A stretch of DNA of 64,000 nt from Mesobacterium pallidum (GTDB lineage Bacteria > Pseudomonadota > Alphaproteobacteria > Rhodobacterales > Rhodobacteraceae). Of the stretch, positions 1 through 64,000 are shown in pieces. Under the pieces are notes generated by a model. It had not been told where the DNA came from. It did not search any database and saw only the letters and a list, made by a program, of their open reading frames with translations. Both the position numbers and the translations under genes were made by a program. The stretch lies in NCBI RefSeq assembly GCF_019966535.1, contig NZ_JAIMID010000013.1, positions 1-64,000 of the forward strand. The letters run 5' to 3'. The stretch's first letter is position 1. Each line of letters starts with the position of its first letter.

Positions 1-90
1 GACGAAGAGGCGCCGATCTTCCAGGTCGCGGACTACGGCCTGGTCGCGGATCTCTTCACCGCCGTCCCGGAGCTGACCGAAAAGCTGTGA
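1..90 (+). CDS. etfA: Electron transfer flavoprotein alpha subunit, C-terminal end (partial)
   Basis: Only the last 29 residues lie in the window, read in frame 1 to TGA at 88-90. The tail, ending in ADLFTAVPELTEKL after APIFQVADYGLVADLF, is the characteristic C-terminus of ETF alpha, which binds FAD. ETF carries electrons from acyl-CoA dehydrogenases to ETF-ubiquinone oxidoreductase. Its position next to two acyl-CoA dehydrogenases fits, although etfBA is a housekeeping locus in this group and may simply be the conserved chromosomal flank of the catabolic island. The 5' part is outside the window. Confidence 0.9.
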   Translation, partial: DEEAPIFQVADYGLVADLFTAVPELTEKL

Positions 91-125
91 GGCACGGTGG
101 GGTGAAACCCCGCCCTACGGAAGGA

Positions 126-158
126 CGAAAGGCCCGTGCCGATGCGCGGGCCTTTTTC
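126..158. terminator. Intrinsic terminator after etfA
   Basis: AAAGGCCCG at 128-136 pairs with CGGGCCTTT at 147-155 around a 10-nt loop. The second arm runs into a T-rich stretch. It lies between the etfA stop and the convergent MaoC gene and can serve both strands. Confidence 0.8.
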
Positions 159-170
159 GTCCGGCAGGGG

Positions 171-641
171 TCAGAATGGCCGTCGGCGCACCATCTCGGT
201 CACTTCGCCGGTCATGGCCACCACCCCGTCCGCGCGTTTCAGGACGACACGGTCGGTGACGATACCCACGTCCGGGCGCGAGGTACTGCCGCGCAGGGCG
301 ATGGTTTCCCACTCGGCCCGCACGGTCGTTCCGATGGGGACGGGGGCTACGAAGCGCGTGTTGTTCCAGCCCAGCAGCGCCACCCCGGTGCCATCGAGAT
401 AGCCGGCCCGCACCATCAGCCCGTGCGCGATCACGAGGTTCAGCATCCCATGTGCAATCCGCCCGCCGAAAATCGACTCGGCGGCATAGGTCTCACTTGT
501 GTGCAATTCGGCGTTGTCGCCGGTCAGGCCCGCGAAGGTCCCGACATCATGTTCGGTAATTGTCCGCGACGCCGATCGACCCTGCGCCCCGATCTCGAGG
601 TCTTCGAACCAGTACAATCGAGCCCTGTATTCACCATCCAT
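171..641 (-). CDS. MaoC-family (R)-specific enoyl-CoA hydratase-like protein
   Basis: A 156-residue hot-dog-fold protein of the MaoC dehydratase type, which adds water to or removes it from (R)-hydroxyacyl/enoyl-CoA. The hydratase motif is visible at about residues 40-65: TGDNAELHTSETYA followed by GGRIAHGM. It keeps the Asp and His expected for catalysis. The ATG at 639-641 is preceded by GGGAGGCGACC, a strong ribosome site. It is transcribed alone on the minus strand from a promoter region carrying the palindromic operator at 674-690. That ties it to the acyl-CoA regulon. Substrate is unknown; it is the only recognisable hydratase of its kind in the island, which has no crotonase. Confidence 0.85.
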   Translation of the reverse strand: MDGEYRARLYWFEDLEIGAQGRSASRTITEHDVGTFAGLTGDNAELHTSETYAAESIFGGRIAHGMLNLVIAHGLMVRAGYLDGTGVALLGWNNTRFVAPVPIGTTVRAEWETIALRGSTSRPDVGIVTDRVVLKRADGVVAMTGEVTEMVRRRPF

Positions 642-673
642 GGTCGCCTCCCTTGCGCGTCATGCAAAAATAG

Positions 674-690
674 TTTGCTAGCGTACGAAA
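674..690. promoter_or_regulatory. Copy 1 of island-wide palindromic operator
   Basis: TTTGCTAGCGTACGAAA lies 33 bp upstream of the MaoC start. Read on the minus strand it is TTTCGTACGCTAGCAAA, matching the motif (core ACGCTAGCGT) found before seven other promoter positions in the first 25 kb. Confidence 0.7.
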
Positions 691-786
691 AGCAAGCGTG
701 CAGGTGCCGACCTGAGGGCATCAAAGGCGATTCTGCTGCTGCGGGCCGGTTGCGGCCTAGACGGAACCCTCGCCCGTCCCGTATCC

Positions 787-1965
787 CTAGCCGTTCTTGC
801 GGCGGCGCGCCTCGCTGACAATGCCCCGCCCGATGATGAGCCGCTGAATCTCGGAGGGCCCCTCGGCGCTCACCAGGGATAGGGCGTCACGGTAGAGCCG
901 TTCGATCTCGGACCCCTTGGAATACCCGTTCGACCCGTGAATGCGGAAGGCTTCCTCGGCGATCTCGACGGCCGCATCCGAGGCATAGAGCTTTGCGATC
1001 CCGGCCGCGCGGTCCGAGCGTTCACCGCGCATCCGCGCCGCGGCCGCCGCCTCGATCAGGCACCGCGACGCCTCGATCTTCACGGCCATGTCGGCCAGCT
1101 TGAACTGGATCGCCTGGTGGTCCGCGATGGGCTGTCCGAAGGTCTCGCGGTCAAGCGCGTAGTCCACGGCCACCTCCATGCAGCGCCGCGCGACGCCAAG
1201 ACAGATGGAGGAGGCTCCGATCCGCCCGGTTTCCATCGCGGCGAGCATCTGCGTGAAACCCTGGCCGACTCCCGCGCCTTCTCCGAGCACCCGCTCGGAG
1301 GGGCAGTGGTAATCGGTCAGCACCATGTCCGTCGTCTCCACCCCGCGATCGCCCATCTTGTCGATGATCTCGGGAATGTCCACGCCGGCATACGGGCTTG
1401 ATCCGACCCGGGCGAACGGCTCCTTCTCGACGATGAAACAGGTCATGCCCCTGTGAGCCGGCCGCGCATCGGGATCGGACCTGGCCAATGTGAAGACCAC
1501 GTTGGCCGCGAGACCGTTGGTGATCCACCGCTTGCGCCCGTTCAGGCGATATCCGCCGTCGGGCTGCGCCTCTGCGCGGGTGGTGATCGCCTGCACATCC
1601 GATCCGGCGTGCGGCTCGCTGAGCGCAAAGGCCCCGCGCAATTCGCCAGTTGCGAGACGTGGCAGAAGGGCGGCCTTCTGCGCCTCGGTTCCCGCCGTTG
1701 AGACCAGTGTACAGCAAAGCACATGGGGGTTGAGGATGCCGGCTGCCGACACCCATCCGCGCGCCAATTCTTCGATGATCCTGCCATGGGTGATCAGATC
1801 GAGCCCCAGGCCGCCATGGTCCCTGGCGATCAACGTGCCGAAGAGACCCAGCGATTTCATCTCGCGCACCGCCTCGTCGGAGATCGCGTCTTCCGAGGCA
1901 AACTCCCCCAGAAGACGCCGCTCCACGAAGGTTCGGGTTGCCTCCAGAGTACCGTGTTCGTTCAT
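787..1965 (-). CDS. Acyl-CoA dehydrogenase
   Basis: A 392-residue flavoprotein of the acyl-CoA dehydrogenase family, which oxidises acyl-CoA to 2-enoyl-CoA and passes electrons to ETF. Family landmarks include FALSEPHAGSDV and GRKRWITNG in the middle domain and AFRIHGSNGYSKGSEIERLYRD near the C-terminus. The Glu in SAEGPSEIQR is at the place of the usual catalytic base. The ATG at 1963-1965 (MNEHGTLEAT) was chosen over a longer upstream frame because GGAGGCAAC precedes it. The longer frame would also run through the divergent promoter. It is divergent from the SDR at 2083 across the operator at 2009-2024. Chain length or ring substrate cannot be read from sequence. Confidence 0.92.
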   Translation of the reverse strand: MNEHGTLEATRTFVERRLLGEFASEDAISDEAVREMKSLGLFGTLIARDHGGLGLDLITHGRIIEELARGWVSAAGILNPHVLCCTLVSTAGTEAQKAALLPRLATGELRGAFALSEPHAGSDVQAITTRAEAQPDGGYRLNGRKRWITNGLAANVVFTLARSDPDARPAHRGMTCFIVEKEPFARVGSSPYAGVDIPEIIDKMGDRGVETTDMVLTDYHCPSERVLGEGAGVGQGFTQMLAAMETGRIGASSICLGVARRCMEVAVDYALDRETFGQPIADHQAIQFKLADMAVKIEASRCLIEAAAAARMRGERSDRAAGIAKLYASDAAVEIAEEAFRIHGSNGYSKGSEIERLYRDALSLVSAEGPSEIQRLIIGRGIVSEARRRKNG

Positions 1966-2008
1966 GTTGCCTCCTCCCGGCCGTGGCCGCGCAACGGTCA
2001 CAATAAAG

Positions 2009-2024
2009 GTATGCTTGCGTACCA
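2009..2024. promoter_or_regulatory. Copy 2 of island-wide operator, in the ACAD/SDR divergent promoter
   Basis: GGTATGCTTGCGTACC is an almost perfect 16-bp palindrome placed midway between the divergent starts at 1965 and 2083. It aligns with the ACGCTAGCGT motif family and closely with the copy at 24888-24902. Confidence 0.7.
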
Positions 2025-2082
2025 TCACCTTTCGTATTATTCCTGTCCCGAGCGCCACATGCAAGCTGTCGGGGAGGAACTG

Positions 2083-2823
2083 ATGGGGATCGCACTTGTC
2101 ACCGGAGGTGCCAGCGGCATTGGCCGCGCCACCAGCGAGCTTCTCGCAGAGCGGGGGGATCACGTGGTGATTGCCGATCTCAGCGATGCGACCGAGGCTG
2201 TGCAGTCCATTCGCGCGGCCGGCGGCTCGGCCGAATCGGTCATGACGGACGTGTCAGACCCTGCGGATGTCGACCGCCTGATGACGCATATCCGTTCCAC
2301 GCATGGACGGCTCGACGCCGCCCTGAATGCAGCCGGTTACGAGGGGCCGATCGGTGCGTTCACCGAGCGCACGGTCGATGAAATGAACCGCGTGCTGGCG
2401 ATCAACGTTCTGGGCACGATGCTGTGCATGCAGGGCGAGATCGCGTTGATGTCCGGTGGCGGGTCGATCGTCAACATCGGATCGGTCGCCGGGATTCGCG
2501 GCATGAAGCGGCTCTCGCTCTATTCGGCGGCGAAACATGGGGTCATCGGGCTTACCCGCGCGGTGGCGCTGGAACAGGCCGCCCGTGGCATTCGCATCAA
2601 CGCGGTATGTCCCGGCGGGATCGACACGCCGATGCTGGCGAAACTTGCGCGCTATGCCGATCCGGACCGTTCGCCCGAAGAGGTGCTTGGCGGCGCGCAT
2701 CCGATGCGGCGACTGGGGCAACCGCGCGAGGTGGCGACGGTGATCGCGACGCTTCTGTCCCCAGAGGCCGGCTTTATCACCGGCACCGCCATTCCCGTGG
2801 ACGGAGGGGTCACGGCGCAATAG
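2083..2823 (+). CDS. Short-chain dehydrogenase/reductase (classical)
   Basis: A 246-residue NAD(P)-dependent oxidoreductase. The cofactor motif TGGASGIGR is at residues 7-15. The active-site Ser is in NIGSVAG, and YSAAK supplies the catalytic Tyr and Lys. An Asp-Leu at the end of beta-2 (IADLS) suggests NAD preference. The start at 2083 is preceded by GGGGAGGAACTG. It opens an operon with the acyl-CoA ligase at 2860 and is divergent from the acyl-CoA dehydrogenase. A 3-hydroxyacyl-CoA or hydroxy-acid dehydrogenase role is likely from context but not proven. It has all catalytic residues, unlike the two SDRs further downstream. Confidence 0.88.
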   Translation: MGIALVTGGASGIGRATSELLAERGDHVVIADLSDATEAVQSIRAAGGSAESVMTDVSDPADVDRLMTHIRSTHGRLDAALNAAGYEGPIGAFTERTVDEMNRVLAINVLGTMLCMQGEIALMSGGGSIVNIGSVAGIRGMKRLSLYSAAKHGVIGLTRAVALEQAARGIRINAVCPGGIDTPMLAKLARYADPDRSPEEVLGGAHPMRRLGQPREVATVIATLLSPEAGFITGTAIPVDGGVTAQ

Positions 2824-2859
2824 GGCAACCTGTGCAGGGCGCGCAGATGGGAGGAGACG

Positions 2860-4410
2860 ATGCAACTCACGAACCTGCTGCGACGCTGCCTGCAGACGAA
2901 CCCGGACGGTATCGCCGTGATCGAACGCGGGGTCGGCAGGACTTGGCGCGACACCGCCGATACCATCGCCCGCGCCGGTCGGTTCCTGATTACGCAGGGG
3001 GTGGCGCCCGGCGACCGCGTGGCGGTGCTTGCCCTGAACTCCACCACCTTCTTCGACTGGCTGTTTGCCGTGCCCTGGGTCGGGGCGGCGATCGTGCCGT
3101 TGAACACCCGCTGGTCCCTGGAAGAACTTGTCCATGCCTTGCGCGATTGCGGGGCGCAGGTCCTTGCCGTCGATCACCATTTCGCGGACCTGGCTCAGGG
3201 ATTGAGGCGCGAGATCCCGGGTCTGACCCTCGTCCACACCGGGCACGGGCCCTGCCCCGTGGGGATGGAGGACTATGCCGCGCAGTTGCCGGACCTTGCG
3301 CCCGCCGATGAATGGCCCGGTGGCGAGGATGCCCTTTGGGGCATTCTCTACACCGGCGGAACGACGGGCCATCCGAAAGGTGTGATGCTGAGCCACCGCA
3401 ACCTCTTCATCTCGGCCATGTTCTGGATGATCGGCGGCGGGATCGGGCGCAGCACCCGCTACCTTCACATTGCCGGGTTCTTCCACATCGTCTCTACCAT
3501 GCCCGTCTTTGCGGTCACGATGACGGGTGGCACACATGTCATCGAGGACAAGTTCGAACCGGTCGCCACCATGCGGGCCATCGAGCGGGAACGGACCAAT
3601 TTCGCGACCTTCGTGCCCACCATGCTGTCGATGATGCTCAATCATCCCCGGTTCGGAGAGTTCGATCTGACGAGCATGGGCAGGTGCATCTATGGCGGCT
3701 CTCCGATTCCGGACATTCTTATCGAGGGGATGATCGACAATCTGCCGACCTGGGAATTCATCCAGGGCTATGGGCAAACCGAGACGACCGGCATCCTGAC
3801 GACGCTGCCCTGGGCCGATCACTTCGGCGAAGGGGAGGCCAACAAGCGGACGGCAACCGGCCGACCGATTCCCGGCGTGACACTGAGGTTGGTGGACGAG
3901 ACCGGGCGGGACACGCCGCTTGGCGAAACCGGTGAAATCGTCGTCCGGGGCGGAAACGTAATGCTTGGCTACTGGAACAACCCCGGTGCCACGGCCGACA
4001 CGATCCGCGATGGCTGGCTCCATACCGGCGACCTGGCCCGGATGGACGCGCGCGGTTTCCTGACCATCGTCGGGCGCAGCAAGGACATGATTGTCACCGG
4101 CGGCGAGAATGTCTTTTCGACCGAGGTGGAGAATGCCGTGACACGGCATCCGGCAGTGCAGGATTGCGCGGTCTTCGGCATTCCAAGCAAGGAATGGGGC
4201 GAAAGTGTTCACGCGGTCGTCATTCTGAAGGCCGGGCACGACGCCCGCGCCGAAGACATCATGGCGTTCTGCCGCGACAGGATTGCCGGGTACAAATGCC
4301 CCCGCAGCCTGTCCTTCACCGACGCGTTCCCGATGTCTGCCGCCGGCAAGGTGCAAAAGGGCGTTCTGCGCGCGCCCTATTGGCAGGGACACGAAAAGCA
4401 GGTTGGGTGA
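2860..4410 (+). CDS. AMP-forming acyl-CoA ligase (first of three)
   Basis: A 516-residue class I adenylate-forming enzyme that activates a carboxylic acid with ATP and CoA. The P-loop YTGGTTGHPKGVMLSH lies near residues 166-181. YGQTETTG comes next, then LHTGDLARMDARGFL and the hinge GRSKDMIVTGGENVF, and SAAGKVQKG carries the C-terminal Lys. It follows the SDR by 36 bp with GGGAGGAGACG before its ATG, so they form one operon. It is one of three ligases under the same operator family, implying several acids or several activation steps. The acid cannot be named from sequence. Confidence 0.92.
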   Translation: MQLTNLLRRCLQTNPDGIAVIERGVGRTWRDTADTIARAGRFLITQGVAPGDRVAVLALNSTTFFDWLFAVPWVGAAIVPLNTRWSLEELVHALRDCGAQVLAVDHHFADLAQGLRREIPGLTLVHTGHGPCPVGMEDYAAQLPDLAPADEWPGGEDALWGILYTGGTTGHPKGVMLSHRNLFISAMFWMIGGGIGRSTRYLHIAGFFHIVSTMPVFAVTMTGGTHVIEDKFEPVATMRAIERERTNFATFVPTMLSMMLNHPRFGEFDLTSMGRCIYGGSPIPDILIEGMIDNLPTWEFIQGYGQTETTGILTTLPWADHFGEGEANKRTATGRPIPGVTLRLVDETGRDTPLGETGEIVVRGGNVMLGYWNNPGATADTIRDGWLHTGDLARMDARGFLTIVGRSKDMIVTGGENVFSTEVENAVTRHPAVQDCAVFGIPSKEWGESVHAVVILKAGHDARAEDIMAFCRDRIAGYKCPRSLSFTDAFPMSAAGKVQKGVLRAPYWQGHEKQVG

Positions 4411-4511
4411 TCGCGTACGCGCGCCCAAGGTGAATTCCGCTTACCAGAGGGTCAATGGCCCCTTGCCCCACAATAGAGCGATGAATTGCACGCTGTCCCT
4501 CTCGAAAAATC

Positions 4512-4550
4512 TTGACTGGTGAGTGACCCTCATAATACGCTAGATTATGA
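4512..4550 (+). promoter_or_regulatory. TRAP operon promoter with operator copy 3
   Basis: TTGACT at 4512-4517 resembles a -35 box. About 18 bp on, TACGCT lies within CATAATACGCTAGATTATG (4531-4549), whose arms CATAAT and ATTATG are inverted repeats. The operator therefore overlaps the presumed -10, a geometry for repression. The stretch TTGACTGGTGAGTGA is nearly repeated before the dehydratase operon at 11867. Confidence 0.65.
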
Positions 4551-4619
4551 TTAGCTACATTGGTTTTGTCGTCGGAGGACTGGGACGGCACGCCGGTGTT
4601 CAATGTCAGGGAGGACATC

Positions 4620-5663
4620 ATGAAGAACTTCGAGACACTCGGAAAGACTCTCGCCCTCGGCGCGCTCGCCGTCGGCATGAGCACCGTTTCGGCCTTTGCC
4701 AAGGACGTGACGATCCGCTATTCCAACTGGCTGCCTTCGGGCTATTACCTGCATGACAAGGTGTTCCTGCCGTTCATGGAAGAGGTCGAGCAGGTCACCG
4801 AGGGCCGCGTGACGTTCGAGATCGCGCCCAAGTTCATCGGCTCGGTCGTTGGATCCTACGACGTGGTCGTGGACGGGCTGGCCGATGCCGCCGTGATCGT
4901 GCCGTCCTACACCACCGGCCGCTTCGTTCCTGCCGAAGGCGTGGAACTGCCCTGGCTCGGCGACGACTTCATGGGGCGCTCGGTCGCCAGCTGGCGCGCC
5001 TACGAGAACTTCATGAAGCCGGCCGGGGTCTTTGGCGACGTCAAGGTTCTGGCCTATATCGGCACGCCGACGGCACATATCTTTACCAAGGACAGGGCCA
5101 TCGGGTCGGTCGAGGATCTGTCGGGCGTCAAGCTCCGCAGCCCGGGCCAGATGGGTGGCCAGTTCATCGAGATGGTCGGCGCCTCGCCCGTGTCCAAGCC
5201 GATCTCGGAGGTGTACGAACTGATGTCCGGCGGTGTGATCGACGGGATCGTGACCAATGCCTCGGCGATCGCCGGGTTCAAGCTCGACGAGGTGGCGAAC
5301 GAATATTACCACGTCACCGGCGGGATCGTGCAGACCGTGACGATGGTCGCGATGAACCTTGACACCTGGAACAGCATCAGCCCCGAGGACCAGGCCGCGA
5401 TCGACGCCATCGCGGGCGAGGCGATCTCGCGCACGGCGGGAACCCAGAACAGGATCGCCGAAGAGACCGCGATGGCCAAGCTGGCAGAATCCGGCATCGA
5501 GCCGATCTACCTCTCGGACGACATGCTTGCCCGCATGAAGGACATGACGGCGCCGATCACCGCGGACTGGATTGCCCGCGCCAAGGAGGCCGGGCTCGAC
5601 GATCCGCAGGCCATGCTGGACGCCTATGCCAAGGACTACGCCGAAACCAGCAGCGGCAGCTGA
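4620..5663 (+). CDS. TRAP transporter solute-binding protein DctP family
   Basis: A 347-residue periplasmic binding protein. The start at 4620 gives a clear signal peptide: a charged MKNF start, then a hydrophobic LALGALAVGMSTVSAFA with a cleavage site after AFA. A frame starting at 4560 would lack this. The mature part begins KDVTIRYSNWLP, and SGVKLRSPGQMGGQFIEMVGA corresponds to the DctP segment whose Arg binds the substrate carboxylate. The DctQ and DctM genes follow. Operator copy 3 at the promoter links it to the acyl-CoA island, so it probably imports the acid that the local ligases activate. Confidence 0.92.
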   Translation: MKNFETLGKTLALGALAVGMSTVSAFAKDVTIRYSNWLPSGYYLHDKVFLPFMEEVEQVTEGRVTFEIAPKFIGSVVGSYDVVVDGLADAAVIVPSYTTGRFVPAEGVELPWLGDDFMGRSVASWRAYENFMKPAGVFGDVKVLAYIGTPTAHIFTKDRAIGSVEDLSGVKLRSPGQMGGQFIEMVGASPVSKPISEVYELMSGGVIDGIVTNASAIAGFKLDEVANEYYHVTGGIVQTVTMVAMNLDTWNSISPEDQAAIDAIAGEAISRTAGTQNRIAEETAMAKLAESGIEPIYLSDDMLARMKDMTAPITADWIARAKEAGLDDPQAMLDAYAKDYAETSSGS

Positions 5664-5680
5664 GCCACTGCCAGGTAATC

Positions 5681-5712
5681 TGCTGCGCGGCTCCGCTGCG
5701 GGCCGCGCAGCA
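5681..5712 (+). other. Intercistronic hairpin between dctP and dctQ
   Basis: TGCTGCGCGGC (5681-5691) pairs perfectly with GCCGCGCAGCA (5702-5712) around a 10-nt loop. No T-run follows. Its place after the binding-protein gene suggests an mRNA-stabilising or partial attenuator stem that raises binding-protein output. Confidence 0.7.
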
Positions 5713-5768
5713 TGCGATGCTCCGAAAGAACGGGGCAGGCATGCGAATGATCCAACAAGGGCAGTGCG

Positions 5769-6257
5769 ATGCGCAAATTTTCAGAACAGGCGCTCGAGGC
5801 ATTGTCGGCCGCAGCGCTGGTTTTCCTGATGCTTCTGGTCGTGGTCGATGTCGGGATGCGCGACTTTCTGCACCGTCCGCTTCTGGCCGGGACCGAGCTG
5901 ACCGAACTCGCCATGGGGTTCATGGCCTTCGCGGCGGTGCCGCTGCTGACGCTGCGCGGCAAGCACATCAATGTCGAACTCTTCCGGACTGCGCCGGGCA
6001 CGCTGGCAAACAGCCTGCAACGGATCGTCGAGAACGGGATCGGCCTGGTGATCTACGGTGTGATGATCGCGCAGATCAAGGTCTTTGCCGACCGCACGGC
6101 GCGCTCTGGCGAAAACCTGTCCGAACTCGGCCTGGGCATGACCTGGGTCTGGTGGGGCATGTTCGTGTTTACCGTCCTGCTTCTGCTCGCATGCCTTGTC
6201 GTCATCGTTGACGAAATCATCGCCATCGCGCGCCGCGGCCGGGGGGTGGCCCGATGA
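5769..6257 (+). CDS. TRAP transporter small membrane subunit DctQ family
   Basis: A 162-residue protein with four hydrophobic segments (about residues 12-30, 45-66, 85-105 and 125-150), as in DctQ. RDFLHRPLLAGTELTELAM and the LTLRGKHINVEL stretch match the family. It forms the small membrane part of the importer with DctM. The coding regions overlap by ATGA at 6254-6257, implying translational coupling. Confidence 0.9.
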   Translation: MRKFSEQALEALSAAALVFLMLLVVVDVGMRDFLHRPLLAGTELTELAMGFMAFAAVPLLTLRGKHINVELFRTAPGTLANSLQRIVENGIGLVIYGVMIAQIKVFADRTARSGENLSELGLGMTWVWWGMFVFTVLLLLACLVVIVDEIIAIARRGRGVAR

Positions 6258-7546
6258 TCGCCGCGCTTGCCGCGTTCGGCGCGGCCCTCATCCTGATCCT
6301 CGCCCGCATCCCGATCGCGCTTGGCCTTGGCATCGTCGGCTTTATCGGGCTGTATGCCGAACTGGGCTGGCGCCCGGCACGCACGGTCGCGGGCCTCGCC
6401 ATCGAAGGGTCGACGATGGCCTATTCGCTGTCGGTCCTGCCACTTTTCGTCCTGATGGGCAGCCTCGTCGCGGGCGCGGGCATCTCGGGCAAGCTCTTCA
6501 CCACCGCGCAGGCGTTCCTGGGCCACCGCAAGGGCGGGCTGGCAAACGCCACGATCGTGGCCTGCGGCGGGTTCGGCGCGATCTGCGGGTCGAGCGTCGC
6601 GACGGCGGCAACCATGTCGCGCATCGCGATTCCCTCGATGCGCAAGTACGGCTACCGCGATTCCCTCACCGCCGGGACGCTGGCCGCGGGCGGCACGCTG
6701 GGCATCCTGATTCCGCCAAGCGTCGTCATGATCGTCTACGCGGTCGCGACCCAGTCCCATATCGGCAAGCTCTTTGCGGCCGGCGTGATCCCCGGCGTGA
6801 TCGGCGTGCTGGGCTACATGGCGGCGATCCGCTGGAGCGTCTGGCGCGACCCGGAGGCTCACGCGGACACACCGCGCGTCAGCTGGGGCGAACGGATGCG
6901 CGCGCTGAAATCGGTCTGGCAGGTGGTGCTGCTGTTCGGCCTCGTGATGGGCGGCATCTACTCGGGCTTTTTCACCGCGACCGAAGCGGCCGGGATCGGC
7001 GCGTTCGGCGCGTTGCTTCTGGCCATCTTCAGCAAGGGGCTGGGGTGGCGCGGCATCTGGCAGATCGTCGTGGACAGCGCACTGGTTTCGACGAGCATGT
7101 TCTTCATCCTCTTCGGCGCTTCGATCTTTGTCGAATTCATCAACCTGACCGGCATCCATACCTACCTCAATGACCTGGTGACCAATTCGGGCATGGCGCC
7201 GATCACGATCATCTTCGTCATGGTCGGGATCTACATTCTGCTGGGATGTTTCCTCGAGAGTATCTCGATGATCCTGATCACCATCCCGGTCTTCTTCCCG
7301 ATCGTCACCGCGCTGGGGTTCGACCCGATCTGGTTCGGCCTGATCGTGGTGGTCGCCTGCGAGATCGGACTCATCACACCTCCGATCGGGATCAACCTGT
7401 TCGTCATCCAGACGATGCAGCCCGACATCCGCATCCAGACGGTGTTCCGGGGCGTGGTGCCGTTCATCATCGCGGACATCATTCGCGTCTCGCTTCTGAT
7501 CCTGGCCCCGGCCCTGGTGCTCTGGCTCCCGAACCTGCTGTTCTGA
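6254..7546 (+). CDS. TRAP transporter large membrane subunit DctM family
   Basis: A 430-residue, roughly 12-segment membrane protein of the DctM type, which carries the sodium-coupled transport channel. Typical stretches are VLPLFVLMGSLVAGAGIS, CGSSVATAATMSRIAIPSM and the C-terminal CEIGLITPPIGINLFV. Length is normal. It overlaps dctQ by 4 nt, and a strong terminator follows at 7556-7585. Substrate is unknown; the promoter context points to the carboxylic acid used by the surrounding CoA pathway. Confidence 0.93.
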   Translation: MIAALAAFGAALILILARIPIALGLGIVGFIGLYAELGWRPARTVAGLAIEGSTMAYSLSVLPLFVLMGSLVAGAGISGKLFTTAQAFLGHRKGGLANATIVACGGFGAICGSSVATAATMSRIAIPSMRKYGYRDSLTAGTLAAGGTLGILIPPSVVMIVYAVATQSHIGKLFAAGVIPGVIGVLGYMAAIRWSVWRDPEAHADTPRVSWGERMRALKSVWQVVLLFGLVMGGIYSGFFTATEAAGIGAFGALLLAIFSKGLGWRGIWQIVVDSALVSTSMFFILFGASIFVEFINLTGIHTYLNDLVTNSGMAPITIIFVMVGIYILLGCFLESISMILITIPVFFPIVTALGFDPIWFGLIVVVACEIGLITPPIGINLFVIQTMQPDIRIQTVFRGVVPFIIADIIRVSLLILAPALVLWLPNLLF

Positions 7547-7555
7547 CGGACACGC

Positions 7556-7585
7556 GGAAAGAGCGGCCCGAAGGCCGCTCTTTCC
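7556..7585. terminator. Bidirectional terminator between dctM and the kinase gene
   Basis: GGAAAGAGCGGCC (7556-7568) and GGCCGCTCTTTCC (7573-7585) form a perfect 13-bp stem with a CGAA tetraloop. A-rich and T-rich flanks make it usable from both convergent operons. Confidence 0.88.
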
Positions 7586-7619
7586 TGCAGTCCAATCCTG
7601 TCGTCGGGGGCGGTGCTCG

Positions 7620-8648
7620 CTAGCCTTGGGTCATCGCGATATCCATGCCCCGTGCGGCATAGGCGATGGCCAGCTTGCGGCCCACTGCGGCACTGTCGGG
7701 CAGGGTGGAGTTTCCCTGTTCGCCACGCACCGCGACGCCGGCCGACCCGACCGCCCCGCGGAACATCGCGAAGACCCGGTGCACATCGCCCATGCGCTCG
7801 TCCGATCCGGCTGCGGCATAATAGGTCTCGAGGTAGTCCGCCTCGGCCGGGATTCCCAGCGCCTCCAGGTCCAGCCCGACAAGGCCGCCGTTCTCGTCCG
7901 GCGCCATGTACCAGGCCTGCGTGTTGAACGCGGCATCCACAAGCGGATGGCCCAGCGTCGACAGCTCCCAGTCCAGCACGCCGATCACGCGCGGTTCGGT
8001 CGGGTGGAACATCAGGTTCCCGATCCGGCAGTCTCCGTGGCACAAGGCCAGGGTCTCGCTGTCGGGAATGCGCGGCTCAAGCCATGCGATCAGCCGGTCG
8101 ATATCGGGGATGTCATCGGGCCCCTTGCTGTAGTGCTGCCAGAGCTGTGACCAGCGGCCAAGTTGCCGGCGGAAGAAGTTGCCTTCGCGCCCGTAGTCGG
8201 CCAGGCCCGCGCTCGCGATGTCCAGGCGGTGAATCCGGCCCATCACCTCCGCCATGCTGGCAAAAAGCGCGCCGCGTTCCCCGGGGTCGAGGCCCGGCGT
8301 CGCGTAGGTTTCGAACACCCGCCCCTCAAGCCATTCCATCAGGTAGAACGGCGTGCCAAGCAGGCTGTCGTCCTCGTGGTAGTGATAGAGCTCGGGCACC
8401 GGAACGTCCGTTTGCGCCAGCGCCCCCATCACCCGGTATTCCCGGTCGATGGCATGGGCGGATTTGGCAAGCTGGCCCCGAGGCTTCTTGCGCAGCACCG
8501 CCCGCCAGTCGTCCGCGGTCACGAAATAGGTCGGGTTGGACATCCCGCCCTGGGTCGGCTTGATGGTCAGTTCGACCACGGGCCGACCGAGGAAGTCCGA
8601 AAGGAACCGGCGCAGCGCCTCGGGATCGAAGTCGAGCGCTTCGGTCAT
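7620..8648 (-). CDS. APH-family kinase, ACAD10/11 N-domain or LvaA-like (hydroxyacyl-CoA kinase candidate)
   Basis: A 342-residue phosphotransferase of the aminoglycoside phosphotransferase fold. The catalytic loop LCHGDCRIGNL and the metal-binding VLDWE are intact. In this family, proteins adjacent to or fused with acyl-CoA dehydrogenases (ACAD10/11, LvaA of levulinate catabolism) phosphorylate 4-hydroxyacyl-CoA. They are not antibiotic resistance enzymes. The start at 8648 overlaps the stop of the acyl-CoA dehydrogenase (ATGA), so the two are coupled. The longer frame to 9161 is only a shadow of that gene. The pairing strongly suggests that the product is dephosphorylated by the partner dehydrogenase. 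Confidence 0.85.
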   Translation of the reverse strand: MTEALDFDPEALRRFLSDFLGRPVVELTIKPTQGGMSNPTYFVTADDWRAVLRKKPRGQLAKSAHAIDREYRVMGALAQTDVPVPELYHYHEDDSLLGTPFYLMEWLEGRVFETYATPGLDPGERGALFASMAEVMGRIHRLDIASAGLADYGREGNFFRRQLGRWSQLWQHYSKGPDDIPDIDRLIAWLEPRIPDSETLALCHGDCRIGNLMFHPTEPRVIGVLDWELSTLGHPLVDAAFNTQAWYMAPDENGGLVGLDLEALGIPAEADYLETYYAAAGSDERMGDVHRVFAMFRGAVGSAGVAVRGEQGNSTLPDSAAVGRKLAIAYAARGMDIAMTQG

Positions 8649-9886
8649 GACGCCCCGCGCCCGAACCCGAAGAGCTTGTGCGCGATCCGACGTTTCTGCA
8701 CCTCTTCCGACCCTTCGGTGATCTTGTAGCGCCGGTGGTGGCGATAGATGTGTTCGAACGGCTTGTGCCGGGAATACCCGAGCCCGCCATGCACCTGCAT
8801 CGCGAAATCGGCGGCGCGGCAGACCAGGTTGTTGGCCATGAAGTTGCAGATCGACACCTCGTCGGTGATCTCTGCGGGTGGCTGGCGGTCCATCTTCCAG
8901 GCGGTGCGGAAGATGTAGGTCCGCGCCAGCTCGCATTCTGCGTAAAGCTCGGCCAGCGGGAACTGGATCGCCTGACGCGTGGCAAGGCTGTCGCCGAACA
9001 GGACCCGCTCCTTGGCGTATTTCACCGCTTCGGCGATGCAGTAGCGCGCGGCCCCCGCGCTGCCCGCCGCCTGCCGGATGCGGTTCTCGTGGATGAACAT
9101 CATCGCGATCTCGAGGCCCCGCCCTTCTTCGTGCAGGATGGCGCTGTCCGGCACCCGGCAATCGACCAGGTCCACGTCGGCGTGGTCTGTCGGCATGTTG
9201 AAGGTCCAGAGGTTGCGCACCCAGTTGTGACCGGGCGTGTCGGTGGGCACGATGAAGGCCGTGATGCCCTTGCTCTCTCCATCCTTGCCGCTGGTGCGTG
9301 CGAACACGAGATTGGAATGCGCGCGACCGACCTGGCTGTTCCAGCGCTTCTGACCGTTGATGACCCAGTGGTCGCCGTCCCGGACCGCCCGTGTTTCCAT
9401 CCAGGTTGCGTCAGAGCCGTGGCCGGGTTCGGTCAGGGCGAACGACAGGTGCTTGGTCCCCGTGATGATCCCTTCGATGAACGACTTCTGCTCTTCGCTG
9501 CCGTAGCGCGCGATGGCGGGCACGATGGGGAAGTTGCCGACGATCGAATTCTCGTCCTGCAGGTCGTTGTGCAATCCCAGCCCCCGAGCCGCGAGATGCT
9601 CGCGCACGGCCGCGTTCATCAGGTTGCCGGCGGCCTGGCCACCACAGTTTTCCGGCAGGCAGAGACGAAGATGCCCGGCCTTGTCGGCACGTCGCTCCAT
9701 CTCGGACAGCAGGTCGCGCCATGCCTGGGCGGGCGCTCCGTCCTGCTCCCAGTCGGTGCGCGAATATTCGCGCCGATGATCGAAGAACTGCGGATTCGCC
9801 TCCTCCAGAGGTTTGATTTCGGCCTCGATGAAGGCATCGAGCTCGGCGAGCTTGTCGGTAATCGTCTTGGGCAGGTCGAAATCCAT
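8645..9886 (-). CDS. Acyl-CoA dehydrogenase, ACAD10/11 or LvaC-like partner of the kinase
   Basis: A 413-residue acyl-CoA dehydrogenase family member. FALTEPGHGSDATWMET and INGQKRWNSQVG are the flavin and substrate segments. YRHHRRYKITEGSEEVQKRR contains the candidate catalytic Glu and closely resembles the C-terminal part of ACAD10/11-type enzymes. The ATG at 9884-9886 follows GGAGGAGACGGC. With the coupled kinase it may carry out the removal of phosphate from a phosphorylated hydroxyacyl-CoA seen in LvaA/LvaC chemistry, or a standard desaturation. It is divergent from the ligase at 10159, with two identical operator copies between them. Confidence 0.9.
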   Translation of the reverse strand: MDFDLPKTITDKLAELDAFIEAEIKPLEEANPQFFDHRREYSRTDWEQDGAPAQAWRDLLSEMERRADKAGHLRLCLPENCGGQAAGNLMNAAVREHLAARGLGLHNDLQDENSIVGNFPIVPAIARYGSEEQKSFIEGIITGTKHLSFALTEPGHGSDATWMETRAVRDGDHWVINGQKRWNSQVGRAHSNLVFARTSGKDGESKGITAFIVPTDTPGHNWVRNLWTFNMPTDHADVDLVDCRVPDSAILHEEGRGLEIAMMFIHENRIRQAAGSAGAARYCIAEAVKYAKERVLFGDSLATRQAIQFPLAELYAECELARTYIFRTAWKMDRQPPAEITDEVSICNFMANNLVCRAADFAMQVHGGLGYSRHKPFEHIYRHHRRYKITEGSEEVQKRRIAHKLFGFGRGAS

Positions 9887-9977
9887 GCCGTCTCCTCCAC
9901 TTGTGCTCCGGACCGCGTCATCAGTGATGGCGGCGGGCCAGCTTTCCTCTCGAGGCAAGTTTACCGTAAGGAAGCAC

Positions 9978-9997
9978 AAAGTAAACTAGCGTTCTAA
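9978..9997. promoter_or_regulatory. Operator copy 4 (exact 20-bp repeat, first instance)
   Basis: AAAGTAAACTAGCGTTCTAA is an exact 20-bp direct repeat of 10067-10086. Its core AAACTAGCGTT is a near palindrome of the AACGCTAGCGTT type. It lies just upstream of the minus-strand acyl-CoA dehydrogenase. Confidence 0.75.
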
Positions 9998-10066
9998 TTT
10001 TTTGGCGGTGAGGACCCGGTCGAGGTGAAATGGTCTCACTTCGGGCAGGATACCGTGCGCTTGATT

Positions 10067-10086
10067 AAAGTAAACTAGCGTTCTAA
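10067..10086. promoter_or_regulatory. Operator copy 5 (exact 20-bp repeat, second instance)
   Basis: This is identical over 20 bp to 9978-9997 and 89 bp away from it, close to eight and a half helical turns. It lies 73 bp before the ligase start at 10159. One copy probably serves each divergent promoter; looping between them is possible. Confidence 0.75.
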
Positions 10087-10158
10087 CTTGGATGAGCAGG
10101 GATCACTTCGGCGCAGCCGGATGCCGGAGGGCTCGCATCGGGAGGGGAGGCCCGTGCG

Positions 10159-11784
10159 ATGGACGACTACCGCCAAAGAACGCTCGACACTTCATACTGG
10201 CCTGCCTGGGACGGCCCGCCGCTTCGGGTCACGACGCTGGGTGACGCGTTGCGCGACATGGCCAGGCAGGCGCCTGACCGGCTCGCACTGGTCGAGGAGC
10301 TTGCAGAAGGCGATGGCCGCAGCTGGACCTACGCCAAGCTGGCCGCCGACGCCCAGGCCTGTGCCCAGGCGCTTCTTGTCCGGTTCAAACCGGGAGAGCG
10401 TGTCGCGTTCTGGGCGCACAACCTGCCCGAATGGATCGTCGGTCTTTACGGCTGCGCCATGGCTGGAATCACGCTGGTCACGGTGAACCCGGCTTACAAG
10501 GCGCGTGAACTGGCCTATGTCCTGGGCAAGTCGCAGGCGGCCGGGCTGTTCGTGAACACCGACTACCGCGGACATGACCTTGTCGCCACGGCCCGCGCCG
10601 TCGCCAAGGACCTTCCGGCGCTGCGCGAAATCATCCCGCTCGATACCTTCTCCGCCTTCCTGCGCGAAGGGCAGGGGGGCGCCTTGCCCGATGTGGCGCC
10701 GACCGATCCCGCCGTCATCATGTTCACTTCGGGCACGACGGGCGCGCAGAAAGGGGTGATCTTCACCCACATGGGTGTCGCGAACATGGCGCGCTACACC
10801 CAGGCGCGCGCCGGCCTCGAGGAAGGGGGCGTGTTCGTGAACGCCATGCCCATGTTCCACATCGGATCGATGGGTCACGCGGGAATCGGCACCGTGATGC
10901 TGGGCGCGACTCACGTGTTGGTCCCGGAATGGAATCCCGTTGCCTTCATGCGCGCGGTCGAACGGCACGGCGGGACCTATTCGTTGCTTGTCCCGGTGAT
11001 GATCGAGCAGCTGCTCGCGCATCCGGATCGCGAGTCGTACAACCTGTCCACGCTCAAGAGCCTGACCTCCGGCGCTTCCGTCGTCGAAGCGCAGCTCATC
11101 CGGCGGATCTGGAGCAGTCTCGGCGCCACGATATCGAACATCTACGGCCAGACCGAGATGCATGGCAGCATCACCGGAACGCATCCGGACGACTCGCCCG
11201 AGGACGCCGAACGCACGATCGGGCAACCTTTGCCGCATGTCGAATTGCGGGTGGCAGACCCCACGACAGGAGAAACGGTGCCCCTGAACACCCAGGGCGA
11301 GATCCAGTCGCGCGGCTACCAGAACATGATCGCCTATTTCGACATGGCCGAGGAAACGGCGGCGACCATCACGCCCGAGGGATGGCTGCGGTCCGGCGAC
11401 CTTGGCGAGATGGACGCGCGCGGCTTCTTCAAGATCACGGGGCGGATCAAGGACATGATCATTCGCGGCGGCGAGAACATCTACCCGCGTGAGGTGGAAG
11501 AGGTGCTGATGGAAGCGGGTGGCCTGGCGACCGCAGCCGTGATCGGCATCTTCCACCCCGAATGGGGCGAGGAAGTGGGGGCCGTCCTGCAGCCCATGCC
11601 GGGTGTGACGCCGGACCCGGACGCTCTCTTTGCGCGATGCCGTGCCGAGCTGGCGCACTACAAGGCGCCGCGCCTTTGGTACGTGGTTGACCAGATGCCC
11701 ATGACCGAAACCGGCAAGCTTCAGAAGTTCCGCCTTGTCGACGAGATCGCCTCGGGGCGTATCGCGCTGGTCAAGAGAACCTGA
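10159..11784 (+). CDS. AMP-forming acyl-CoA ligase (second of three)
   Basis: A 541-residue adenylate-forming ligase. FTSGTTGAQKGVIFTH is the phosphate-binding loop and IYGQTEMHGS the adenine motif. RSGDLGEMDARGFFKITG and RIKDMIIRGGENIYP form the hinge region, and TETGKLQKFR carries the adenylation Lys. GGGAGGGGAGG precedes the ATG. It resembles FadD/acetoacetyl-CoA-ligase-like enzymes and is clearly closer to the ligase at 16179 than to the one at 2860: both share openings such as APDRLALVEE/VPDRLALVEG and QPLPHVELRV/RPIPHVEVKV. It is divergent from the kinase/ACAD pair. Confidence 0.92.
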   Translation: MDDYRQRTLDTSYWPAWDGPPLRVTTLGDALRDMARQAPDRLALVEELAEGDGRSWTYAKLAADAQACAQALLVRFKPGERVAFWAHNLPEWIVGLYGCAMAGITLVTVNPAYKARELAYVLGKSQAAGLFVNTDYRGHDLVATARAVAKDLPALREIIPLDTFSAFLREGQGGALPDVAPTDPAVIMFTSGTTGAQKGVIFTHMGVANMARYTQARAGLEEGGVFVNAMPMFHIGSMGHAGIGTVMLGATHVLVPEWNPVAFMRAVERHGGTYSLLVPVMIEQLLAHPDRESYNLSTLKSLTSGASVVEAQLIRRIWSSLGATISNIYGQTEMHGSITGTHPDDSPEDAERTIGQPLPHVELRVADPTTGETVPLNTQGEIQSRGYQNMIAYFDMAEETAATITPEGWLRSGDLGEMDARGFFKITGRIKDMIIRGGENIYPREVEEVLMEAGGLATAAVIGIFHPEWGEEVGAVLQPMPGVTPDPDALFARCRAELAHYKAPRLWYVVDQMPMTETGKLQKFRLVDEIASGRIALVKRT

Positions 11785-11866
11785 AATGAGTGACGCTTAC
11801 CAAGATTATGGAAAGCTCTGCGGCAGCTCCTTCTGTGTCCTTAATTACATTGCCTCAAAATACTGT

Positions 11867-11903
11867 TTGACTGATGAGTGAAACTTAGTACGCTAGTGTT
11901 CTA
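11867..11903 (+). promoter_or_regulatory. Dehydratase operon 1 promoter with operator copy 6
   Basis: TTGACT at 11867-11872 is followed 16 bp later by TACGCT inside TTAGTACGCTAGTGTTCTA (11885-11903). TTGACTGATGAGTGA matches the TRAP promoter with one change, so these two units share promoter architecture. A GTG at 11878 inside this site is not a real start. Confidence 0.65.
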
Positions 11904-11922
11904 TATGGAGGGGGAGGGTGAT

Positions 11923-13074
11923 ATGCGCGATTGTCTCGCAAGGATGGAAGTGGCGGTATCCGCGCCCTTGACCTATGCCGCGCGGCTCAAGGAAAAGACC
12001 GGCAGGCCGGTGATCGGCATCCTCCCGATGCACTTTCCGGCAGAGCTTGCGCATGCGGCCGGGGCGATCCCGACACTCATTCAGGACGACCCCGAGCCGA
12101 TCACGGTCGGCCAGTCGAGCGTGTTCAACTTCTACTGCGGCTACAACCGGTCGCTGACCGATCAGTTGTTGAGGGGCGCCTTTGACGGGCTGGACGCCAT
12201 CCTCTTCGGTGATCACTGCGTGCAGCTGCTGGGCACGGCCGACGTGATTCGGGCCGAGCGGCCCGACCTGCCGATCCTGTTCAACCAGCTCTGCACCACG
12301 CTTGATGCCGGATGGGCCGCCCGCGAAACCCGCGGCACGTTCTCCCAGCTCTGGCAGGAACTCGAGGCCCTGACCGGACAGAGGATCACGACCGAGGCCG
12401 CCCGTGACTCGATCCGCATCTACAACCACAACCGGGCCCAGATCCGCGAGCTTTACGCATTGCGCCAGGCCGGGGCCATCGCCCTGTCCGCCCGTGACAT
12501 GCAAACCGTGGTGAAATCGAGCATGGTGATGGACAAGTCCGAACACATCGCGCTGATGGATGGGATCTTTGCCGGCCTGCCCTCCGGCCCGGCTCAGGGC
12601 CTGCCGATCTACCTGTCGGGCCATATGTGTCACGCCCCCAAGCCCGCAATTCTCGACCTGATCGAAAGCTGCGGCGCCCATGTGGTGGGCGACGACCTGT
12701 TTACCGGCTGGCGCTACATCCATGCCGACATGGACGAAAGCGCCGACCCCGTGGAGGCGATGACGCGCTGGTACCTCGACAAGAACCGCCGCGTGCCCTG
12801 CCCGACGCGGGCCACGCGAGGCGGAGACTGGGAAACCTATCTGCTGGAGCGGATCGAATCGACCCGTGCACGGGGCCTGATCATCCTCATGGTCAAGTTC
12901 TGCGAGCCGCACATGTATTTCTATCCCGAGATCAAGGACGCCTTCGACGCGCGCGGTGTCCCCCATCTCCTGATCGAGACCGAGCACGACGACATGCCTC
13001 TCGAGGCGCTCAAGACGCGCGTGGAAACCTTTGTCGAGGTCGCCGGGCGCAAGGCCGCCCTGACCACCGCATGA
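11923..13074 (+). CDS. 2-hydroxyacyl-CoA dehydratase/benzoyl-CoA reductase-type subunit, smaller (pair 1)
   Basis: A 383-residue member of the HgdB/FldC/BcrC-like family, the iron-sulfur subunits that receive a low-potential electron from an ATP-driven activator. Cys99 (FGDHC), Cys236 (SGHMCHAPKP) and Cys327 (KFCEPHMY) are at the places expected for [4Fe-4S] ligands. The start at 11923 follows GGAGGGGGAGGGTGAT; the longer reading from 11878 begins inside the operator. The partner follows 11 nt later. It is clearly paralogous to 20584-21738, which has almost the same length (384). Whether the substrate is a 2-hydroxyacyl-CoA or an aromatic acyl-CoA cannot be told from sequence. Confidence 0.88.
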   Translation: MRDCLARMEVAVSAPLTYAARLKEKTGRPVIGILPMHFPAELAHAAGAIPTLIQDDPEPITVGQSSVFNFYCGYNRSLTDQLLRGAFDGLDAILFGDHCVQLLGTADVIRAERPDLPILFNQLCTTLDAGWAARETRGTFSQLWQELEALTGQRITTEAARDSIRIYNHNRAQIRELYALRQAGAIALSARDMQTVVKSSMVMDKSEHIALMDGIFAGLPSGPAQGLPIYLSGHMCHAPKPAILDLIESCGAHVVGDDLFTGWRYIHADMDESADPVEAMTRWYLDKNRRVPCPTRATRGGDWETYLLERIESTRARGLIILMVKFCEPHMYFYPEIKDAFDARGVPHLLIETEHDDMPLEALKTRVETFVEVAGRKAALTTA

Positions 13075-13085
13075 AAGGAAATGAC

Positions 13086-14444
13086 ATGTCACCAGACACA
13101 CTGACCGCTCAGACCAGGCCCATCTTCGGCAATGGCGAAAAGGCCAACAAGCTCGCCGCGACGAAATTCGGCGGCAAGCTTGTCTCGGAATACTGGGAGG
13201 GGGTCTTTCGCGCCAAGGAAGAGGGCAAGACCGTCGTCTGGTACAACGGCACCTATATTCCTCCGTTCTTCCATGCCCATGACCTTGTCTGGGTTCATGG
13301 TGAGGCATGGGCCGCGATGCTGGCGGCCCGGCATCGCGAGATCGGCGCGCAGGCGCGCGGGGACGCACGCGGCTACGACCGCGAATTGTGTTCCTATGCC
13401 CGCACGCATATCGGCCAGATGCTGATCGAGATGGACAAGCTGAAATCCGGCACCTCCGACCTCGACCCCGACGATCCGCGGATCGAGACGATGCTCAAGC
13501 TGCCGGCGCCGGACATGATCGTGAACGCCTATCCCTACTGCTCGTCCGGGCAGCAATGGGACGACATCACCTACCGGATGTTCGGCAAGAAGGTCCCGAT
13601 GTTCACCATTCAGATCCCGCTGCTCTGGGGCGGACGGCCCGACGCGGGATACATGCAGGGCGAGGAATGGGAGCAGCGGTCGGACTACGTGGCCGAGCAG
13701 CTGATGGCCCTCACCGACTTCCTGGCCGAACACACCGGGCGGCCCTTCGATTTCGATCGGCTGTCCGACTCGATGTCCTACGTCAAGCGCGCTGCGGAAC
13801 TGCGGCTCGAGGCGATGGACCTTTGCACTGCCACGCCGTCACCGGCCAGTTTCTTCGACTGGATCGTCTCCATCGCCCCGGTCAATTTCCTGCCGGGCGA
13901 CCAGAACCTCGTCACCTATTTCGAGGGGGTCAAGGCCGAGATCGAGACGCGCATCGCCAATGGCGAAGGCGCGGTGAAGGACGAGAAGTATCGCCTGTTC
14001 TTCGACGGGATGATGAACTGGAACAAGGTCGGCTGGCTGGCGGACAAGTTTGCCTCGGTCAATGCCTGCGTGGTGGCGGGCCGCTATACCCACATGTCGT
14101 TCTGGCAGGAGCCGCAGCTGATCGACCTCGAGAACCCGGTGCGCGGCATGGCCCAGAACTACCTGATCTGCCCGAACAACCACGGCGCCCCGATCATGAT
14201 CGGCGAGATCGAAAAGCTTTGCGACAAGTTCGATATCGACGGCGTGGTCTGCCATGCCAGCCGCACCTGCCGCGGGATGACGAATTCGCAGTTCCTGATC
14301 GCCGGATCGGCAAAGAAATACGGGCGACAGGCGATGTTCTTCGAAGGCGACGTGGCCGACGAGAGCTTTTACAAGGACGAGCTTCTGAACGTGCGCCTCG
14401 AGGCGATGATCGAAGCCATCGACGCAAGGAAGCGGGCCGCCTGA
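13086..14444 (+). CDS. 2-hydroxyacyl-CoA dehydratase/benzoyl-CoA reductase-type subunit, larger (pair 1)
   Basis: A 452-residue partner subunit of the same fold. Candidate cluster ligands are the Cys residues in ELCSYART, YPYCSSGQQWDD and CHASRTCRGM. The ATG at 13086 is placed by AAAGGAAA 6 nt upstream; another ATG at 13071 overlaps the previous stop but has a poorer ribosome site. Near the C-terminus it matches the paralogue 19230-20564 almost line for line (RYTHM.FWQEP, VRGMAQNYLICPNNH, MFEGDV.DESFYKDE). No activator gene follows here, so it must share the activator at 18238-19206. Confidence 0.88.
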   Translation: MSPDTLTAQTRPIFGNGEKANKLAATKFGGKLVSEYWEGVFRAKEEGKTVVWYNGTYIPPFFHAHDLVWVHGEAWAAMLAARHREIGAQARGDARGYDRELCSYARTHIGQMLIEMDKLKSGTSDLDPDDPRIETMLKLPAPDMIVNAYPYCSSGQQWDDITYRMFGKKVPMFTIQIPLLWGGRPDAGYMQGEEWEQRSDYVAEQLMALTDFLAEHTGRPFDFDRLSDSMSYVKRAAELRLEAMDLCTATPSPASFFDWIVSIAPVNFLPGDQNLVTYFEGVKAEIETRIANGEGAVKDEKYRLFFDGMMNWNKVGWLADKFASVNACVVAGRYTHMSFWQEPQLIDLENPVRGMAQNYLICPNNHGAPIMIGEIEKLCDKFDIDGVVCHASRTCRGMTNSQFLIAGSAKKYGRQAMFFEGDVADESFYKDELLNVRLEAMIEAIDARKRAA

Positions 14445-14467
14445 GATGGGCCGCAAGGGAGGACAAG

Positions 14468-15268
14468 ATGAGCGACACACAGGCCCCAGGGGCATTTCCG
14501 ATCACCGAGGCGCGGGTTCTTATCGCCGGCGGCACGGCGGGCGTGGGCTATGCCAGCGCACGCAAGCTCGCGTCGCTGGGCGCGCCGCAGATCACGCTGA
14601 ACGGCCGCAATCCCGAACGTGGCGAAGCGGCCCGTGCGCGCCTGCAGGAGGAGTTCCCGGACTGCAAGGTCCACTACCAATCGGCAGACGTGGCGGACAC
14701 GCAGGCAGTGGTGAACATGGTCAAGTCGACCGAAGAGGCGATGGGCGGCATCGACGTGCTGCTCATCTCGACCACCACGAGCCATCCCTATCCCGAGCTG
14801 TTCCACAATATCGACATCAACGACATCCAGTCGATGACCACGTCGCACATCCTGCCTTATTTCCTGCTGGCCCGCGCGGTCCATGACGGGATGAAGGCCC
14901 GCAATCGCGGCGCGATCATCAACATCGCCTCGGACGCGGGCAAGGCCGCGACACCGGGCGAGACGATCATCGGCGGCCTGATGGCCGGGATCATGATGTT
15001 CACCAGGACGCTGGCGATGGAGCTCAAGCGCTCCCATATCCGGGTGAACTGCATCACGCCCTCGATCATCGAGGACACCGACCTGCATGACGTCGTCATG
15101 GCGCGCGAATTCCCCCAGAAGCTGTTTTCCAAGGCCAAGAAGATGGCCAGCCTCGGCGTCGTCACCGCGGGCGAAATGGCCGAGCTGGTCGCGTTCCTTG
15201 CCGGGCCGGAGACGGCCAAGATGACCGGCCAGACCATCAGCCTCAACGGGGGGATCTCGGCAGCATGA
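14468..15268 (+). CDS. Atypical SDR lacking the catalytic Tyr and Lys
   Basis: A 266-residue Rossmann protein. The cofactor motif AGGTAGVG (about residues 20-27) is present, as are the helix and C-terminal elements typical of SDRs (FTRTLAMEL, MTGQTISLNGG). The Ser position is kept (Ser155 in NIASDAG), but gap-free alignment of the active-site segment puts Ile168 where Tyr should be and Met172 where Lys should be. It is therefore probably not an ordinary alcohol dehydrogenase. It may bind NAD(P)(H) and an acyl-CoA to reduce or isomerise a C=C bond, or act structurally. It is in the pair-1 operon, overlapping the next SDR by 4 nt. Confidence 0.85.
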   Translation: MSDTQAPGAFPITEARVLIAGGTAGVGYASARKLASLGAPQITLNGRNPERGEAARARLQEEFPDCKVHYQSADVADTQAVVNMVKSTEEAMGGIDVLLISTTTSHPYPELFHNIDINDIQSMTTSHILPYFLLARAVHDGMKARNRGAIINIASDAGKAATPGETIIGGLMAGIMMFTRTLAMELKRSHIRVNCITPSIIEDTDLHDVVMAREFPQKLFSKAKKMASLGVVTAGEMAELVAFLAGPETAKMTGQTISLNGGISAA

Positions 15269-16143
15269 GCTACACCTCTGTCTTTGCGCCCGGCCTCTTC
15301 GAGGGCCAGACCATCATCGTGACCGGCGGCGGGTCCGGCCTTGGCCGCTGCACCGCGCATGAGCTGGCCTACCTGGGCGCGCAGGTCGTCATTGTCGGGC
15401 GCAATCCCGACAAGCTTGATACCGTGGTCGGCGAGATCAACGAGGATGGCGGCAAGGTCGTCGCCATGCCCTGCGACATCCGTGACGAAACGCAGGTAAT
15501 CGCGGTCATCGACCGCACGCTCGAGCAATTCGGCGCGCTGCACGGTCTCGTCAACAACGCGGGCGGCCAGTACCGGGCCGAGATGAAGACCCTGTCCACC
15601 AAGGGCTTCGAGGCGGTCGTCCGCAACAACTTGACCGGCGGCTTCATCTTCATGCGCGAGGCCTACACGCGCTGGATGGAGGAGCATGGCGGGGCCATCG
15701 TGAACATCACCGCCGACATGTGGCACGGCTGGCCCGAGTTCGCACATTCCGGCGCGGCGCGCGGCGGCATGCACACGCTGACCCAGACCGCCGCCTGCGA
15801 ATGGGCCCATTCCGGGGTCCGGGTGAACAGCGTGGCGCCGGGCGGCATCGCCTCGTCGGGGTTCGACCAGTACGAGCCGCACATCACCAAGCGGCTGCTG
15901 GAATATGCCGACAAGGTCCCGTTGCCCCGCTACGGCACCGAGGCCGAGATCTCGGCCGCGATCGTGTTCCTGCTGTCGCCCGCGGCGGCCTACATCACCG
16001 GCACCTGCCTGCGGGTGGACGGCGGGGCGCCGAACGCACGCCAGACATGGACCGCCGATTACGAGCCGAAGAACATCCCCGAGTTCAACGGCTTTCACCG
16101 GTCTGTCATGCCGGAGGTGCTCAAGCGGCGAGACAAGACCTGA
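15265..16143 (+). CDS. SDR resembling peroxisomal trans-2-enoyl-CoA reductase (PECR/DECR type)
   Basis: A 292-residue SDR with TGGGSGLGR at residues 20-28 and NNAGG at 97-101. The usual YxxxK is replaced by an AHSGAARGG stretch (residues 160-168). From general knowledge this is very similar to the HSGAARAG of PECR, an NADPH-dependent 2-enoyl-CoA reductase. EWAHSGVRVNSVAPGG and FLLSPAAAYITG also fit that family. It may reduce the enoyl-CoA made by the dehydratase next door to a saturated acyl-CoA. It is translationally coupled to the preceding SDR and followed by a ligase in the same operon. Confidence 0.82.
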   Translation: MSYTSVFAPGLFEGQTIIVTGGGSGLGRCTAHELAYLGAQVVIVGRNPDKLDTVVGEINEDGGKVVAMPCDIRDETQVIAVIDRTLEQFGALHGLVNNAGGQYRAEMKTLSTKGFEAVVRNNLTGGFIFMREAYTRWMEEHGGAIVNITADMWHGWPEFAHSGAARGGMHTLTQTAACEWAHSGVRVNSVAPGGIASSGFDQYEPHITKRLLEYADKVPLPRYGTEAEISAAIVFLLSPAAAYITGTCLRVDGGAPNARQTWTADYEPKNIPEFNGFHRSVMPEVLKRRDKT

Positions 16144-16178
16144 CACCACGGCACGGGGGGCAAATGGGAGGAGAGACC

Positions 16179-17831
16179 ATGACGCAAGCGCCATTCACGG
16201 AGAGTTATTTTCCGAAGTACGAAACCGGACCGCTGATCGAGAGCACGCTTGGCGACATGATGCTCAGGAACGCGGCCGAAGTGCCCGATCGCCTCGCACT
16301 GGTCGAGGGGATCGCCGATCCCGCCGCGCGCCGGCGCTGGACCTTTGCCGAGCTGGCCCATGATGCCCAGATGCTCGCCCGCGCCTTGCTCGAGCAGTTC
16401 GAGCCGGGAGACCGGATCGGTCTGCTTGCCCCGGAAACCCCGGAATGGGTGCTGTTCCAGCAGGCGCTGAGCTTTGCCGGCCTCGTGAACGTGCCGATCA
16501 ACCCGGCATATACCGCGCGCGAGGTGGAATTCGTTCTCGCGACATCCGAAGCCGCCGGCGTGATCCATGCGGACGAGTCGCGCGGCAAGAACCTGGCCGC
16601 CATCGTCGAGACGGTGATGGACCGGCTGGATCACCTGCACACCGCGATCAACGTCGCCGAGATGGGCGCGATGATCTCGGGGGCCGACCCGGACCGGGCG
16701 CTGCCGGATCTGGACCCGGGCGACATGCTGCAGATCCAGTACACCTCGGGCACCACAGGGTTTCCCAAGGGCGCCTGCCTGCACCACCGGGGCGTCATCA
16801 ACGCCGCGCATTTCATCGTCGAACGGGCCGACTTCCCGGTCGGCGGCATCTGGCTGAACACCATGCCGATGTTCCATGTCGGTGGCTCGATCGTGTCCGA
16901 GATCGGCGTCTATTCCCGGCAGGGGACCTTCATCCTCATGCCCGCCTTCGATCCGGCGCTGTTCCTGCAACTGATCGAAGAGGAAGGGGTGCAAAGCTCG
17001 CTGATCGTGCCCACCATGATCCTCGCGCTGCTGAACCATCCGGATTTCAAGACGCGCGACATGTCCACCTTCAACTCGATCCTGTCGGGCGCCGCGGCCG
17101 TGCCCGAGGCGCTGGTGAAGCGCGCCAAGGCCGAGTTCGGCGTGCAGTTCGCGATCATGTATGGCCAGACGGAATCGAACGGACCCTTCCTCGAGACCTT
17201 CACGAGCGACAGCGATGAGCTGCAGGCGACGACCATCGGCCGCCCGATCCCGCATGTCGAGGTGAAGGTGGTCGATCCGGTCACGCATGAGACCTTGCCG
17301 GTCGGTGCGATCGGCGAATGGTGGGTGCGCGGCTTCAACACGATGCTCGGGTACTACAACAAGCCCGAAGAGACCGCTGCCGCGCTCACGCCCGACGGGT
17401 GGCTGCGCACGGGCGACCTCGGGGCGATGGATGCGCAGGGGTATTTCCGGATCACGGGCCGGCTGAAGGAAATGATCATCCGCGGCGGCATGAACCTTTA
17501 TCCGGCCGAGATCGAGAACGTGATCTTCGAACACGAGGCCGTGGGGCAGGTCGCGGTGATCGGCCTGCCGGACGAGACATGGGGCGAAACGGTCTGCGCC
17601 GTGGTCCAGGCCAAGGACATCGCCGCGCCGCCCGATTGCGCGGCACTCTGGAGCTACTGTCGCACGCGCCTGTCGCCGCAGAAGACACCCGAGCACTGGA
17701 TCTTTGTCGAGCAGTTTCCGATGACGCCGACCGGCAAGATCCAGAAGAACGTGTTGCTCGAGATGTGCGCCGACGGCCGTCTTGCTCCGGCGGCCTGGAG
17801 CCGGCCGCAGCGGGATTCCCAGATCGCCTGA
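16179..17831 (+). CDS. AMP-forming acyl-CoA ligase (third of three)
   Basis: A 550-residue adenylate-forming ligase. YTSGTTGFPKGACLHH is the phosphate loop and MYGQTESNGP the adenine motif. RTGDLGAMDAQGYFRITG and RLKEMIIRGGMNLYP form the hinge. TPTGKIQKN carries the catalytic Lys. The ATG at 16179 follows GGGAGGAGAGACC. It is the last gene of the pair-1 operon (dehydratase small, large, two SDRs, ligase), so it probably activates the acid the dehydratase route works on. The hinge has GGMN where the other two ligases have GGEN. Confidence 0.92.
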   Translation: MTQAPFTESYFPKYETGPLIESTLGDMMLRNAAEVPDRLALVEGIADPAARRRWTFAELAHDAQMLARALLEQFEPGDRIGLLAPETPEWVLFQQALSFAGLVNVPINPAYTAREVEFVLATSEAAGVIHADESRGKNLAAIVETVMDRLDHLHTAINVAEMGAMISGADPDRALPDLDPGDMLQIQYTSGTTGFPKGACLHHRGVINAAHFIVERADFPVGGIWLNTMPMFHVGGSIVSEIGVYSRQGTFILMPAFDPALFLQLIEEEGVQSSLIVPTMILALLNHPDFKTRDMSTFNSILSGAAAVPEALVKRAKAEFGVQFAIMYGQTESNGPFLETFTSDSDELQATTIGRPIPHVEVKVVDPVTHETLPVGAIGEWWVRGFNTMLGYYNKPEETAAALTPDGWLRTGDLGAMDAQGYFRITGRLKEMIIRGGMNLYPAEIENVIFEHEAVGQVAVIGLPDETWGETVCAVVQAKDIAAPPDCAALWSYCRTRLSPQKTPEHWIFVEQFPMTPTGKIQKNVLLEMCADGRLAPAAWSRPQRDSQIA

Positions 17832-17863
17832 GACCGCGCAGCACTGCCGTCCAGCGAAACCAG

Positions 17864-17886
17864 GGCCGCCGTAGCTTACGGCGGCC
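17864..17886. terminator. Terminator between convergent dehydratase operons
   Basis: GGCCGCCGTA (17864-17873) pairs with TACGGCGGCC (17877-17886) around a 3-nt loop and is followed by TTTC. It lies between the plus-strand operon ending at 17831 and the minus-strand operon ending at 18009. Confidence 0.8.
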
Positions 17887-18008
17887 TTTCTCGTGCCGGT
17901 GTCGGAAAGAAAACGGACCTGCGCCAAGGGGAGGCACAGGTCCGGCTGGTCGATCGGGAAGGGTACGGGAACCCCGCCGTCGACCGGGCTTCGGCGTCGG
18001 GATCGCGC

Positions 18009-18224
18009 CTAGTGCACCATCTCGGTGATGATCTGCACGATCTCGACGTAGCTCTTGAACAGGTAGTAGGTGACCACCAGCACCGGGACAGCCGGCAGAA
18101 GGGACCACCAGACAAGCGCCCCCCAGGCCTGCCAGATAAAAAGAAAGGTCGCGCCGAATGCCATGATCGCGGCCCCCCTGCGTCCAAGCTTGAGGATCAG
18201 ACGAAGTGCTGGAAACCGATCCAT
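18009..18224 (-). CDS. Small two-segment membrane protein, function unknown
   Basis: A 71-residue protein with two hydrophobic stretches (about residues 19-36 and 38-58: AIMAFGATFLFIWQAW and WWSLLPAVPVLVVTYYLF). I do not recognise the family. It is 13 nt behind the activator gene with GAGGA upstream of its ATG, so it is the last gene of the dehydratase-2/activator operon. Constant linkage to the activator could mean a role in membrane anchoring or in electron supply, but this is only a guess from position. Confidence 0.65.
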   Translation of the reverse strand: MDRFPALRLILKLGRRGAAIMAFGATFLFIWQAWGALVWWSLLPAVPVLVVTYYLFKSYVEIVQIITEMVH

Positions 18225-18237
18225 CCGGCGGCCGTCC

Positions 18238-19206
18238 TCAGAGGTTGTCCTGCAGGGTGCTCAGGATGGACTTCAGCCCGCCCTTGCGCGGGGCCGGCTT
18301 TGCCTCGGCCGGGTCCACCACGAGCTCGGGCGTCCCCCGGCATCCCGGAATGCAGGCCTTGTCCTGGGCCATCTGGTCCTCGTGGGCCATGTCCTCCTCT
18401 TCCGAGATCACGTAGGCCGTTTGCTTTCGGTAATCATCGAGGCCCAGCAGGGCGGCGCCAAGCGCGCCGGCGATTTGCGGTTTGTGCGGCAGGTGCAGGG
18501 GCATGCCAAGGGCGTCCTGAATGTACTTCACCGCCGCCGGATTCTTGGCCACGCCGCCGGTCATCACGACCGGCCCGTTCTTGCCCACGCGGCCCACCAG
18601 GCCCAGCGTTCGGGCGGCGATGGCAGCATGCACGGCACCCAGCACGTCGGTCTTCGCGTAGCCTTCGGCCAGAAGCGAGATCACCTCGGTCTCTGCGAAG
18701 GTGGCGCACATCGACGAGATCTTGAGCTTTTCCTTGGCCTCCAGCGCCGTATCGCCCAGGCTTTCGAGGTCGATTTCGACCGCGCGGGCCAGCACCTCGA
18801 GGAATTTGCCCGTGCCGGCCGCGCATCGGTCGTTCATTGCGAATTGCGCGACGAGCCCGTTCGAATCCACGGAAATGACCTTGGAATCCTGGCCGCCGAT
18901 GTCGATCACCAGCCGCGCCCCCGGTACCATGGCCACGGCACCGCGCGCATGGCAGGTGATCTCGGTATAGTTCTTGTCGGCCTCGTCCAGCATCCGGCGG
19001 CCGTAGCCGGTGGACACGGTGCGTCCCATGTCCGCCTGCTCTAGGCCTGCCTTGTCCAGCGTGTCCCGGATCGCGGCCTTCACGCCTTCGCCGGACACCG
19101 CGCCCATATGGGCCACGCTGTCGGCGACGATGTTACCTTTCATGTCGAGGATCACGCACTTGGCCGTGGTCGACCCGAAGTCGATCCCCATTACATGGCG
19201 TTTCAT
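18238..19206 (-). CDS. ATP-dependent activator of 2-hydroxyacyl-CoA dehydratase/benzoyl-CoA reductase (HgdC/BcrAD family)
   Basis: A 322-residue ASKHA-fold ATPase that in homologues uses ATP hydrolysis to push one electron from its [4Fe-4S] cluster into the dehydratase. The N-terminal phosphate motif GIDFGSTTAK, the DIGGQDSK motif at 102-109, and Cys128 (NDRCAAGTGK) and Cys167 (SMCATFAETE) fit HgdC, where Cys127 and Cys166 bridge one cluster across a homodimer. The start at 19206 follows AAAGGAGCG. HgdC is about 260 residues; this protein has an extra C-terminal tail (about 262-322) with an acidic stretch and a Cys285-x3-Cys289 pair. It is the only activator for two dehydratase pairs in the window. 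Confidence 0.92.
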   Translation of the reverse strand: MKRHVMGIDFGSTTAKCVILDMKGNIVADSVAHMGAVSGEGVKAAIRDTLDKAGLEQADMGRTVSTGYGRRMLDEADKNYTEITCHARGAVAMVPGARLVIDIGGQDSKVISVDSNGLVAQFAMNDRCAAGTGKFLEVLARAVEIDLESLGDTALEAKEKLKISSMCATFAETEVISLLAEGYAKTDVLGAVHAAIAARTLGLVGRVGKNGPVVMTGGVAKNPAAVKYIQDALGMPLHLPHKPQIAGALGAALLGLDDYRKQTAYVISEEEDMAHEDQMAQDKACIPGCRGTPELVVDPAEAKPAPRKGGLKSILSTLQDNL

Positions 19207-19229
19207 GATGACGCTCCTTTCTGCCCGCC

Positions 19230-20564
19230 TCAGGCGACAACCGACATGCGGCGGGATTCGATCGCTTCGAGCATCGCTTCCACGCGGCTGTTGAGGACTT
19301 CGTCCTTGTAGAAGCTTTCGTCGGTCACATCGCCCTCGAACATCGAGGACGGAATGCCCAATTCGCGCTGCGCGGTCTCGGCGATCATGAATTGCGGGTT
19401 GGTGAAGGCGCGGCAGGTCCGCGAGGCATGGATCACCATGCCATCCACCTCGAACTTGCGGCACAGGTCCATGATCAGCTTGATCAGGATCGGCGAGGCG
19501 TGGTTGTTCGGGCAGATCAGGTAGTTCTGCGCCATGCCCCGCACGGGATCGTTCGGATTGATCAGCCCCGGCTCCTGCCAGAACGCCATGTGGGTGTAGC
19601 GCCCGGCAATGACCGCCGCATCGTAATTGGCGAACTTGTTGGCCAGCCAGCCGACCTTGTTCCAGTTCATGATACCGTCAAAGAACAGCCGGTACTTTTC
19701 ATCCGGAACGCAGCCTTCGCCGGCGGCGACACGGGCTTTGACCTCGTCCAGCACGGTTTCGAAGTAGTTCTTCACCCCGGCGACCGGCAGGTTGTTGATC
19801 GGCGCGATCGACACGACCCAGTCGAAGAAGCTGGCAGGTGCGGGCTGGGCGGTGCACAGTTCCATCGCCTCGAGCCGCAGCTCCGAGGCGCGCTTGATGT
19901 CGGCCATCATCTCGTACAGCCGGTCCCAGGGATAGGGCTTGCCGGTCTGTTCCTCGATGAATTTCACCATGTCGTTGAGCTGGCGCGTGACGTAGTCCGA
20001 CGTCTCTTCCCATTCCTGGCCCTTGAGATAGCCGGCATCCGGCTTGGACCCCCAGATCCACGGCAGCGACACGTTGAAGATCGGGACCTTCTTGCCGAAC
20101 ACGCGGCTGGTCATCTCGTCCCACTGCTGCCCGGTCGAGCAATAGGCATAGGCCGAGATGATCATGTCGGGCGCCGGGAGCTTCCACGTCAGGTCGTCGT
20201 CATCCGGCACGGCGCCGGTGTCGTCACCGCGCAGGCGCTGGTTCGAAACGGCGCAGCCCAGGTGCGTGCGGGCATAGGAACAAAGCTCGCGCATGTAGCC
20301 GCGCTCTTCCGCGACCTGCTGCGCCTTCACCTCCTGGTGACGGGCGGCCAGCATGGCCGAATAGGCTTCGCCATGGACCCAGCAGATGTCGGCGGCCTCG
20401 AGGAACGGGTTGATCGCCGATCCTTCGTACCAGCAGATCAGCTTGCCCTCTTCCTTGGCGCGCCAGACCATTTCCCAGTAATCGTTCACGAGCTTGCCCG
20501 CGATGCGGGTTGCGCTCAGCTTGTTGGCTTTCTTGCCCGGCATCGGGTTGGTGGCGATGTTCAT
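19230..20564 (-). CDS. 2-hydroxyacyl-CoA dehydratase/benzoyl-CoA reductase-type subunit, larger (pair 2)
   Basis: A 444-residue paralogue of 13086-14444. Cys95 (ELCSYART) and Cys142 (YAYCSTGQQW) are conserved with it, as is the Cys in HASRTCRAF, making the candidate cluster ligand set complete. GGAAAGGACAGCC precedes the ATG at 20562-20564. Gene order small, large, activator, small membrane protein on the minus strand forms one operon. The two large subunits share long stretches near the C-terminus but differ in the segment around 105-130, where substrate specificity could diverge. Confidence 0.88.
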   Translation of the reverse strand: MNIATNPMPGKKANKLSATRIAGKLVNDYWEMVWRAKEEGKLICWYEGSAINPFLEAADICWVHGEAYSAMLAARHQEVKAQQVAEERGYMRELCSYARTHLGCAVSNQRLRGDDTGAVPDDDDLTWKLPAPDMIISAYAYCSTGQQWDEMTSRVFGKKVPIFNVSLPWIWGSKPDAGYLKGQEWEETSDYVTRQLNDMVKFIEEQTGKPYPWDRLYEMMADIKRASELRLEAMELCTAQPAPASFFDWVVSIAPINNLPVAGVKNYFETVLDEVKARVAAGEGCVPDEKYRLFFDGIMNWNKVGWLANKFANYDAAVIAGRYTHMAFWQEPGLINPNDPVRGMAQNYLICPNNHASPILIKLIMDLCRKFEVDGMVIHASRTCRAFTNPQFMIAETAQRELGIPSSMFEGDVTDESFYKDEVLNSRVEAMLEAIESRRMSVVA

Positions 20565-20583
20565 GGCTGTCCTTTCCCCGCGC

Positions 20584-21738
20584 TCAGGCGGCTTCGCGGC
20601 GTTTGACGATTTCGACGAAGGTCTCGACGCGGGTCTTCAGACCTTCCATCGCCATGCCCTCGTGTTCGGTTTCGATCAGCAGGTGCGGCACGCCCGCCCC
20701 TTCGAAGGCTTCCTTGACCTCGGGGTAGTAATACATGTGCGGCTCGCAGAACTTGGCCATGAGCACGATCATCCCGTCCGCCTTTTCCTCGCGCATCGCG
20801 TCGAGAAGGTAGGCCTCCCAGTCCACATTGTTCTGCACGCGGGTGGGGCAGGGGACGCCCGTGTTGCGGTCCATGTACCAGCGCGCCAGGCCGGCGACCG
20901 GGTCGCCTGTTTCCGGCACGTCGGTCGAAATGTAGCGGAACCCGTGATAGAGGTCGTCCCCCACGACGGTGACGCCGCAGCTTTCGATCATGTTCAAAAG
21001 CTCGGGCTTCGGTGCCTGGCAGAAATGGCCCGACAGGTGCAGCCGGACATTGCGGTCCGCCGCCGGCGCGTCTGTGTAGCTGGCGACAAGCTCTTGCAGC
21101 AGGTCGGTGTGTTCCGCCTTGTCCATGATCATCGAGGACTTCACGACATGCTGCATCTCCACGGCCCGGATCGCGGCGGTGCCGGCCTTGCGCATCTCGT
21201 AGAGTTTGCGGATCAGCGCGCGGTTCTTGTTGAACAGCCGGATGGAGGCGTGCAGCGCCGCGTCACTGACCTTGGCGCCGATGAAATCCTCGAGCTCGTC
21301 GCGCAGCTTGCCAAAGCTTTCCTCGGACCGGCCCTGCGTCCAGGGATCGCACATCGACGAGATCAGCTGGAAAAAGATCACGCGGGTATCGGTCAGCTTC
21401 ATCCGGATCGCGTCGGCCGCGCCCAGAAGCTGGACGCAATGGTCACCGAACATGATCGCGTCGAGCACGTCGAACTTGCCGCTTGCGGCCTGGTCCACCA
21501 TCGACCGCGTGTAGCCGCAGTAAAAGGGGAACAGGACGCCGTGGCCGACGGTGATCGCCTCGTCGCTTTCCTGAAGGATCATGGGGAGCGTATCGGCGGC
21601 ATGGGCCAGCTCGCCCGGGAAGTTCATCGGGAACGACCCGATGACCTGCTTGCCGGTGCGCGCCTTCCAGGCCGCGGCATAGGCCAGCGGGTCCTGCGCG
21701 ACCTCGGCAAATCTCGCTATGATGTCAGACCTGTCCAC
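20584..21738 (-). CDS. 2-hydroxyacyl-CoA dehydratase/benzoyl-CoA reductase-type subunit, smaller (pair 2)
   Basis: A 384-residue paralogue of 11923-13074. Cluster-ligand candidates are the Cys residues in FGDHCVQLLG, SGHFCQAPKP and KFCEPHMYYYPE. The best start is GTG at 21736-21738 (VDRSDIIARF), with GGAGG 4 nt upstream. A longer frame would begin with TTG at 21798, but that triplet is part of a TTGACT promoter-like box and has no ribosome site. It heads the operon dehydratase small-large-activator-membrane protein. Like FldA-FldI-FldBC of phenyllactate dehydration, a CaiB-family gene is next to it, here divergent. Confidence 0.87.
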   Translation of the reverse strand: MDRSDIIARFAEVAQDPLAYAAAWKARTGKQVIGSFPMNFPGELAHAADTLPMILQESDEAITVGHGVLFPFYCGYTRSMVDQAASGKFDVLDAIMFGDHCVQLLGAADAIRMKLTDTRVIFFQLISSMCDPWTQGRSEESFGKLRDELEDFIGAKVSDAALHASIRLFNKNRALIRKLYEMRKAGTAAIRAVEMQHVVKSSMIMDKAEHTDLLQELVASYTDAPAADRNVRLHLSGHFCQAPKPELLNMIESCGVTVVGDDLYHGFRYISTDVPETGDPVAGLARWYMDRNTGVPCPTRVQNNVDWEAYLLDAMREEKADGMIVLMAKFCEPHMYYYPEVKEAFEGAGVPHLLIETEHEGMAMEGLKTRVETFVEIVKRREAA

Positions 21739-21803
21739 GGGGCCTCCATTTGGCTTGAATTTCGCTAATGAGTTTAACTCACCAATTGCCGTAGTCAACC
21801 ATA

Positions 21804-21820
21804 TTGTACGCTAGCGTTTT
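21804..21820. promoter_or_regulatory. Operator copy 7, dehydratase-2/CaiB divergent promoter
   Basis: TTGTACGCTAGCGTTTT contains the perfect 10-bp palindrome ACGCTAGCGT (21808-21817), the best form of the motif. It sits between the divergent starts at 21738 and 21941. Confidence 0.75.
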
Positions 21821-21940
21821 TGTTTGACCGGCCCGGCTTTCAACGTCATGTTAAGTCATGCTTTTAGGGGCGCATGGGAAAGTGCGCCGCTTCGGGTGAG
21901 CAGCGTTTTCGAATAGTAAGCCTAACTCGAGAGGAATCGA

Positions 21941-23086
21941 ATGGGACCGTTGTCAGGTGTGAGAATCGTCGAAATGTCCAACATCGGGCCGGGTCCCTAT
22001 GCCGGGATGCTTCTGGCCGATCTGGGGGCCGAGGTGGTGAGCGTGCAACGCCTCGCCACGGGCGACCTGGGGTTCGACATCGAACGGCGTTTCGATCTGC
22101 TGAACCGTTCGAAACGCGCGGTCGCGGTGGACCTCAAGGCGCCCGAGGGGGTTGCGCTGGTCCGGGACCTGGTCGCCGGGGCGGACATGCTTGTCGAAGG
22201 ATTCCGGCCCGGCGTGATGGAGCGGCTCGGGCTGGGGCCCGACGCCTGCTTCGAGCTGAACCCCGCGCTGGTTTACGGTCGCATGACGGGCTGGGGGCAG
22301 GAAGGCCCGATGTCCGCGATGGCCGGTCACGACATCAACTACATCGCGCTCACCGGGGCGCTGGCGGCGATCGGCCCGCGCGGCGGCGCCCCGGTCGCCC
22401 CCCTGAACCTCGTCGGCGATTTCGGGGGCGGGTCGCTTTTCCTTGTCATGGGGATGCTGGCCGCCCTCGTGGAGGCCCGCACAAGCGGGCAGGGGCAGGT
22501 GGTCGATGCCGCCATGGTCGACGGGGTGGCAAGCCTGATGTCGATGCACAGCGGCTATCGTCAGGCTGATTTCTGGAACCTCGAACGCGGCACGAACAGC
22601 GTGGATGGCGGGTCGCCCTGGTACACCTGCTACGAGACCAAGGATGGCAAATGGCTGGCCGTCGGGGCGGTCGAAAAACGGTTCTACGCGCTCTTCGTCG
22701 AAGGGCTCGGGCTGTCGCTCAAGGATCTTCCGGGACAGTACGACACGGCGCGGTGGGACGAGTTGCGCGGCATCTTCGCCGCGCGGATCGCTGAACGCAG
22801 CCGGGATGAATGGGAAGCTGTCTTCGCGGGGACGGATGCCTGTGTCTCGCCGGTTCTCGACATGGACGAGGCTGTGCAGCATCCCGCCGCGATCGCCCGC
22901 AATGTCTATGGCCAGCAGGAGGGGGTGATCCAGCCGAACCCCGCGCCGCGCTTCAGCCGGACCAAGACCGGGCTGAAAGGGGCACCGCCCGATGCAAAGG
23001 TCGACAGCGCGGCCGTCCTTGCCGACTGGGGCATCGCCAGCGACCGGGTGGAGGCGCTGCGGGCGCAGGGGGTCCTTCCCGGCTGA
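21941..23086 (+). CDS. CaiB/BaiF-family protein, alpha-methylacyl-CoA racemase-like
   Basis: A 381-residue class III CoA-transferase-fold protein. The opening MGPLSGVRIVEMSNIGPGPY and the segment GHDINYIALTGALAAIG are typical of the alpha-methylacyl-CoA racemase branch, whose Asp sits in that GHDINY motif. If so, it inverts the 2-methyl centre of a branched acyl-CoA so that acyl-CoA dehydrogenase can act. A true CoA-transferase, moving CoA onto the dehydratase substrate as FldA does, is the alternative. The start at 21941 follows GAGAGGAATCGA. It is divergent from dehydratase operon 2 and has TetR convergent behind it, 3 nt away. Confidence 0.87.
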   Translation: MGPLSGVRIVEMSNIGPGPYAGMLLADLGAEVVSVQRLATGDLGFDIERRFDLLNRSKRAVAVDLKAPEGVALVRDLVAGADMLVEGFRPGVMERLGLGPDACFELNPALVYGRMTGWGQEGPMSAMAGHDINYIALTGALAAIGPRGGAPVAPLNLVGDFGGGSLFLVMGMLAALVEARTSGQGQVVDAAMVDGVASLMSMHSGYRQADFWNLERGTNSVDGGSPWYTCYETKDGKWLAVGAVEKRFYALFVEGLGLSLKDLPGQYDTARWDELRGIFAARIAERSRDEWEAVFAGTDACVSPVLDMDEAVQHPAAIARNVYGQQEGVIQPNPAPRFSRTKTGLKGAPPDAKVDSAAVLADWGIASDRVEALRAQGVLPG

Positions 23087-23089
23087 CCG

Positions 23090-23782
23090 TCAGTCGTCCA
23101 GTTTCGCCTCGAGCCGGCCTACGACGGCCTCGAGCCGCTTCACGGTGCGGGCGACCGGATCGCCGGCCGCCCCCGGCACCTCGATGCCGCGCATCACGAC
23201 GTCGGCGATCCCGCTGGCCGATGCGTCGACCGAGAAATCGCCTTCTCCCCTGAGGTAGGCCCAGGTCTGATGCTCGATCGCGCCAAAGATCATGTCGCGG
23301 ACGAGGTTGAGATCGAGATCGGCGCGAAAGTCGCCCGAGCTCTGTCCCTCGCGGACCACCTTCATGACCCGTTCCACGGTCTGCCGGTTCTGCCGGTAGA
23401 TGCGCAGGGTGCGGTATCCGGGATCCGCCCGCAGCTCCATCAGCACGAAACGGGTCAAGGCGGGCTCGCGGCGGACGATGGACAGAGCCCACCAGATGGC
23501 GTGGTACAGCCGTTCCGAGATCGGGCTGTCGGCCCGGTCGGGATAGGTCTGGCCGAGGAACTCGTCGAACCACTGCTCGGCCACCATGACCAGCAGGTCG
23601 CGCCGGGTGGGGAAATACTTGTAGATCGTGCCTTCCGAGGTGCCGCAGCGCTCGGCGACCTCGGCCGTGGTGAACTGCTCGCTGCCGCGGTCCCGCAGAA
23701 CCGTGCGCGCCGCTTCCAGGATCGACGCGACACGCTTGTCGCGAGGCAGGCGCTTGGGCTGTGGTTTGGCGGGGCCGGTCAC
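23090..23782 (-). CDS. TetR-family regulator, candidate repressor of the island
   Basis: A roughly 230-residue TetR-type protein. The N-terminal helix-turn-helix is clear (ILEAARTVLRDRG, FTTAEVAERCGTSEGTIYKYF, then RRDLLVMV), followed by an all-helical ligand domain. A GTG at 23780-23782 gives an ordinary N-terminus. A TTG at 23828-23830 would add 16 residues, so the start is uncertain. No other regulator is encoded in the first 25 kb. It is therefore the natural candidate to bind the repeated ACGCTAGCGT motif and to respond to an acyl-CoA, as many TetR regulators of catabolic clusters do. No strong copy of the motif was seen at its own promoter. Confidence 0.88.
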   Translation of the reverse strand: MTGPAKPQPKRLPRDKRVASILEAARTVLRDRGSEQFTTAEVAERCGTSEGTIYKYFPTRRDLLVMVAEQWFDEFLGQTYPDRADSPISERLYHAIWWALSIVRREPALTRFVLMELRADPGYRTLRIYRQNRQTVERVMKVVREGQSSGDFRADLDLNLVRDMIFGAIEHQTWAYLRGEGDFSVDASASGIADVVMRGIEVPGAAGDPVARTVKRLEAVVGRLEAKLDD

Positions 23783-23860
23783 GGGGTCACATACCTTGGC
23801 AGGGTCGGGTTGACGCGCCTCATGACACAAAGCGCGGGCTTTTGTCCATCATCCGGTGGG

Positions 23861-24631
23861 TCACGTTTCCAGCGGCTCTTCGACGAACCCGTATCCCAGG
23901 GCCTCGCCCAGCCGCAGATGAGGCTTGCCGTCCCGTTCGAAGATCTCCGGTTCGACGATGGGCACGTCCCGACGGCGCGCGGCTGCCACGATCTCTGCAA
24001 AGCGGGCATGTTCGCCAAGCACCCGCAGGTTCATCCGGGTGGGAAAGACGATCAGCCGGTCGCCCGTGCGCGCAAGCTCGAGGGCGCGGGTCGGTGCGAT
24101 CCACTCGGCCTCGACCGCCTCGCGCCCGTCCTGCCGCGCGATCTGCCCCTCGGGCGCCCGCGCGACGTAAAAGAAGGTGTCAAAGCGCTTGGGCACGACG
24201 GGCGGCGTCACCCAGCGCGAAAACAGCGTCAGTGCGGCAAGATCCAGCTCGACGCCATGTTGACGGACATAGGCCAGGAACGAAAGCTCGCCTCGGTCGA
24301 TCCGTTGGCGCGCCCCGGCGCTGTCCGGATCGTCGAGCGCCCGGCCCGGATCGCCAAGAAGGATGCCGGTCTCCTCGAAACACTCGCGGATCGCGGCGAT
24401 CCTCAGGCCACGCTCCATCTCGGGCGTGTCGTCCCAGCCGCGCACGAGCGCACGCCAGCCCGGGTCCATGTCGTCAGGGGACAGTTTGCCGCCGGGAAAG
24501 ACCATCGCCCCGGCCACGAAGTCGATCTGGTGGTGGCGCTTGACCATCAAGGTTTCGATCCCGTCGCCTTCGCGCACCAGAATCGTCGTCGCGGCAAGCC
24601 GGATCGGTCCGCTGTCCCGCGCGGGCATCAT
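23861..24631 (-). CDS. NUDIX hydrolase, NUDT19-like (CoA diphosphatase candidate)
   Basis: A 256-residue NUDIX protein. The Nudix box is split by an insertion as in NUDT19: FPGGKLSPDDMDPG, then AAIRECFEETGILL with the REx2EE metal-binding core. NUDT7/NUDT19 relatives cleave CoA and acyl-CoA to phosphopantetheine products, which would make sense beside acyl-CoA enzymes. The start codon is at 24629-24631, with a second ATG directly after it. It lies between TetR and the MBL-fold gene, divergent from the latter. Confidence 0.83.
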   Translation of the reverse strand: MMPARDSGPIRLAATTILVREGDGIETLMVKRHHQIDFVAGAMVFPGGKLSPDDMDPGWRALVRGWDDTPEMERGLRIAAIRECFEETGILLGDPGRALDDPDSAGARQRIDRGELSFLAYVRQHGVELDLAALTLFSRWVTPPVVPKRFDTFFYVARAPEGQIARQDGREAVEAEWIAPTRALELARTGDRLIVFPTRMNLRVLGEHARFAEIVAAARRRDVPIVEPEIFERDGKPHLRLGEALGYGFVEEPLET

Positions 24632-25011
24632 GCTACCTGCGCGCCTGTGCGCGCGCCCGTCGTGTCAAGCATCTCGAACCTTTCGGATGTGTATCATATG
24701 CTTCTGCACTATCAGATTGCGCGCCTCTGGCCACTCTTTACATGGCCGGATGGGCCGCATCGGCCCTGGAATGACGTCGCGACGCAGCCGTCGAAACCCG
24801 GGGGCCGACCTTGCCCGACCGTTGCACGCGCTTGCCGGATGGGCGTTTTGCGATTGAATCCGGCGTTTCCGCATGTCAGGAGCAATCGTACGCTGGCATA
24901 CCAGGTCCTTGCATCCTGCGTGGACCGTGCCGGCCGCATGCGCGCCACGCGACATGGCAACGGAAGACGGGCCAGATACGCCATTCATCGGTCCGGAACG
25001 CGACTGGACAG
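24632..25011. other. Intergenic divergent region with operator copy 8
   Basis: No gene is visible in these 380 bp between the divergent NUDIX and MBL genes. The segment GTACGCTGGCATACC at 24888-24902 matches the operator family; its closest relative is the 2009-2024 copy (GGTACGCAAGCATACC on the minus strand). It is therefore likely the control site of the MBL gene. A weaker GTATCATATGC at 24691-24701 lies towards the NUDIX start and is not counted. Confidence 0.6.
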
Positions 25012-26073
25012 ATGATGACACACCCCGCACACCCCGACCGCGCGCCCCTGACCTTCCCGTTCCCGGACGTCCCGCCCTTTGGCGTGCCGGTCGAGATCGC
25101 CGAGGGGATCCTCTGGGTGCGCTTTCCGCTGCCGTTCCAGCTGGACCATGTGAACGTCTATTTCATCCGCGACGGCGATGGCTGGGCGATCGTCGACACC
25201 GGCATCAACACGAAAGAGTCCCTTGCCGCCTGGGAGACCGTGCTGCGCGACGTGCTGCAGGGCGCGCCGATCACCCGCGTGATCGCGACCCATGTGCATC
25301 CCGATCACATCGGCCTGGCCGGCTGGCTGTGCGAAAGGTTCGATGCCCCGCTGCTGACCAGCCTGTCGTCCTATGCCGAAAGCCGGCTGATCTCGCTTGC
25401 GCCGAACGAAACCGGGTCGCGCCAGTTCTTCGATTTCTACGTCAGCCACGGGATGTCCGCCGAAGGGGCCGGCATCGTGGCGATCCGGGGCAACGACTAT
25501 CTTCGGCTGGTGCATCCCCTGCCGCGCTCATTCCACCGGCTGGTCCGCGCGGATGTTCTTGTCATCGGCACCCGCGAATTCCGGGTGCTGACCGGAGAGG
25601 GGCATGCCGCCGAGCAGGTCATGCTGTATTGCCACGAAGAGGGGCTTCTTTTCGCCGCCGACCAGGTGCTCGAGCGCATTTCGCCCAATGTCAGCGTGTC
25701 GGCGACCGATCCGAACGGCGACCCGCTTGGGCACTTCCTGCGCAGCCTTCGGCAATTGCGCCAGGATATTCCGGCCGAGGTGCTGGTGCTGCCCGGCCAC
25801 CGGCGGCCCTTCCGGGGCCTGCACACCCGCGCGGTCGAGCTGGAAGACCATCACGAGCACCGCTGCGATCTGATCCGGGAGGCCTGTGCGCAGGATCCGA
25901 AGACCGTGGCCGACCTTGTGCCCGTGTTGTTCACCCGCCAGCTCGATGCGCACCAGATGAGCTTTGCCTTCACCGAGACGCTGGCGCATGTCAATCGCCT
26001 GGTGCGGCGCTCAGAGCTCGAGCCCGTGCGCAGGGACGGGCGGCTCGCGCATCGGACCGTGCTCCGGGCCTGA
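25012..26073 (+). CDS. Metallo-beta-lactamase-fold hydrolase
   Basis: A 353-residue MBL-fold protein. The zinc motif THVHPDHIG is at about residues 93-101. Downstream ligands are visible as GEGHAAEQ, AADQV and PGHRRPF. Substrate is not known; in acyl-CoA clusters this branch often includes thioesterase-like or glyoxalase II-like hydrolases. The upstream operator copy suggests co-regulation with the island. Two adjacent ATGs (25012, 25015) are possible starts, and the longer open frame reaching back to 24811 crosses the operator and is rejected. Confidence 0.85.
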   Translation: MMTHPAHPDRAPLTFPFPDVPPFGVPVEIAEGILWVRFPLPFQLDHVNVYFIRDGDGWAIVDTGINTKESLAAWETVLRDVLQGAPITRVIATHVHPDHIGLAGWLCERFDAPLLTSLSSYAESRLISLAPNETGSRQFFDFYVSHGMSAEGAGIVAIRGNDYLRLVHPLPRSFHRLVRADVLVIGTREFRVLTGEGHAAEQVMLYCHEEGLLFAADQVLERISPNVSVSATDPNGDPLGHFLRSLRQLRQDIPAEVLVLPGHRRPFRGLHTRAVELEDHHEHRCDLIREACAQDPKTVADLVPVLFTRQLDAHQMSFAFTETLAHVNRLVRRSELEPVRRDGRLAHRTVLRA

Positions 26074-26168
26074 CTGCATCCCGGGCAGGCGTGCCGGATC
26101 GCGCCGGGCGCGGCTGCGTCGCAGGCACGGCCGTCGCTCCGTCGCCGCTACAGCCTGCCTTGGGGCCG

Positions 26169-26978
26169 CTATCGCCCGACGGAAGCAAGAAAGGAGCGCA
26201 CCGCGCTGCCGGTTTCCCGGACCAGTTCCAGGGCCCCGACGCGGTGTGCCCTGGCGGTGCGAGGCACCTCGACCCCGAGGGGCAGGTCCTTTGGCAGCGC
26301 CGCCAAGTAGGCGCCGAGGTCGATCTGCCCCGTTCCCGGCAGCAGCCGCTCTTCGCGCGCCGCGTGCAGCAGGGTTTCCTCGTCATAGGCCGGCAGGACC
26401 GGAGCATCGCACAGATGTGCAAAGCGCAGCCGCTCCGGCCCCAGCGAGGCCAGCGTGGCAAGGGACGACCCCGAGCGGTCGACATGCAGGCTGTCGGGAA
26501 GGATGCCGACATGCGGCCCGGCCTGACCAACCGTTTGCACGGCTTCGTCAATGGTGCGGATGGTGGTCCAGGGAAAGAATTCCAGCACCACACCAAGGCC
26601 CCGGTCCCTGGCCGCGTCCGACAACCGGCCCAGCGTGTCGGCCATGCGGCCGTGGTCCGGGTCATAGGGCGCGGTAATGATCTCCTTTGCGCCGAGCTCC
26701 GCACCGGTGTCCAGAAACGGCTGCAAGGTCTCCGGATCCGTTTCCGGCGTGATGCGAAGAAATTCGATGTCATGCACCGTCACACCGGTCGCGGTCATCG
26801 CGGCGCGTGTCTCGCGCAGCATCGCGGCATTTTCCCACAGCGGGTAGCCCGGTGTGGTCGGCGTCACCCGAAGCAGGCGCAGGCCGACCGCGTCGAACCC
26901 GCCCTCGGCGGCAGCATGGATCAGCGCGGGGGGATCCAGTTCGATGGCGGTGAGATGGGCAAGAGACACCAGTCGCAT
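26169..26978 (-). CDS. Sugar-phosphate isomerase/epimerase-like TIM-barrel protein
   Basis: A 269-residue AP-endonuclease-2/xylose-isomerase-like TIM barrel. Metal-site features include Glu in VVLEFFPW and His in RFAHLCDAP. This superfamily also contains 3-dehydroshikimate dehydratases. Together with the shikimate-dehydrogenase-like protein and importer in this module, a dehydratase acting on a cyclic acid is plausible, but the sequence alone does not decide it. It begins 2 nt after the stop of the flavoprotein gene, so the two form an operon. Confidence 0.8.
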   Translation of the reverse strand: MRLVSLAHLTAIELDPPALIHAAAEGGFDAVGLRLLRVTPTTPGYPLWENAAMLRETRAAMTATGVTVHDIEFLRITPETDPETLQPFLDTGAELGAKEIITAPYDPDHGRMADTLGRLSDAARDRGLGVVLEFFPWTTIRTIDEAVQTVGQAGPHVGILPDSLHVDRSGSSLATLASLGPERLRFAHLCDAPVLPAYDEETLLHAAREERLLPGTGQIDLGAYLAALPKDLPLGVEVPRTARAHRVGALELVRETGSAVRSFLASVGR

Positions 26979-26980
26979 GG

Positions 26981-28666
26981 TCAGGATCCCGTCGCGGCAT
27001 GTCGCCCGGCGATGAAACCGAACGTGAGGGCAGGGCCAAGGTTGATGCCGCCCGCCGGGTAATGTCCGCCCATGACCGAGGCCATGTCGGTCCCCGCCGC
27101 GTAGAGACCAGCGATCGGCGTCCCGTCGGCGTCCAGAACGCGGGCGGCGCCGTCTGTCTGTAGCCCGGCAAAGGTGCCAAAGCTGCCCGGCACGACCTTG
27201 ACGGCGTAGAACGGCCCGGTCTCGATCGGGGCGACACAGGGGTTCGGTGCGACCTCTGGGTCACCCTGAAGACGCATGTAAGCGCTTGTGCCGCGCCCGA
27301 AGGCCGGGTCTTCGCCGCGCCGCGCGCCGTCGTTGAACCTGGCAAGCGTCCGGGTCAATCCGCCCGGGTCGATGCCACAGGCCCTGGCCAGCGCCTCGGG
27401 CGTTTCGGCGCGGGTGACATACCCGTTTCTGACCCATGGTCCCAGCGGCACCGGGGCCGGCCGCACGATGCCCAGCCCGTAGCGGCGGATGAAGCGGTGA
27501 TCGCAGATCAGCCAGCTTGCGGCCTCGGCCCCCTCGGGTAGGGCGTCGATCATGTCCCGGACATAGTCGTGATAGCCCAGCCCTTCGTTGGTGAATCGGC
27601 GCCCATCGGCCAGAACGCCGATCAGCCCGGGCTTGCCGCGGTCGATGATGTGGGGAAAGACACCCGTCGTCCCATCGTCATGGGGCACCTGCGACACCGG
27701 GCACCACGCGCCCGGGCTGGCCAGGGTGTCGGCCTGACGGCCGCCGACGCTTTCGCCCAGCCGCAGCCCGTCGCCGGTGGCATGGGGCAGCGCCAGCGAC
27801 AGGTGCGCCTCGGGTCGCGGGAACTGCTCGTCGCGGCGCGCGAGGTCATGGGGAAAGCCGCCCGCCGCCAGCACGACACCCCGGCGCGCCGTCACCCGCA
27901 CCGGGCCATCCGGTCCCGCCAATGTCGCCCCTGCGACCCGACCGTCTTCGCGCAACAGATCCCTGGCCGGATGACCCGGCAGGAGCGTGACCTGCAGATC
28001 GAGCGCCGCGCGCAGCAGCCGCCCGACGAGCGCGTTGCCATTGCGCAGCTGCATCCCGCGCCCGTGCCGCGCGAGGTCCCACAGATGCCGCCCGAGGCGC
28101 CTGGCGACGTGCAGCGCCGACCCGGGCGACCGCGTCGCCGTCATGAAGGCGCGCAGATCCGGCCCGGCCTGAATCGTCATGCCCCAGAAGGTCGTTTCCT
28201 TCATCGGCTTGCGCAACAGGGCGACAGCTGCGCCAAGATCCCGGGCGTCGTAGGGCTGCGCAATGACCGACCGGCCGCCCATGCCCGCGCCGGGCTGGTG
28301 GCTGTAGGTATCCGGGATACCGGCACCGCAATCGAAGGTCAGGGCGGTATTCGTCTCGAAAAAGCCGACCATCTCGGGGGCGGCGCGCAGAAAGGCATCG
28401 ACCCGTGCGGCGTTGAAGGTGTTGCCCAGCACCGCTTCCAGGTACCGGCGCGGCTCGGATGGGTCTTCGACGATACCGTGCCGGTGCGCGACGGGCGAGC
28501 AGGGGGCCCAGATCCAGCCGCCCGACCAGGCGGTGGTGCCGCCCAGTGTCGCGGATTTCTCGGACAGAATCACGCGCAGGCCATGATGGGCTGCCGTGAC
28601 GGCCGCGGCCAGCCCCGCCGCCCCGGACCCGATCACCAGCAGGTCGCATTCCATATCCATGTCCAT
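26981..28666 (-). CDS. FAD-dependent dehydrogenase, 3-ketosteroid-dehydrogenase/fumarate-reductase-like
   Basis: A 561-residue flavoprotein. It has an N-terminal FAD motif (VIGSGAAGLAAAVTAA, residues 10-25), a GGTTAWSGGWIWAP cap-domain start, and a C-terminal AGLYAAGTDMASVMGGHYPAGG flavin loop. The family introduces or removes C=C bonds next to a carbonyl (KstD) or reduces fumarate. The ATG at 28664-28666 was chosen from a run of three ATGs because GAGGGCG precedes it. Divergent from LysR at 28766. In a module with a shikimate-dehydrogenase-like gene it could desaturate a cyclohexane ring; steroid use is less likely given the lack of other steroid genes. Confidence 0.85.
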   Translation of the reverse strand: MDMDMECDLLVIGSGAAGLAAAVTAAHHGLRVILSEKSATLGGTTAWSGGWIWAPCSPVAHRHGIVEDPSEPRRYLEAVLGNTFNAARVDAFLRAAPEMVGFFETNTALTFDCGAGIPDTYSHQPGAGMGGRSVIAQPYDARDLGAAVALLRKPMKETTFWGMTIQAGPDLRAFMTATRSPGSALHVARRLGRHLWDLARHGRGMQLRNGNALVGRLLRAALDLQVTLLPGHPARDLLREDGRVAGATLAGPDGPVRVTARRGVVLAAGGFPHDLARRDEQFPRPEAHLSLALPHATGDGLRLGESVGGRQADTLASPGAWCPVSQVPHDDGTTGVFPHIIDRGKPGLIGVLADGRRFTNEGLGYHDYVRDMIDALPEGAEAASWLICDHRFIRRYGLGIVRPAPVPLGPWVRNGYVTRAETPEALARACGIDPGGLTRTLARFNDGARRGEDPAFGRGTSAYMRLQGDPEVAPNPCVAPIETGPFYAVKVVPGSFGTFAGLQTDGAARVLDADGTPIAGLYAAGTDMASVMGGHYPAGGINLGPALTFGFIAGRHAATGS

Positions 28667-28728
28667 CGCCCTCGTTTTTTCGCGCAAGTTCGCGACAGGG
28701 TCGGGTAACGTCAATTGCTTGTTTTGCG

Positions 28729-28750
28729 CTGATGGTAACGTCATGTTAAT
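28729..28750. promoter_or_regulatory. LysR binding-site candidate 1 (flavoprotein/LysR divergent promoter)
   Basis: CTGATGGTAACGTCATGTTA plus AT ends 15 bp before the LysR start. The reverse complement of 29708-29729 matches it at 19 of 22 positions. A second GGTAACGTCA is at 28704-28713. Confidence 0.65.
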
Positions 28751-28765
28751 GCCGTGGAGGAGCCC

Positions 28766-29698
28766 ATGACTGAAATGACATTGCGGCAGATCGAGGTTGT
28801 CCGGGCGGTGATGATGACCGGGACGATCAACGGCGCCGCGCAAATGCTGAACGTGTCGGCCCCGGGGATCAGCCGGTTGGTCAAGCACACCGAGGAAAGC
28901 CTTGGAATCCGTCTGTTCGAACGCAAGTCCGGCCTGTTCGTCCCCTCGATCGAGGCGTCGAAAGTCTTTGACCAGCTGCGCGAGGTCTACAAGGGCGTCG
29001 AGAACCTGCAACAGGCGGTCGGCGCATTGCAAAAGGGCGAAGACGTGCGGTTGTCCTGCGCCTCGGCCCCGTCGGTCGCGCAGTTCATCTCGGCGCGGGT
29101 GATGAAACAGGTGCGGGCGCGCTATGCCGATCTGTTCATCGACCTCAACATCCTCAAGATCGAAGAGACGCTGGACTACCTGCTGCTGGAACGCGGCGAA
29201 TTCGTTGTCATGAGCTCGCCGATTGCCAATGCGGCGGTGGAGAATGACAAGATCGCGGAAGGCCGCCTAGTGGTGATCGTGCCCGAAGCGCACCCCCTGG
29301 CGGACCTGCCCGAGATATCCGTGCATGATCTTGTCCGGCACCCCGTGATCGGTCTTGAGCCGGCTGATCCCTACGGTCGCCTCCTGGCCCGGCCCTTCGA
29401 GAAGGAGGGGCTGACGGTGCAACATGCCATGCGGGGGCGGTTTGCCCAGACGCTTGTCAGCTTTGTCCGGCACGGGCTGGGCGTTGCCGTGATCGACGAA
29501 TTCTCGGTGGCCGAGGTCTACATGCCCGGCGTCATCCGGCGCCCGCTGAAAGAAGACACGCAGGTCGGCATCCATGTGGTGCGCAAGAAGGGGCGCGTGC
29601 TGTCCGGGTTTGCCGAATACGCCATCGCGCAGTTCCGCCGCGAGTTGGCGAAGGCGATCGAGGAGGGGCAGTCACTGCGCGGCAGTCGCAAGGCGTGA
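28766..29698 (+). CDS. LysR-family transcriptional regulator
   Basis: A 310-residue LysR-type regulator. The winged helix-turn-helix is at about residues 5-62 (LRQIEVVRAVMMTGTINGAA, then SAPGISRLVKHTEESLGIRL), followed by a substrate-binding-like effector domain. The ATG at 28766 has GTGGAGGAG just before it. It lies between the divergent flavoprotein gene and the co-oriented TTT importer operon, and a shared 22-bp motif occurs at both promoters. It therefore most likely controls both. The inducer is probably the imported acid or a product of it. Confidence 0.92.
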   Translation: MTEMTLRQIEVVRAVMMTGTINGAAQMLNVSAPGISRLVKHTEESLGIRLFERKSGLFVPSIEASKVFDQLREVYKGVENLQQAVGALQKGEDVRLSCASAPSVAQFISARVMKQVRARYADLFIDLNILKIEETLDYLLLERGEFVVMSSPIANAAVENDKIAEGRLVVIVPEAHPLADLPEISVHDLVRHPVIGLEPADPYGRLLARPFEKEGLTVQHAMRGRFAQTLVSFVRHGLGVAVIDEFSVAEVYMPGVIRRPLKEDTQVGIHVVRKKGRVLSGFAEYAIAQFRRELAKAIEEGQSLRGSRKA

Positions 29699-29707
29699 GC
29701 GCAAAAA

Positions 29708-29729
29708 ATTAACATCAGGTTACGATCAG
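29708..29729. promoter_or_regulatory. LysR binding-site candidate 2 (TTT operon promoter)
   Basis: ATTAACATCAGGTTACGATC plus AG lies immediately after the LysR stop and 114 bp before the tctC start. Reverse-complemented it matches 28729-28750 at 19 of 22 positions. Confidence 0.65.
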
Positions 29730-29842
29730 AAAATTATGGGTATTTGACGTTAAGGCATCGACTCATGCATACCAACTGCCATCGTCGCCCGGTCGGGAGG
29801 ATCCCGCCGCAGGGAGACAGGGAAACGCTTAGGGAGGATACC

Positions 29843-30844
29843 ATGAAGCGCATTCTGATGGGGGCCGTTGCGGCCTTTGCACTGACCACCGGCATGGCCG
29901 TGGCCGAGTACCCCGAAAAGGAAATCCAGGGCATCATCCAGTGGGGGGCCGGCGGCTCTACCGACACCGTGATGCGGTCGGTCACGCCGCATGCCGAAGA
30001 GATCCTGGGCGGCACCGTGGTGATGCAGAACATGACCGGCGCCGTGGGCGCCATCGCTCTGAACTACGTGGCCGATGCCGCGGCTGACGGCTACACGGTC
30101 CTGATGGGCGCCGAGAACCCGATGCTTTACAAGATCATGGGTCTTGGCGACAAGGATTACTCGGAATTCACGCCGATCAACATCCTGGCCCGCGGCACGC
30201 CGCTGCTGGTGGCCAACAATGACGCGCCCTTCAACACCTATTCCGAGATGATCGCCTATGTGAAAGAGCATCCGGGCGAAGTGCGGTTCGGCTCGACCGG
30301 TCCGGGCGGCCTGCCCTCCGTCGTGACCGCGATGGTCGAGGCGGTCGAGGGCGACCTTGACGTGATCTTCGTGCCCTACGACGGTGACGGCCCGGCGCTG
30401 ACCGGCCTGCAAGGCGGCGCGATCGACGTGATGCCCGCCGTTCTGGGCGCGGCCATCGAAGGCGTGAAGGCCGGCAACATGAAGGCGCTGGGCTTGGTCG
30501 ACGTGGCCAGGAACGCGAACCTGCCCGATGTCGAAGTCGTGGCCGAGGTGAATGACGGCTACAACACCTACCTGCCCTGGGGCCCGTTCTTTGGCGTGTT
30601 CGCCAAGAACGGCACGCCGGACGAGGTGGTCGCCAAGTTGACCGCGGCCTATGCCGAGGCCGCGCAGAACGCCGACTTCGTGGCGCTGATGGAAGGCCGC
30701 GGGTTCACCCTGATGAACATCTCGGGCGACGAGGCCGAGGCGTTCCTTTCGAAGTGGCAGCAAGGCACCGCCTGGCTGCTCCAGGACGCGGGCATGACGA
30801 AGGCATCACCGGAAGAGTTCGGCATCGCACGCCCCGGCGAGTGA
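29843..30844 (+). CDS. Tripartite tricarboxylate transporter binding protein (TctC family)
   Basis: A 333-residue periplasmic binding protein of the TTT type. A signal peptide is evident (MKRILMGAVAAFALTTGMAV, cut after AVA). The mature opening YPEKEIQGIIQWGAGGSTDT and the FGSTGPGGLPSVVTA region match TctC/Bug proteins, which bind carboxylates. GGGAGGATACC precedes the ATG. The TctB and TctA genes follow after an attenuator-like hairpin. Confidence 0.92.
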   Translation: MKRILMGAVAAFALTTGMAVAEYPEKEIQGIIQWGAGGSTDTVMRSVTPHAEEILGGTVVMQNMTGAVGAIALNYVADAAADGYTVLMGAENPMLYKIMGLGDKDYSEFTPINILARGTPLLVANNDAPFNTYSEMIAYVKEHPGEVRFGSTGPGGLPSVVTAMVEAVEGDLDVIFVPYDGDGPALTGLQGGAIDVMPAVLGAAIEGVKAGNMKALGLVDVARNANLPDVEVVAEVNDGYNTYLPWGPFFGVFAKNGTPDEVVAKLTAAYAEAAQNADFVALMEGRGFTLMNISGDEAEAFLSKWQQGTAWLLQDAGMTKASPEEFGIARPGE

Positions 30845-30882
30845 CCTGACTCTCCCTGTCGGGCCAGGCCCGAGGCACGACC

Positions 30883-30920
30883 GGGGTGTCGCATTCCACT
30901 GGGTGCGGCACCCCTTTTTT
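30883..30920 (+). terminator. Attenuator/partial terminator between tctC and tctB
   Basis: GGGGTGTCGCA (30883-30893) pairs with TGCGGCACCCC (30904-30914, one G-U pair) and six T follow. As it sits inside an operon, partial read-through would give more binding protein than membrane protein. Confidence 0.8.
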
Positions 30921-30948
30921 CAGACAGGTCCAGCGGGAGGAGGGCCCC

Positions 30949-31521
30949 ATGCAGATCGATCCGGAACATCACGACGGCACATCCGATGCCACACCCGGCG
31001 GCGAGCCGGACAAGCGTCGCCCGGGAGAGCTGCTGTTTGCCGCCTTCCTGACGGTTGCCAGCCTGTACCTGGTCTGGGACGCCTGGGGGATCGAGAATTC
31101 CTTTGGCCCCAACGGGCTGTCCTCGCCGCGCTCCATCCCGCTGGCAACGACGGTGGTGATGGTGATCAGCGGTGCGCTGGTCCTGCTCAGGACCGCGCGC
31201 CTGCCGCTGGACCGGACCGAGACGGTGTCGAAGGATATCCTACCATGGACGGTGATCGTGTTCGCCGGACTGCTGGTCGCCTACGGCATGGCGCTTAGAC
31301 CCATCGGTTTCCTGCCGGTTTCGGCTGCCTTCCTGATCATCGGGATCAAGGTGCTGGGGCGGCGGTCATGGGTTTGGACCATCTCCATCGCACTGGCCGC
31401 TCTGGTCGCGATCTGGCTGATCTTCCGCATCGTGTTCTCGGTTCTCATGCCGGCAGGCATCGTGCCCGAGGCCGAGCTGGTCCAGTTCTTCCGTACGCTG
31501 TTCTCAGGGGGTGCAGAATGA
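30949..31521 (+). CDS. TTT transporter small membrane subunit (TctB family)
   Basis: A 190-residue protein with about four hydrophobic segments (LLFAAFLTVASLYLVWDAW, LATTVVMVISGALVLL, LPWTVIVFAGLLVAYGMAL and the C-terminal pair). The start at 30949 follows GGGAGGAGGGCCCC; an earlier frame from 30886 would overlap the terminator stem. It couples to tctA by ATGA overlap. Confidence 0.88.
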   Translation: MQIDPEHHDGTSDATPGGEPDKRRPGELLFAAFLTVASLYLVWDAWGIENSFGPNGLSSPRSIPLATTVVMVISGALVLLRTARLPLDRTETVSKDILPWTVIVFAGLLVAYGMALRPIGFLPVSAAFLIIGIKVLGRRSWVWTISIALAALVAIWLIFRIVFSVLMPAGIVPEAELVQFFRTLFSGGAE

Positions 31522-33020
31522 CCGCGCTCATGGATTTCTTCCTTGTCTTCACCCAACCGCAACTGTTCCTGCTGGTCGGGCTTGGCACCTTTGCCGGTGT
31601 CTATGTCGGTGCGATCCCCGGCCTGTCGGTCACGATGGCGGTGTCGATCCTGATCTCCTTCACCTTTTCCTGGGACGTCTACCCGGCGATCTCGCTGATG
31701 ATCGGCATCTACATGGGCGGCGTCTATGGCGGCTCGCGCACGGCGATCCTGCTGAACATCCCCGGCGCCCCCTCTGCCATCGCCACCGCGCTTGACGGGT
31801 ATCCCATGGCTCAGCGCGGAGAGGCCGGGACGGCGATCGGCGTGACCACCGTCATGTCCTTCATCGGCGGGTTCATCGGCATCGGCGTTTTGGCACTGGC
31901 CGCGCCCTTCGTGTCGGACTTCGCGCTCAAGTTCCAGCCGCGCGACTACATGCTGCTGGCCATCCTCGGCATCCTGCTTGTCGGCTCGCTGTCGCAGGGT
32001 TCGCTGGTCAAGGGCATCTTCGCGGGCGCCCTCGGCATCGCAATCGGCGCGGTGGGCCGCGATCCCCTGACCTTTACCGAACGATTTACCTTTGACCTGA
32101 ACCTGCTCAACGGCGGCATCTCGTTCATTGCGGTGATGATCGGCATGTTCGGTGTCTCCGAGGCGCTGCTGCAACTGCACCACGTCGACAAGGACGCGGT
32201 GCGGCAGAAGATCTCGCGCATCGTGCCCTCGCTCGCGACCGTGAAGAAGCACCTGCCGCTGTCGCTTCAGACCTCGACCATCGGCGTCATCATCGGCGCC
32301 TTGCCCGGAACCGGCGGCGACATCGCCGCGCTCATGGCCTATGACCACGCGAAACGGGTCACCAAGAACCCCGAAGTGCCCTTTGGAGAAGGCGCCATGG
32401 AGGGTCTCGTGGCCCCCGAAACCGCCAACAACGCCGCCGTCGGCGGTGCCTTCATCCCGATGATGACCCTTGGCATTCCGGGCGATGCCGTGACCGCCAT
32501 CATGATCGGCGCGCTGTTCATCCACGGGCTGAACCCCGGCCCGATGCTGATGATCGAGAAACCGGACATGTTCTGGTTCATCGTCGGCTGTCTGGTCATG
32601 GCGAACGTCTTCATGCTGATCTTTGGTCTGACCGGGATCAAGCTGTTCACCAAGATCGTGGAAATGCCGCGCGCGGTCCTCATCCCGCTGATCATGCTCC
32701 TGTCCATCGTCGGGGCCTTCGCGGTGAACAATGCCGTCACCGATGTCTACTGGATGCTCGGCTTTGGCGTGTTCGGCTATTTCATGCGCCACTACGGTTA
32801 TCCGCTGGGGCCCGTGATCCTGGGGGTGATCCTGTCGCGCCTGCTGGACGACAACTGGCGCCGCGCGATCATATCCGAGCGCGAGGAGCTGGGCCGGTTC
32901 TTCTGGGGGATCGTCACCAGCCCGCTGAGCCTGACGCTGCTGGTCGCCGTGATCCTCATCTTTGTCTCGCAAACCCCCGTGTGGCGCTGGGGCAAATCCA
33001 AGCTGTTCAAGGAAAGCTGA
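31518..33020 (+). CDS. TTT transporter large membrane subunit (TctA family)
   Basis: A 500-residue polytopic membrane protein. Signature segments are VGAIPGLSVTMAVSILI, YMGGVYGGSRTAILLNIPG and IIGALPGTGGDIAALMAYDHAKR, the two related proline/glycine-rich loops of TctA. It forms the sodium- or proton-coupled channel of the TTT importer. The ATG at 31518 overlaps the tctB stop. It is followed 4 nt later by the shikimate-dehydrogenase-like gene. Confidence 0.93.
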   Translation: MTALMDFFLVFTQPQLFLLVGLGTFAGVYVGAIPGLSVTMAVSILISFTFSWDVYPAISLMIGIYMGGVYGGSRTAILLNIPGAPSAIATALDGYPMAQRGEAGTAIGVTTVMSFIGGFIGIGVLALAAPFVSDFALKFQPRDYMLLAILGILLVGSLSQGSLVKGIFAGALGIAIGAVGRDPLTFTERFTFDLNLLNGGISFIAVMIGMFGVSEALLQLHHVDKDAVRQKISRIVPSLATVKKHLPLSLQTSTIGVIIGALPGTGGDIAALMAYDHAKRVTKNPEVPFGEGAMEGLVAPETANNAAVGGAFIPMMTLGIPGDAVTAIMIGALFIHGLNPGPMLMIEKPDMFWFIVGCLVMANVFMLIFGLTGIKLFTKIVEMPRAVLIPLIMLLSIVGAFAVNNAVTDVYWMLGFGVFGYFMRHYGYPLGPVILGVILSRLLDDNWRRAIISEREELGRFFWGIVTSPLSLTLLVAVILIFVSQTPVWRWGKSKLFKES

Positions 33021-33024
33021 CATC

Positions 33025-33858
33025 ATGACCGACCTGCATCTGGGCCTGATCGGAGACAACATCGCCCGGTCCCGATCGCCGCTTCTGCACCGGCTGGCCG
33101 GAGAGCAGAACGGCATGACCGTGCAATACGATCGGCTCATCCCGCGCGACATGGGACAAGAGTTCGATGCGGTGTTCGACCAGTGCCCGACCCGGGGCTT
33201 GCGCGGGATCAACGTCACCTATCCCTACAAGGAACGCGCGGTCACCAGGGTGACGGTGGACGATCCGCTGGTGCGCGCAATCGGGGCCGTCAACACGGTT
33301 CTGTTCGACCCGGATGGGCCCAAAGGCTTCAACACCGACTACACCGGCTTCAAGGCGGCCTACCGCGCTGCGCGGCAAACGGCGCCGGGCATTTGCTGCC
33401 TGATCGGCACGGGCGGGGTGGGGCGGGCACTGGCCTTCGGGCTGATCCCGCTGCAGGCGACGGAAATTCGGCTGGTTGATCGCGACGCCTCGAAAGCCGA
33501 GGCGCTGGCCTCGGACCTGCGTGCGGTCGCCGGATCGATCCGCATTGCCACCTTTTCCGATGCTGCCCAGGCCGCGCGGGGCGCGCAGGGTCTGCTGAAC
33601 GGCACGCCCGTCGGCATGGTCGGCTACGAGGGCACGCCGCTGCCGGCGGACGCCATGCGGGGCGCAGAGTGGGCCTTCGATGCGGTCTACACGCCGGTCG
33701 ACACGCGCTTCCTGACCGATGCCACGGCTCAGGGCCTGGACATCATCTCGGGCTTTGAGCTGTTCTTCTGGCAGGGCGTACACGCCTGGGCGCATTTCTC
33801 GAACGGCAAGCCGCTGGACGAAGTGGCGCTGCGCGCGGCATTGGCGACGGATGCGTGA
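33025..33858 (+). CDS. Shikimate/quinate dehydrogenase-like protein (AroE family)
   Basis: A 277-residue AroE-family oxidoreductase. SRSPLLHRLAGEQNG, NVTYPYKE (catalytic Lys) and GFNTDYTGF (catalytic Asp in NTD) form the substrate half. GTGGVGRALAFG is the NAD(P) loop, and VDRDASK at the end of beta-2 with its Asp points to NAD rather than NADP. GFELFFWQG is the usual C-terminal motif. Linkage to an importer and LysR, and not to aromatic amino acid genes, indicates a catabolic paralogue (quinate/shikimate or related cyclitol acid) rather than the biosynthetic enzyme. Confidence 0.9.
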   Translation: MTDLHLGLIGDNIARSRSPLLHRLAGEQNGMTVQYDRLIPRDMGQEFDAVFDQCPTRGLRGINVTYPYKERAVTRVTVDDPLVRAIGAVNTVLFDPDGPKGFNTDYTGFKAAYRAARQTAPGICCLIGTGGVGRALAFGLIPLQATEIRLVDRDASKAEALASDLRAVAGSIRIATFSDAAQAARGAQGLLNGTPVGMVGYEGTPLPADAMRGAEWAFDAVYTPVDTRFLTDATAQGLDIISGFELFFWQGVHAWAHFSNGKPLDEVALRAALATDA

Positions 33859-34099
33859 CGCCCGTCATCGCCTTCGGCATGATGTCCCGCATCCCGCAAG
33901 ATTTACGCGATGCCGGTGCCAAGCCAGGGGGCGACGGGATCGGCCAACTTGCCGATGCCCCAAGGGGTCGCCAACCTGTTTCGGCCTGATTGACACAAGC
34001 GACGGCTCTGCCCGTCAGGCGGCTATTTCGGCAGTCCGGCTGGTCCTGCGGTCCACCCGTCGTCCCCGGCGTGTCGACATGAGAGGGCTGAGCGTCAAG

Positions 34100-34400
34100 A
34101 GCGGTGGGGTCGGCAGTCGGCGTTGATTTGATCATGGGCCGCCAGAAATCGCCGTTCATGTCGAGGCGATCTGAACCGCTTCTTCGGCTGGTTTGGGGAG
34201 GCGGGACAGTCGCAGTCGCGCTTGATGCAAAGGGCATGTGCCGGCCAAACCGAGTCACCCGATGGCGCAGGCATTCCAGGCTGACGGTTCCATCTCGTTC
34301 AGCCAGCAGGTCCTCGACATCCGCCGGGCTGGGCGAAAGGCGACGATCGGCCGATTTGGCCGTGACCACGACCTCACGGGGACACGGCTGCCGTTCAGGC
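34100..34400 (-). pseudogene. Decayed IS6-family transposase fragment
   Basis: The 636 bp between 33858 and 34495 have no intact gene. On the minus strand, around 34225-34390, a frame reads PREVVVTA..LSPSPADVEDLLAERDG and RHRVTRFG, resembling the N-terminal helix-turn-helix of IS6-type transposases (RNVEDLLHERG...IRFWWNRFG). At 34104-34195 another frame reads KKRFRSPRHERRFLAAHDQIN, resembling their C-terminal RFRSPRQAQRFLSAHDQIN end. The catalytic DDE middle is missing and the two parts are in different frames. Ends were not identifiable. Confidence 0.6.
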
Positions 34401-34494
34401 GCGGCATTGCCGTTGGTCTCTTCATGACAAGACGACGGACGCCCCGTGTTGCAGCTGCACGTCGGGAATGCGCCGAGACCTCTGTGCAGGAAGC

Positions 34495-35322
34495 TCACGG
34501 CCCCAGGGTGCGGATCACCTGGCTGGTCTTGACGACAAGAGCCGTCTCGACTTCCCGCATGATCTCCAGCCGGTCGAACCGCTCCGGATCGGACGTCACG
34601 GCATCGCGCAAAGCCTGTCCGAAGGCCTGCCGCAATTCGGTGCCGATGTTGAACTTGCAGATGTTCGTTTCGCGGGCCAACGCCCGCCGTTGGTCGATCG
34701 GCACGCCAGAGCCACCGTGAACCACAAGCGGGACCGTCGTCACCGCCTCGATGGCGCGGATGCGCGCCACGTCCAGACCGGCGCCCGCCCCCCGCTGCAG
34801 GTGTACGTTGCCGACCGAAATCGCCAGGGCGTCCACGCCGGTTTCCGCCGCGAAGAGGCGTGCCTCGTCCGGGTCGGTGCCCGCGCTTTCCGCGCCGTTC
34901 ACATATCCGACAAAGCCGATTTCGCCCTCGCAGGACGCCCCCGCAGCATGGGCCAGTTCGGCGATGCGCGCGGTCTCGTCGATGTTCTGCCAGAGCGGCT
35001 TGCGTGACCCGTCGAACATCACCGAGGTAAAGCCGCAGTCCAGCGCCTGCTTGCATTCGTCCAGCGTATAGCCGTGGTCCAGATGGGCCACGACCGGCAC
35101 GCTGGCGTTGTCCGCCAGATGCCGGACCATCGCAGCCAGTACGGGCAAGGGGGTATGCGCGCGGCAGGCGGGCCCGGCTTGCAGGATGACGGGCAGGTCC
35201 TCCGCCTCGGCGGCGCCGACATAGGCGCGCATATCTTCCCAGCCAAGGCAGACCAGCCCGGCCACCGCATAGCCCGATGTCAAGGCCGGTTGCAGGACGT
35301 CCGCCAGCGTGACCAGTGTCAT
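34495..35322 (-). CDS. iolJ: Class II fructose-bisphosphate aldolase-like (IolJ-type) aldolase
   Basis: A 275-residue class II aldolase. The zinc ligands are in VVAHLDHGYT, GEIGFVG and VVHGGSGVP, and KFNIGTELR follows as in FbaA/GatY/IolJ. In inositol breakdown, IolJ splits 6-phospho-5-dehydro-2-deoxygluconate into dihydroxyacetone phosphate and malonic semialdehyde. It is the last gene of a minus-strand operon with an IolB-like and a PfkB-type kinase gene, overlapping the IolB-like start by 4 nt. The aldolase for this step in the main iol operon may instead be the DUF2090 domain fused to IolC. Confidence 0.85.
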   Translation of the reverse strand: MTLVTLADVLQPALTSGYAVAGLVCLGWEDMRAYVGAAEAEDLPVILQAGPACRAHTPLPVLAAMVRHLADNASVPVVAHLDHGYTLDECKQALDCGFTSVMFDGSRKPLWQNIDETARIAELAHAAGASCEGEIGFVGYVNGAESAGTDPDEARLFAAETGVDALAISVGNVHLQRGAGAGLDVARIRAIEAVTTVPLVVHGGSGVPIDQRRALARETNICKFNIGTELRQAFGQALRDAVTSDPERFDRLEIMREVETALVVKTSQVIRTLGP

Positions 35323-36170
35323 TTGAACTTTGCGATCATGTCCTTGATGCCGGGGATCGTCTCGATCTGATAGGCATGGGACGGTTGGAAGAACTGCACC
35401 AGGGGGCGCTGCGAAAGCCCGCCGAGGATGGTGAAGTAATACATCTCGTAGCCCGGCAGCACGCAGCAGGGGTGATAGCCGTTGTCCAGGCAGATCGTCG
35501 ATCCATCGACGATGTGATAGGCGTCGCCCGGCTTGCCGTCCTCGCGTTGCAGCATCTGCACGCCCGAGCCGTGGTTGGGTCGGAAGCGGAAGTTGTAGGT
35601 CTCGTCATGCCGCGTCTCGATTATCTCCCCCCCGAGGCTGTCCCGCCGATCCGTGTCGTGCTTATGGCTGGGAAAGCCCGACCAGCCACCGGCGCCAACG
35701 GTGAAAAGTTCGGACACCAGCAGGCGCCCGACCTTGCCGTGATGCTTCTGGCCCAGTATGTGCTTGATCTTGCGATGGGTTTTCGTGTCGTCCGAGCCGT
35801 ATTGAACAAGGTCATGCGCGCGCACGTCGAACGGGTCGAGCACGGTGTCGAATTTTGCCCCGGCGACAAAGACCTCGGCGGCCCGGGTGCAGACCATCGT
35901 GACCCTGGCCCCGACGGGCACATAGACCCCTTCGGGCTCACCATCCCAGACATCGACGCCGCGATGGCCCAGCTTGGCGAAAGAGACACCCTCGACATCC
36001 ACATCCACGGTGCCGGTGGCAGGGACGATGCAGGTCTCATAGCCCGGCACCTGATACTCGAACGCCTCGCCGGGCTGCAACTTGACGATGTTGAAATAGG
36101 TCAGCGGAACGGTCGGGTTGTCGATACCGACGATGGGCCGGTTCTGGTTGTCATGGGGCGGGATATGCAT
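35319..36170 (-). CDS. IolB-like 5-deoxy-glucuronate isomerase (divergent copy)
   Basis: A 283-residue double-cupin protein of the KduI/IolB type. The metal-binding stretch FPSHKHDTDRRD, followed by ETYNFRFRPNHG, is conserved. NGYHPCCVLPGYEMYYF resembles the C-terminal motif of the other IolB (GHHPCGAPYGFEMYYLN, 56091-56897). It is more divergent in its N-terminal half than that copy. Forms an operon with the kinase (36183) and aldolase (34495). It may act on a different deoxy-uronic acid arising from another inositol isomer. Confidence 0.82.
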   Translation of the reverse strand: MHIPPHDNQNRPIVGIDNPTVPLTYFNIVKLQPGEAFEYQVPGYETCIVPATGTVDVDVEGVSFAKLGHRGVDVWDGEPEGVYVPVGARVTMVCTRAAEVFVAGAKFDTVLDPFDVRAHDLVQYGSDDTKTHRKIKHILGQKHHGKVGRLLVSELFTVGAGGWSGFPSHKHDTDRRDSLGGEIIETRHDETYNFRFRPNHGSGVQMLQREDGKPGDAYHIVDGSTICLDNGYHPCCVLPGYEMYYFTILGGLSQRPLVQFFQPSHAYQIETIPGIKDMIAKFK

Positions 36171-36182
36171 GGGATGTCCTCG

Positions 36183-37157
36183 TCAAAGCGGGCTTGGGCC
36201 GGGATGGGTGGCCAGGAACGTCTCGAGTTCAGCTGTATCGGGCAGGGCGGGGGCGCAACCGGGGCGCGACACCGTGATGGACGCGCAGGCCGAACCGCGC
36301 AGCACGGCGTCCTGCACGGATTGGCCGCCGGCCAGACCACTGAGGAATCCGGCCAGAAAGCTGTCGCCCGCACCGACAGGTTTCAAGGCGTCGACCCGGT
36401 AGATGCCGGTGCGCAGGGTCTTGCCCTCGCAAAAGGTCATCGCCCCCTCGGCCCCCATCTTGTAGATGACGATGCTGGCGCCCGCATCGGCAAGCGCTTG
36501 CGCCTTGGTCAGGCCCTTGTCATGGCCGCCCGCCATGAATCCGAACTCTTCGTCATTGCCGACGATCACGTCCGACAGGGCGGCGGCGCGGCTGAGCACG
36601 TCAGCGGCTGTCTGCGCCGAGGGCCACGAATATGGCCGGTAGTCCACGTCGAAGACGATGGGCAGACCGGCGGCGCGGGCCAGTTCGATCGCGCTGAAGG
36701 CGGCGGTGCGCGATGGCTCGGAGGCAAAGACGGTGCCCGCGGTGATCAGCGCGCCATAGGCCGCGTAATCCACCGCTTCGACATCGGCGACCTCCATCTG
36801 GAAATCCGCGGCGCCGTTGCGGTAGATGACGTTGCGATGCCCGTCCAGCACGCTTTCATAGACCGCCAGCGAGGTGCGATATTCGCCGCCCACAGGGGTC
36901 ACATAACGGGGATCGATGCCGTAGTGACGTAGGCGGTTGATGCAATAGCTGCCCACCGCATCGTCGGATACGCGCGTGACCAGCGCCGCCTTGCTGCCCA
37001 GCTTGCACAGGCCCGCGGCGGTATTGGCCGCCGATCCGCCAAGGTCCACGGTCAGGCTCTGCGCGGTCTCGACCCTGACCCCGGCATCGGTGAACAGGTC
37101 GATCCCGGCGCGCCCGACGATGATGAAGCTGTTCTTCTCGAGTCCGCCGAGCCGCAT
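36183..37157 (-). CDS. PfkB-family carbohydrate kinase, IolC-like without DUF2090
   Basis: A 324-residue ribokinase-fold kinase. The N-terminal glycine pair VDLGGSAANTA and the C-terminal PVGAGDSFLAG with the catalytic Asp are intact. Unlike the kinase at 51181-53106 it lacks the DUF2090 extension, and a separate aldolase gene is in its operon, as in classical iolC/iolJ. AAGGGGGGATC precedes the ATG at 37155-37157. Longer readings that extend to 38174 overlap the divergent dehydrogenase and are rejected. Likely substrate is 5-dehydro-2-deoxygluconate or a related keto sugar acid. Confidence 0.87.
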   Translation of the reverse strand: MRLGGLEKNSFIIVGRAGIDLFTDAGVRVETAQSLTVDLGGSAANTAAGLCKLGSKAALVTRVSDDAVGSYCINRLRHYGIDPRYVTPVGGEYRTSLAVYESVLDGHRNVIYRNGAADFQMEVADVEAVDYAAYGALITAGTVFASEPSRTAAFSAIELARAAGLPIVFDVDYRPYSWPSAQTAADVLSRAAALSDVIVGNDEEFGFMAGGHDKGLTKAQALADAGASIVIYKMGAEGAMTFCEGKTLRTGIYRVDALKPVGAGDSFLAGFLSGLAGGQSVQDAVLRGSACASITVSRPGCAPALPDTAELETFLATHPGPSPL

Positions 37158-37197
37158 GATCCCCCCTTGCGTCGTTCCCGAGGGCAGGTTACGAGTT

Positions 37198-37213
37198 TTG
37201 CAACCGGTTGCAA
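37198..37213. promoter_or_regulatory. Perfect 16-bp palindrome, LacI-type operator
   Basis: TTGCAACCGGTTGCAA is a perfect palindrome between the divergent kinase operon (37157) and dehydrogenase operon (37245). It has the central CG and the length typical of LacI/GalR operators; the LacI gene at 40394-41383 is the nearest candidate. Confidence 0.8.
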
Positions 37214-37244
37214 TGCAAAATCGAACCCTGAGAGGCGGCATGGA

Positions 37245-38348
37245 ATGACCCGGATCGGCATCGGCATCATTGGGGGTGGCTACATGGGCAAGGCCCATGC
37301 GGTTGCCATGTCGGCCGTCGGGGCTGTTTTCGATACGGCACTGCGGCCAGGGCTGGAAATGGTCGCCGCCTCCAGCCCCGAAAGCGCCGCGCGGTACCGC
37401 GACAGGTTCGGTTTTGCCCGCGCGGCGCGAGACTGGCAGGAACTGGTCGCCGATCCGGCGGTCGATGCGGTGGTGATCGCCTCTCCGCAGGACAGCCACC
37501 GCCCGATTGCCGAGGCGGCCTTTGCACTTGGCAAGCCGGTCCTGTGCGAAAAGCCCCTTGCCGACAGCACCGAGAATGCCCGCGCCATGGTCACGGCGGC
37601 CGAGGCGGCCGGGGTCGCCAACATGGTCGGTTTCAACTATATCCGCACGCCCGCCAGCCAGTTCGTGCGCCAGCTGCTGGCCGAGGGGGCGATTGGCCGC
37701 GTGACGTGGTTTCGCGGTGAACATACCGAGGATTTCTATGCCGACCCCAACGCGCCCCGTGACTGGCGCGGGGCGGGGCAGTCCAACGGCAACATGGGCG
37801 ATCTGGCCCCGCATCCCATCAATGCCGCATTGGCGCTGATGGGGCCGATCGCGTCGGTCATGGCCGATGTGGAAACCGTCCATGCCGAGCGCCCCGGCGG
37901 CACCGTCACCAATGACGACCACGCCCAGATCATGTGCCGCTTTGCCTCGGGCGTGATGGGGCACATCTATTCCAGCCGCACCGCCACCGGACGCAAGATG
38001 GGCTATGCCTACGAGATCCACGGCACCGACGGCGCGATCAAGTTCGATCAGGAGGATCAGAATGCCGTCTGGCTGTACCGCGCCGAGGGGCCGGAGGCCA
38101 CGCGCGGTTTCACCAGGATCCTGACCGGCCCGGCACATCCGGATTATGAACCCTTCTGTCAGGGGCCCGGGCATGGCACCGGCTATCAGGATCAGATCAT
38201 CATCGAGGCGCGCGACTTTCTGCGTGCCATCGAGACCGGCCAGCCTGTCTGGCCGACCTTCCGAGACGGTCTGGCCGTGTCCGAGGTGGTCGAAGCCGTC
38301 CTGGCATCATCGAATACCCGGCATTGGGTGCCGGTCGCGCAAGTCTGA
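37245..38348 (+). CDS. Gfo/Idh/MocA-family dehydrogenase
   Basis: A 367-residue NAD(P)-dependent sugar or cyclitol dehydrogenase. The Rossmann motif GIIGGGYMG is at residues 6-14 and CEKPLAD carries the catalytic Lys. NMGDLAPHPINAAL resembles the usual DxxxH active-site helix. The start at 37245 follows GAGAGGCGG, and the palindrome lies just upstream. It opens the operon Gfo-TIM barrel-Gfo. Oxidation of an inositol isomer or inositol-like sugar is the probable role. Confidence 0.87.
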   Translation: MTRIGIGIIGGGYMGKAHAVAMSAVGAVFDTALRPGLEMVAASSPESAARYRDRFGFARAARDWQELVADPAVDAVVIASPQDSHRPIAEAAFALGKPVLCEKPLADSTENARAMVTAAEAAGVANMVGFNYIRTPASQFVRQLLAEGAIGRVTWFRGEHTEDFYADPNAPRDWRGAGQSNGNMGDLAPHPINAALALMGPIASVMADVETVHAERPGGTVTNDDHAQIMCRFASGVMGHIYSSRTATGRKMGYAYEIHGTDGAIKFDQEDQNAVWLYRAEGPEATRGFTRILTGPAHPDYEPFCQGPGHGTGYQDQIIIEARDFLRAIETGQPVWPTFRDGLAVSEVVEAVLASSNTRHWVPVAQV

Positions 38349-38357
38349 AAGGACATC

Positions 38358-39251
38358 ATGGCAATCCGTATCGGCAACGCGCCCTGCTCCTGGGGTGTCG
38401 AATTCGCGGCAGACCCGCGCAACCCAAGCTGGCGCAGCGTGCTGAGCGATTGCGCCGAGGCGGGGTATACGGGCATCGAGCTTGGCCCGGTGGGTTTCAT
38501 GCCCGAGGACCCGGCCCTGCTGGCCGAGGCGCTGGATGAAAACGGGTTGGAACTGATCGGCGGCGTGGTGTTTCGGCCGTTTCACGATCCGGACAAATGG
38601 GACGATGTGCTGGACGGGGCGGTGCGCACCTGCAAGGCGCTGAAGGCGCATGGCGCGCGGCATTTCGTGCTGATCGATTCCATTGCCGAGCGGCGCGCGC
38701 CCACGGCGGGCCGTGCCGGCGAGGCCGCGCAGATGGACGATGCCGAGTGGGCCGCCTATCGCGACCGGATCGTCACCATCGCCCGGATGGGCGCCGAAGA
38801 GTATGGGCTGATCCCTGAACTTCATCCCCACGCGGGCGGCTTCATGGATTTCGAGCCGGAGGTGGAGCGTCTCTTGTCCGAGGTTTCGCCGGATACGCTG
38901 AAACTGTGCATCGACACGGGTCATTGCAGCTATGCGGGGTTCGACCCCGTCGCCTTCATGCGGCGGCACATGGACCGGATCACCTATGTGCATTTCAAAT
39001 CCACCGACCCGCACGTCAAGGCGCGGGCGATCGCCAACCGCACCGGGTTCTATGACGCCTGCGGGCAGGGGATCTTCTGCAATCTGGCCGATGGCGAGGT
39101 CGATTTTCCCGCGGTGCGGCAGCTCCTGCTGGACAGCGGCTACCAGGGCTGGTGCACCGTCGAGCAGGATTGCGACCCGACGCTGGACCCGGATCCGCTG
39201 GGGGATGCGCGCAAGAACCGCGACTACCTGGAAAGCATTGGTTTCAACTGA
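38358..39251 (+). CDS. IolE-like TIM-barrel dehydratase/isomerase
   Basis: A 297-residue TIM-barrel protein. The opening IRIGNAPCSWGVEFA matches inosose dehydratase IolE-type proteins. Metal-binding residues are found in IPELHPHAGGFM, CIDTGHCSYAG and YVHFKSTD, and TVEQDCDPT closes the barrel. It lies 9 nt after the first Gfo gene and 12 nt before the second, so it is in one operon with both. It may dehydrate the ketone made by one of the neighbouring dehydrogenases. Confidence 0.85.
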   Translation: MAIRIGNAPCSWGVEFAADPRNPSWRSVLSDCAEAGYTGIELGPVGFMPEDPALLAEALDENGLELIGGVVFRPFHDPDKWDDVLDGAVRTCKALKAHGARHFVLIDSIAERRAPTAGRAGEAAQMDDAEWAAYRDRIVTIARMGAEEYGLIPELHPHAGGFMDFEPEVERLLSEVSPDTLKLCIDTGHCSYAGFDPVAFMRRHMDRITYVHFKSTDPHVKARAIANRTGFYDACGQGIFCNLADGEVDFPAVRQLLLDSGYQGWCTVEQDCDPTLDPDPLGDARKNRDYLESIGFN

Positions 39252-39263
39252 GGACGACCCGCT

Positions 39264-40397
39264 ATGGCAAAACTGAAATGGGGCATGATCGGCGGCGGCA
39301 TGGGCAGCCAGATCGGACCGGCACACCGGCTGGGCGCGCAGGCGGACGGGCTGTTCGAGTTTGTCGCGGGCGCGCTGGATCACCGCGCCGACGAGGGCCG
39401 CGCCTACGCGCAAAAGCTGGGGATTGCCGCAGACCGCGCCTATGGTGACTGGCAAGACATGCTGGCGGGCGAAAGGGCCCGTCCGGACCGCGTCGATCTG
39501 GTGACGGTCGCCACGCCCAATGCCACCCATTTCGAGATCAGCAAGGCGTTCCTCGAGGCCGGGTTCAACGTGCTGTGCGAAAAGCCCATGACCATGACCG
39601 TCGAAGAGGGTGAAGAGATCGTTCGCGTCGCCAGGGCCTCGGGGCGCATCTGCGCGGTGAACTATTGCTACTCCGCCTATCCGATGATCCGGCAGGCCCG
39701 CGCCATGGTGGCGGCGGGCGAGTTGGGCAAGGTCCGGCTGGTGGTGACGAATTTCAGCCACGGTCACCATGGGGATGCGACCGACGCCGACAACCCGCGT
39801 GTGCGCTGGCGCTATGATCCGGCCATGGCAGGCGTGTCCGGGCAATTCGCCGATTGCGGCATCCACGCGCTGCACATGGCATCGTTCATCTGCAACGATC
39901 AGGTCGAGCGCCTGTCCGCCGATTTCGTCTCGACCATCCCGTCGCGCGAACTGGAAGACGACGCGATGGTGAACTTCCGCATGTCGGGCGGCACGGTCGG
40001 GCGTCTGTGGACGTCATCGGTGGCGATCGGGCGGCAGCACGGCTTTGACATTCAGGTCTTTGGCGAAACCGGCGGGCTGCGTTGGGCCTCCGAGCAACCC
40101 AACCAACTGATCCATACGCCGGTGGGCGGACGCACCCAGATCATCGAAAAGGGCGAGGGCGGGCTGCATGCGGACGCCATGCGCCTTTCCCGCGTCGCCA
40201 TCGCCCATCCCGAAGGTTTTCCCCTGGCGGTTGCGAACATCTATTGCGATCTGGCCGATGCCATCCGGGGCGAGACGCGGGACGGCCTGCCCAATGCCGA
40301 GGATGGCGTGCGCTCGATGGCGGCGGTGCATGCGGCGGTGACCTCGGCCCGCGACAGCGGCGCCTGGGTGGATGCCCGCCCGCCGATGTTCCGCTAA
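39264..40397 (+). CDS. Gfo/Idh/MocA-family dehydrogenase (second of operon)
   Basis: A 377-residue oxidoreductase. The nucleotide motif GMIGGGMGSQIG is followed by the family signature CEKPMTMT with the catalytic Lys. QFADCGIHALHMAS is the active-site helix. In length and motifs it resembles the longer MocA-like branch. Having two different dehydrogenases in one operon suggests sequential oxidation or epimerisation of a cyclitol. It converges with the LacI gene, and the two stop codons overlap at 40394-40397. Confidence 0.87.
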   Translation: MAKLKWGMIGGGMGSQIGPAHRLGAQADGLFEFVAGALDHRADEGRAYAQKLGIAADRAYGDWQDMLAGERARPDRVDLVTVATPNATHFEISKAFLEAGFNVLCEKPMTMTVEEGEEIVRVARASGRICAVNYCYSAYPMIRQARAMVAAGELGKVRLVVTNFSHGHHGDATDADNPRVRWRYDPAMAGVSGQFADCGIHALHMASFICNDQVERLSADFVSTIPSRELEDDAMVNFRMSGGTVGRLWTSSVAIGRQHGFDIQVFGETGGLRWASEQPNQLIHTPVGGRTQIIEKGEGGLHADAMRLSRVAIAHPEGFPLAVANIYCDLADAIRGETRDGLPNAEDGVRSMAAVHAAVTSARDSGAWVDARPPMFR

Positions 40398-41383
40398 CGC
40401 AGGGTCCTGCGCGTGATCAGCGTGCAGGGCAGCACCCGTGCTTCGGTCGGGCGCGTCGGATCGGCAAGCAATGCGACGATCAGATCGATCGAGGCGCGCA
40501 CGATCTCGGGGATCGGCTGGCGGATCGTGGTCAGGCCGATATTTTCCCAGCCGGCCATTTCCATGTCATTCAGGCCGATCAGACCGATATCGCCCGGCAC
40601 CGACAGGCCACTGTCCTGAAGGGCCGAGAGCGCGCCGATGGACAGCACGTCATCGCCACAGAAATACGCCTCTGCCGGGGTGTCGGCGACCAGCCGGGCC
40701 ATCTCGCGCCGTCCGGCCTCGTAACTGTAGGCACCGGCAAAGCTGTACGTCATGGTCACCGCCGGGCAGGCCGAAATGACCGCAGCAAAACCCGCCAGCC
40801 GGTCCTGGCTCGAGGTCGCGGTCTCTGGCCCGCCCATGAACCCGACCCGCCCGTAGCCCCGCGCGATCAGCGTGCGCGCGGCTAGACGCCCGGCTTCGAC
40901 ATTGTCGATGCCCACGACCGTGACCCTGGGCGCGGCGGTCGGCCTGCCAAAGCTGTTGACGACGGGGATGCCCGCGTCGCGGAACGCCTCGGCAAAGCTG
41001 GGCGGCAGGGTCGAGGAGGCGACGACAACCCCGTCCACCGAATATTGCCGCAACATGCGCACTGACTGTGTCGGATCGACCTCGTCGGACAGGTTGACCA
41101 GCAGCGGCCGCAACCCCTTGTCCTGAAGCGCACGGGTGAACAGGTCGAAGACCTGCAGAAAGACCGGATTGTGAAAGTTGTTCGACACGAGGCCGATCAG
41201 CTTGGTCCGCCCCGTGGTCAGAGAAGAGGCCAGCGCGTTGGGGTGATAGCCCAGTTCGCGCGCCGCCTGTTCGACTTTCTCGCGGGTCTTGGCCGAGACG
41301 GATGCGCCGGGGGTAAAGGTCCGCGACACGGCGGATCGGGATACGCCGGCCCGTTCGGCAACATCTTTCAGCGTGATCGCCAT
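40394..41383 (-). CDS. LacI-family regulator (first of three)
   Basis: A 329-residue LacI/GalR protein. The DNA-binding head is classical: MAITLKDVAERAGVSRSAVS, then ARELGYHPNALASSL with the hinge helix. The rest is the periplasmic-binding-protein-like effector domain. GGAGACGACAGA precedes the ATG at 41381-41383. The head is of the type that binds central-CG palindromes, so it is the best candidate for the 16-bp site at 37198-37213 controlling the kinase and dehydrogenase operons. Confidence 0.9.
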   Translation of the reverse strand: MAITLKDVAERAGVSRSAVSRTFTPGASVSAKTREKVEQAARELGYHPNALASSLTTGRTKLIGLVSNNFHNPVFLQVFDLFTRALQDKGLRPLLVNLSDEVDPTQSVRMLRQYSVDGVVVASSTLPPSFAEAFRDAGIPVVNSFGRPTAAPRVTVVGIDNVEAGRLAARTLIARGYGRVGFMGGPETATSSQDRLAGFAAVISACPAVTMTYSFAGAYSYEAGRREMARLVADTPAEAYFCGDDVLSIGALSALQDSGLSVPGDIGLIGLNDMEMAGWENIGLTTIRQPIPEIVRASIDLIVALLADPTRPTEARVLPCTLITRRTLR

Positions 41384-41405
41384 TCTGTCGTCTCCTGGTG
41401 GGGCC

Positions 41406-42434
41406 TCAGACCGATTCCGGCAGATACAGGCGTGGTTCGAGATCGCGGGGCGGCGGCCCGCCTGTCTTGCCAAGCACCGCGCCGACCATGCGCTCGACCA
41501 GATCGGCGCAAAGCTGGTCCAAGGGGGTGGCCATCACCATCGTCACATAGCGATCCGCAAGGGCGCGGCGGCTGTCGGGAGTCAATTCGTTCACGATCAA
41601 GGTGACCTTGTCCGCGGGACGGGTTTCGCGCAAGGCGGCAATCGCGCCCTCCATGCCGCCGCCGGCGACGTACAGCCCGGCCAAATCCGGGTGCCTGGTC
41701 AACAGGTCGAGCGTCGCCTCGTAGGTCAGCTGCCGCGTTTCGAGATTGACCGAAGTGTCGAGCACTTCGATCCGATCCGCGTATTCGCGCAGATAGGACC
41801 GAAAGCCGGTTTCCCGCATCGCCTGCCCATGCCAACGCGTGCCGCCCACAAAGACAGCCACCTTTTCGGGCCTTTGAATGCGGGTTGCCATCATCCACCC
41901 CGCCGTCCGCCCAACCTTCAGATTGTCGAGACCGACATAGCCGCGCCCGGCAGAGCCCGCAAAATCATTGAGCAGCGAAAACAACGCAATGCCCTGCTGC
42001 GCCAGGTCTTGGGCAAGTCCGGTCAGGCTGGCATGGTTGACCCCGGTGGCAGCGATAGCCGTGCAAGACCCCGCGAGGGCGCGGATTTCCTTGACGAAAT
42101 CATCCGGGGACTGAGACCCGGAAAATCTCAACCGCAGCGCGATCGCCACATCGCTGCGCGCTTTGCAGGCGGTCTCGATCTCTGCCGCGAAGCGCTGGTA
42201 GAAATCCTGATTGCGCTTGTGCAGCACAAAGCCCAGCGACAGCTCCGGTCGATCCCGGGCGCCCAGCCGGGCAAGGGGTGCGGGCAGGGGATACCCCAAC
42301 CGCACCGCCGCCTCGGTCACGCGTATCCGAGCGTGCTCCGAGACGTTGGGGCGCGCGTTGAGCACGCGGTCGACTGTGGCTGCGCCGACCTGCGCGGCCT
42401 TGGCCAGATCGGCGATCGTGGGTTTGCGGGTCAT
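41406..42434 (-). CDS. LacI-family regulator (second; paralogue of 44874-45902)
   Basis: A 342-residue regulator with an unusual LacI head (TIADLAKAAQVGAATVDRVLNARPNV). It has the same length as the LacI protein at 44874. They share long blocks, for example SLLNDF, VGR.A.WM, FVGG.RWHG and LETRQLTYEATLDLL. The two are recent-looking duplicates bracketing the MocDE-like genes. It is divergent from the desaturase gene; the inverted repeat at 42452-42481 lies in between. Confidence 0.9.
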   Translation of the reverse strand: MTRKPTIADLAKAAQVGAATVDRVLNARPNVSEHARIRVTEAAVRLGYPLPAPLARLGARDRPELSLGFVLHKRNQDFYQRFAAEIETACKARSDVAIALRLRFSGSQSPDDFVKEIRALAGSCTAIAATGVNHASLTGLAQDLAQQGIALFSLLNDFAGSAGRGYVGLDNLKVGRTAGWMMATRIQRPEKVAVFVGGTRWHGQAMRETGFRSYLREYADRIEVLDTSVNLETRQLTYEATLDLLTRHPDLAGLYVAGGGMEGAIAALRETRPADKVTLIVNELTPDSRRALADRYVTMVMATPLDQLCADLVERMVGAVLGKTGGPPPRDLEPRLYLPESV

Positions 42435-42451
42435 GCCAGCCTTGGGGTAAT

Positions 42452-42481
42452 CACATCAATCTGAGCTCTCAATATGATGTG
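42452..42481. promoter_or_regulatory. Inverted repeat between LacI-2 and mocD-like gene
   Basis: CACATCA (42452-42458) and TGATGTG (42475-42481) are inverted arms separated by 16 bp that include GAGCTC. The position 18 bp before the LacI start suits an autoregulatory operator. Confidence 0.5.
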
Positions 42482-42572
42482 TTTTGAGGTCTTTCCAAGC
42501 GGAAAGTCTTCGTTGCCCGACGGCACCGGGATAATGTGCCCCATCGACACGCCTTTGCGAGGGGGAGGACCT

Positions 42573-43652
42573 ATGACCAAGCGTGACTATTCCATGTTGG
42601 GCCCGGATGCGCAGCGCGCGGTTGAAACCGGTCTGGCTGCCGCCGAGTGGTATCACACCGACATCCCGCGCAAGCAGATGAAGGACCTGATGAAGCGCGA
42701 GGATGGCCCGGCCATCCGCGACACCGCGATCCTGTTCGGGTCGATGATCCTGTTTGCCGCCATCGGCATCGCGCTTTGGCCGTCCTGGTGGTCGGCGCCG
42801 TTCTGGCTGGCCTATGGCGTGCTCTACGGTTCGGCGATGGATTCGCGTTGGCACGAATGCAGCCACGGCACCGCCTTCAAGACGCGGCACTACAACGACT
42901 GGCTCTATCAGGTCGCGTGCTTTTGCATGATCCGCAACCCCGTGACCTGGCGCTGGAGCCACACACGGCACCACACCGACACGGTCATCGTCGGGCGTGA
43001 TCCCGAGATTGCGATCATGCGGCCGCCGGAGTTCGCCCGGCTGATCGCGAATTTCTTCGGGATCTTCGATGCATGGAACGGCTGGGCGCGGATGCTTTAC
43101 AACGCCGCGGGCAAGATCCACCCGGAAGAGGCCACCTGGATTCCCGAGCAGGAGCAGCACAAGGTCGTCCGTGTCGCCCGGATCTGGGTGGCGATCTACG
43201 CCGCCACGATCGGGCTGGCCCTGGCGATGGGTTCGATCCTGCCGCTGATGGTGATCGGTCTGCCCCGGCTTTATGGCGCGTGGCACCATGTGATGACCGG
43301 GCTGCTGCAGCACGGCGGACTGGCGGACAACGTCATCGACCACCGGCTGAATTCGCGCACGGTCTACATGAATCCGGTTTCGCGCTTCATCTACTGGAAC
43401 ATGAACTACCACGTCGAACATCACATGTTCCCGATGGTGCCCTATCACCAGCTGCCCGCGCTGCACGAGGCGATCAAGCATGATCTGCCCGCGCCGAACC
43501 GGTCGATTGCCGCCGGGTTCCGCGAGATGTGGCCCGCCTTGAAGCGGCAGCTCAGGAACGAGGATTTCTTCATCAAGCGCGGGTTGCCCCCCACGGCCAA
43601 ACCGTACCGCGGGGATTTCCACCAGGATGCCCTTGGCACCGCGGCAGAATGA
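42573..43652 (+). CDS. MocD-like membrane desaturase/hydroxylase
   Basis: A 359-residue membrane di-iron enzyme of the fatty acid desaturase superfamily. The three His boxes are visible: HECSH, HTRHH and HVEHH, with hydrophobic segments at about 50-75 and 200-230. The nearest named relative I know is MocD of rhizopine (3-O-methyl-scyllo-inosamine) catabolism, which works with ferredoxin MocE and a reductase. The next gene encodes just such a ferredoxin. O-demethylation or hydroxylation of an inositol derivative, using O2, is therefore likely. GGGGGAGGACCT precedes the ATG at 42573. No reductase gene (MocF) is in the window. Confidence 0.85.
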   Translation: MTKRDYSMLGPDAQRAVETGLAAAEWYHTDIPRKQMKDLMKREDGPAIRDTAILFGSMILFAAIGIALWPSWWSAPFWLAYGVLYGSAMDSRWHECSHGTAFKTRHYNDWLYQVACFCMIRNPVTWRWSHTRHHTDTVIVGRDPEIAIMRPPEFARLIANFFGIFDAWNGWARMLYNAAGKIHPEEATWIPEQEQHKVVRVARIWVAIYAATIGLALAMGSILPLMVIGLPRLYGAWHHVMTGLLQHGGLADNVIDHRLNSRTVYMNPVSRFIYWNMNYHVEHHMFPMVPYHQLPALHEAIKHDLPAPNRSIAAGFREMWPALKRQLRNEDFFIKRGLPPTAKPYRGDFHQDALGTAAE

Positions 43653-43717
43653 CATCGGGCGGGTCGGAGGGGCCCGCCCACTACCACCGAACAGGACTTT
43701 AGGGAGGACACAGGAAA

Positions 43718-44026
43718 ATGCCCTGGATTGACGCTTGCGCGACCGACGACATCGACCAGGAGGATCTGATCCGCTTCGACCACGACGGACGGACCTTCGC
43801 GATCTACCACTCGCCGGACGGAGATTTTTTTTGCACCGACGGCAAGTGCACCCACGAAGAGGTGCATCTGGAGGATGGACTGGTGATGGAATACGAGATC
43901 GAATGCCCCAAGCACAACGCGACCTTCGACTATCGCACCGGCGAGGCGCTGCGCGCCCCCGCCTGCGTCAACCTGAACACCTACCCCGTGAAGGTGGAAG
44001 GTGGACGCGTGATGATCGAGGTCTGA
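43718..44026 (+). CDS. MocE-like Rieske [2Fe-2S] ferredoxin
   Basis: A 102-residue Rieske-type ferredoxin. The two cluster boxes are CTHEE (Cys-x-His) and CPKHN (Cys-x2-His) about 20 residues apart. It matches MocE of rhizopine catabolism in size and layout. It would deliver electrons to the desaturase-like enzyme encoded upstream. GGGAGGACACAGG precedes the ATG. The following gene starts 1 nt after its stop. Confidence 0.9.
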   Translation: MPWIDACATDDIDQEDLIRFDHDGRTFAIYHSPDGDFFCTDGKCTHEEVHLEDGLVMEYEIECPKHNATFDYRTGEALRAPACVNLNTYPVKVEGGRVMIEV

Positions 44027-44027
44027 C

Positions 44028-44810
44028 ATGACACGCCCCACCGTTGCGGATATCCGCGCGCTGAAAGGCCAGCGCACCCTGACGATGCTTTATGTCGAAA
44101 CCCCCGACGAAGCCGCCGCCGCCGCCGAGGCCGGGATCGACATGCTGTCGATCATCGATCCGGTCTGGACCCCGGAGATGCGCGAGGCGGCGGGCGATTG
44201 CTTTGTTCAGGTGGGCTTGCTTTACGGTAAGCTCGTCACGCAAGAGGACTACCTGCGCGCGGCGCATCGCGTCATGCAGATTGGCGGCGATTGCGTCTAT
44301 TGCGCATCCTCGCTTGGCACCATCAAGGCGTTGGCGGATGACGGCGTCCCCGTGGTCAGCCATGTCGGCCTGATCCCGTCCAAATCGACCTGGACCGGCG
44401 GGTTCAAGGCTGTCGGCAAGACGGCGGACAGTGCACTGGCGGTCTGGCGGCATGTGAAGCAGCTGGAAGAGGTCGGAGCCTTCGGGGCTGAACTGGAAGT
44501 GGTCCCGGATCGGGTCGGGGCCGAGATCAGCAGGCGCACGCCATTGATCATGCTGGGCATGGGGGCCGGGTCGGGGGCCGATGCGCAGTACCTTTTCGCC
44601 GAGGATGTGCTGGGCTGCACGCGCGGGCACAAACCGCGCCACGCCAAGACCTATCGCGACTTTGCCGGCGAATATTCCCGGCTGCAGCGCGAGCGGGTCG
44701 CGGCCTTTGGTGAATTCCGCGCCGATGTGGACAGCGGGGCGTATCCCGCGCCAAGTCATGTCGTGCCGATCGACGACGCCGAGTTCGACAGTTTCCTCGC
44801 CGCGCTCTGA
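44028..44810 (+). CDS. PanB-like (ketopantoate hydroxymethyltransferase family) protein
   Basis: A 260-residue TIM-barrel protein of the PanB family. LTMLYVETPDEAAAAAEAG and SHVGLIPSKS resemble the substrate half; PDRVGAEISRRTPLIMLGMG aligns with PanB's ELAAEIT.R...IGIGAG, although the conserved catalytic Glu is not clearly in place. PanB transfers a one-carbon unit from methylene-tetrahydrofolate. In an operon with a MocDE-type demethylation system, which should release formaldehyde, this paralogue might capture that carbon or act as a carbon-carbon lyase. There is no pantothenate gene nearby, so coenzyme A biosynthesis is unlikely to be its job. Confidence 0.8.
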   Translation: MTRPTVADIRALKGQRTLTMLYVETPDEAAAAAEAGIDMLSIIDPVWTPEMREAAGDCFVQVGLLYGKLVTQEDYLRAAHRVMQIGGDCVYCASSLGTIKALADDGVPVVSHVGLIPSKSTWTGGFKAVGKTADSALAVWRHVKQLEEVGAFGAELEVVPDRVGAEISRRTPLIMLGMGAGSGADAQYLFAEDVLGCTRGHKPRHAKTYRDFAGEYSRLQRERVAAFGEFRADVDSGAYPAPSHVVPIDDAEFDSFLAAL

Positions 44811-44844
44811 TCCTTGCAACGCATCAGGCGATACGCTACGACGA

Positions 44845-44876
44845 CATGACGTAATTCCGTCACGGAGGACGTCATG
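44845..44876. promoter_or_regulatory. ACGTCAT inverted repeat at the LacI-3 start
   Basis: CATGACGT (44845-44852) and ACGTCATG (44869-44876) are perfect inverted arms; TGACG and CGTCA (44847-44862) form a tighter pair inside. The second arm includes the LacI start codon, as expected for autoregulation. The same ACGTCAT occurs twice at 45913-45943. Confidence 0.6.
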
Positions 44877-45902
44877 GCCCGTCGCCCCACCACCCAGGAT
44901 GTCGCCCGCGAGGCGGGCGTCAGCGTCACCACGGTCGATCGGGCGCTGAACGGACGCGCCAAGGTGCGCAAGGAGACCATGCGCAAGATCGCGCAAGCCG
45001 CGCACAAGGTCGGCTACCATGCGCGTGGGCTCATCGAACAGAACATCGACGCCGCCGTGCCCGAGATGACCTTTGGCTTTGTCTTCATCAAGAAGAGCCA
45101 GGAATTTTACCAGAACTTCGTGCGCGAGGTGGAGCAGGCCGTCGCCGCGCGAACCGATATCCGGGGCCGGGCGGTTGTCCGGTATGCGTCCTCACAAAGC
45201 CCCGAAGATTTCGCCAGGGCGCTGCAAAGCCTGTCGCAGTGCGATGCCATTGCGGCCACGGCGGTCAACCATCAGCTGCTGGCCCAGGTCGTCACCGAGC
45301 TGAAGCATAAGGGTATACCGGTCTTTTCGTTGCTCAACGACTTCGCGCAAGGCGTGCGTCGCAATTACCTGGGCATGAACAATATGAAAATAGGGCGGGT
45401 TGCGGCGTGGATGATCACCAAGACGCTGCCGCAACCGGGCAAGCTGGCCATCTTTGTCGGTGGCAACCGCTGGCATGGGCATGACCTGCGAGAGGTCGGA
45501 TTCCGCTCCTATGTGCGGGAAAATGCGCCCGGGTTTTCCGTTCTGGATACGCTCGTCAATCTCGAAACTCGGCAACTGACATACGAGGCGACGCTGGACC
45601 TGCTGAGCCGGCATTCGGACCTCAAGGGAATCTATGTGGCGGGCGGCGGGATGGAGGGCGCCATCGCCGCGCTGCGCGAAGCCCATTCCAGCCCGCGCGT
45701 GGCCTTGGTCGTCAACGAGGTGACCAAGGAAAGTCGCGCGGCGCTGGTGGATGGCTATGTCACCATGGCGATTTGCACGCCGCTTCCGGCCCTGTGCGCT
45801 GATCTGATCTCGCACATGGTGCGGTCGGTCAAAGAGGGGGATGACGGTATCTCGGGGCAACATTTCCTTGATCCGCACCTGGTGCTGCCGGAAATGCTGT
45901 AA
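44874..45902 (+). CDS. LacI-family regulator (third; paralogue of 41406-42434)
   Basis: A 342-residue LacI-type protein with head TTQDVAREAGVSVTTVDRAL and a sugar-binding-like effector domain. Blocks shared with 41406-42434 run through the whole length. ACGTCAT repeats are present at its own start and again before the downstream isomerase/transport operon. It therefore probably regulates itself and the operon beginning at 46046. Likely effector is an inositol or inositol-derived compound. Confidence 0.9.
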   Translation: MARRPTTQDVAREAGVSVTTVDRALNGRAKVRKETMRKIAQAAHKVGYHARGLIEQNIDAAVPEMTFGFVFIKKSQEFYQNFVREVEQAVAARTDIRGRAVVRYASSQSPEDFARALQSLSQCDAIAATAVNHQLLAQVVTELKHKGIPVFSLLNDFAQGVRRNYLGMNNMKIGRVAAWMITKTLPQPGKLAIFVGGNRWHGHDLREVGFRSYVRENAPGFSVLDTLVNLETRQLTYEATLDLLSRHSDLKGIYVAGGGMEGAIAALREAHSSPRVALVVNEVTKESRAALVDGYVTMAICTPLPALCADLISHMVRSVKEGDDGISGQHFLDPHLVLPEML

Positions 45903-45912
45903 TGGCGTTAAA

Positions 45913-45958
45913 ACGTCATTTTGCGCGCGCAGAAAAACGTCATTCATGGCGCAAAATG
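45913..45958. promoter_or_regulatory. Operator region before the inositol transport operon
   Basis: ACGTCAT occurs at 45913-45919 and 45937-45943, exactly 24 bp apart within AAAACGTCATT-like contexts. CATTTTGCGC (45917-45926) and GCGCAAAATG (45949-45958) are a 10-bp inverted repeat around the second copy. This is good evidence for cooperative binding by the LacI protein encoded directly upstream. Confidence 0.65.
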
Positions 45959-46045
45959 CGGCCGATCAATTGACCGAATGCCGCGCTTCGGCGCAACGTC
46001 CGCCTCGTGACAGACGGCGCAAACGCGTCGCGGCGGGAGGACACC

Positions 46046-46861
46046 ATGAAATTTGCACTCAACCAGATGACGGTGCGCCGTCTTGACTACGTGGCCTTCC
46101 TTGATCTTGCCAAGGCGCTTGGATGCATCGGCGTCGAGGTGCGCAACGATCTTGATCGCCCGCTGTTTGACGGGATCGATCCGAAGCAAGCAGGCGACAT
46201 GGCTCGCACGCGCGGGCTGCGCCTGTTGGGCATGAGCGAGGTCTATGCCTTCAACAGCTGGTCCGACGAGATCCGCACCAAGGTCGAGACGATCATTGCG
46301 GCGGCCAAGGCGTCCGGCGCGGAGACCATCAGCCTGATCCCGCGCAACGACGGCACCCAGACCGGCAATGGCGAGCGTCAGGCCAACCTGCGCATCGCCC
46401 TGAAGGAAGTGCTGCCCATGCTGGAGGCCGCGGACATGACCGCACTTGTCGAGCCCCTGGGCTTTGGCCGGTCGTCCCTGCGGTCCAAGCAGGAACTGGT
46501 CGACGTGATCGAGGCGCTGGACGCCGGCCACCGCTACAAACTGGTGCATGACACCTTCCACCACACGCTGGCCGATGGCGGCCCGCTGTTTCCGGAGCAT
46601 ACGGGGATCGTGCATATCTCGGGCGTGGTGGATCCGTCCCTGAGCGTCGAGCAGATGGAGGACGCGCACCGCGTGCTGGTCAACGAACATGACCGCCTTG
46701 GCAATATCGACCAGATCAAGGCGCTGACCGCCGCCGGGTACGACGGCGCGATCTCTTACGAATGCTTTGCGCCGGAGATTCACGCGCTGGACGATCCGTT
46801 CACGGCGCTCCAGCGCTCTTTCGACTTCATCACCTCTGAACTTCAGGCGAAAGCCGCCTGA
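46046..46861 (+). CDS. IolI/MocC-like inosose isomerase (TIM barrel)
   Basis: A 271-residue TIM-barrel protein. MKFALNQMTVRRLDYVAFLD and GCIGVEVRNDL are typical of 2-keto-myo-inositol isomerase IolI and rhizopine protein MocC. Metal residues appear in ALVEPLGFG, HDTFHH and SYECFAPE. GGGAGGACACC precedes the ATG. It opens the operon with the inositol-type binding protein. It would interconvert inosose isomers so that they can enter the iol pathway. Confidence 0.87.
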   Translation: MKFALNQMTVRRLDYVAFLDLAKALGCIGVEVRNDLDRPLFDGIDPKQAGDMARTRGLRLLGMSEVYAFNSWSDEIRTKVETIIAAAKASGAETISLIPRNDGTQTGNGERQANLRIALKEVLPMLEAADMTALVEPLGFGRSSLRSKQELVDVIEALDAGHRYKLVHDTFHHTLADGGPLFPEHTGIVHISGVVDPSLSVEQMEDAHRVLVNEHDRLGNIDQIKALTAAGYDGAISYECFAPEIHALDDPFTALQRSFDFITSELQAKAA

Positions 46862-46943
46862 GCCAGAGGCGAGACGGCCCCTGGAGGAGGGGGTATCCGG
46901 CATAGGGAGTGGTGCGCCGGACACCATCAACGGGAGGAAACCC

Positions 46944-47888
46944 ATGAAAAAGACCCTGATCGCAGCGAGCCTCGTGTCGCTCATGTCCACCACCGCGATG
47001 GCCGAAACCATCGGCGTGTCGATGGCGCTGTTCGACGACAACTTCCTGACGGTGCTGCGCAACGGCATGCAGGACTATGCGGACAGCCTTGAAGGCATCG
47101 ACATCCAGATCGAGGACGCGCAGAACGACGTGGCCAAGCAGCTGGACCAGATCAACAACTTTGCCGCGTCGGGCGTCGATGCGATCATCGTGAACCCGGT
47201 CGACACCTCGGCGACCGAAGCGATGACGCAGGCTGCCGCCGCTGCAGGCATTCCGCTCGTCTACGTGAACCGCCAGCCCGTGAACGTCGATAACCTCCCC
47301 GACAATCAGGCATTCGTGGCGTCCAACGAGATCGAGTCCGGCACGCTGGCCGCCTTCGAAGGCTGCCAGATGCTGCGTGCGGCAGGTCATTCTGCCGGGG
47401 CGGATATCTACATCATGATGGGCGAGCTGTCGAACCAGGCGGCCGTGCAGCGCACCAAGGACTTCCATGACGTGATCGGCATGGACATGTGCAGCTTCAT
47501 CAACGTCATCGACGAGCAGACGGCGAACTGGTCGCGAGACGAGGCGCAGGACCTGATGACCAACTGGCTGTCTTCGGGCGCATCTTTCCAGGCCGTGTTC
47601 GCCAACAACGACGAAATGGCCATCGGCGCGCTCCAGGCCCTGAAGGCGGCGGGTGTCTCGATGGACGACGTGGTCGTGACCGGTGTGGATGCCACCCAGG
47701 ATGCACTTGCGTCGATGCAGGCGGGCGATCTCGATGTGACCGTGTTCCAGAACGCGGCGGGCCAGGGCGCCGGCGCGCTTGACGCGGCGCTGAAACTGGC
47801 GCGCGGCGAGGACGTGCCGCAGAAGGTCTACATCCCGTTCGAACTGGTGACCCCGGCAAACCTCGCCGACTATACGTCGAAGAACTGA
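46944..47888 (+). CDS. Sugar ABC transporter periplasmic binding protein (MocB/IbpA-like)
   Basis: A 314-residue type I (ribose-type) binding protein. Signal peptide: MKKTLIAASLVSLMSTTAMA with cleavage after AMA. The mature start ETIGVSMALFDDNFLTVLRN and VNPVDTSATEAMTQ match the RbsB/MocB fold. GGGAGGAAACCC precedes the ATG. A hairpin follows the gene, then the permease and ATPase genes. myo-Inositol or rhizopine is the likely ligand from the surrounding genes. Confidence 0.92.
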   Translation: MKKTLIAASLVSLMSTTAMAETIGVSMALFDDNFLTVLRNGMQDYADSLEGIDIQIEDAQNDVAKQLDQINNFAASGVDAIIVNPVDTSATEAMTQAAAAAGIPLVYVNRQPVNVDNLPDNQAFVASNEIESGTLAAFEGCQMLRAAGHSAGADIYIMMGELSNQAAVQRTKDFHDVIGMDMCSFINVIDEQTANWSRDEAQDLMTNWLSSGASFQAVFANNDEMAIGALQALKAAGVSMDDVVVTGVDATQDALASMQAGDLDVTVFQNAAGQGAGALDAALKLARGEDVPQKVYIPFELVTPANLADYTSKN

Positions 47889-47911
47889 CCGTCGCGACAT
47901 GCGACGCCTGG

Positions 47912-47932
47912 GCGGAGCCCTCGTGGCTCCGC
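47912..47932 (+). other. Intercistronic hairpin after the ABC binding-protein gene
   Basis: GCGGAGCC (47912-47919) and GGCTCCGC (47925-47932) enclose a 5-nt loop. No T-run, so it is more likely an mRNA-stabilising stem than a terminator. It is the third such element after a binding-protein gene in the window (others at 5681 and 30883). Confidence 0.7.
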
Positions 47933-48099
47933 TCTCCCGACTTTCCCGCTGCGGAAATGGGTAAGGATGACATGCGCGGCGTCCGATTTCGCGCCAGATC
48001 AGGGTCATGGCGCGCGCTTGATCAGATCAGATCAAATTTGATCGCGGCAAAGTCGGGCCCGATCGCTAATACGAAGTCGCGCAACAGGGAGGGAAGAGG

Positions 48100-49194
48100 A
48101 TGTCCGAGACGTCCCATGGCATTGGCGGACTGACGTTCGACGCAAAGAAACGCGCATGGCCGAACGAGATGAACGTGTTCATCGCGCTCGTCGCCATCAT
48201 CGCGATCTTCGAGCTGCTGGGGCAAGTCCTGCCCTATATGAACGGTCAGAGCCTGCTGTTCGATTTCAACACAGCCCGCGACGGCACCATCCTGAACATG
48301 GTCCGCCTGAAGATCATCATCCTTCAGGTTTCGATCATCGGCATCATTGCCATCGGATCGACGCAGGTGATCATTTCCGGCGGCATCGACCTGTCGCCCG
48401 GCTCGGTTGTCGGGCTGACCGCGATGGTCTCGATGAGTTTCGCGCAGACCGCGCTGGTGAACGGCAACCCGAACCCCAAGGCGATCTTTGGCGAAGCCTT
48501 CATGGATCTGCCGGTGATCGTACCGATCATCGTGGCCCTCGCCATCGGCATCCTTGCCGGGGCGGTGAACGGATTGCTCATCGCCTACACCAAGATTCCC
48601 CCTTTCATCGCAACGCTCGGAATGATGGTCGCGGCGCGCGGGGCCGCCAAGTGGTGGTCCAAGGGGCAGCCAATCTCGTTTCCGACCGACCCCTTCGCCG
48701 ACATCGGCAACGGGCTGGCGGGCTGGTCGCCCGTGGTCATCTTCATCGGCCTGGCAATCCTGTTCCACTTTGTCCTGAAGTACACCGTCTACGGCAAGCA
48801 CACCTATGCCATCGGGTCCAACGAGGACGCGGCGCGCATGTCCGGCATCAAGGTCGACCGCCACAAGGTGCTGGTCTACACGATTGCAGGGATGCTGGCG
48901 GGCCTGTCGGCGCTGGTGCTGGCCTCCAAGAACCTGACGGCGCAGGCCGGCATGGGGGTGATGTATGAACTTGACGCCATCGCCATGACCGTCATCGGCG
49001 GCGTCAGCCTGGCCGGCGGGCGCGGATCCATCGTGGGCACCGTGCTGGGGGCGTTGATCTTTGGCGTGATCATCTCGGGCTTCACCTACCTGCGCCTCGA
49101 CGCCTACTACCAGGAGATGGTCAAGGGGGCGATCATCGTGGCTGCCGTGGTGCTCGACCAGTGGCGCCGTGGGCGCGCCGCGGCGCGCGGATAA
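48100..49194 (+). CDS. Sugar ABC transporter permease (RbsC/inositol type)
   Basis: A 364-residue polytopic membrane protein of the ribose/xylose permease family. SGGIDLSPGSVVGLTAM and FIATLGMMVAARG are the usual loops. ALVLASKNLTAQAGMGVMYELDAIAMTVIGG is the segment touching the ATPase. GGGAGGGAAGAGG precedes the ATG. The C-terminus ends with a basic RRGRAAARG tail. It works with the binding protein at 46944 and the ATPase at 49207. Confidence 0.93.
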   Translation: MSETSHGIGGLTFDAKKRAWPNEMNVFIALVAIIAIFELLGQVLPYMNGQSLLFDFNTARDGTILNMVRLKIIILQVSIIGIIAIGSTQVIISGGIDLSPGSVVGLTAMVSMSFAQTALVNGNPNPKAIFGEAFMDLPVIVPIIVALAIGILAGAVNGLLIAYTKIPPFIATLGMMVAARGAAKWWSKGQPISFPTDPFADIGNGLAGWSPVVIFIGLAILFHFVLKYTVYGKHTYAIGSNEDAARMSGIKVDRHKVLVYTIAGMLAGLSALVLASKNLTAQAGMGVMYELDAIAMTVIGGVSLAGGRGSIVGTVLGALIFGVIISGFTYLRLDAYYQEMVKGAIIVAAVVLDQWRRGRAAARG

Positions 49195-49206
49195 GGGAGA
49201 GAGACC

Positions 49207-50040
49207 ATGAGCGACGTACAGACAAATCTTTACAGCACGGACTTCTCTCACGGCGCGGCGCCGTCGGGCGAGGTGATCCTGGAAACGCGCGGCCTCACCA
49301 AGCATTACGGTGGCGTGCATGCCCTGCAGGACGCGAATTTCATCCTGCACAAGGGCGAGCACGTGGCGATCATGGGCGACAACGGGGCGGGCAAGTCCAC
49401 CTTCGTGCGCCAGATCACCGGGGTCGAAACCCGCACCCGCGGCGAGGTCGTCTTTGACGGCAGGCCGGTGCATTTCGAGAACCCGATGGATGCCCGCGAC
49501 GCGGGGATCGAGACGGTGTTCCAGACGCTGGCGCTGGCCGATCAGCTCGATGTGCCCGACAACCTGTTCCTCGGGCGCGAGCTGGTCAAGTTCAAGCTCG
49601 GGCCGTTCTCGATCCTCGACTACAAGGCCATGCGCGAGCGGACGATCGGCGCGCTGGAAAAGACCGGCGTCAAGATCCCCAACATCCGTGGCACGATCGA
49701 ACGGATGTCGGGGGGGCAGCGGCAATGCGTGGCCATCGCCCGCACCGCGACCTTCCATTCCAAGCTGACCATCATGGACGAACCCACGGCCGCGCTTGGC
49801 GTGCAGGAGACCGCGCAGGTCGAGAACATCATCCGCACGCTGAAAGAGCAGGGCGAGCCGCTGATCCTGGTCAGCCACAACATGCGGCAGGTGATGGACC
49901 TGTGTGATCGGATTGTCGTCTTCCGGCGCGGGCGCATCTGCGCAAATCTCGACATCCGGGCCGGCGAAATCTCCGGCGAGGACGTCGTGGCCTATATCAC
50001 CGGCGCCAAGACCCAGCCGGAATATGCCGACGCCGCCTGA
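49207..50040 (+). CDS. Sugar ABC transporter ATPase (single nucleotide-binding domain)
   Basis: A 277-residue ATPase. Walker A GDNGAGKST, signature MSGGQRQ, Walker B LTIMDEP and the switch His in VSHNM are all present. Ribose-type transporters often use an ATPase with two fused domains (about 500 residues), but this one has only one, so it should act as a homodimer. Such short forms are common in rhizobial and roseobacter inositol/fructose systems. It follows the permease by 12 nt. Confidence 0.93.
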   Translation: MSDVQTNLYSTDFSHGAAPSGEVILETRGLTKHYGGVHALQDANFILHKGEHVAIMGDNGAGKSTFVRQITGVETRTRGEVVFDGRPVHFENPMDARDAGIETVFQTLALADQLDVPDNLFLGRELVKFKLGPFSILDYKAMRERTIGALEKTGVKIPNIRGTIERMSGGQRQCVAIARTATFHSKLTIMDEPTAALGVQETAQVENIIRTLKEQGEPLILVSHNMRQVMDLCDRIVVFRRGRICANLDIRAGEISGEDVVAYITGAKTQPEYADAA

Positions 50041-50123
50041 TCGCCGGTCACGCCGCAAAGACAATCGCCGTCGGTCTCGAACCTGCGGCGCTCAACCGGG
50101 CTGTGCCCTTCATGAGGAAGACT

Positions 50124-51122
50124 ATGACTGTGAAATTCGGAGTTCTCGGCGCAGGTCGCATCGGACAAGTCCACGCCCGCGCCATCGCCTCGGTCCCCGG
50201 GGCCACTCTGGTCGCCGTGGCGGACGCGGTCGCGGCAGCGGCACAGGCGCTGCAGGATCAGTACGGCTGCGAAATCCGCAGCATCGAGGCCATCGAACAG
50301 GCGGATGACATCGACGCGGTGATCATCTGCACGCCCACCGACACCCATGCCGATCTGATCGAACGCTTCGTGAAGGCCGGCAAGGCCGTGTTCTGCGAAA
50401 AGCCCGTCGATCTCGACGTGGCCCGCGCGCGCCAGGTGATCGAAACCGTCGCGGCCCAGAACGGCACCCTGATGGTCGGCTTCCAGCGCCGGTTCGATCC
50501 CGATTTCCGGGCGCTCAAGGCCGCCATCGACGAGGGCCGCATCGGCGAGGTCGAGATGGTCACGCTGACCTCGCGCGATCCGGGCGCGCCGCCGCCCGCT
50601 TACATCAAAAGCTCCGGCGGCATCTTCCGCGACATGACGATCCACGATTTCGACGTGGCGCGCTGGCTCTTGGGCGAAGAGGTGGAAACCGTGATGGCGC
50701 AGGCTTCGGTCCTGACCGACCCCGAGATCGGCAAGCTGGGCGATTACGACAGCCTCAACGTGATCCTGCGCACCGCCAGCGGCAAGCAATGCACCATCAC
50801 CAACACCCGCCGCGCCACCTATGGCTACGACCAGCGGATCGAGGTGCACGGCTCCAAGGGGTCCGTTTCTGCCATGAACCACCGCGAGGCGAACATCGAG
50901 CTGGCCAATGGTGACGGCTACACCAAGCCGCCGCTTCTGAACTTCTTCATGTCGCGCTACACGGCGGCCTATGCGGCCGAGATCTCGGCCTTTGTCGAAG
51001 CGGTCGAACAGGGGGCGCCGACGCCGACCACGGGTCTGGACGGGTTGCGCGCGCTCGAGCTGGCCGATGCGGCGCTGCAATCCGCAAAATCCGGTCAGGC
51101 CGTTACCTTGGCCACCAACTGA
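50124..51122 (+). CDS. iolG: myo-Inositol 2-dehydrogenase
   Basis: A 332-residue Gfo/Idh/MocA enzyme. The Rossmann motif GVLGAGRIGQVHA is at residues 5-17 and FCEKPVDLD holds the catalytic Lys. FRDMTIHDFDVARWL carries the Asp and His of the active site. These features are characteristic of IolG, which oxidises myo-inositol to scyllo-inosose with NAD. The start at 50124 follows GAGGAAGACT; an earlier ATG at 50112 is possible. It begins the iolG-C-D-E-B set, the next steps of the same pathway. Confidence 0.92.
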   Translation: MTVKFGVLGAGRIGQVHARAIASVPGATLVAVADAVAAAAQALQDQYGCEIRSIEAIEQADDIDAVIICTPTDTHADLIERFVKAGKAVFCEKPVDLDVARARQVIETVAAQNGTLMVGFQRRFDPDFRALKAAIDEGRIGEVEMVTLTSRDPGAPPPAYIKSSGGIFRDMTIHDFDVARWLLGEEVETVMAQASVLTDPEIGKLGDYDSLNVILRTASGKQCTITNTRRATYGYDQRIEVHGSKGSVSAMNHREANIELANGDGYTKPPLLNFFMSRYTAAYAAEISAFVEAVEQGAPTPTTGLDGLRALELADAALQSAKSGQAVTLATN

Positions 51123-51180
51123 AACGATCCCTGCGCCGGGTCTCGCTTGATCCGTCGCAGCCTTTGACGGGAGCCTCCCC

Positions 51181-53106
51181 ATGACGAAACCCTTGGACGT
51201 TATCACGATTGGCCGCGCGGGCGTGGACCTGTATGGCGCGCAGATTGGCGGGCGGCTCGAGGACATGGCGTCCTTCGACAAGTATATCGGGGGGTCTCCG
51301 ACCAATATCGCCTGCGGGACGGCGCGGTTGGGGCTGAAGTCGGCGCTGATCAGCCGCGTGGGCGACGAGCACATGGGGCGGTTCATCGTCGAGCAGTTGC
51401 GGCGCGAGGGGGTCGAGACCAGAGGCGTCAAGACCGATCCCGAGCGGCTGACGGCGCTGGTGATCCTTGGCATCCGCGATCAGGAGCAATTTCCGCTGAT
51501 CTTCTACCGCGAGAATTGCGCGGATATGGCGCTGTGCGAAGGCGACATCGACCCCGAGTTCATCAAATCCGCGCGCTCGGTCGTGCCCACCGGCACGCAC
51601 CTGAGCCACGAACGCACCCGCGCCGCCGTGCTCAAGGCGCTGACCATCGCGCGTGAAAACGGGGTGAAGACCGCTTTGGACATCGACTACCGACCGAACC
51701 TCTGGGGCGTCTTGGGTCATGGCGACGGCGAAAGTCGCTTTGCCGAAAGCGCCGAGGTGACGGCGCAGTTGCAATCGACGCTGCACCTATTCGACCTGAT
51801 CGTCGGCACTGAGGAGGAATTCCACATCGCGGGCGGCTCGACCGACACCATCGCCGCCCTGCGCGCCGTGCGGGCCGTGTCGGGGGCGGCGCTGGTCTGC
51901 AAGCGCGGGCCGATGGGGGCCGTGGCCTTTGAAGGGGATATTCCGGACTCGCTGGACGATGGCCAGACCGGCCCCGGCTTCCCGATCGAGGTGTTCAACG
52001 TGCTGGGCGCGGGCGATGGCTTCATGTCCGGGCTGCTCAAGGGCTGGCTGGATGGCGAGCCCTGGCCCGTTGCGCTGAAATACGCCAATGCCTGCGGGGC
52101 GTTTGCCGTGTCGCGGCATGGCTGCACCCCGGCGTACCCGTCATGGGATGAACTTCAGTTCTTCTTCGAGCGCGGCATCATCCAGCCCGACCTGCGCAAC
52201 GACGCAGAGCTGGAGCAGGTCCATTGGGCCACCAACCGCCATACGCGCCCCGGCGCGCAGGCGGAGGTGCTGCGGACCTTTGCCTTTGACCACCGGATGC
52301 AGCTGGAGGAGATGGCGGGCTATACGCCCGACAAGGGCGCGACCTTCAAGGAGCTGTGCCTCGACGCGGCGCTGAAGGTGCGGAACGGCCAGCCCGGCTA
52401 TGGGATCCTGTGCGACAACCGCATCGGGCGGTCTGCGCTGCACCGCGCCAGCGGCTCGGGCCTGTGGATCGGGCGCCCGACCGAGGATCCGGGCTCGCGC
52501 CCGATCCAGTTCGAAAAGGACCTTGGCATCGACTTTGGCCGGTTCCGGGAGTGGGCGGTCGAGGACGTGGTCAAGCTGCTGGTCTTCTGCCACCCGGACG
52601 ACGATGCGACCACGCGCGCGCTGCAAGAGGAACGCGTCCTGCGCCTCTTCACCGCCGCGCGGCGGGCCGGGCTGGAATTCCTGCTGGAGGTGATCCCGTC
52701 GAAGGTCGCGCCCGTCGATGACACCACCACGGCCACGCTGATCCAGCAGTTCTACGATGCGGGGGTCTACCCCGACTGGTGGAAACTGGAGCCGTTCAAG
52801 ACCGACGCCGCCTGGCAGAACGCCGTGGATGCGATCACCCGCAACGACCCGCGCACGCGGGGCATCGTGGTGCTGGGCCTCGATGCGCCCGAGGATGAAC
52901 TGGCGGCTTCGTTCCAGCTGGCGGCCAAGCAGCCGCTGGTCAAGGGCTTTGCCGTCGGCCGCACGATCTTTGGCGATGCGGCCCGCGCCTGGATGCAGGG
53001 CGAGATGAGCGACGCGGACGCGGTCGGGATGATGGCCAGGCGGTTTTCCCACCTGTGCGAAGTCTGGGACACGGCCCGCGCCGGTGCCCTGCAAGCTGCC
53101 GAATAA
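51181..53106 (+). CDS. iolC: Bifunctional 5-dehydro-2-deoxygluconokinase with DUF2090 domain
   Basis: A 641-residue fusion. Residues 1 to about 320 are a PfkB kinase (GRAGVDLYGAQIG, GGSPTNIACG, and NVLGAGDGFMSG with the catalytic Asp). Residues of about 345-640 are a DUF2090 barrel (FAFDHRMQLEEMAG, GFAVGRTIFGDAARAW). The barrel resembles the class I-type aldolase LacD/IolJ-like fold, so the protein may both phosphorylate the keto acid and cleave the product. Long fused forms are usual in proteobacterial iol operons. It is 12 nt before iolD. Confidence 0.92.
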   Translation: MTKPLDVITIGRAGVDLYGAQIGGRLEDMASFDKYIGGSPTNIACGTARLGLKSALISRVGDEHMGRFIVEQLRREGVETRGVKTDPERLTALVILGIRDQEQFPLIFYRENCADMALCEGDIDPEFIKSARSVVPTGTHLSHERTRAAVLKALTIARENGVKTALDIDYRPNLWGVLGHGDGESRFAESAEVTAQLQSTLHLFDLIVGTEEEFHIAGGSTDTIAALRAVRAVSGAALVCKRGPMGAVAFEGDIPDSLDDGQTGPGFPIEVFNVLGAGDGFMSGLLKGWLDGEPWPVALKYANACGAFAVSRHGCTPAYPSWDELQFFFERGIIQPDLRNDAELEQVHWATNRHTRPGAQAEVLRTFAFDHRMQLEEMAGYTPDKGATFKELCLDAALKVRNGQPGYGILCDNRIGRSALHRASGSGLWIGRPTEDPGSRPIQFEKDLGIDFGRFREWAVEDVVKLLVFCHPDDDATTRALQEERVLRLFTAARRAGLEFLLEVIPSKVAPVDDTTTATLIQQFYDAGVYPDWWKLEPFKTDAAWQNAVDAITRNDPRTRGIVVLGLDAPEDELAASFQLAAKQPLVKGFAVGRTIFGDAARAWMQGEMSDADAVGMMARRFSHLCEVWDTARAGALQAAE

Positions 53107-53118
53107 AGGGCTGGTGAC

Positions 53119-54963
53119 ATGACACAAACGATCCGACTGACCGCCGCGCAGGCCATGGTGCGTTACCTTGCGGCGCAAAGGACCGAAACCGGCGAGCGCT
53201 TCATCGACGGTGTCTGGGCGATCTTCGGCCATGGCAACGTGGCCGGCCTCGGCGAAGCGCTGCATGACGCGGGCGATGCGCTGCCGACCTGGCGCGGCCA
53301 GAACGAACAGACCATGGCACATGCGGCGATTGCCTTTGCCAAGGCGTCCAGGCGGACGCGCGCCATGGCAGTGACCTCGAGCATCGGGCCGGGCGCGACC
53401 AACATGGTGACGGCGGCGGCGCTGGCGCATGTGAACCGCATTCCGCTGCTCTTGATCCCCGGCGACGTGTTCGCCAATCGCCGCCCCGATCCGGTGCTGC
53501 AGCAGGTCGAGGATTTTGACGATGGCACGGTCTCGGCGAATGACTGTTTCCGGCCCGTCAGCCGGTACTTTGACCGGATCACCCGGCCCGAACACCTGCT
53601 GACCTGCCTGCCGCGTGCGATGGCGGTGATGACCGATCCGGCCAATTGCGGCCCCGTCACGCTGTCCTTCTGTCAGGATGTGCAGGCCGAGGCGCATGAC
53701 TATCCGCACGCCTTCTTTGAGCCGCGCGTCTGGCGCATCCGTCGCCCGGAGCCGGATGCGGGCGAACTGGCCGAGGTCGTTGACCTGATCAAGGCGGCGA
53801 AGAACCCGGTCATCGTCTGCGGAGGCGGGGTGATCTACTCTCGGGCCGAAGACGTGCTGGGCGACTTCGCCACGCGCCACAACATCCCCTTCGTGGAAAC
53901 CCAGGCGGGCAAGTCGGCGCTGGCGCAGGCGCACCCGATGAACTTTGGCGCCTCGGGTGTCGATGGCTCGGCGGCGGCGAACGCGGTGTCCGAGACCGCC
54001 GACCTGGTGATCGGGGTCGGCACGCGGTTCCAGGACTTCACCACCGGGTCCTGGGCCTTGTTCAAGAACCCCGCGCGGCGGTTGGTCTCGATCAACGTGG
54101 CGGCTTATGACGCCGTCAAACACGGCGCGGTGCCGATGGTGGCCGACGCGAAAGTGGCGCTGAACAAGATCAGCGCCGCCCTGGGCGACCATGCGGCAAG
54201 CGCCCCGGACGCCAGGCTGCGCGCCGAGTGGCTGGACGCCGTCACCGCCCATTGTCAGCCCCGCACGGGCGGCGAAGGCTATCGCCCGCTCGATGCCGAG
54301 GTGATCGGTGCCGTCCAGCGCGCGACCGGCGAGGATGCCGTGGCGATGTGCGCCGCCGGCACGATGCCCGGTGCGCTCAAGCTGCTGTGGCAAGCCAGCC
54401 AGGGCGGCTATCACATGGAATACGGCTTCAGCTGCATGGGCTACGAGATCGCCGGCGCGATGGGCCTGAAACTGGCGTCTCCCGAACGCGAGGTGATCTG
54501 CTTTGTGGGTGACGGCAGCTACATGATGGCGAACAGCGAGTTGGCCACGGCGGTGATGCGCCGCGTGCCCTTCACCGTCGTGCTGACCGACAACCGGGGC
54601 TACGGCTGCATCAACCGCCTGCAAACCCTGGTCTGCGGCGGGCCGTCCTTCAACAACCTCTACGAGACCTGCAATGTGCAGGACCAGCCGCAGATCGACT
54701 ATGTCGCCCACGCCGCCAGCATGGGGGCCCATGCGGTCAAGGCCGCCGACATCGCGGCTTTGGAAACCGAGATTGCAAACGCCCGTGGCCGCACCATCCC
54801 CACCGTGATCGTGATCGAGACCAACCCGGCCGAGGGACCCGGATTTGGCGCGGCAGGCCACTGGTGGGACGTGGCGGTGCCCGCGGTCAGCGACCATGAC
54901 GGCGTGAACAAGGCCTATGCGGCCTACCTGGACGGTATGACGAAGCAACGGCTGGTCAACTGA
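53119..54963 (+). CDS. iolD: 3D-(3,5/4)-trihydroxycyclohexane-1,2-dione hydrolase
   Basis: A 614-residue thiamine diphosphate enzyme that opens the ring of the diketone formed by IolE. The N-terminal domain (RLTAAQAMVRYLAAQ; GHGNVAGLGEAL; NEQTMAHAA with the cofactor Glu) and the C-terminal ThDP motif (VGDGSYMMANSELATAVMRR, then DNRGYGCINRLQ) are complete. It is the only iolD in the window, so the second inositol-like operon at 34-40 kb would have to rely on it. It lies tightly between iolC and iolE. Confidence 0.95.
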   Translation: MTQTIRLTAAQAMVRYLAAQRTETGERFIDGVWAIFGHGNVAGLGEALHDAGDALPTWRGQNEQTMAHAAIAFAKASRRTRAMAVTSSIGPGATNMVTAAALAHVNRIPLLLIPGDVFANRRPDPVLQQVEDFDDGTVSANDCFRPVSRYFDRITRPEHLLTCLPRAMAVMTDPANCGPVTLSFCQDVQAEAHDYPHAFFEPRVWRIRRPEPDAGELAEVVDLIKAAKNPVIVCGGGVIYSRAEDVLGDFATRHNIPFVETQAGKSALAQAHPMNFGASGVDGSAAANAVSETADLVIGVGTRFQDFTTGSWALFKNPARRLVSINVAAYDAVKHGAVPMVADAKVALNKISAALGDHAASAPDARLRAEWLDAVTAHCQPRTGGEGYRPLDAEVIGAVQRATGEDAVAMCAAGTMPGALKLLWQASQGGYHMEYGFSCMGYEIAGAMGLKLASPEREVICFVGDGSYMMANSELATAVMRRVPFTVVLTDNRGYGCINRLQTLVCGGPSFNNLYETCNVQDQPQIDYVAHAASMGAHAVKAADIAALETEIANARGRTIPTVIVIETNPAEGPGFGAAGHWWDVAVPAVSDHDGVNKAYAAYLDGMTKQRLVN

Positions 54964-54987
54964 CCGCCTTTTGGGAAAGACACTGAT

Positions 54988-55893
54988 ATGAGCGTGAAGA
55001 TCGGGATCTCGCTGATCGCCTGGCAGAACGACGACCTGCCTGACCTGACCGCCGCCTTCACCACGACAGGCGCGATGGAGGATGCGGGGAAGGTCGGCTA
55101 TCAGGGGGTCGAGCGCGGCCGCCGCATGCCCGCCGATACCGAGGGCTTGCGGGCCTATCTGGACCGCTATGGCGTGTCGCTGTGCGGCGGCTGGTGTTCA
55201 GGCAACCTGATGGTCAACGATCTGGCGACCGAACAAGACGCGATCCGCCAGCAGGTCGACCAGTTCGCCGCGCTGAACGCGCCCTGCATCGTCTACGCCG
55301 AGTGTTCGAACACCATTCAGGGGGCCATCGACACGCCCGTGTCGCGCCGTCCCAAGCTGAGCCGTGACGAGGTCAGGACCTATGCCGCCAAACTGTCCGA
55401 GCTGGCGAAGTGGTCGGCGGATCGCGGCACGCCCTTGGCCTATCACCACCACATGGGCGCGATGGTTCAGGATGCCGAGGATATCGACTGGCTGATGGAG
55501 GGCTCGACCCCCGATCTGCACCTGCTTTACGACACCGGGCATTTGCATTTTGCCGGGGCCGATCCCTTGGCCGTGCTGGACAGATGGGGCCACCGGGTAA
55601 AGCATGTCCACTTCAAGGACGTGCGCCAGCCGGTGCTGGACTGGGTCCATGCGCAGGACGAGAGCTTTCTGGATGGCGTGGCGGCGGGGGTCTATTCCGT
55701 GCCGGGCGACCCCGAAGGCTGCATCGACTTCCAGGCGATCACCGACCGTCTGGCCCAGATGGACTACACCGGCTGGATCGTCGTCGAGGCCGAGCAGGAC
55801 CCGGCCAAGGCCCCGCCCTACGAGTATTCCAAGCTGGGTTATGATCACATCCTGGATATCTGCGCCAAGTCCGGCCTGACCGTGGCGCGCTGA
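54988..55893 (+). CDS. iolE: Inosose dehydratase
   Basis: A 301-residue TIM-barrel enzyme that removes water from scyllo-inosose to give the diketone used by IolD. GISLIAWQNDDLPDL and ERGRRMPAD at the N-terminus, AYHHHMGAMVQ, LYDTGHLHFAG and KHVHFKDVR are conserved IolE metal-site stretches. Its N-terminus is unlike the IolE-like protein at 38358-39251, so these are different subfamilies. It lies between iolD and the small membrane protein gene, which starts 1 nt past its stop. Confidence 0.94.
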   Translation: MSVKIGISLIAWQNDDLPDLTAAFTTTGAMEDAGKVGYQGVERGRRMPADTEGLRAYLDRYGVSLCGGWCSGNLMVNDLATEQDAIRQQVDQFAALNAPCIVYAECSNTIQGAIDTPVSRRPKLSRDEVRTYAAKLSELAKWSADRGTPLAYHHHMGAMVQDAEDIDWLMEGSTPDLHLLYDTGHLHFAGADPLAVLDRWGHRVKHVHFKDVRQPVLDWVHAQDESFLDGVAAGVYSVPGDPEGCIDFQAITDRLAQMDYTGWIVVEAEQDPAKAPPYEYSKLGYDHILDICAKSGLTVAR

Positions 55894-55894
55894 G

Positions 55895-56098
55895 ATGTTC
55901 GACCTGCGCCACCCCTTCTTCAATCCGATCTGGCGCCGCATCCTGACGGTGGTCCTGGCGCTTGGATGGGCCGTGGTCGAACTCCTGACCGGCAGCCCGG
56001 GATGGGCTTTGATGTTCGGCGCGGTCGGGGCCTGGGCAGGCTATGTCCTGCTGCTGACCTGGGTGCCGGTCACCGATAAGAGGACTTCTGATGACTGA
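55895..56098 (+). CDS. Small two-segment membrane protein in the iol operon
   Basis: A 67-residue protein with FNPIWRRILTVVLALGWAVV and WALMFGAVGAWAGYVLLLTW as membrane segments. It begins 1 nt after iolE and its end overlaps the iolB start by 8 nt, so it is translated with the operon. It recalls small DUF3329-like proteins, but the identification is weak and no function is known. Confidence 0.75.
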   Translation: MFDLRHPFFNPIWRRILTVVLALGWAVVELLTGSPGWALMFGAVGAWAGYVLLLTWVPVTDKRTSDD

Positions 56099-56897
56099 TC
56101 TGCTGCGTAAACCCTTTGGCACCCATGGCAAGGTGCATGAGATCACGCCGCAATCGGCGGGCTGGCGCTATGTCGGCTTCTCGCTGTACCGCCTGCGCGC
56201 GGGCGAAACCGTGGCCGAGGCGACAGGCGACCGCGAGGTGATCCTTGTCATGGTCGAGGGCAAGGCACGCGTCACCGGCGCGGGGCAGGATTGGGGCGAG
56301 TTGGGCGCGCGGATGGATGTCTTCGAAAAGACGCCGCCGCATTGCCTGTATCTGCCGAACGGGTGCGACTGGACGGCGGAGTCCACGACCGATTGCGTGA
56401 TCGCGGTGTGCAGCGCGCCGGGGCAGGGCGGGCATGCGGCGCGGCGCATCGGCCCCGACGGGATCACCCTGACGGAACGCGGCAAGGGCGCCAACACGCG
56501 ATATATCAACAACATCGCCATGGAGAACGAGGATTATTGCGACAGCCTGCTGGTGACCGAGGTCTTTACCCCCGCGGGCCACTGGTCTTCCTATCCGTCA
56601 CATCGCCACGACGAGGACGACTACCCCCGGATCACCTACCTCGAGGAAACCTATTACCACCGGCTGAACCCGGCCTCGGGCTTTGGCATCCAGCGCGTCT
56701 ATACCGACGACCTGCAACTGAACGAAACCATGGCCGTCGCTGATGGCGACGTGGTACTGGTGCCGCGCGGGCACCATCCCTGCGGTGCGCCCTACGGGTT
56801 CGAGATGTACTACCTCAACGTCATGGCCGGGCCGCTGCGGAAGTGGCGCTTTGTGCCGGCACCAGAGGTCGAGTGGATCATGGAACGGGACGCATAG
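56091..56897 (+). CDS. iolB: 5-Deoxy-glucuronate isomerase
   Basis: A 268-residue double cupin that turns 5-deoxy-glucuronate into 5-dehydro-2-deoxygluconate, the IolC substrate. SSYPSHRHDEDDYPR, then EETYYHRLNPASGFG and GHHPCGAPYGFEMYYLN are the standard metal and substrate motifs. AAGAGGACTTCTG precedes the ATG, which overlaps the 67-residue gene. It is the canonical copy; the minus-strand protein at 35319-36170 is the divergent one. Last gene of the operon. Confidence 0.94.
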   Translation: MTDLLRKPFGTHGKVHEITPQSAGWRYVGFSLYRLRAGETVAEATGDREVILVMVEGKARVTGAGQDWGELGARMDVFEKTPPHCLYLPNGCDWTAESTTDCVIAVCSAPGQGGHAARRIGPDGITLTERGKGANTRYINNIAMENEDYCDSLLVTEVFTPAGHWSSYPSHRHDEDDYPRITYLEETYYHRLNPASGFGIQRVYTDDLQLNETMAVADGDVVLVPRGHHPCGAPYGFEMYYLNVMAGPLRKWRFVPAPEVEWIMERDA

Positions 56898-57067
56898 GCG
56901 GTTCGACACGGGGGAAGCGGTCTCCGAAAGGAGCCTCCGGAAATGCGGCGGACGGGTCGGCATGACGCGCCAGGTCATTGTCGGCGCGGGCCCGCGTGGT
57001 GTGCCCGATCGCGCGCAGCGAGGCGACGTCACCCTGATGGGCGATGAACGGTAATGGCCCCATGCGC

Positions 57068-58176
57068 GGGCTGTGTTGCACGCGGCGGTGATGGCCGAGG
57101 TCCCCATTCCACGGATCGGCTCATCCGACCGCTTCCGCGACAGCTCTGCCAAGCGCGGTGGAGCCGTCGGCCAAGGGCGATGCGGACCAGGCCCTCGCCG
57201 CCCCGACGGTCCAAGTCAGGCGCTGGCCCGGCGGTTTCACGCGGTGCATCTTTGTCCCGGCCCGGCTCCGGTTGTGAGCCGCTCTTTCGTCGCCACAGGG
57301 CACGGCCAATGGTTTCGGATGTCCGCTGGATTTCGATACCGTGCACCAGCATCGGCGGTGACTGTTTTCCATGGTGTGGCTGTCTTGCGGGGCGGGTCAC
57401 GGCATGAGCGCCGCGAGCGTCGATGGCTTGGTTGTGATTGCGCGTGTCGCAAGCACCGTTCGGCGTGACGCGACCCGGTTCCTGATCCGCAGGGATCAGG
57501 CCGATCAGATCGGGCAGAACCGGGGCCTTGCCGGCCCGGCGCCCGGTGGTCCCCCCTCTCGGCGGATTCTCTTTGCAATTCGCCTGCCGGAGAATGGATG
57601 GCTCTGATCTCGAGTGATTTCTCGTCGATCCCGAGGCGGATCTTGCGCCTGACGCGCCGTTTGGGGCCTTCACGCCTGCGTGCGCGCCACGCGTCTTCGC
57701 CCTCGATGGCCGACTGTCGGGGAGTCGAGGCACGGGGCTTTCGGTCCACGACGGGGGATGTTGGCGGCCAGGGTCTTCTGACGGGGGGACAGGCCGGCGA
57801 AGGCGGGCACCGTCCAGTCCAGACCAACCAGCCGCGGCAGGCTCTCGACAAGACCGGTCGTCTGCCGGGTCGTCATTATCGCTCGGGCCAGTGGCGCGAT
57901 CCCTTTCGGCCGTGTTGAACAGACCCCGCACCGCCAGACAGGTCTGGATGGCGTCATCATCATGGGTCTGCTGGCGGCCACGCCGGCCGGCAAGGCATCC
58001 CGGCGCGTTTCTCGGGCCGGGATCGGATCGTCAGCGAACCGCGACGCTCTGGCGTTTCGTCATGGGCGGCCAAGTTCCTGGTCTTGTTGGTCGTTGGTGT
58101 CGGTCTGCGGATACATGCCAGCGACCGCTCTGGAGTCACGAGATGAAACCCTTGCAGGCTTTGTGCATCAGAGCCC
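57068..58176 (-). mobile_element. Degenerate IS5-family insertion sequence
   Basis: The stretch 56898-58398 has no intact gene. Its left end GGGCTGTGTTGCAC (57068-57081) and right end GGGCTCTGATGCACAAAGCC (minus strand, about 58157-58176) match IS5-type terminal repeats. Minus-strand frames in between spell a broken transposase: ERRGSLTI, RQTTGLVESLPRLVGLDWTV, SPRQKTLAANIPRRG, GPKRRVRRKIRLGIDEKSLE, DQEPGRVTPNGACDTRNHNQ and IGRALWRR. They fall in different frames, so it is frameshifted and inactive. Confidence 0.82.
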
Positions 58177-58303
58177 CTTGCCCGCCTCACGCGAAACCCG
58201 CCTGAAACCACCTGTCGACATAAGTTCATCTTATCAAAGGCTTAAAGAAAATTTCCAGAAAACCCTCCAGGGGCGCAACATACCAGTTGAATTGTAAACA
58301 AGT

Positions 58304-58331
58304 TGCTATTTAAACTAACCTTTGCAACAGG
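58304..58331. promoter_or_regulatory. AT-rich segment with GTTGC/GCAAC arms downstream of MarR
   Basis: Between the IS remnant and the MarR gene, 58210-58330 is markedly AT-rich. GTTGCTATTTAAACTAACC followed by TTTGCAAC makes short inverted arms, and a good ribosome-like GGAG follows but no gene starts here. It may be a promoter cut off from its gene by rearrangement. Weak. Confidence 0.3.
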
Positions 58332-58398
58332 AGATGACAGGGAGGGTCAGTTGCACAGGGGTCGAAGCGGCGCATGCGCCCGGCAGCGGAACGCGAAA

Positions 58399-58884
58399 TC
58401 AGCGGTTGGTGTAGTCGACGTCGAGCTTGTCCACCAGGGCGAGGTTCTCGTGCAGACGCGCCATGAAACGGAAGAGTTGGTCGGTCTCCGCTTGGCTGAA
58501 ACCGGTCAGCATCGCCGCCTCACGCTCCAGGGCGACCTTCATGATTCGGTCATGCATCTCGGCCCCCGCCGGGGTGAGCCACATGCGGCGCTGACCATCC
58601 ACGAGACGTTCGGTCAGCATCCCGCGCTCCTCGAGGCTGCGGGCCGAGCGGCTGACCAGCGACTTGTTCATCGACACCATTTCACAGACCCGCTGCGCAC
58701 GGATGCCGGGTTCGTTGCGCAGGGACGACAGCATGCGCCATTCGTTCAGTCCGACACCGAATTCGGCGCGGAACACCTTGGACGCGCCCCAGGAAAACGC
58801 ACTGCTGAGCGTCGTGAGGAAATACGGCAGGTAGTGCGCGGCATCCACGCTGCGTCCCGGCTCGTCGATAATCTCATCCGTCAT
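58399..58884 (-). CDS. MarR-family transcriptional regulator
   Basis: A 161-residue MarR protein. The winged helix-turn-helix is in the centre (MLSSLRNEPGIRAQRVCEMVSMNKSLVSRSARSLEERGML), and the beta-wing reads RLVDGQRRMWLTPAG. The ATG at 58882-58884 has AGGACC upstream. An earlier frame to 58941 is possible but runs into the divergent promoter. It is divergent from the kinase-P450-TRAP operon and probably represses it until an aromatic or other small acid is present, as is common for MarR regulators. Confidence 0.88.
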   Translation of the reverse strand: MTDEIIDEPGRSVDAAHYLPYFLTTLSSAFSWGASKVFRAEFGVGLNEWRMLSSLRNEPGIRAQRVCEMVSMNKSLVSRSARSLEERGMLTERLVDGQRRMWLTPAGAEMHDRIMKVALEREAAMLTGFSQAETDQLFRFMARLHENLALVDKLDVDYTNR

Positions 58885-58958
58885 GCGATAGGTCCTGTCA
58901 GGCGATCGCACTTGAATATCCACGCCAAAACAATTTTGCAAACCGGGGCTCTGTCCGC

Positions 58959-60653
58959 ATGAAGAAACTCATCAACGACGTCTCCTCCGTGGTTGCGGAT
59001 GCACTGGAAGGCACCGTTCGCGCCGCGGATGGCCTGCGCCTGATCGAGGGCACCACCATCGTCGTGCGCGACGATTTCGAGGCCCTGCGCGCCGCCGGCA
59101 AGGTCGCGCTGATCTCGGGTGGCGGGTCCGGGCACGAGCCGGCCCATGCGGGCTATGTCGGCCAGGGCATGCTGACGGCCGCCGTGGCAGGCGACGTATT
59201 TGCCTCGCCTTCGACCGATGCCGTGCTGACCGCCATCCGCACGGTCGGCGGGCCGGGCGGCGCGCTGCTGATCGTCAAGAATTACACCGGCGACCGGCTC
59301 AACTTCGGCCTCGCGGCCGAGATTGCCCGGGCCGAAGGGCTGGACGTCGCGGTGATGATCGTCGACGAGGACGCGGCCCTGGGATCGGCGGAAAAGACCG
59401 CCGGGCGGCGGGGCACGGCCGGCACGGTGCTGATCCACAAGATCGCGGGGGACGCGGCCGAACGGGGCCTGCCGCTGGCCGAGGTCAAGGCCCTGGCCGA
59501 GGCGGCCGTGGCGGACACCGCGTCGATGTCGGTGGCGCTGTCGCCCTGCATCGTGCCCGCAGCCGGCAGCCCGAACTTCGAACTGGGCTATGACGAGATC
59601 GAGCTGGGCCTCGGCATCCATGGCGAGGCCGGGTCGGACCGCGTCGCCATCCGCCCCGCCGCCGAGCTTGCCGAGACGCTGATCGGGCGCATCGCCGAGG
59701 ATCGTGGGATGACAGCGGGCGAAACGGTGGCTCTGTTCGTCAACAACCTCGGGGCGACACCGCCGATGGAACTGGCGATCATGGCGCGCGATGCGATCCG
59801 TGCCTGCGAGGCGCGCGGCCTGACCGTGGCGCGCATCTGGTCGGGGACTTTCCTGACCGCGATCGACATGGCCGGCGTTTCGCTGTCCCTCATGCGTCTC
59901 GACCCCGAGAGAACGCGGGCGCTCGACGCGCCGACACGGGCGCCCGCCTGGATGATCCCCGGTCAAGGTGCCCATGTCACCGACAAGGTCCCCGCGCCGC
60001 CTCATCAGGCCGTCGCGCCTGCGGCCGGCGCGGGAAACCCCGCCATGCTTGCCGCCGTTGCGGCCGCGGCCCGCGCGATCATCGCCGCCGAGCCGGGCCT
60101 CACGCGGCTTGACCAGATCACCGGGGACGGCGACATCGGCCGCTCGCTCGCCGGTGGGGCCGAGGCGATTCTCGCCACCGAAGCGACCCTGGCCGGGCTC
60201 GACGGGGCCGACTTCTGGCGCCATGTCGCCGCCACGGTCCGCGCCGCGACCGGCGGCACCTCGGGGCCGCTCTATGCGATCCTGGCGCTTGGCGCGTCTC
60301 ATGCCCTGACCACCGACCGCGAGGCTGGCGAAGCCCTGGCCGCCGCCTTTGCCGCGGGCGTCGCATCGGTCACGGAGCTGGGCGGGGCCGCCCCGGGCGA
60401 CCGCACCATGGTCGATGCGCTGATCCCGGCACGCGATGCGATGGCCACACCGGCGCCCCCTGCCGAGCGTCTCGCGCTGGCCGCGAAGGCGGCGCGCGCG
60501 GGCGCGGAAGCCACGGCCGACATGTCCCCGCGCCGCGGGCGCTCCAGCTACATCGGCGACCGCGTCCTGGGCCATCCCGACCCGGGCGCCGTCGCGGTTG
60601 CCACATGGCTCGAAGCCGCGTCAGACGCGCTGAACTCCTTGAACAAAGGATAG
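58959..60653 (+). CDS. Dihydroxyacetone kinase family protein (DhaK-DhaL fusion)
   Basis: A 564-residue ATP-dependent kinase. The DhaK half (1 to about 330) has SGGGSGHEPAHAGYVG, DVFASPST and the substrate His in TAGTVLIHKIAGD. The DhaL half (about 355-560) has GDGDIGRSLAGG with the ATP-Mg Asp residues and GGTSGPLYAILALGA. The natural substrate may be dihydroxyacetone or another short hydroxy-ketone. Its operon partner is a P450 only 3 nt later, an unusual association. A role on the P450 or TRAP substrate is therefore worth considering. Confidence 0.9.
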   Translation: MKKLINDVSSVVADALEGTVRAADGLRLIEGTTIVVRDDFEALRAAGKVALISGGGSGHEPAHAGYVGQGMLTAAVAGDVFASPSTDAVLTAIRTVGGPGGALLIVKNYTGDRLNFGLAAEIARAEGLDVAVMIVDEDAALGSAEKTAGRRGTAGTVLIHKIAGDAAERGLPLAEVKALAEAAVADTASMSVALSPCIVPAAGSPNFELGYDEIELGLGIHGEAGSDRVAIRPAAELAETLIGRIAEDRGMTAGETVALFVNNLGATPPMELAIMARDAIRACEARGLTVARIWSGTFLTAIDMAGVSLSLMRLDPERTRALDAPTRAPAWMIPGQGAHVTDKVPAPPHQAVAPAAGAGNPAMLAAVAAAARAIIAAEPGLTRLDQITGDGDIGRSLAGGAEAILATEATLAGLDGADFWRHVAATVRAATGGTSGPLYAILALGASHALTTDREAGEALAAAFAAGVASVTELGGAAPGDRTMVDALIPARDAMATPAPPAERLALAAKAARAGAEATADMSPRRGRSSYIGDRVLGHPDPGAVAVATWLEAASDALNSLNKG

Positions 60654-60656
60654 AAG

Positions 60657-61862
60657 ATGACCACCGTAAATCTTGACCGACCGGTGCTGGACGTCGACCC
60701 GTTCAGCGATGCCGCCCTGAACGACCCGGATCCGATCGACCGCGCGATCCGCGAGGCCGGGCCGATCGTCTGGATCCCGAAATACGGGTTCTGGGCCTCG
60801 GGCCGCGACGCGCAGGTGCGCGAGATCTTCCAGGACTGGGAGACCTTCTCGTCCTCCTTCGGCACCGGGCTGACCAACGTCAAGCGCGACGAGCCGTGGC
60901 GCAAGCCCTCGGTGATCCTCGAAGCAGATCCGCCGATCCACACGCCGAACCGCAAGGTTCTGACCCGCGTGCTGTCGCTCAAGGCCCTGCGCCAGTTGGA
61001 GGAGACGTTCCGCGTCACCGCCGAGGCCATGGTCGACGCGCTCGTGGCCAAGGGGAGCTTCGACGCCTCGGCCGACCTGGCCTTTGCCTTCCCGTTCAAG
61101 GTGCTGCCGGACAGCGTGGGGATGCGCAAGGAAGGGCGGGAACACCTGATGCCCTATTCGACGCTCAATTTCAACGCGATGGGGCCGCGCAACGACCGCT
61201 ACCACGCGGCCCGCAAGATCGTGGAGGAGATGGGCACCTTTGCCTATGTCGATGCACAGATGGCGCGCGAGAACCTCCAACCGGGCGGGTTCGGGCAGGA
61301 GATCTACGCCGCCGCCGATGCGGGCGAGATTTCCCAGGAGGACGCGGGCATGCTGGTGCGCGCCTTCATCTCGGCCGGGATCGACACGACCATGCTGGGG
61401 ATCGGCCTGACGATCCACGCGCTGATCGAGCGGCCCGAGCAATGGGCGCTGCTGCACGACGACCCCTCGCTTGCCAAGTTCGCCTTCGACGAAGCACTGC
61501 GCTTTTCGCCTTCGAGCCCGATCATCGGCCGCACGACGGCCGGGGCGACCGAATTCGCCGGCGTCCAGCTTGGGGCGGAAGAGAAAGTCATGACCTTCCT
61601 TGGCGCCGCGAACCGCGACCCGGATCGCTGGGACCGTGCCGAGGAATTCGACATCCTGCGCAAGCCCGTCGGCCATCTGGCCTTCGGCTACGGGATCCAC
61701 GCCTGCGTCGGCCAGATGGTCGCGCGGCTGGAGGCGACCGCCGTGCTCACGGCGCTCGCCGAACGGGTCAGGACCATCGCGTATGACGGGCCGCCGGAAC
61801 GGTTCATCAACAACTGGCTGCGGGGCTACACCGCGCAGCCGGTGAAAGTAACTGCCGCCTGA
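60657..61862 (+). CDS. Cytochrome P450
   Basis: A 401-residue bacterial P450. The I-helix AFISAGIDTTMLGIG, the ExxR in DEALRF, and the heme loop HLAFGYGIHACVGQMVARLE with the Cys thiolate are all present. The opening and the ADPPIHTPNRKVLTRVLS segment recall CYP199-type enzymes that O-demethylate aromatic acids, but this assignment is uncertain. It is soluble and needs separate ferredoxin and reductase, which are not encoded here. It is in one operon with the DhaKL kinase and a TRAP importer. Confidence 0.9.
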   Translation: MTTVNLDRPVLDVDPFSDAALNDPDPIDRAIREAGPIVWIPKYGFWASGRDAQVREIFQDWETFSSSFGTGLTNVKRDEPWRKPSVILEADPPIHTPNRKVLTRVLSLKALRQLEETFRVTAEAMVDALVAKGSFDASADLAFAFPFKVLPDSVGMRKEGREHLMPYSTLNFNAMGPRNDRYHAARKIVEEMGTFAYVDAQMARENLQPGGFGQEIYAAADAGEISQEDAGMLVRAFISAGIDTTMLGIGLTIHALIERPEQWALLHDDPSLAKFAFDEALRFSPSSPIIGRTTAGATEFAGVQLGAEEKVMTFLGAANRDPDRWDRAEEFDILRKPVGHLAFGYGIHACVGQMVARLEATAVLTALAERVRTIAYDGPPERFINNWLRGYTAQPVKVTAA

Positions 61863-61897
61863 CCCTGGCCGGCAGCATCATCAACTGGGAGGAAGAC

Positions 61898-63010
61898 ATG
61901 AAACATACGATCATCCTTGGCGCGACCCTTGGCGCCGCATTGGCAAGCGCGGCATGTGCCGAAGACTTCATCTACGGCTCCTGGCCGCCAGCTTCGGACT
62001 ATCTGAACACCGACACGCTGCCCGGCGCCTTCGACATCATCTCGAAGGAGACCGGTGGCGACGTGACCTGGGAGCTGATCGCGGGCGGCCAGCTTGCGGA
62101 TCCGCGCGGAACCCTGGCGCAGGTCGGCGACGACCTGATGCAGGCGGGCCTCGCAATTCCCGTCTACACACCCGGCGCGATGCCCTCGCTCACGCTGCTC
62201 TACTCGGTTGTTGTTCCGGGCGACGATCCGGTGGCGACCGCGGGCGCCGCGGCCGAAGTGGTGTTCCTCGGCTGCCCCGCGTGCCTTGAAGAGGCCAAGG
62301 ACAACAACGTGCTGCCCCTTGGCGGCTTCGCCTCGGCCTCTTACCGGCTGATGTGCACCTCTCCGGTCGCCTCGCTGGCCGACATGGAAGGCAAGCGCAT
62401 CCGCGCCACGGGCGGATACGGCGAGATTGCCGCGATGGGCGGGGCGACCCCGACCTCGGTCACCCTGCCGGAAGCGGTCGGTCTGCTGCAAAAGGGCGGT
62501 CTCGATTGCCTCATGGCGTCGCGTGAATGGCTCAAGACCTTCGGCTATGGCGAATATGCCAAGTTCGTGACCGACCTGCCGCTCGGCACCACCGCCCCGG
62601 CGCTTGGCTTCGTGATGAACTACGACGCCTATGAAGGGCTGTCGACCGAGGCCAAGATCGCCCACCTGCGGGCCTCGGCCTATGCTTCGGCCAAGCATAC
62701 GATCGGCAACTACGTCCTCAAGGACGAGGAAACCTTTCAGGCGCAGGTCGCCGACAACGGCGTGTCCTATGTCACGCCCAGCGAAGAGTTGGTCACGCTT
62801 GTCAACGGGTTCGCTGAGGTCGACCGCGCGCGGCTGATCGAGAACGGCAAGCAGTTGGGCGTCGCCGACCCCGCCGCCCTGATGGATGCCTATTTCGCGG
62901 CCTTCGAGAAGTGGACCGCGATCTCGGCAGAGGTCGGCACCGACGTGGACGCCTTTACCCAGAAGCTGTGGGACGAAGTCTACTCCAAGCTCGATCCCGA
63001 AGCGCTCTGA
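61898..63010 (+). CDS. TRAP transporter solute-binding protein DctP family (second system)
   Basis: A 370-residue binding protein. Signal peptide at the start: MKHTIILGATLGAALASAAC with cleavage near AACA. SPVASLADMEGKRIRATGGYGE contains the segment that binds the substrate carboxylate in DctP. TLPEAVGLLQKGGLDCLMAS is also family-typical. GGGAGGAAGAC precedes the ATG. It belongs to the MarR-controlled operon and is distant from the binding protein at 4620. Aromatic or other organic acid substrates are possible. Confidence 0.9.
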   Translation: MKHTIILGATLGAALASAACAEDFIYGSWPPASDYLNTDTLPGAFDIISKETGGDVTWELIAGGQLADPRGTLAQVGDDLMQAGLAIPVYTPGAMPSLTLLYSVVVPGDDPVATAGAAAEVVFLGCPACLEEAKDNNVLPLGGFASASYRLMCTSPVASLADMEGKRIRATGGYGEIAAMGGATPTSVTLPEAVGLLQKGGLDCLMASREWLKTFGYGEYAKFVTDLPLGTTAPALGFVMNYDAYEGLSTEAKIAHLRASAYASAKHTIGNYVLKDEETFQAQVADNGVSYVTPSEELVTLVNGFAEVDRARLIENGKQLGVADPAALMDAYFAAFEKWTAISAEVGTDVDAFTQKLWDEVYSKLDPEAL

Positions 63011-63076
63011 TCTGACTGATGGCGTGGCGCCCCGGCGCCACGCCCGACCCAAGGCCCCTGGAGGAGCGCGACCGCC

Positions 63077-63583
63077 ATGCGGCAATTCCATTTCATCGTC
63101 ACCAAGATGGCGGACGCGCTGTTCGCCGTCTCCCTCGTCTTCGGCTTTCTCATGATGGCGCATGTCACGGCGGATGTCGTCGCACGCACGGTCTTCAACG
63201 CGCCCCTGCCCGGCACCGGCGAGATCTCGGCCTCGTGGTACATGGTCGCCGTGGCCTTCCTGCCGCTGGGCTATGTCACCCTGCGCGACCAGCACGTGAC
63301 CGCCGACATCTTCGTGTCCCGCATGTCGCCCGGGCGCCAGGCGATGGTCGAGGTCCTGACCGACCTTCTGTCGATGGCCTACCTCACGGCCTTTGTCTGG
63401 CAGACCTGGGAGTCCGCGATGAAGAACACGAAGCGCGGCGAAGTCTGGGAGATCCTCGGCGGCTACCTTCCGATCTGGCCGGTGCGCTGGTTCCTTCCGG
63501 CAGCCGGGGTGGTCATGCTGCTCGCCTTTCTATCGCGCCTCTTGTCGCGCGCCACCGAACGCAACCTCCAGACCCGGAACTGA
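63077..63583 (+). CDS. TRAP transporter small membrane subunit DctQ family (second system)
   Basis: A 168-residue protein with four hydrophobic segments. RTVFNAPLPGTGEISASWYM and FLPLGYVTLRDQHVTADIF match DctQ. GGAGGAGCG with suitable spacing lies before the ATG at 63077 (GCCCCTGGAGGAGCG). The gene for DctM begins 4 nt after its stop. Confidence 0.9.
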   Translation: MRQFHFIVTKMADALFAVSLVFGFLMMAHVTADVVARTVFNAPLPGTGEISASWYMVAVAFLPLGYVTLRDQHVTADIFVSRMSPGRQAMVEVLTDLLSMAYLTAFVWQTWESAMKNTKRGEVWEILGGYLPIWPVRWFLPAAGVVMLLAFLSRLLSRATERNLQTRN

Positions 63584-63586
63584 GAC

Positions 63587-64000
63587 ATGGACACGATCTA
63601 CTTCGGTCTCTCGACGCTTGCGATCCTGCTGTTCCTGATCGGAATGCGCGTGCCCATCGGCGTGGCGCTCGGCGTCGTGTCGATCCTCGGCCTTGCCTAT
63701 GTGCGCAACTTCAAGATCGCCTTCTCGATCCTGCGCGAGACCCCGTTCACCTTTGCGGCCAACTGGGATCTGACGGCGATTCCGATGTTCCTTTTGATGG
63801 GCGCCATCGCGAACCAGTCCGGCATTTCCTCGGCCCTGTTCCGCGCCGCCCGCCTGTGGTTTTCTGCGCTGCCCGGCGGGTTGGCCGTCGCCGCGAACAT
63901 GGCAAGCGCGGGCTTTGCCGCGGCCTGCGGCTCGTCGCTCGCCTCGGCGGCGGCGATGGGGCGGCTGGCCATTCCCGAGATGCTGCGCGCAGGCTACGAC
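63587..64000 (+). CDS. TRAP transporter large membrane subunit DctM family (partial, runs off the window)
   Basis: The first 138 residues are present. MDTIYFGLSTLAILLFLIGM, then VPIGVALGVVSILGLAYV and IPMFLLMGAIANQSGIS are the N-terminal DctM segments. AACGSSLASAAAMGRLAIPE corresponds to the conserved CGSS loop, as in the DctM at 6254-7546. It completes the second TRAP importer. The C-terminal two-thirds are outside. Confidence 0.92.
   Translation, partial: MDTIYFGLSTLAILLFLIGMRVPIGVALGVVSILGLAYVRNFKIAFSILRETPFTFAANWDLTAIPMFLLMGAIANQSGISSALFRAARLWFSALPGGLAVAANMASAGFAAACGSSLASAAAMGRLAIPEMLRAGYD

Follow-up and report, generated by a model that had tools for sequence, protein, structure and literature searches.

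Gene organization of the locus

The window, that is, the whole 64,000-nucleotide stretch of DNA analysed, carries three consecutive genes on the forward strand. The first (42573..43652, +) encodes a mocD-like His-box membrane oxygenase with an FA_desaturase domain (PF00487, 121.6 bits, cut-off 29.7). It begins with ATG at 42573, preceded by GAGGGGGAGGA with a good ribosome-binding site upstream, and stops at 43652. The protein has three His boxes, HECSH94, HTRHH130 and HVEHH280, whose histidines are at least 90% conserved across 54 aligned MocD-type proteins. This domain with its three His boxes, adjoining MocE, places it in the MocD type. A search for relatives of solved structure returned none at E 0.1. 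The second gene, mocE (43718..44026, +), encodes a Rieske-type 2Fe-2S ferredoxin of the MocE family (NCBIfam TIGR02377, 168.3 bits, cut-off 136.15) with both ligand motifs, CTH44 and CPKH63. The third encodes a PanB-like protein, PANBL (44028..44810, +; PF02548, 125.2 bits, cut-off 28.7), which has E155-x-E157, is without D84 and E114, and starts 1 nt past the MocE stop. The reading frames and domain matches confirm the oxygenase pair and the immediately following PanB-like gene described in the earlier note.

The flanking regulators are of the LacI type. One (41406..42434, −; PF00356, 38.3 bits; PF13407, 106 bits) is divergent from mocD, and many relatives of the locus have a LacI gene at the same position. 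The other (44874..45902, +; PF00356, 50.4 bits; PF13407, 118.1 bits) follows PANBL. Further downstream, all on the + strand, lie a xylose-isomerase-like TIM barrel that is a candidate epimerase or isomerase (46046..46861; PF01261, 71.1 bits for the longer frame 46007-46858; no NCBIfam match), a sugar-type ABC substrate-binding protein (46944..47888; best NCBIfam model RbsB, 134.5 bits, under the RbsB cut-off), an ABC permease (48100..49194; NCBIfam MglC, 216.3 bits, under cut-off) and an ABC ATPase (49207..50040; NCBIfam YtfR, 188 bits, under cut-off). A complete iol operon comes next: the inositol 2-dehydrogenase iolG (50124..51122; TIGR04380, 418.9 bits, cut-off 355), an iolC kinase fused to an aldolase (51181..53106; NF047869, 690.3 bits, cut-off 600), iolD (53119..54963; TIGR04377, 867.2 bits, cut-off 715), the inosose dehydratase iolE (54988..55893; TIGR04379, 372.5 bits, cut-off 290) and iolB (56091..56897; TIGR04378, 345 bits, cut-off 205).

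Rhizobial mocDEF is said, in work ascribed to Bahar 1998, to demethylate 3-O-methyl-scyllo-inosamine. The window shares with it the MocD-type oxygenase, the MocE ferredoxin and the LacI regulator, but in the window mocF does not separate mocE from PANBL, the binding protein is not of the rhizopine type and a full iol operon is present. The rhizopine-binding protein model gives 42.7 bits on the window binding protein, against a cut-off of 420. This score and the iol operon weaken rhizopine catabolism proper, and with it the 'rhizopine-type' assignment of the earlier note. Since the complete iol operon lies downstream, a methylated inositol, or a close relative of one, would be a likelier substrate than rhizopine. 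In S. meliloti 1021, SM_b20817-20820 is lacI-mocD-mocE-mocF, and the excerpts of the paper contain no visible mention of PANBL alongside it (PMC11387232). On pSymB of S. meliloti ml28, genes for a LacI protein, a desaturase-family protein, MocE, an FAD oxidoreductase and PANBL stand in a row.

Fold and active site of PANBL

PANBL shares with PanB (EC 2.1.2.11, PF02548) both family and fold, but stays under the cut-off of the panB equivalog model TIGR00222 (91.2 against 207.55 bits). In an AF2 model of PANBL (pLDDT 85.3, pTM 0.82) the nearest solved fold is PanB, with Z 20.4–27.6, and the next entry reaches Z 15.5. Model residues 121-124 and 201-209 hold conserved positions but have pLDDT below 50. 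No frame among the loci collected combines PANBL with a second model above 80 bits.

The active site is altered. We compared 138 PANBL sequences with 20 canonical PanB sequences. The 138 exclude matches that aligned over fewer than 200 residues, sequences containing X, identical repeats of another sequence and L003, a second copy of the gene in the window. D45, D84 and E114 are the residues that we take to be the Mg2+ ligands of PanB. D84 and E114 are each found in none of the 138 and in all 20 canonical proteins, and D45 is kept in 49 of the 138 as opposed to 20/20. E181 and H136, presumably the catalytic residues of PanB, are retained in 138/138 and 137/138. V179 is replaced by glutamate in every PANBL sequence, and E155 of the new E-x-E motif is invariant as well. 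K112 is absent in 132, which are all the sequences outside the VanA group. The motif also occurs in 11 of 12 additionally retrieved loci, the remaining one (L253) being canonical. The roughly 20-residue loop that follows strand 2 in PanB is gone from all aligned close (85) and class-B (4) PANBL sequences, and is retained in the VanA-linked group. Judged from the alignment, PANBL is a PanB paralogue with a predicted site that is missing the metal and keto-acid half and has gained a second acid before the catalytic glutamate.

With D84 and E114 lost, use of CH2-THF as in PanB cannot be assumed for PANBL; the earlier note had taken methylene-THF handling from the family, and the active-site comparison does not support that step. 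A search for a known folate site in any PanB, for comparison, returned none. Ancestry and gene neighbours suggest that PANBL may nevertheless act on THF. It could do so by transferring a hydroxymethyl group from CH2-THF to a pathway intermediate, with an aldol acceptor other than that of PanB, rather than by collecting C1 units. The PanB fold (best Z 27.6) and the conserved E181 and H136 positions fit such a reaction, and folate C1 supply would come from the MttB and GcvT contexts described below. It is made quite unlikely by the loss of D84 and E114 throughout and of K112 outside the VanA group, and no one acceptor suits all contexts.

Relation to pantothenate synthesis

Database entries name PANBL 3-methyl-2-oxobutanoate hydroxymethyltransferase and attach a pantothenate GO term, as would suit a second pantothenate enzyme (PanB2). 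The gene content is different. All 24 genomes with canonical panB have panC, and panC is missing from all 7 in which PANBL is not accompanied by canonical panB; 24 of the 31 close-PANBL genomes carry the canonical copy besides. PANBL has no tie to panC, and its presence does not track pantothenate synthesis. The same counts contradict the possibility, raised as a refutation in the earlier note, that the PanB-like gene is the sole pantothenate enzyme. Together with the loss of D84 and E114 and the TIGR00222 score under cut-off, the panC pattern rules out the pantothenate role for practical purposes, and we find PanB2 hardly credible.

Linkage to MocE and to oxygenases

In 292 Rhodobacterales genomes, a MocE gene above cut-off lies within 10 kb of 28 of 32 close PANBL genes. 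For canonical panB the count is 0 of 25 genes checked; these 25 rows, like the 20 control loci below, are a subset of the canonical genes hand-picked from the listed rows, mostly from PANBL- or MocE-bearing genomes. MocE is present in 30/31 genomes with close PANBL and in 14/261 without (Fisher p 4.6e-29, uncorrected for relatedness). Chance does not come near to explaining the mocE-PANBL arrangement.

Oxygenases of three unrelated families accompany PANBL within 5 kb in 51 of the 60 PANBL loci of this genome set: MocD-type in 28, FA_hydroxylase in 17 and VanA-type Rieske in 6. The HMMs were built from gene clusters and run on codon-model gene calls, and only these families were sought in the 60 + 20 loci, so that other oxygenase families would escape. 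The same families occur in 0 of 20 canonical panB loci when HMM hits are taken as listed, the only other hits there being two weak mocF fragments in L138; under a score threshold, 1 of 20 has a hit. Contig ends shorten two control loci (L145, L157) and three PANBL loci (L126, L131, L137). Linkage of the PanB-like gene to mocDE is conserved elsewhere, as the earlier note had anticipated.

Nine of the 60 loci show none of the three families within 5 kb. Extension by about 10 kb finds an oxygenase 7–13 kb off in L168, L171 and L172 and none in L119, L120, L123, L163 and L189; L169 is outside the extension. Similar extension of L201-L209 and L211 gives no hit to the HMM families, and L210 gives fdsA only. 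Neither mocE nor an oxygenase is seen at L010, L041, L053 and L068.

On the PANBL tree, the supported branches require the MocD label to change at least 10 times, and the FA_hydroxylase label likewise, where losses and mixed labels count as changes. Such a pattern needs several switches of partner label, as read from a quick-search tree without bootstraps, with labels drawn from stretches of unequal length and 'none' including cut contigs. The labels are also clustered, with shuffles as low in 0/500 for MocD and 0/500 for FA_hydroxylase. The oxygenases beside PANBL may well be demethylases, although this does not have to hold for the FA_hydroxylase and VanA-type members; for the VanA-type protein examined, the best NCBIfam model is methylsterol monooxygenase (82.5 bits, cut-off 600).

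An accessory function of PANBL for the oxygenase or ferredoxin (assembly, docking or an electron-transfer scaffold), in which PANBL itself would do no C1 chemistry, would explain the tie to three oxygenase families, often straight to MocE. Yet the catalytic glutamate and E155 are invariant in 138 sequences, some copies have no visible partner, and others accompany MttB-family or formate dehydrogenase genes with none of the three oxygenases seen there. We consider it very unlikely.

One-carbon genes near PANBL

A DmdA-like GcvT protein lies beside the VanA-type oxygenase in 5 of 6 VanA loci and in a further locus, L244, its identity having been examined for one protein. An MttB-family methyltransferase is found in L242 and L243, with RACo and GCV_T in L242; an MttB system should yield methyl-THF, not formaldehyde. 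L030 and L034 hold gene sets composed like those of an NAD-linked formate dehydrogenase. Full-length purU, with the identity of one checked, occurs in 9 of 80 loci, the best 80 of 575 relatives, with Leptothrix and an Acidimicrobiia bin among the sources. These are fewer independent cases, as the gene layout is the same in L017, L018 and L023, and a second layout is common to L036 and L037. Outside the nine there are short hits (L027, L061) and locus-edge hits (L007, L088). The 80 loci are biased to near kin, many ended by contig edges, and the 292-genome set was therefore used for rates. There purU is in only 2 of 60 PANBL loci, and no genome-wide enrichment with close PANBL is seen (9/31 against 93/261 other genomes, counted by eye). 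One canonical panB (G304) is about 9.6 kb from purU, which we take as chance.

The presence of GcvT, purU, MttB and formate dehydrogenase genes nearby suggests that C1 units flow through folate. Given its repeated occurrence next to oxygenases of several unrelated kinds and to methyl-transfer systems, PANBL probably handles the C1 fragment that these release. It could do so free of folate, as a hemiacetal lyase on the oxygenase product or by passing C1 to another acceptor, with the TIM barrel using E-x-E as acid-base. The lost keto-acid and metal residues, a folate site that is only hypothetical and the absence of purU enrichment are in keeping with this. Recognition of the product or of the enzyme by PANBL would be expected to cluster the oxygenase labels, but common descent by itself would have the same effect. 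On the other side, the substrates of MocD, VanA-type, FA_hydroxylase and MttB proteins should differ widely, yet E-x-E is constant (138/138 and 11/11 more), and the neighbours listed suggest folate. A folate-free PANBL thus appears unlikely, while deserving some weight.

Proposed reaction and its relation to known systems

The reading that we prefer, and consider slightly better than an even bet as a whole, is that mocD-mocE-PANBL is an O-demethylation operon in which PANBL loads the C1 unit onto THF. The operon would supply the iol pathway from a methylated inositol or a close relative. With MocE as its reductant, MocD would hydroxylate the O-methyl group, and the hemiacetal would then break to inositol and formaldehyde. 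PANBL would take the C1 unit, either as formaldehyde or directly from a bound hydroxymethyl intermediate, and transfer it to tetrahydrofolate to give 5,10-methylene-THF, which would then be oxidised to formate or used in biosynthesis. We infer demethylation by the oxygenases, the substrate, THF as the acceptor and the reaction direction.

The enzyme that loads formaldehyde onto glutathione is Gfa. Fae, according to excerpts, speeds formaldehyde condensation with the pterin cofactor tetrahydromethanopterin (PMC7073904, PMC8879981); PANBL is likened to it by proposed role alone, and differs in its proposed cofactor THF and its PanB ancestry. A review excerpt gives the formaldehyde and THF step as spontaneous (PMC8879981). 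In E. coli, as excerpted, spontaneous condensation allows a doubling time above three weeks, far too slow for growth, and deletion of panB and ltaE does not change growth dependent on this condensation (PMC7073904). Canonical PanB is consequently no precedent for the role proposed for PANBL. In another demethylation cluster, an excerpt reports, a conserved neighbour dehydrogenase is not a formaldehyde detoxifier (PMC10033563).

Our searches of the open-licence PMC literature turned up no description of PANBL as an enzyme of demethylation. The formaldehyde-producing methanesulfonate region of Filomicrobium sp. Y, with a Rieske oxygenase, contains GcvT and a 3-methyl-2-oxobutanoate hydroxymethyltransferase gene, labelled 'C1-moiety transfer' (PMC4433239, excerpt). 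Its likeness to PANBL loci is by annotation alone, and the excerpted text does not single out the gene as a separate family. The view that such coupling is not described was nearly right, save for this existing label on a PanB-named gene, and the earlier interpretation is partly supported overall.

More broadly, PANBL may be a dedicated family that loads demethylation C1 units onto THF, a THF counterpart of Fae that arose from PanB when the metal site was lost and E-x-E was gained. It would be a plug-in for MocD, FA_hydroxylase and VanA-type oxygenases, and probably for methanesulfonate oxygenases and MttB systems. We put this forward tentatively, with somewhat less than an even chance. PANBL adjoins likely demethylases and descends from a CH2-THF enzyme, and it is a direct candidate for the enzymatic formaldehyde-to-THF step. 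E-x-E without D84 and E114 is a possible marker for such operons. If the C1-loading role is true, the pantothenate-enzyme names that many database entries now carry would need correcting.

Gene arrangement around PANBL

The mocD gene (42573-43652) encodes a membrane oxygenase that carries an FA_desaturase domain and three His boxes, and mocE (43718-44026) encodes a Rieske ferredoxin above its family cut-off. The PanB-like gene (PANBL, 44028-44810) starts 1 base past the mocE stop; its product is a PF02548 member that does not reach the panB equivalog cut-off. The three genes and their order are as the earlier note had described them. A LacI gene diverges from mocD and a second one follows PANBL. 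Downstream of the latter lie genes for a TIM-barrel protein and for an ABC transporter of the sugar type. The complete iol set comes next, and its members iolG, iolC/aldolase, iolD, iolE and iolB all score above their own cut-offs. At 37167-40397, an IolE-like gene is flanked by two Gfo/Idh/MocA dehydrogenases, below NCBIfam cut-offs; these are likely more cyclitol enzymes. The source genome has two further PF02548 genes. Canonical panB, on contig C53, adjoins panC, and a second, more distant PANBL on contig C50 (G000:C50:199483-201654; loci L002 and L185) adjoins an FA_hydroxylase gene and a second MocE gene. Both oxygenase versions, MocD-type and FA_hydroxylase, are present with PANBL in this one cell.

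Linkage to MocE and oxygenases

A PANBL profile and the MocE model were each run against one set of 292 Rhodobacterales genomes; PANBL scores stop at 136.5 bits and canonical panB begins at 102. The profile finds 61 PANBL genes in 53 genomes. Among the closest (≥300 bits, n=32), 28 have a MocE gene within 10 kb and 25 within 3 kb, whereas none of the 25 canonical panB genes checked has one within 10 kb. A link to mocDE in other genomes, which the earlier note had left as a check, is thus present. An over-cut-off MocE is rare near more distant PANBL genes (3/8 and 0/21), and therefore 5 kb on each side was taken for all 61, giving 60 loci (one with two PANBL genes). Three oxygenase families are represented there: 51 of the loci carry a member (MocD-type in 28, FA_hydroxylase, PF04116, in 17 and VanA-type Rieske in 6), but none of 20 canonical panB loci does. 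Extension of eight of the remaining nine adds an oxygenase in three and none in five. PANBL therefore accompanies oxygenases even across differing oxygenase families. In a tree of 158 sequences, canonical PanB (20), VanA-linked PANBL (6) and other PANBL (132) form three well-supported groups, and supported branches require at least 10 changes of the MocD label and at least 10 of the FA_hydroxylase label, with losses and mixed labels counted.

A tandem pair of PANBL genes precedes a MocD-type gene in one locus (L131:4992-6574). Loci L119, L120 and L189 hold a PANBL branch without known oxygenases nearby; the L120 neighbours are RbsD, a PfkB kinase and a phosphonate-type binding protein.

PANBL differs from PanB

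PanB residues D84 and E114 are absent from all 138 non-canonical sequences and K112 is missing in 132, while VanA-linked PANBL retain D45, S46 and K112. In PanB, D84 and E114, with D45, are ascribed to Mg2+ binding and E181 to catalysis. Two residues before the kept E181, Glu is found in 138/138 non-canonical sequences and Val in 20/20 canonical ones. The same E-x-E occurs in 11 further sequences from a class-wide search, which retain D45, S46 and K112 and have S or C for D84 and Q for E114. Loci L247-L252 hold a further E-x-E group with C for D84 and Q for E114; its neighbours include an adjacent gene that matches FA_hydroxylase weakly (L248), an FA_desaturase gene (L251) and a DctP-type binding protein (L247). 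The predicted PANBL structure (pLDDT 85.3, pTM 0.82) is poor at residues 121-124 and 201-209; its matches to PanB entries are far stronger than those to other entries.

Among 31 genomes with a close PANBL, all 24 with canonical panB have panC, and the seven without it have none. PANBL therefore does not substitute for PanB, which rules against its being the sole pantothenate enzyme, a case the earlier note had raised. Plasmid records (L086, L088 and others) name PANBL 3-methyl-2-oxobutanoate hydroxymethyltransferase and give it a pantothenate GO term, an annotation without support in the present data.

One-carbon neighbours and proposed role

Of 80 close relatives (the best 80 of 575), 9 have purU, the formyl-THF deformylase gene, at full length and no more than 8 kb away; Leptothrix and an Acidimicrobiia bin are among them. 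Since L017, L018 and L023 have a common layout, as do L036 and L037, independent cases are fewer than nine. In two plasmid loci purU is at the locus edge (L087 by HMM, L088 by annotation). In L030, L034 and L163, mocE-PANBL lies in back-to-back orientation to genes with the make-up of an NAD-linked formate dehydrogenase, and none of the three oxygenase families is near the pair; a LysR gene intervenes in L030, and purU directly adjoins PANBL, convergently, in L034. A VanA-type Rieske oxygenase is adjacent to PANBL in L128, L129, L130, L193, L194, L196 and L244. A DmdA-like GcvT protein accompanies five of the six VanA-linked loci (L128 is the exception) and L244; for one such protein the score is 370 bits, with the cut-off at 410. 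In L245 the VanA-linked kind of PANBL is found near a PhyH dioxygenase. In L242 and L243 it adjoins an MttB-family methyltransferase, joined in L242 by RACo and a GCV_T protein; the MttB-family route is a demethylation that should not yield formaldehyde.

Vanillate demethylases of the VanA type free formaldehyde from methoxy groups, and rhizopine demethylation requires MocDEF. The neighbouring FA_hydroxylase and VanA-type proteins may be demethylases. The simplest product common to PANBL's neighbours is a C1 unit, and PanB ancestry with the purU, GcvT, MttB and formate dehydrogenase neighbours points to folate as its carrier. On these grounds we chose a role in which PANBL would load the C1 unit onto tetrahydrofolate (THF), with THF binding, acceptor identity and reaction direction as putative steps. 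Several points count against it. purU is not commoner in PANBL genomes (9/31 vs 93/261 others), for some copies of PANBL no such partner is seen, and an MttB system is expected not to make formaldehyde. In E. coli, deletion of panB together with ltaE leaves HCHO+THF-dependent growth unaffected (PMC7073904). One published case cautions that a conserved demethylase neighbour need not detoxify formaldehyde (PMC10033563).

The mocDEF arrangement is already in print (PMC11387232, PMC10107442), and the constituent protein families are known. In open-licence PMC literature we find no paper that describes a distinct PANBL family with a part in demethylation, and the earlier note's view that the coupling is undescribed holds there with one possible exception. 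A published methanesulfonate region contains GcvT together with a gene that carries a PanB annotation, under the label 'C1-moiety transfer' (PMC4433239). From ancestry and neighbours together, the chance that PANBL loads a C1 unit onto THF is about one in two.
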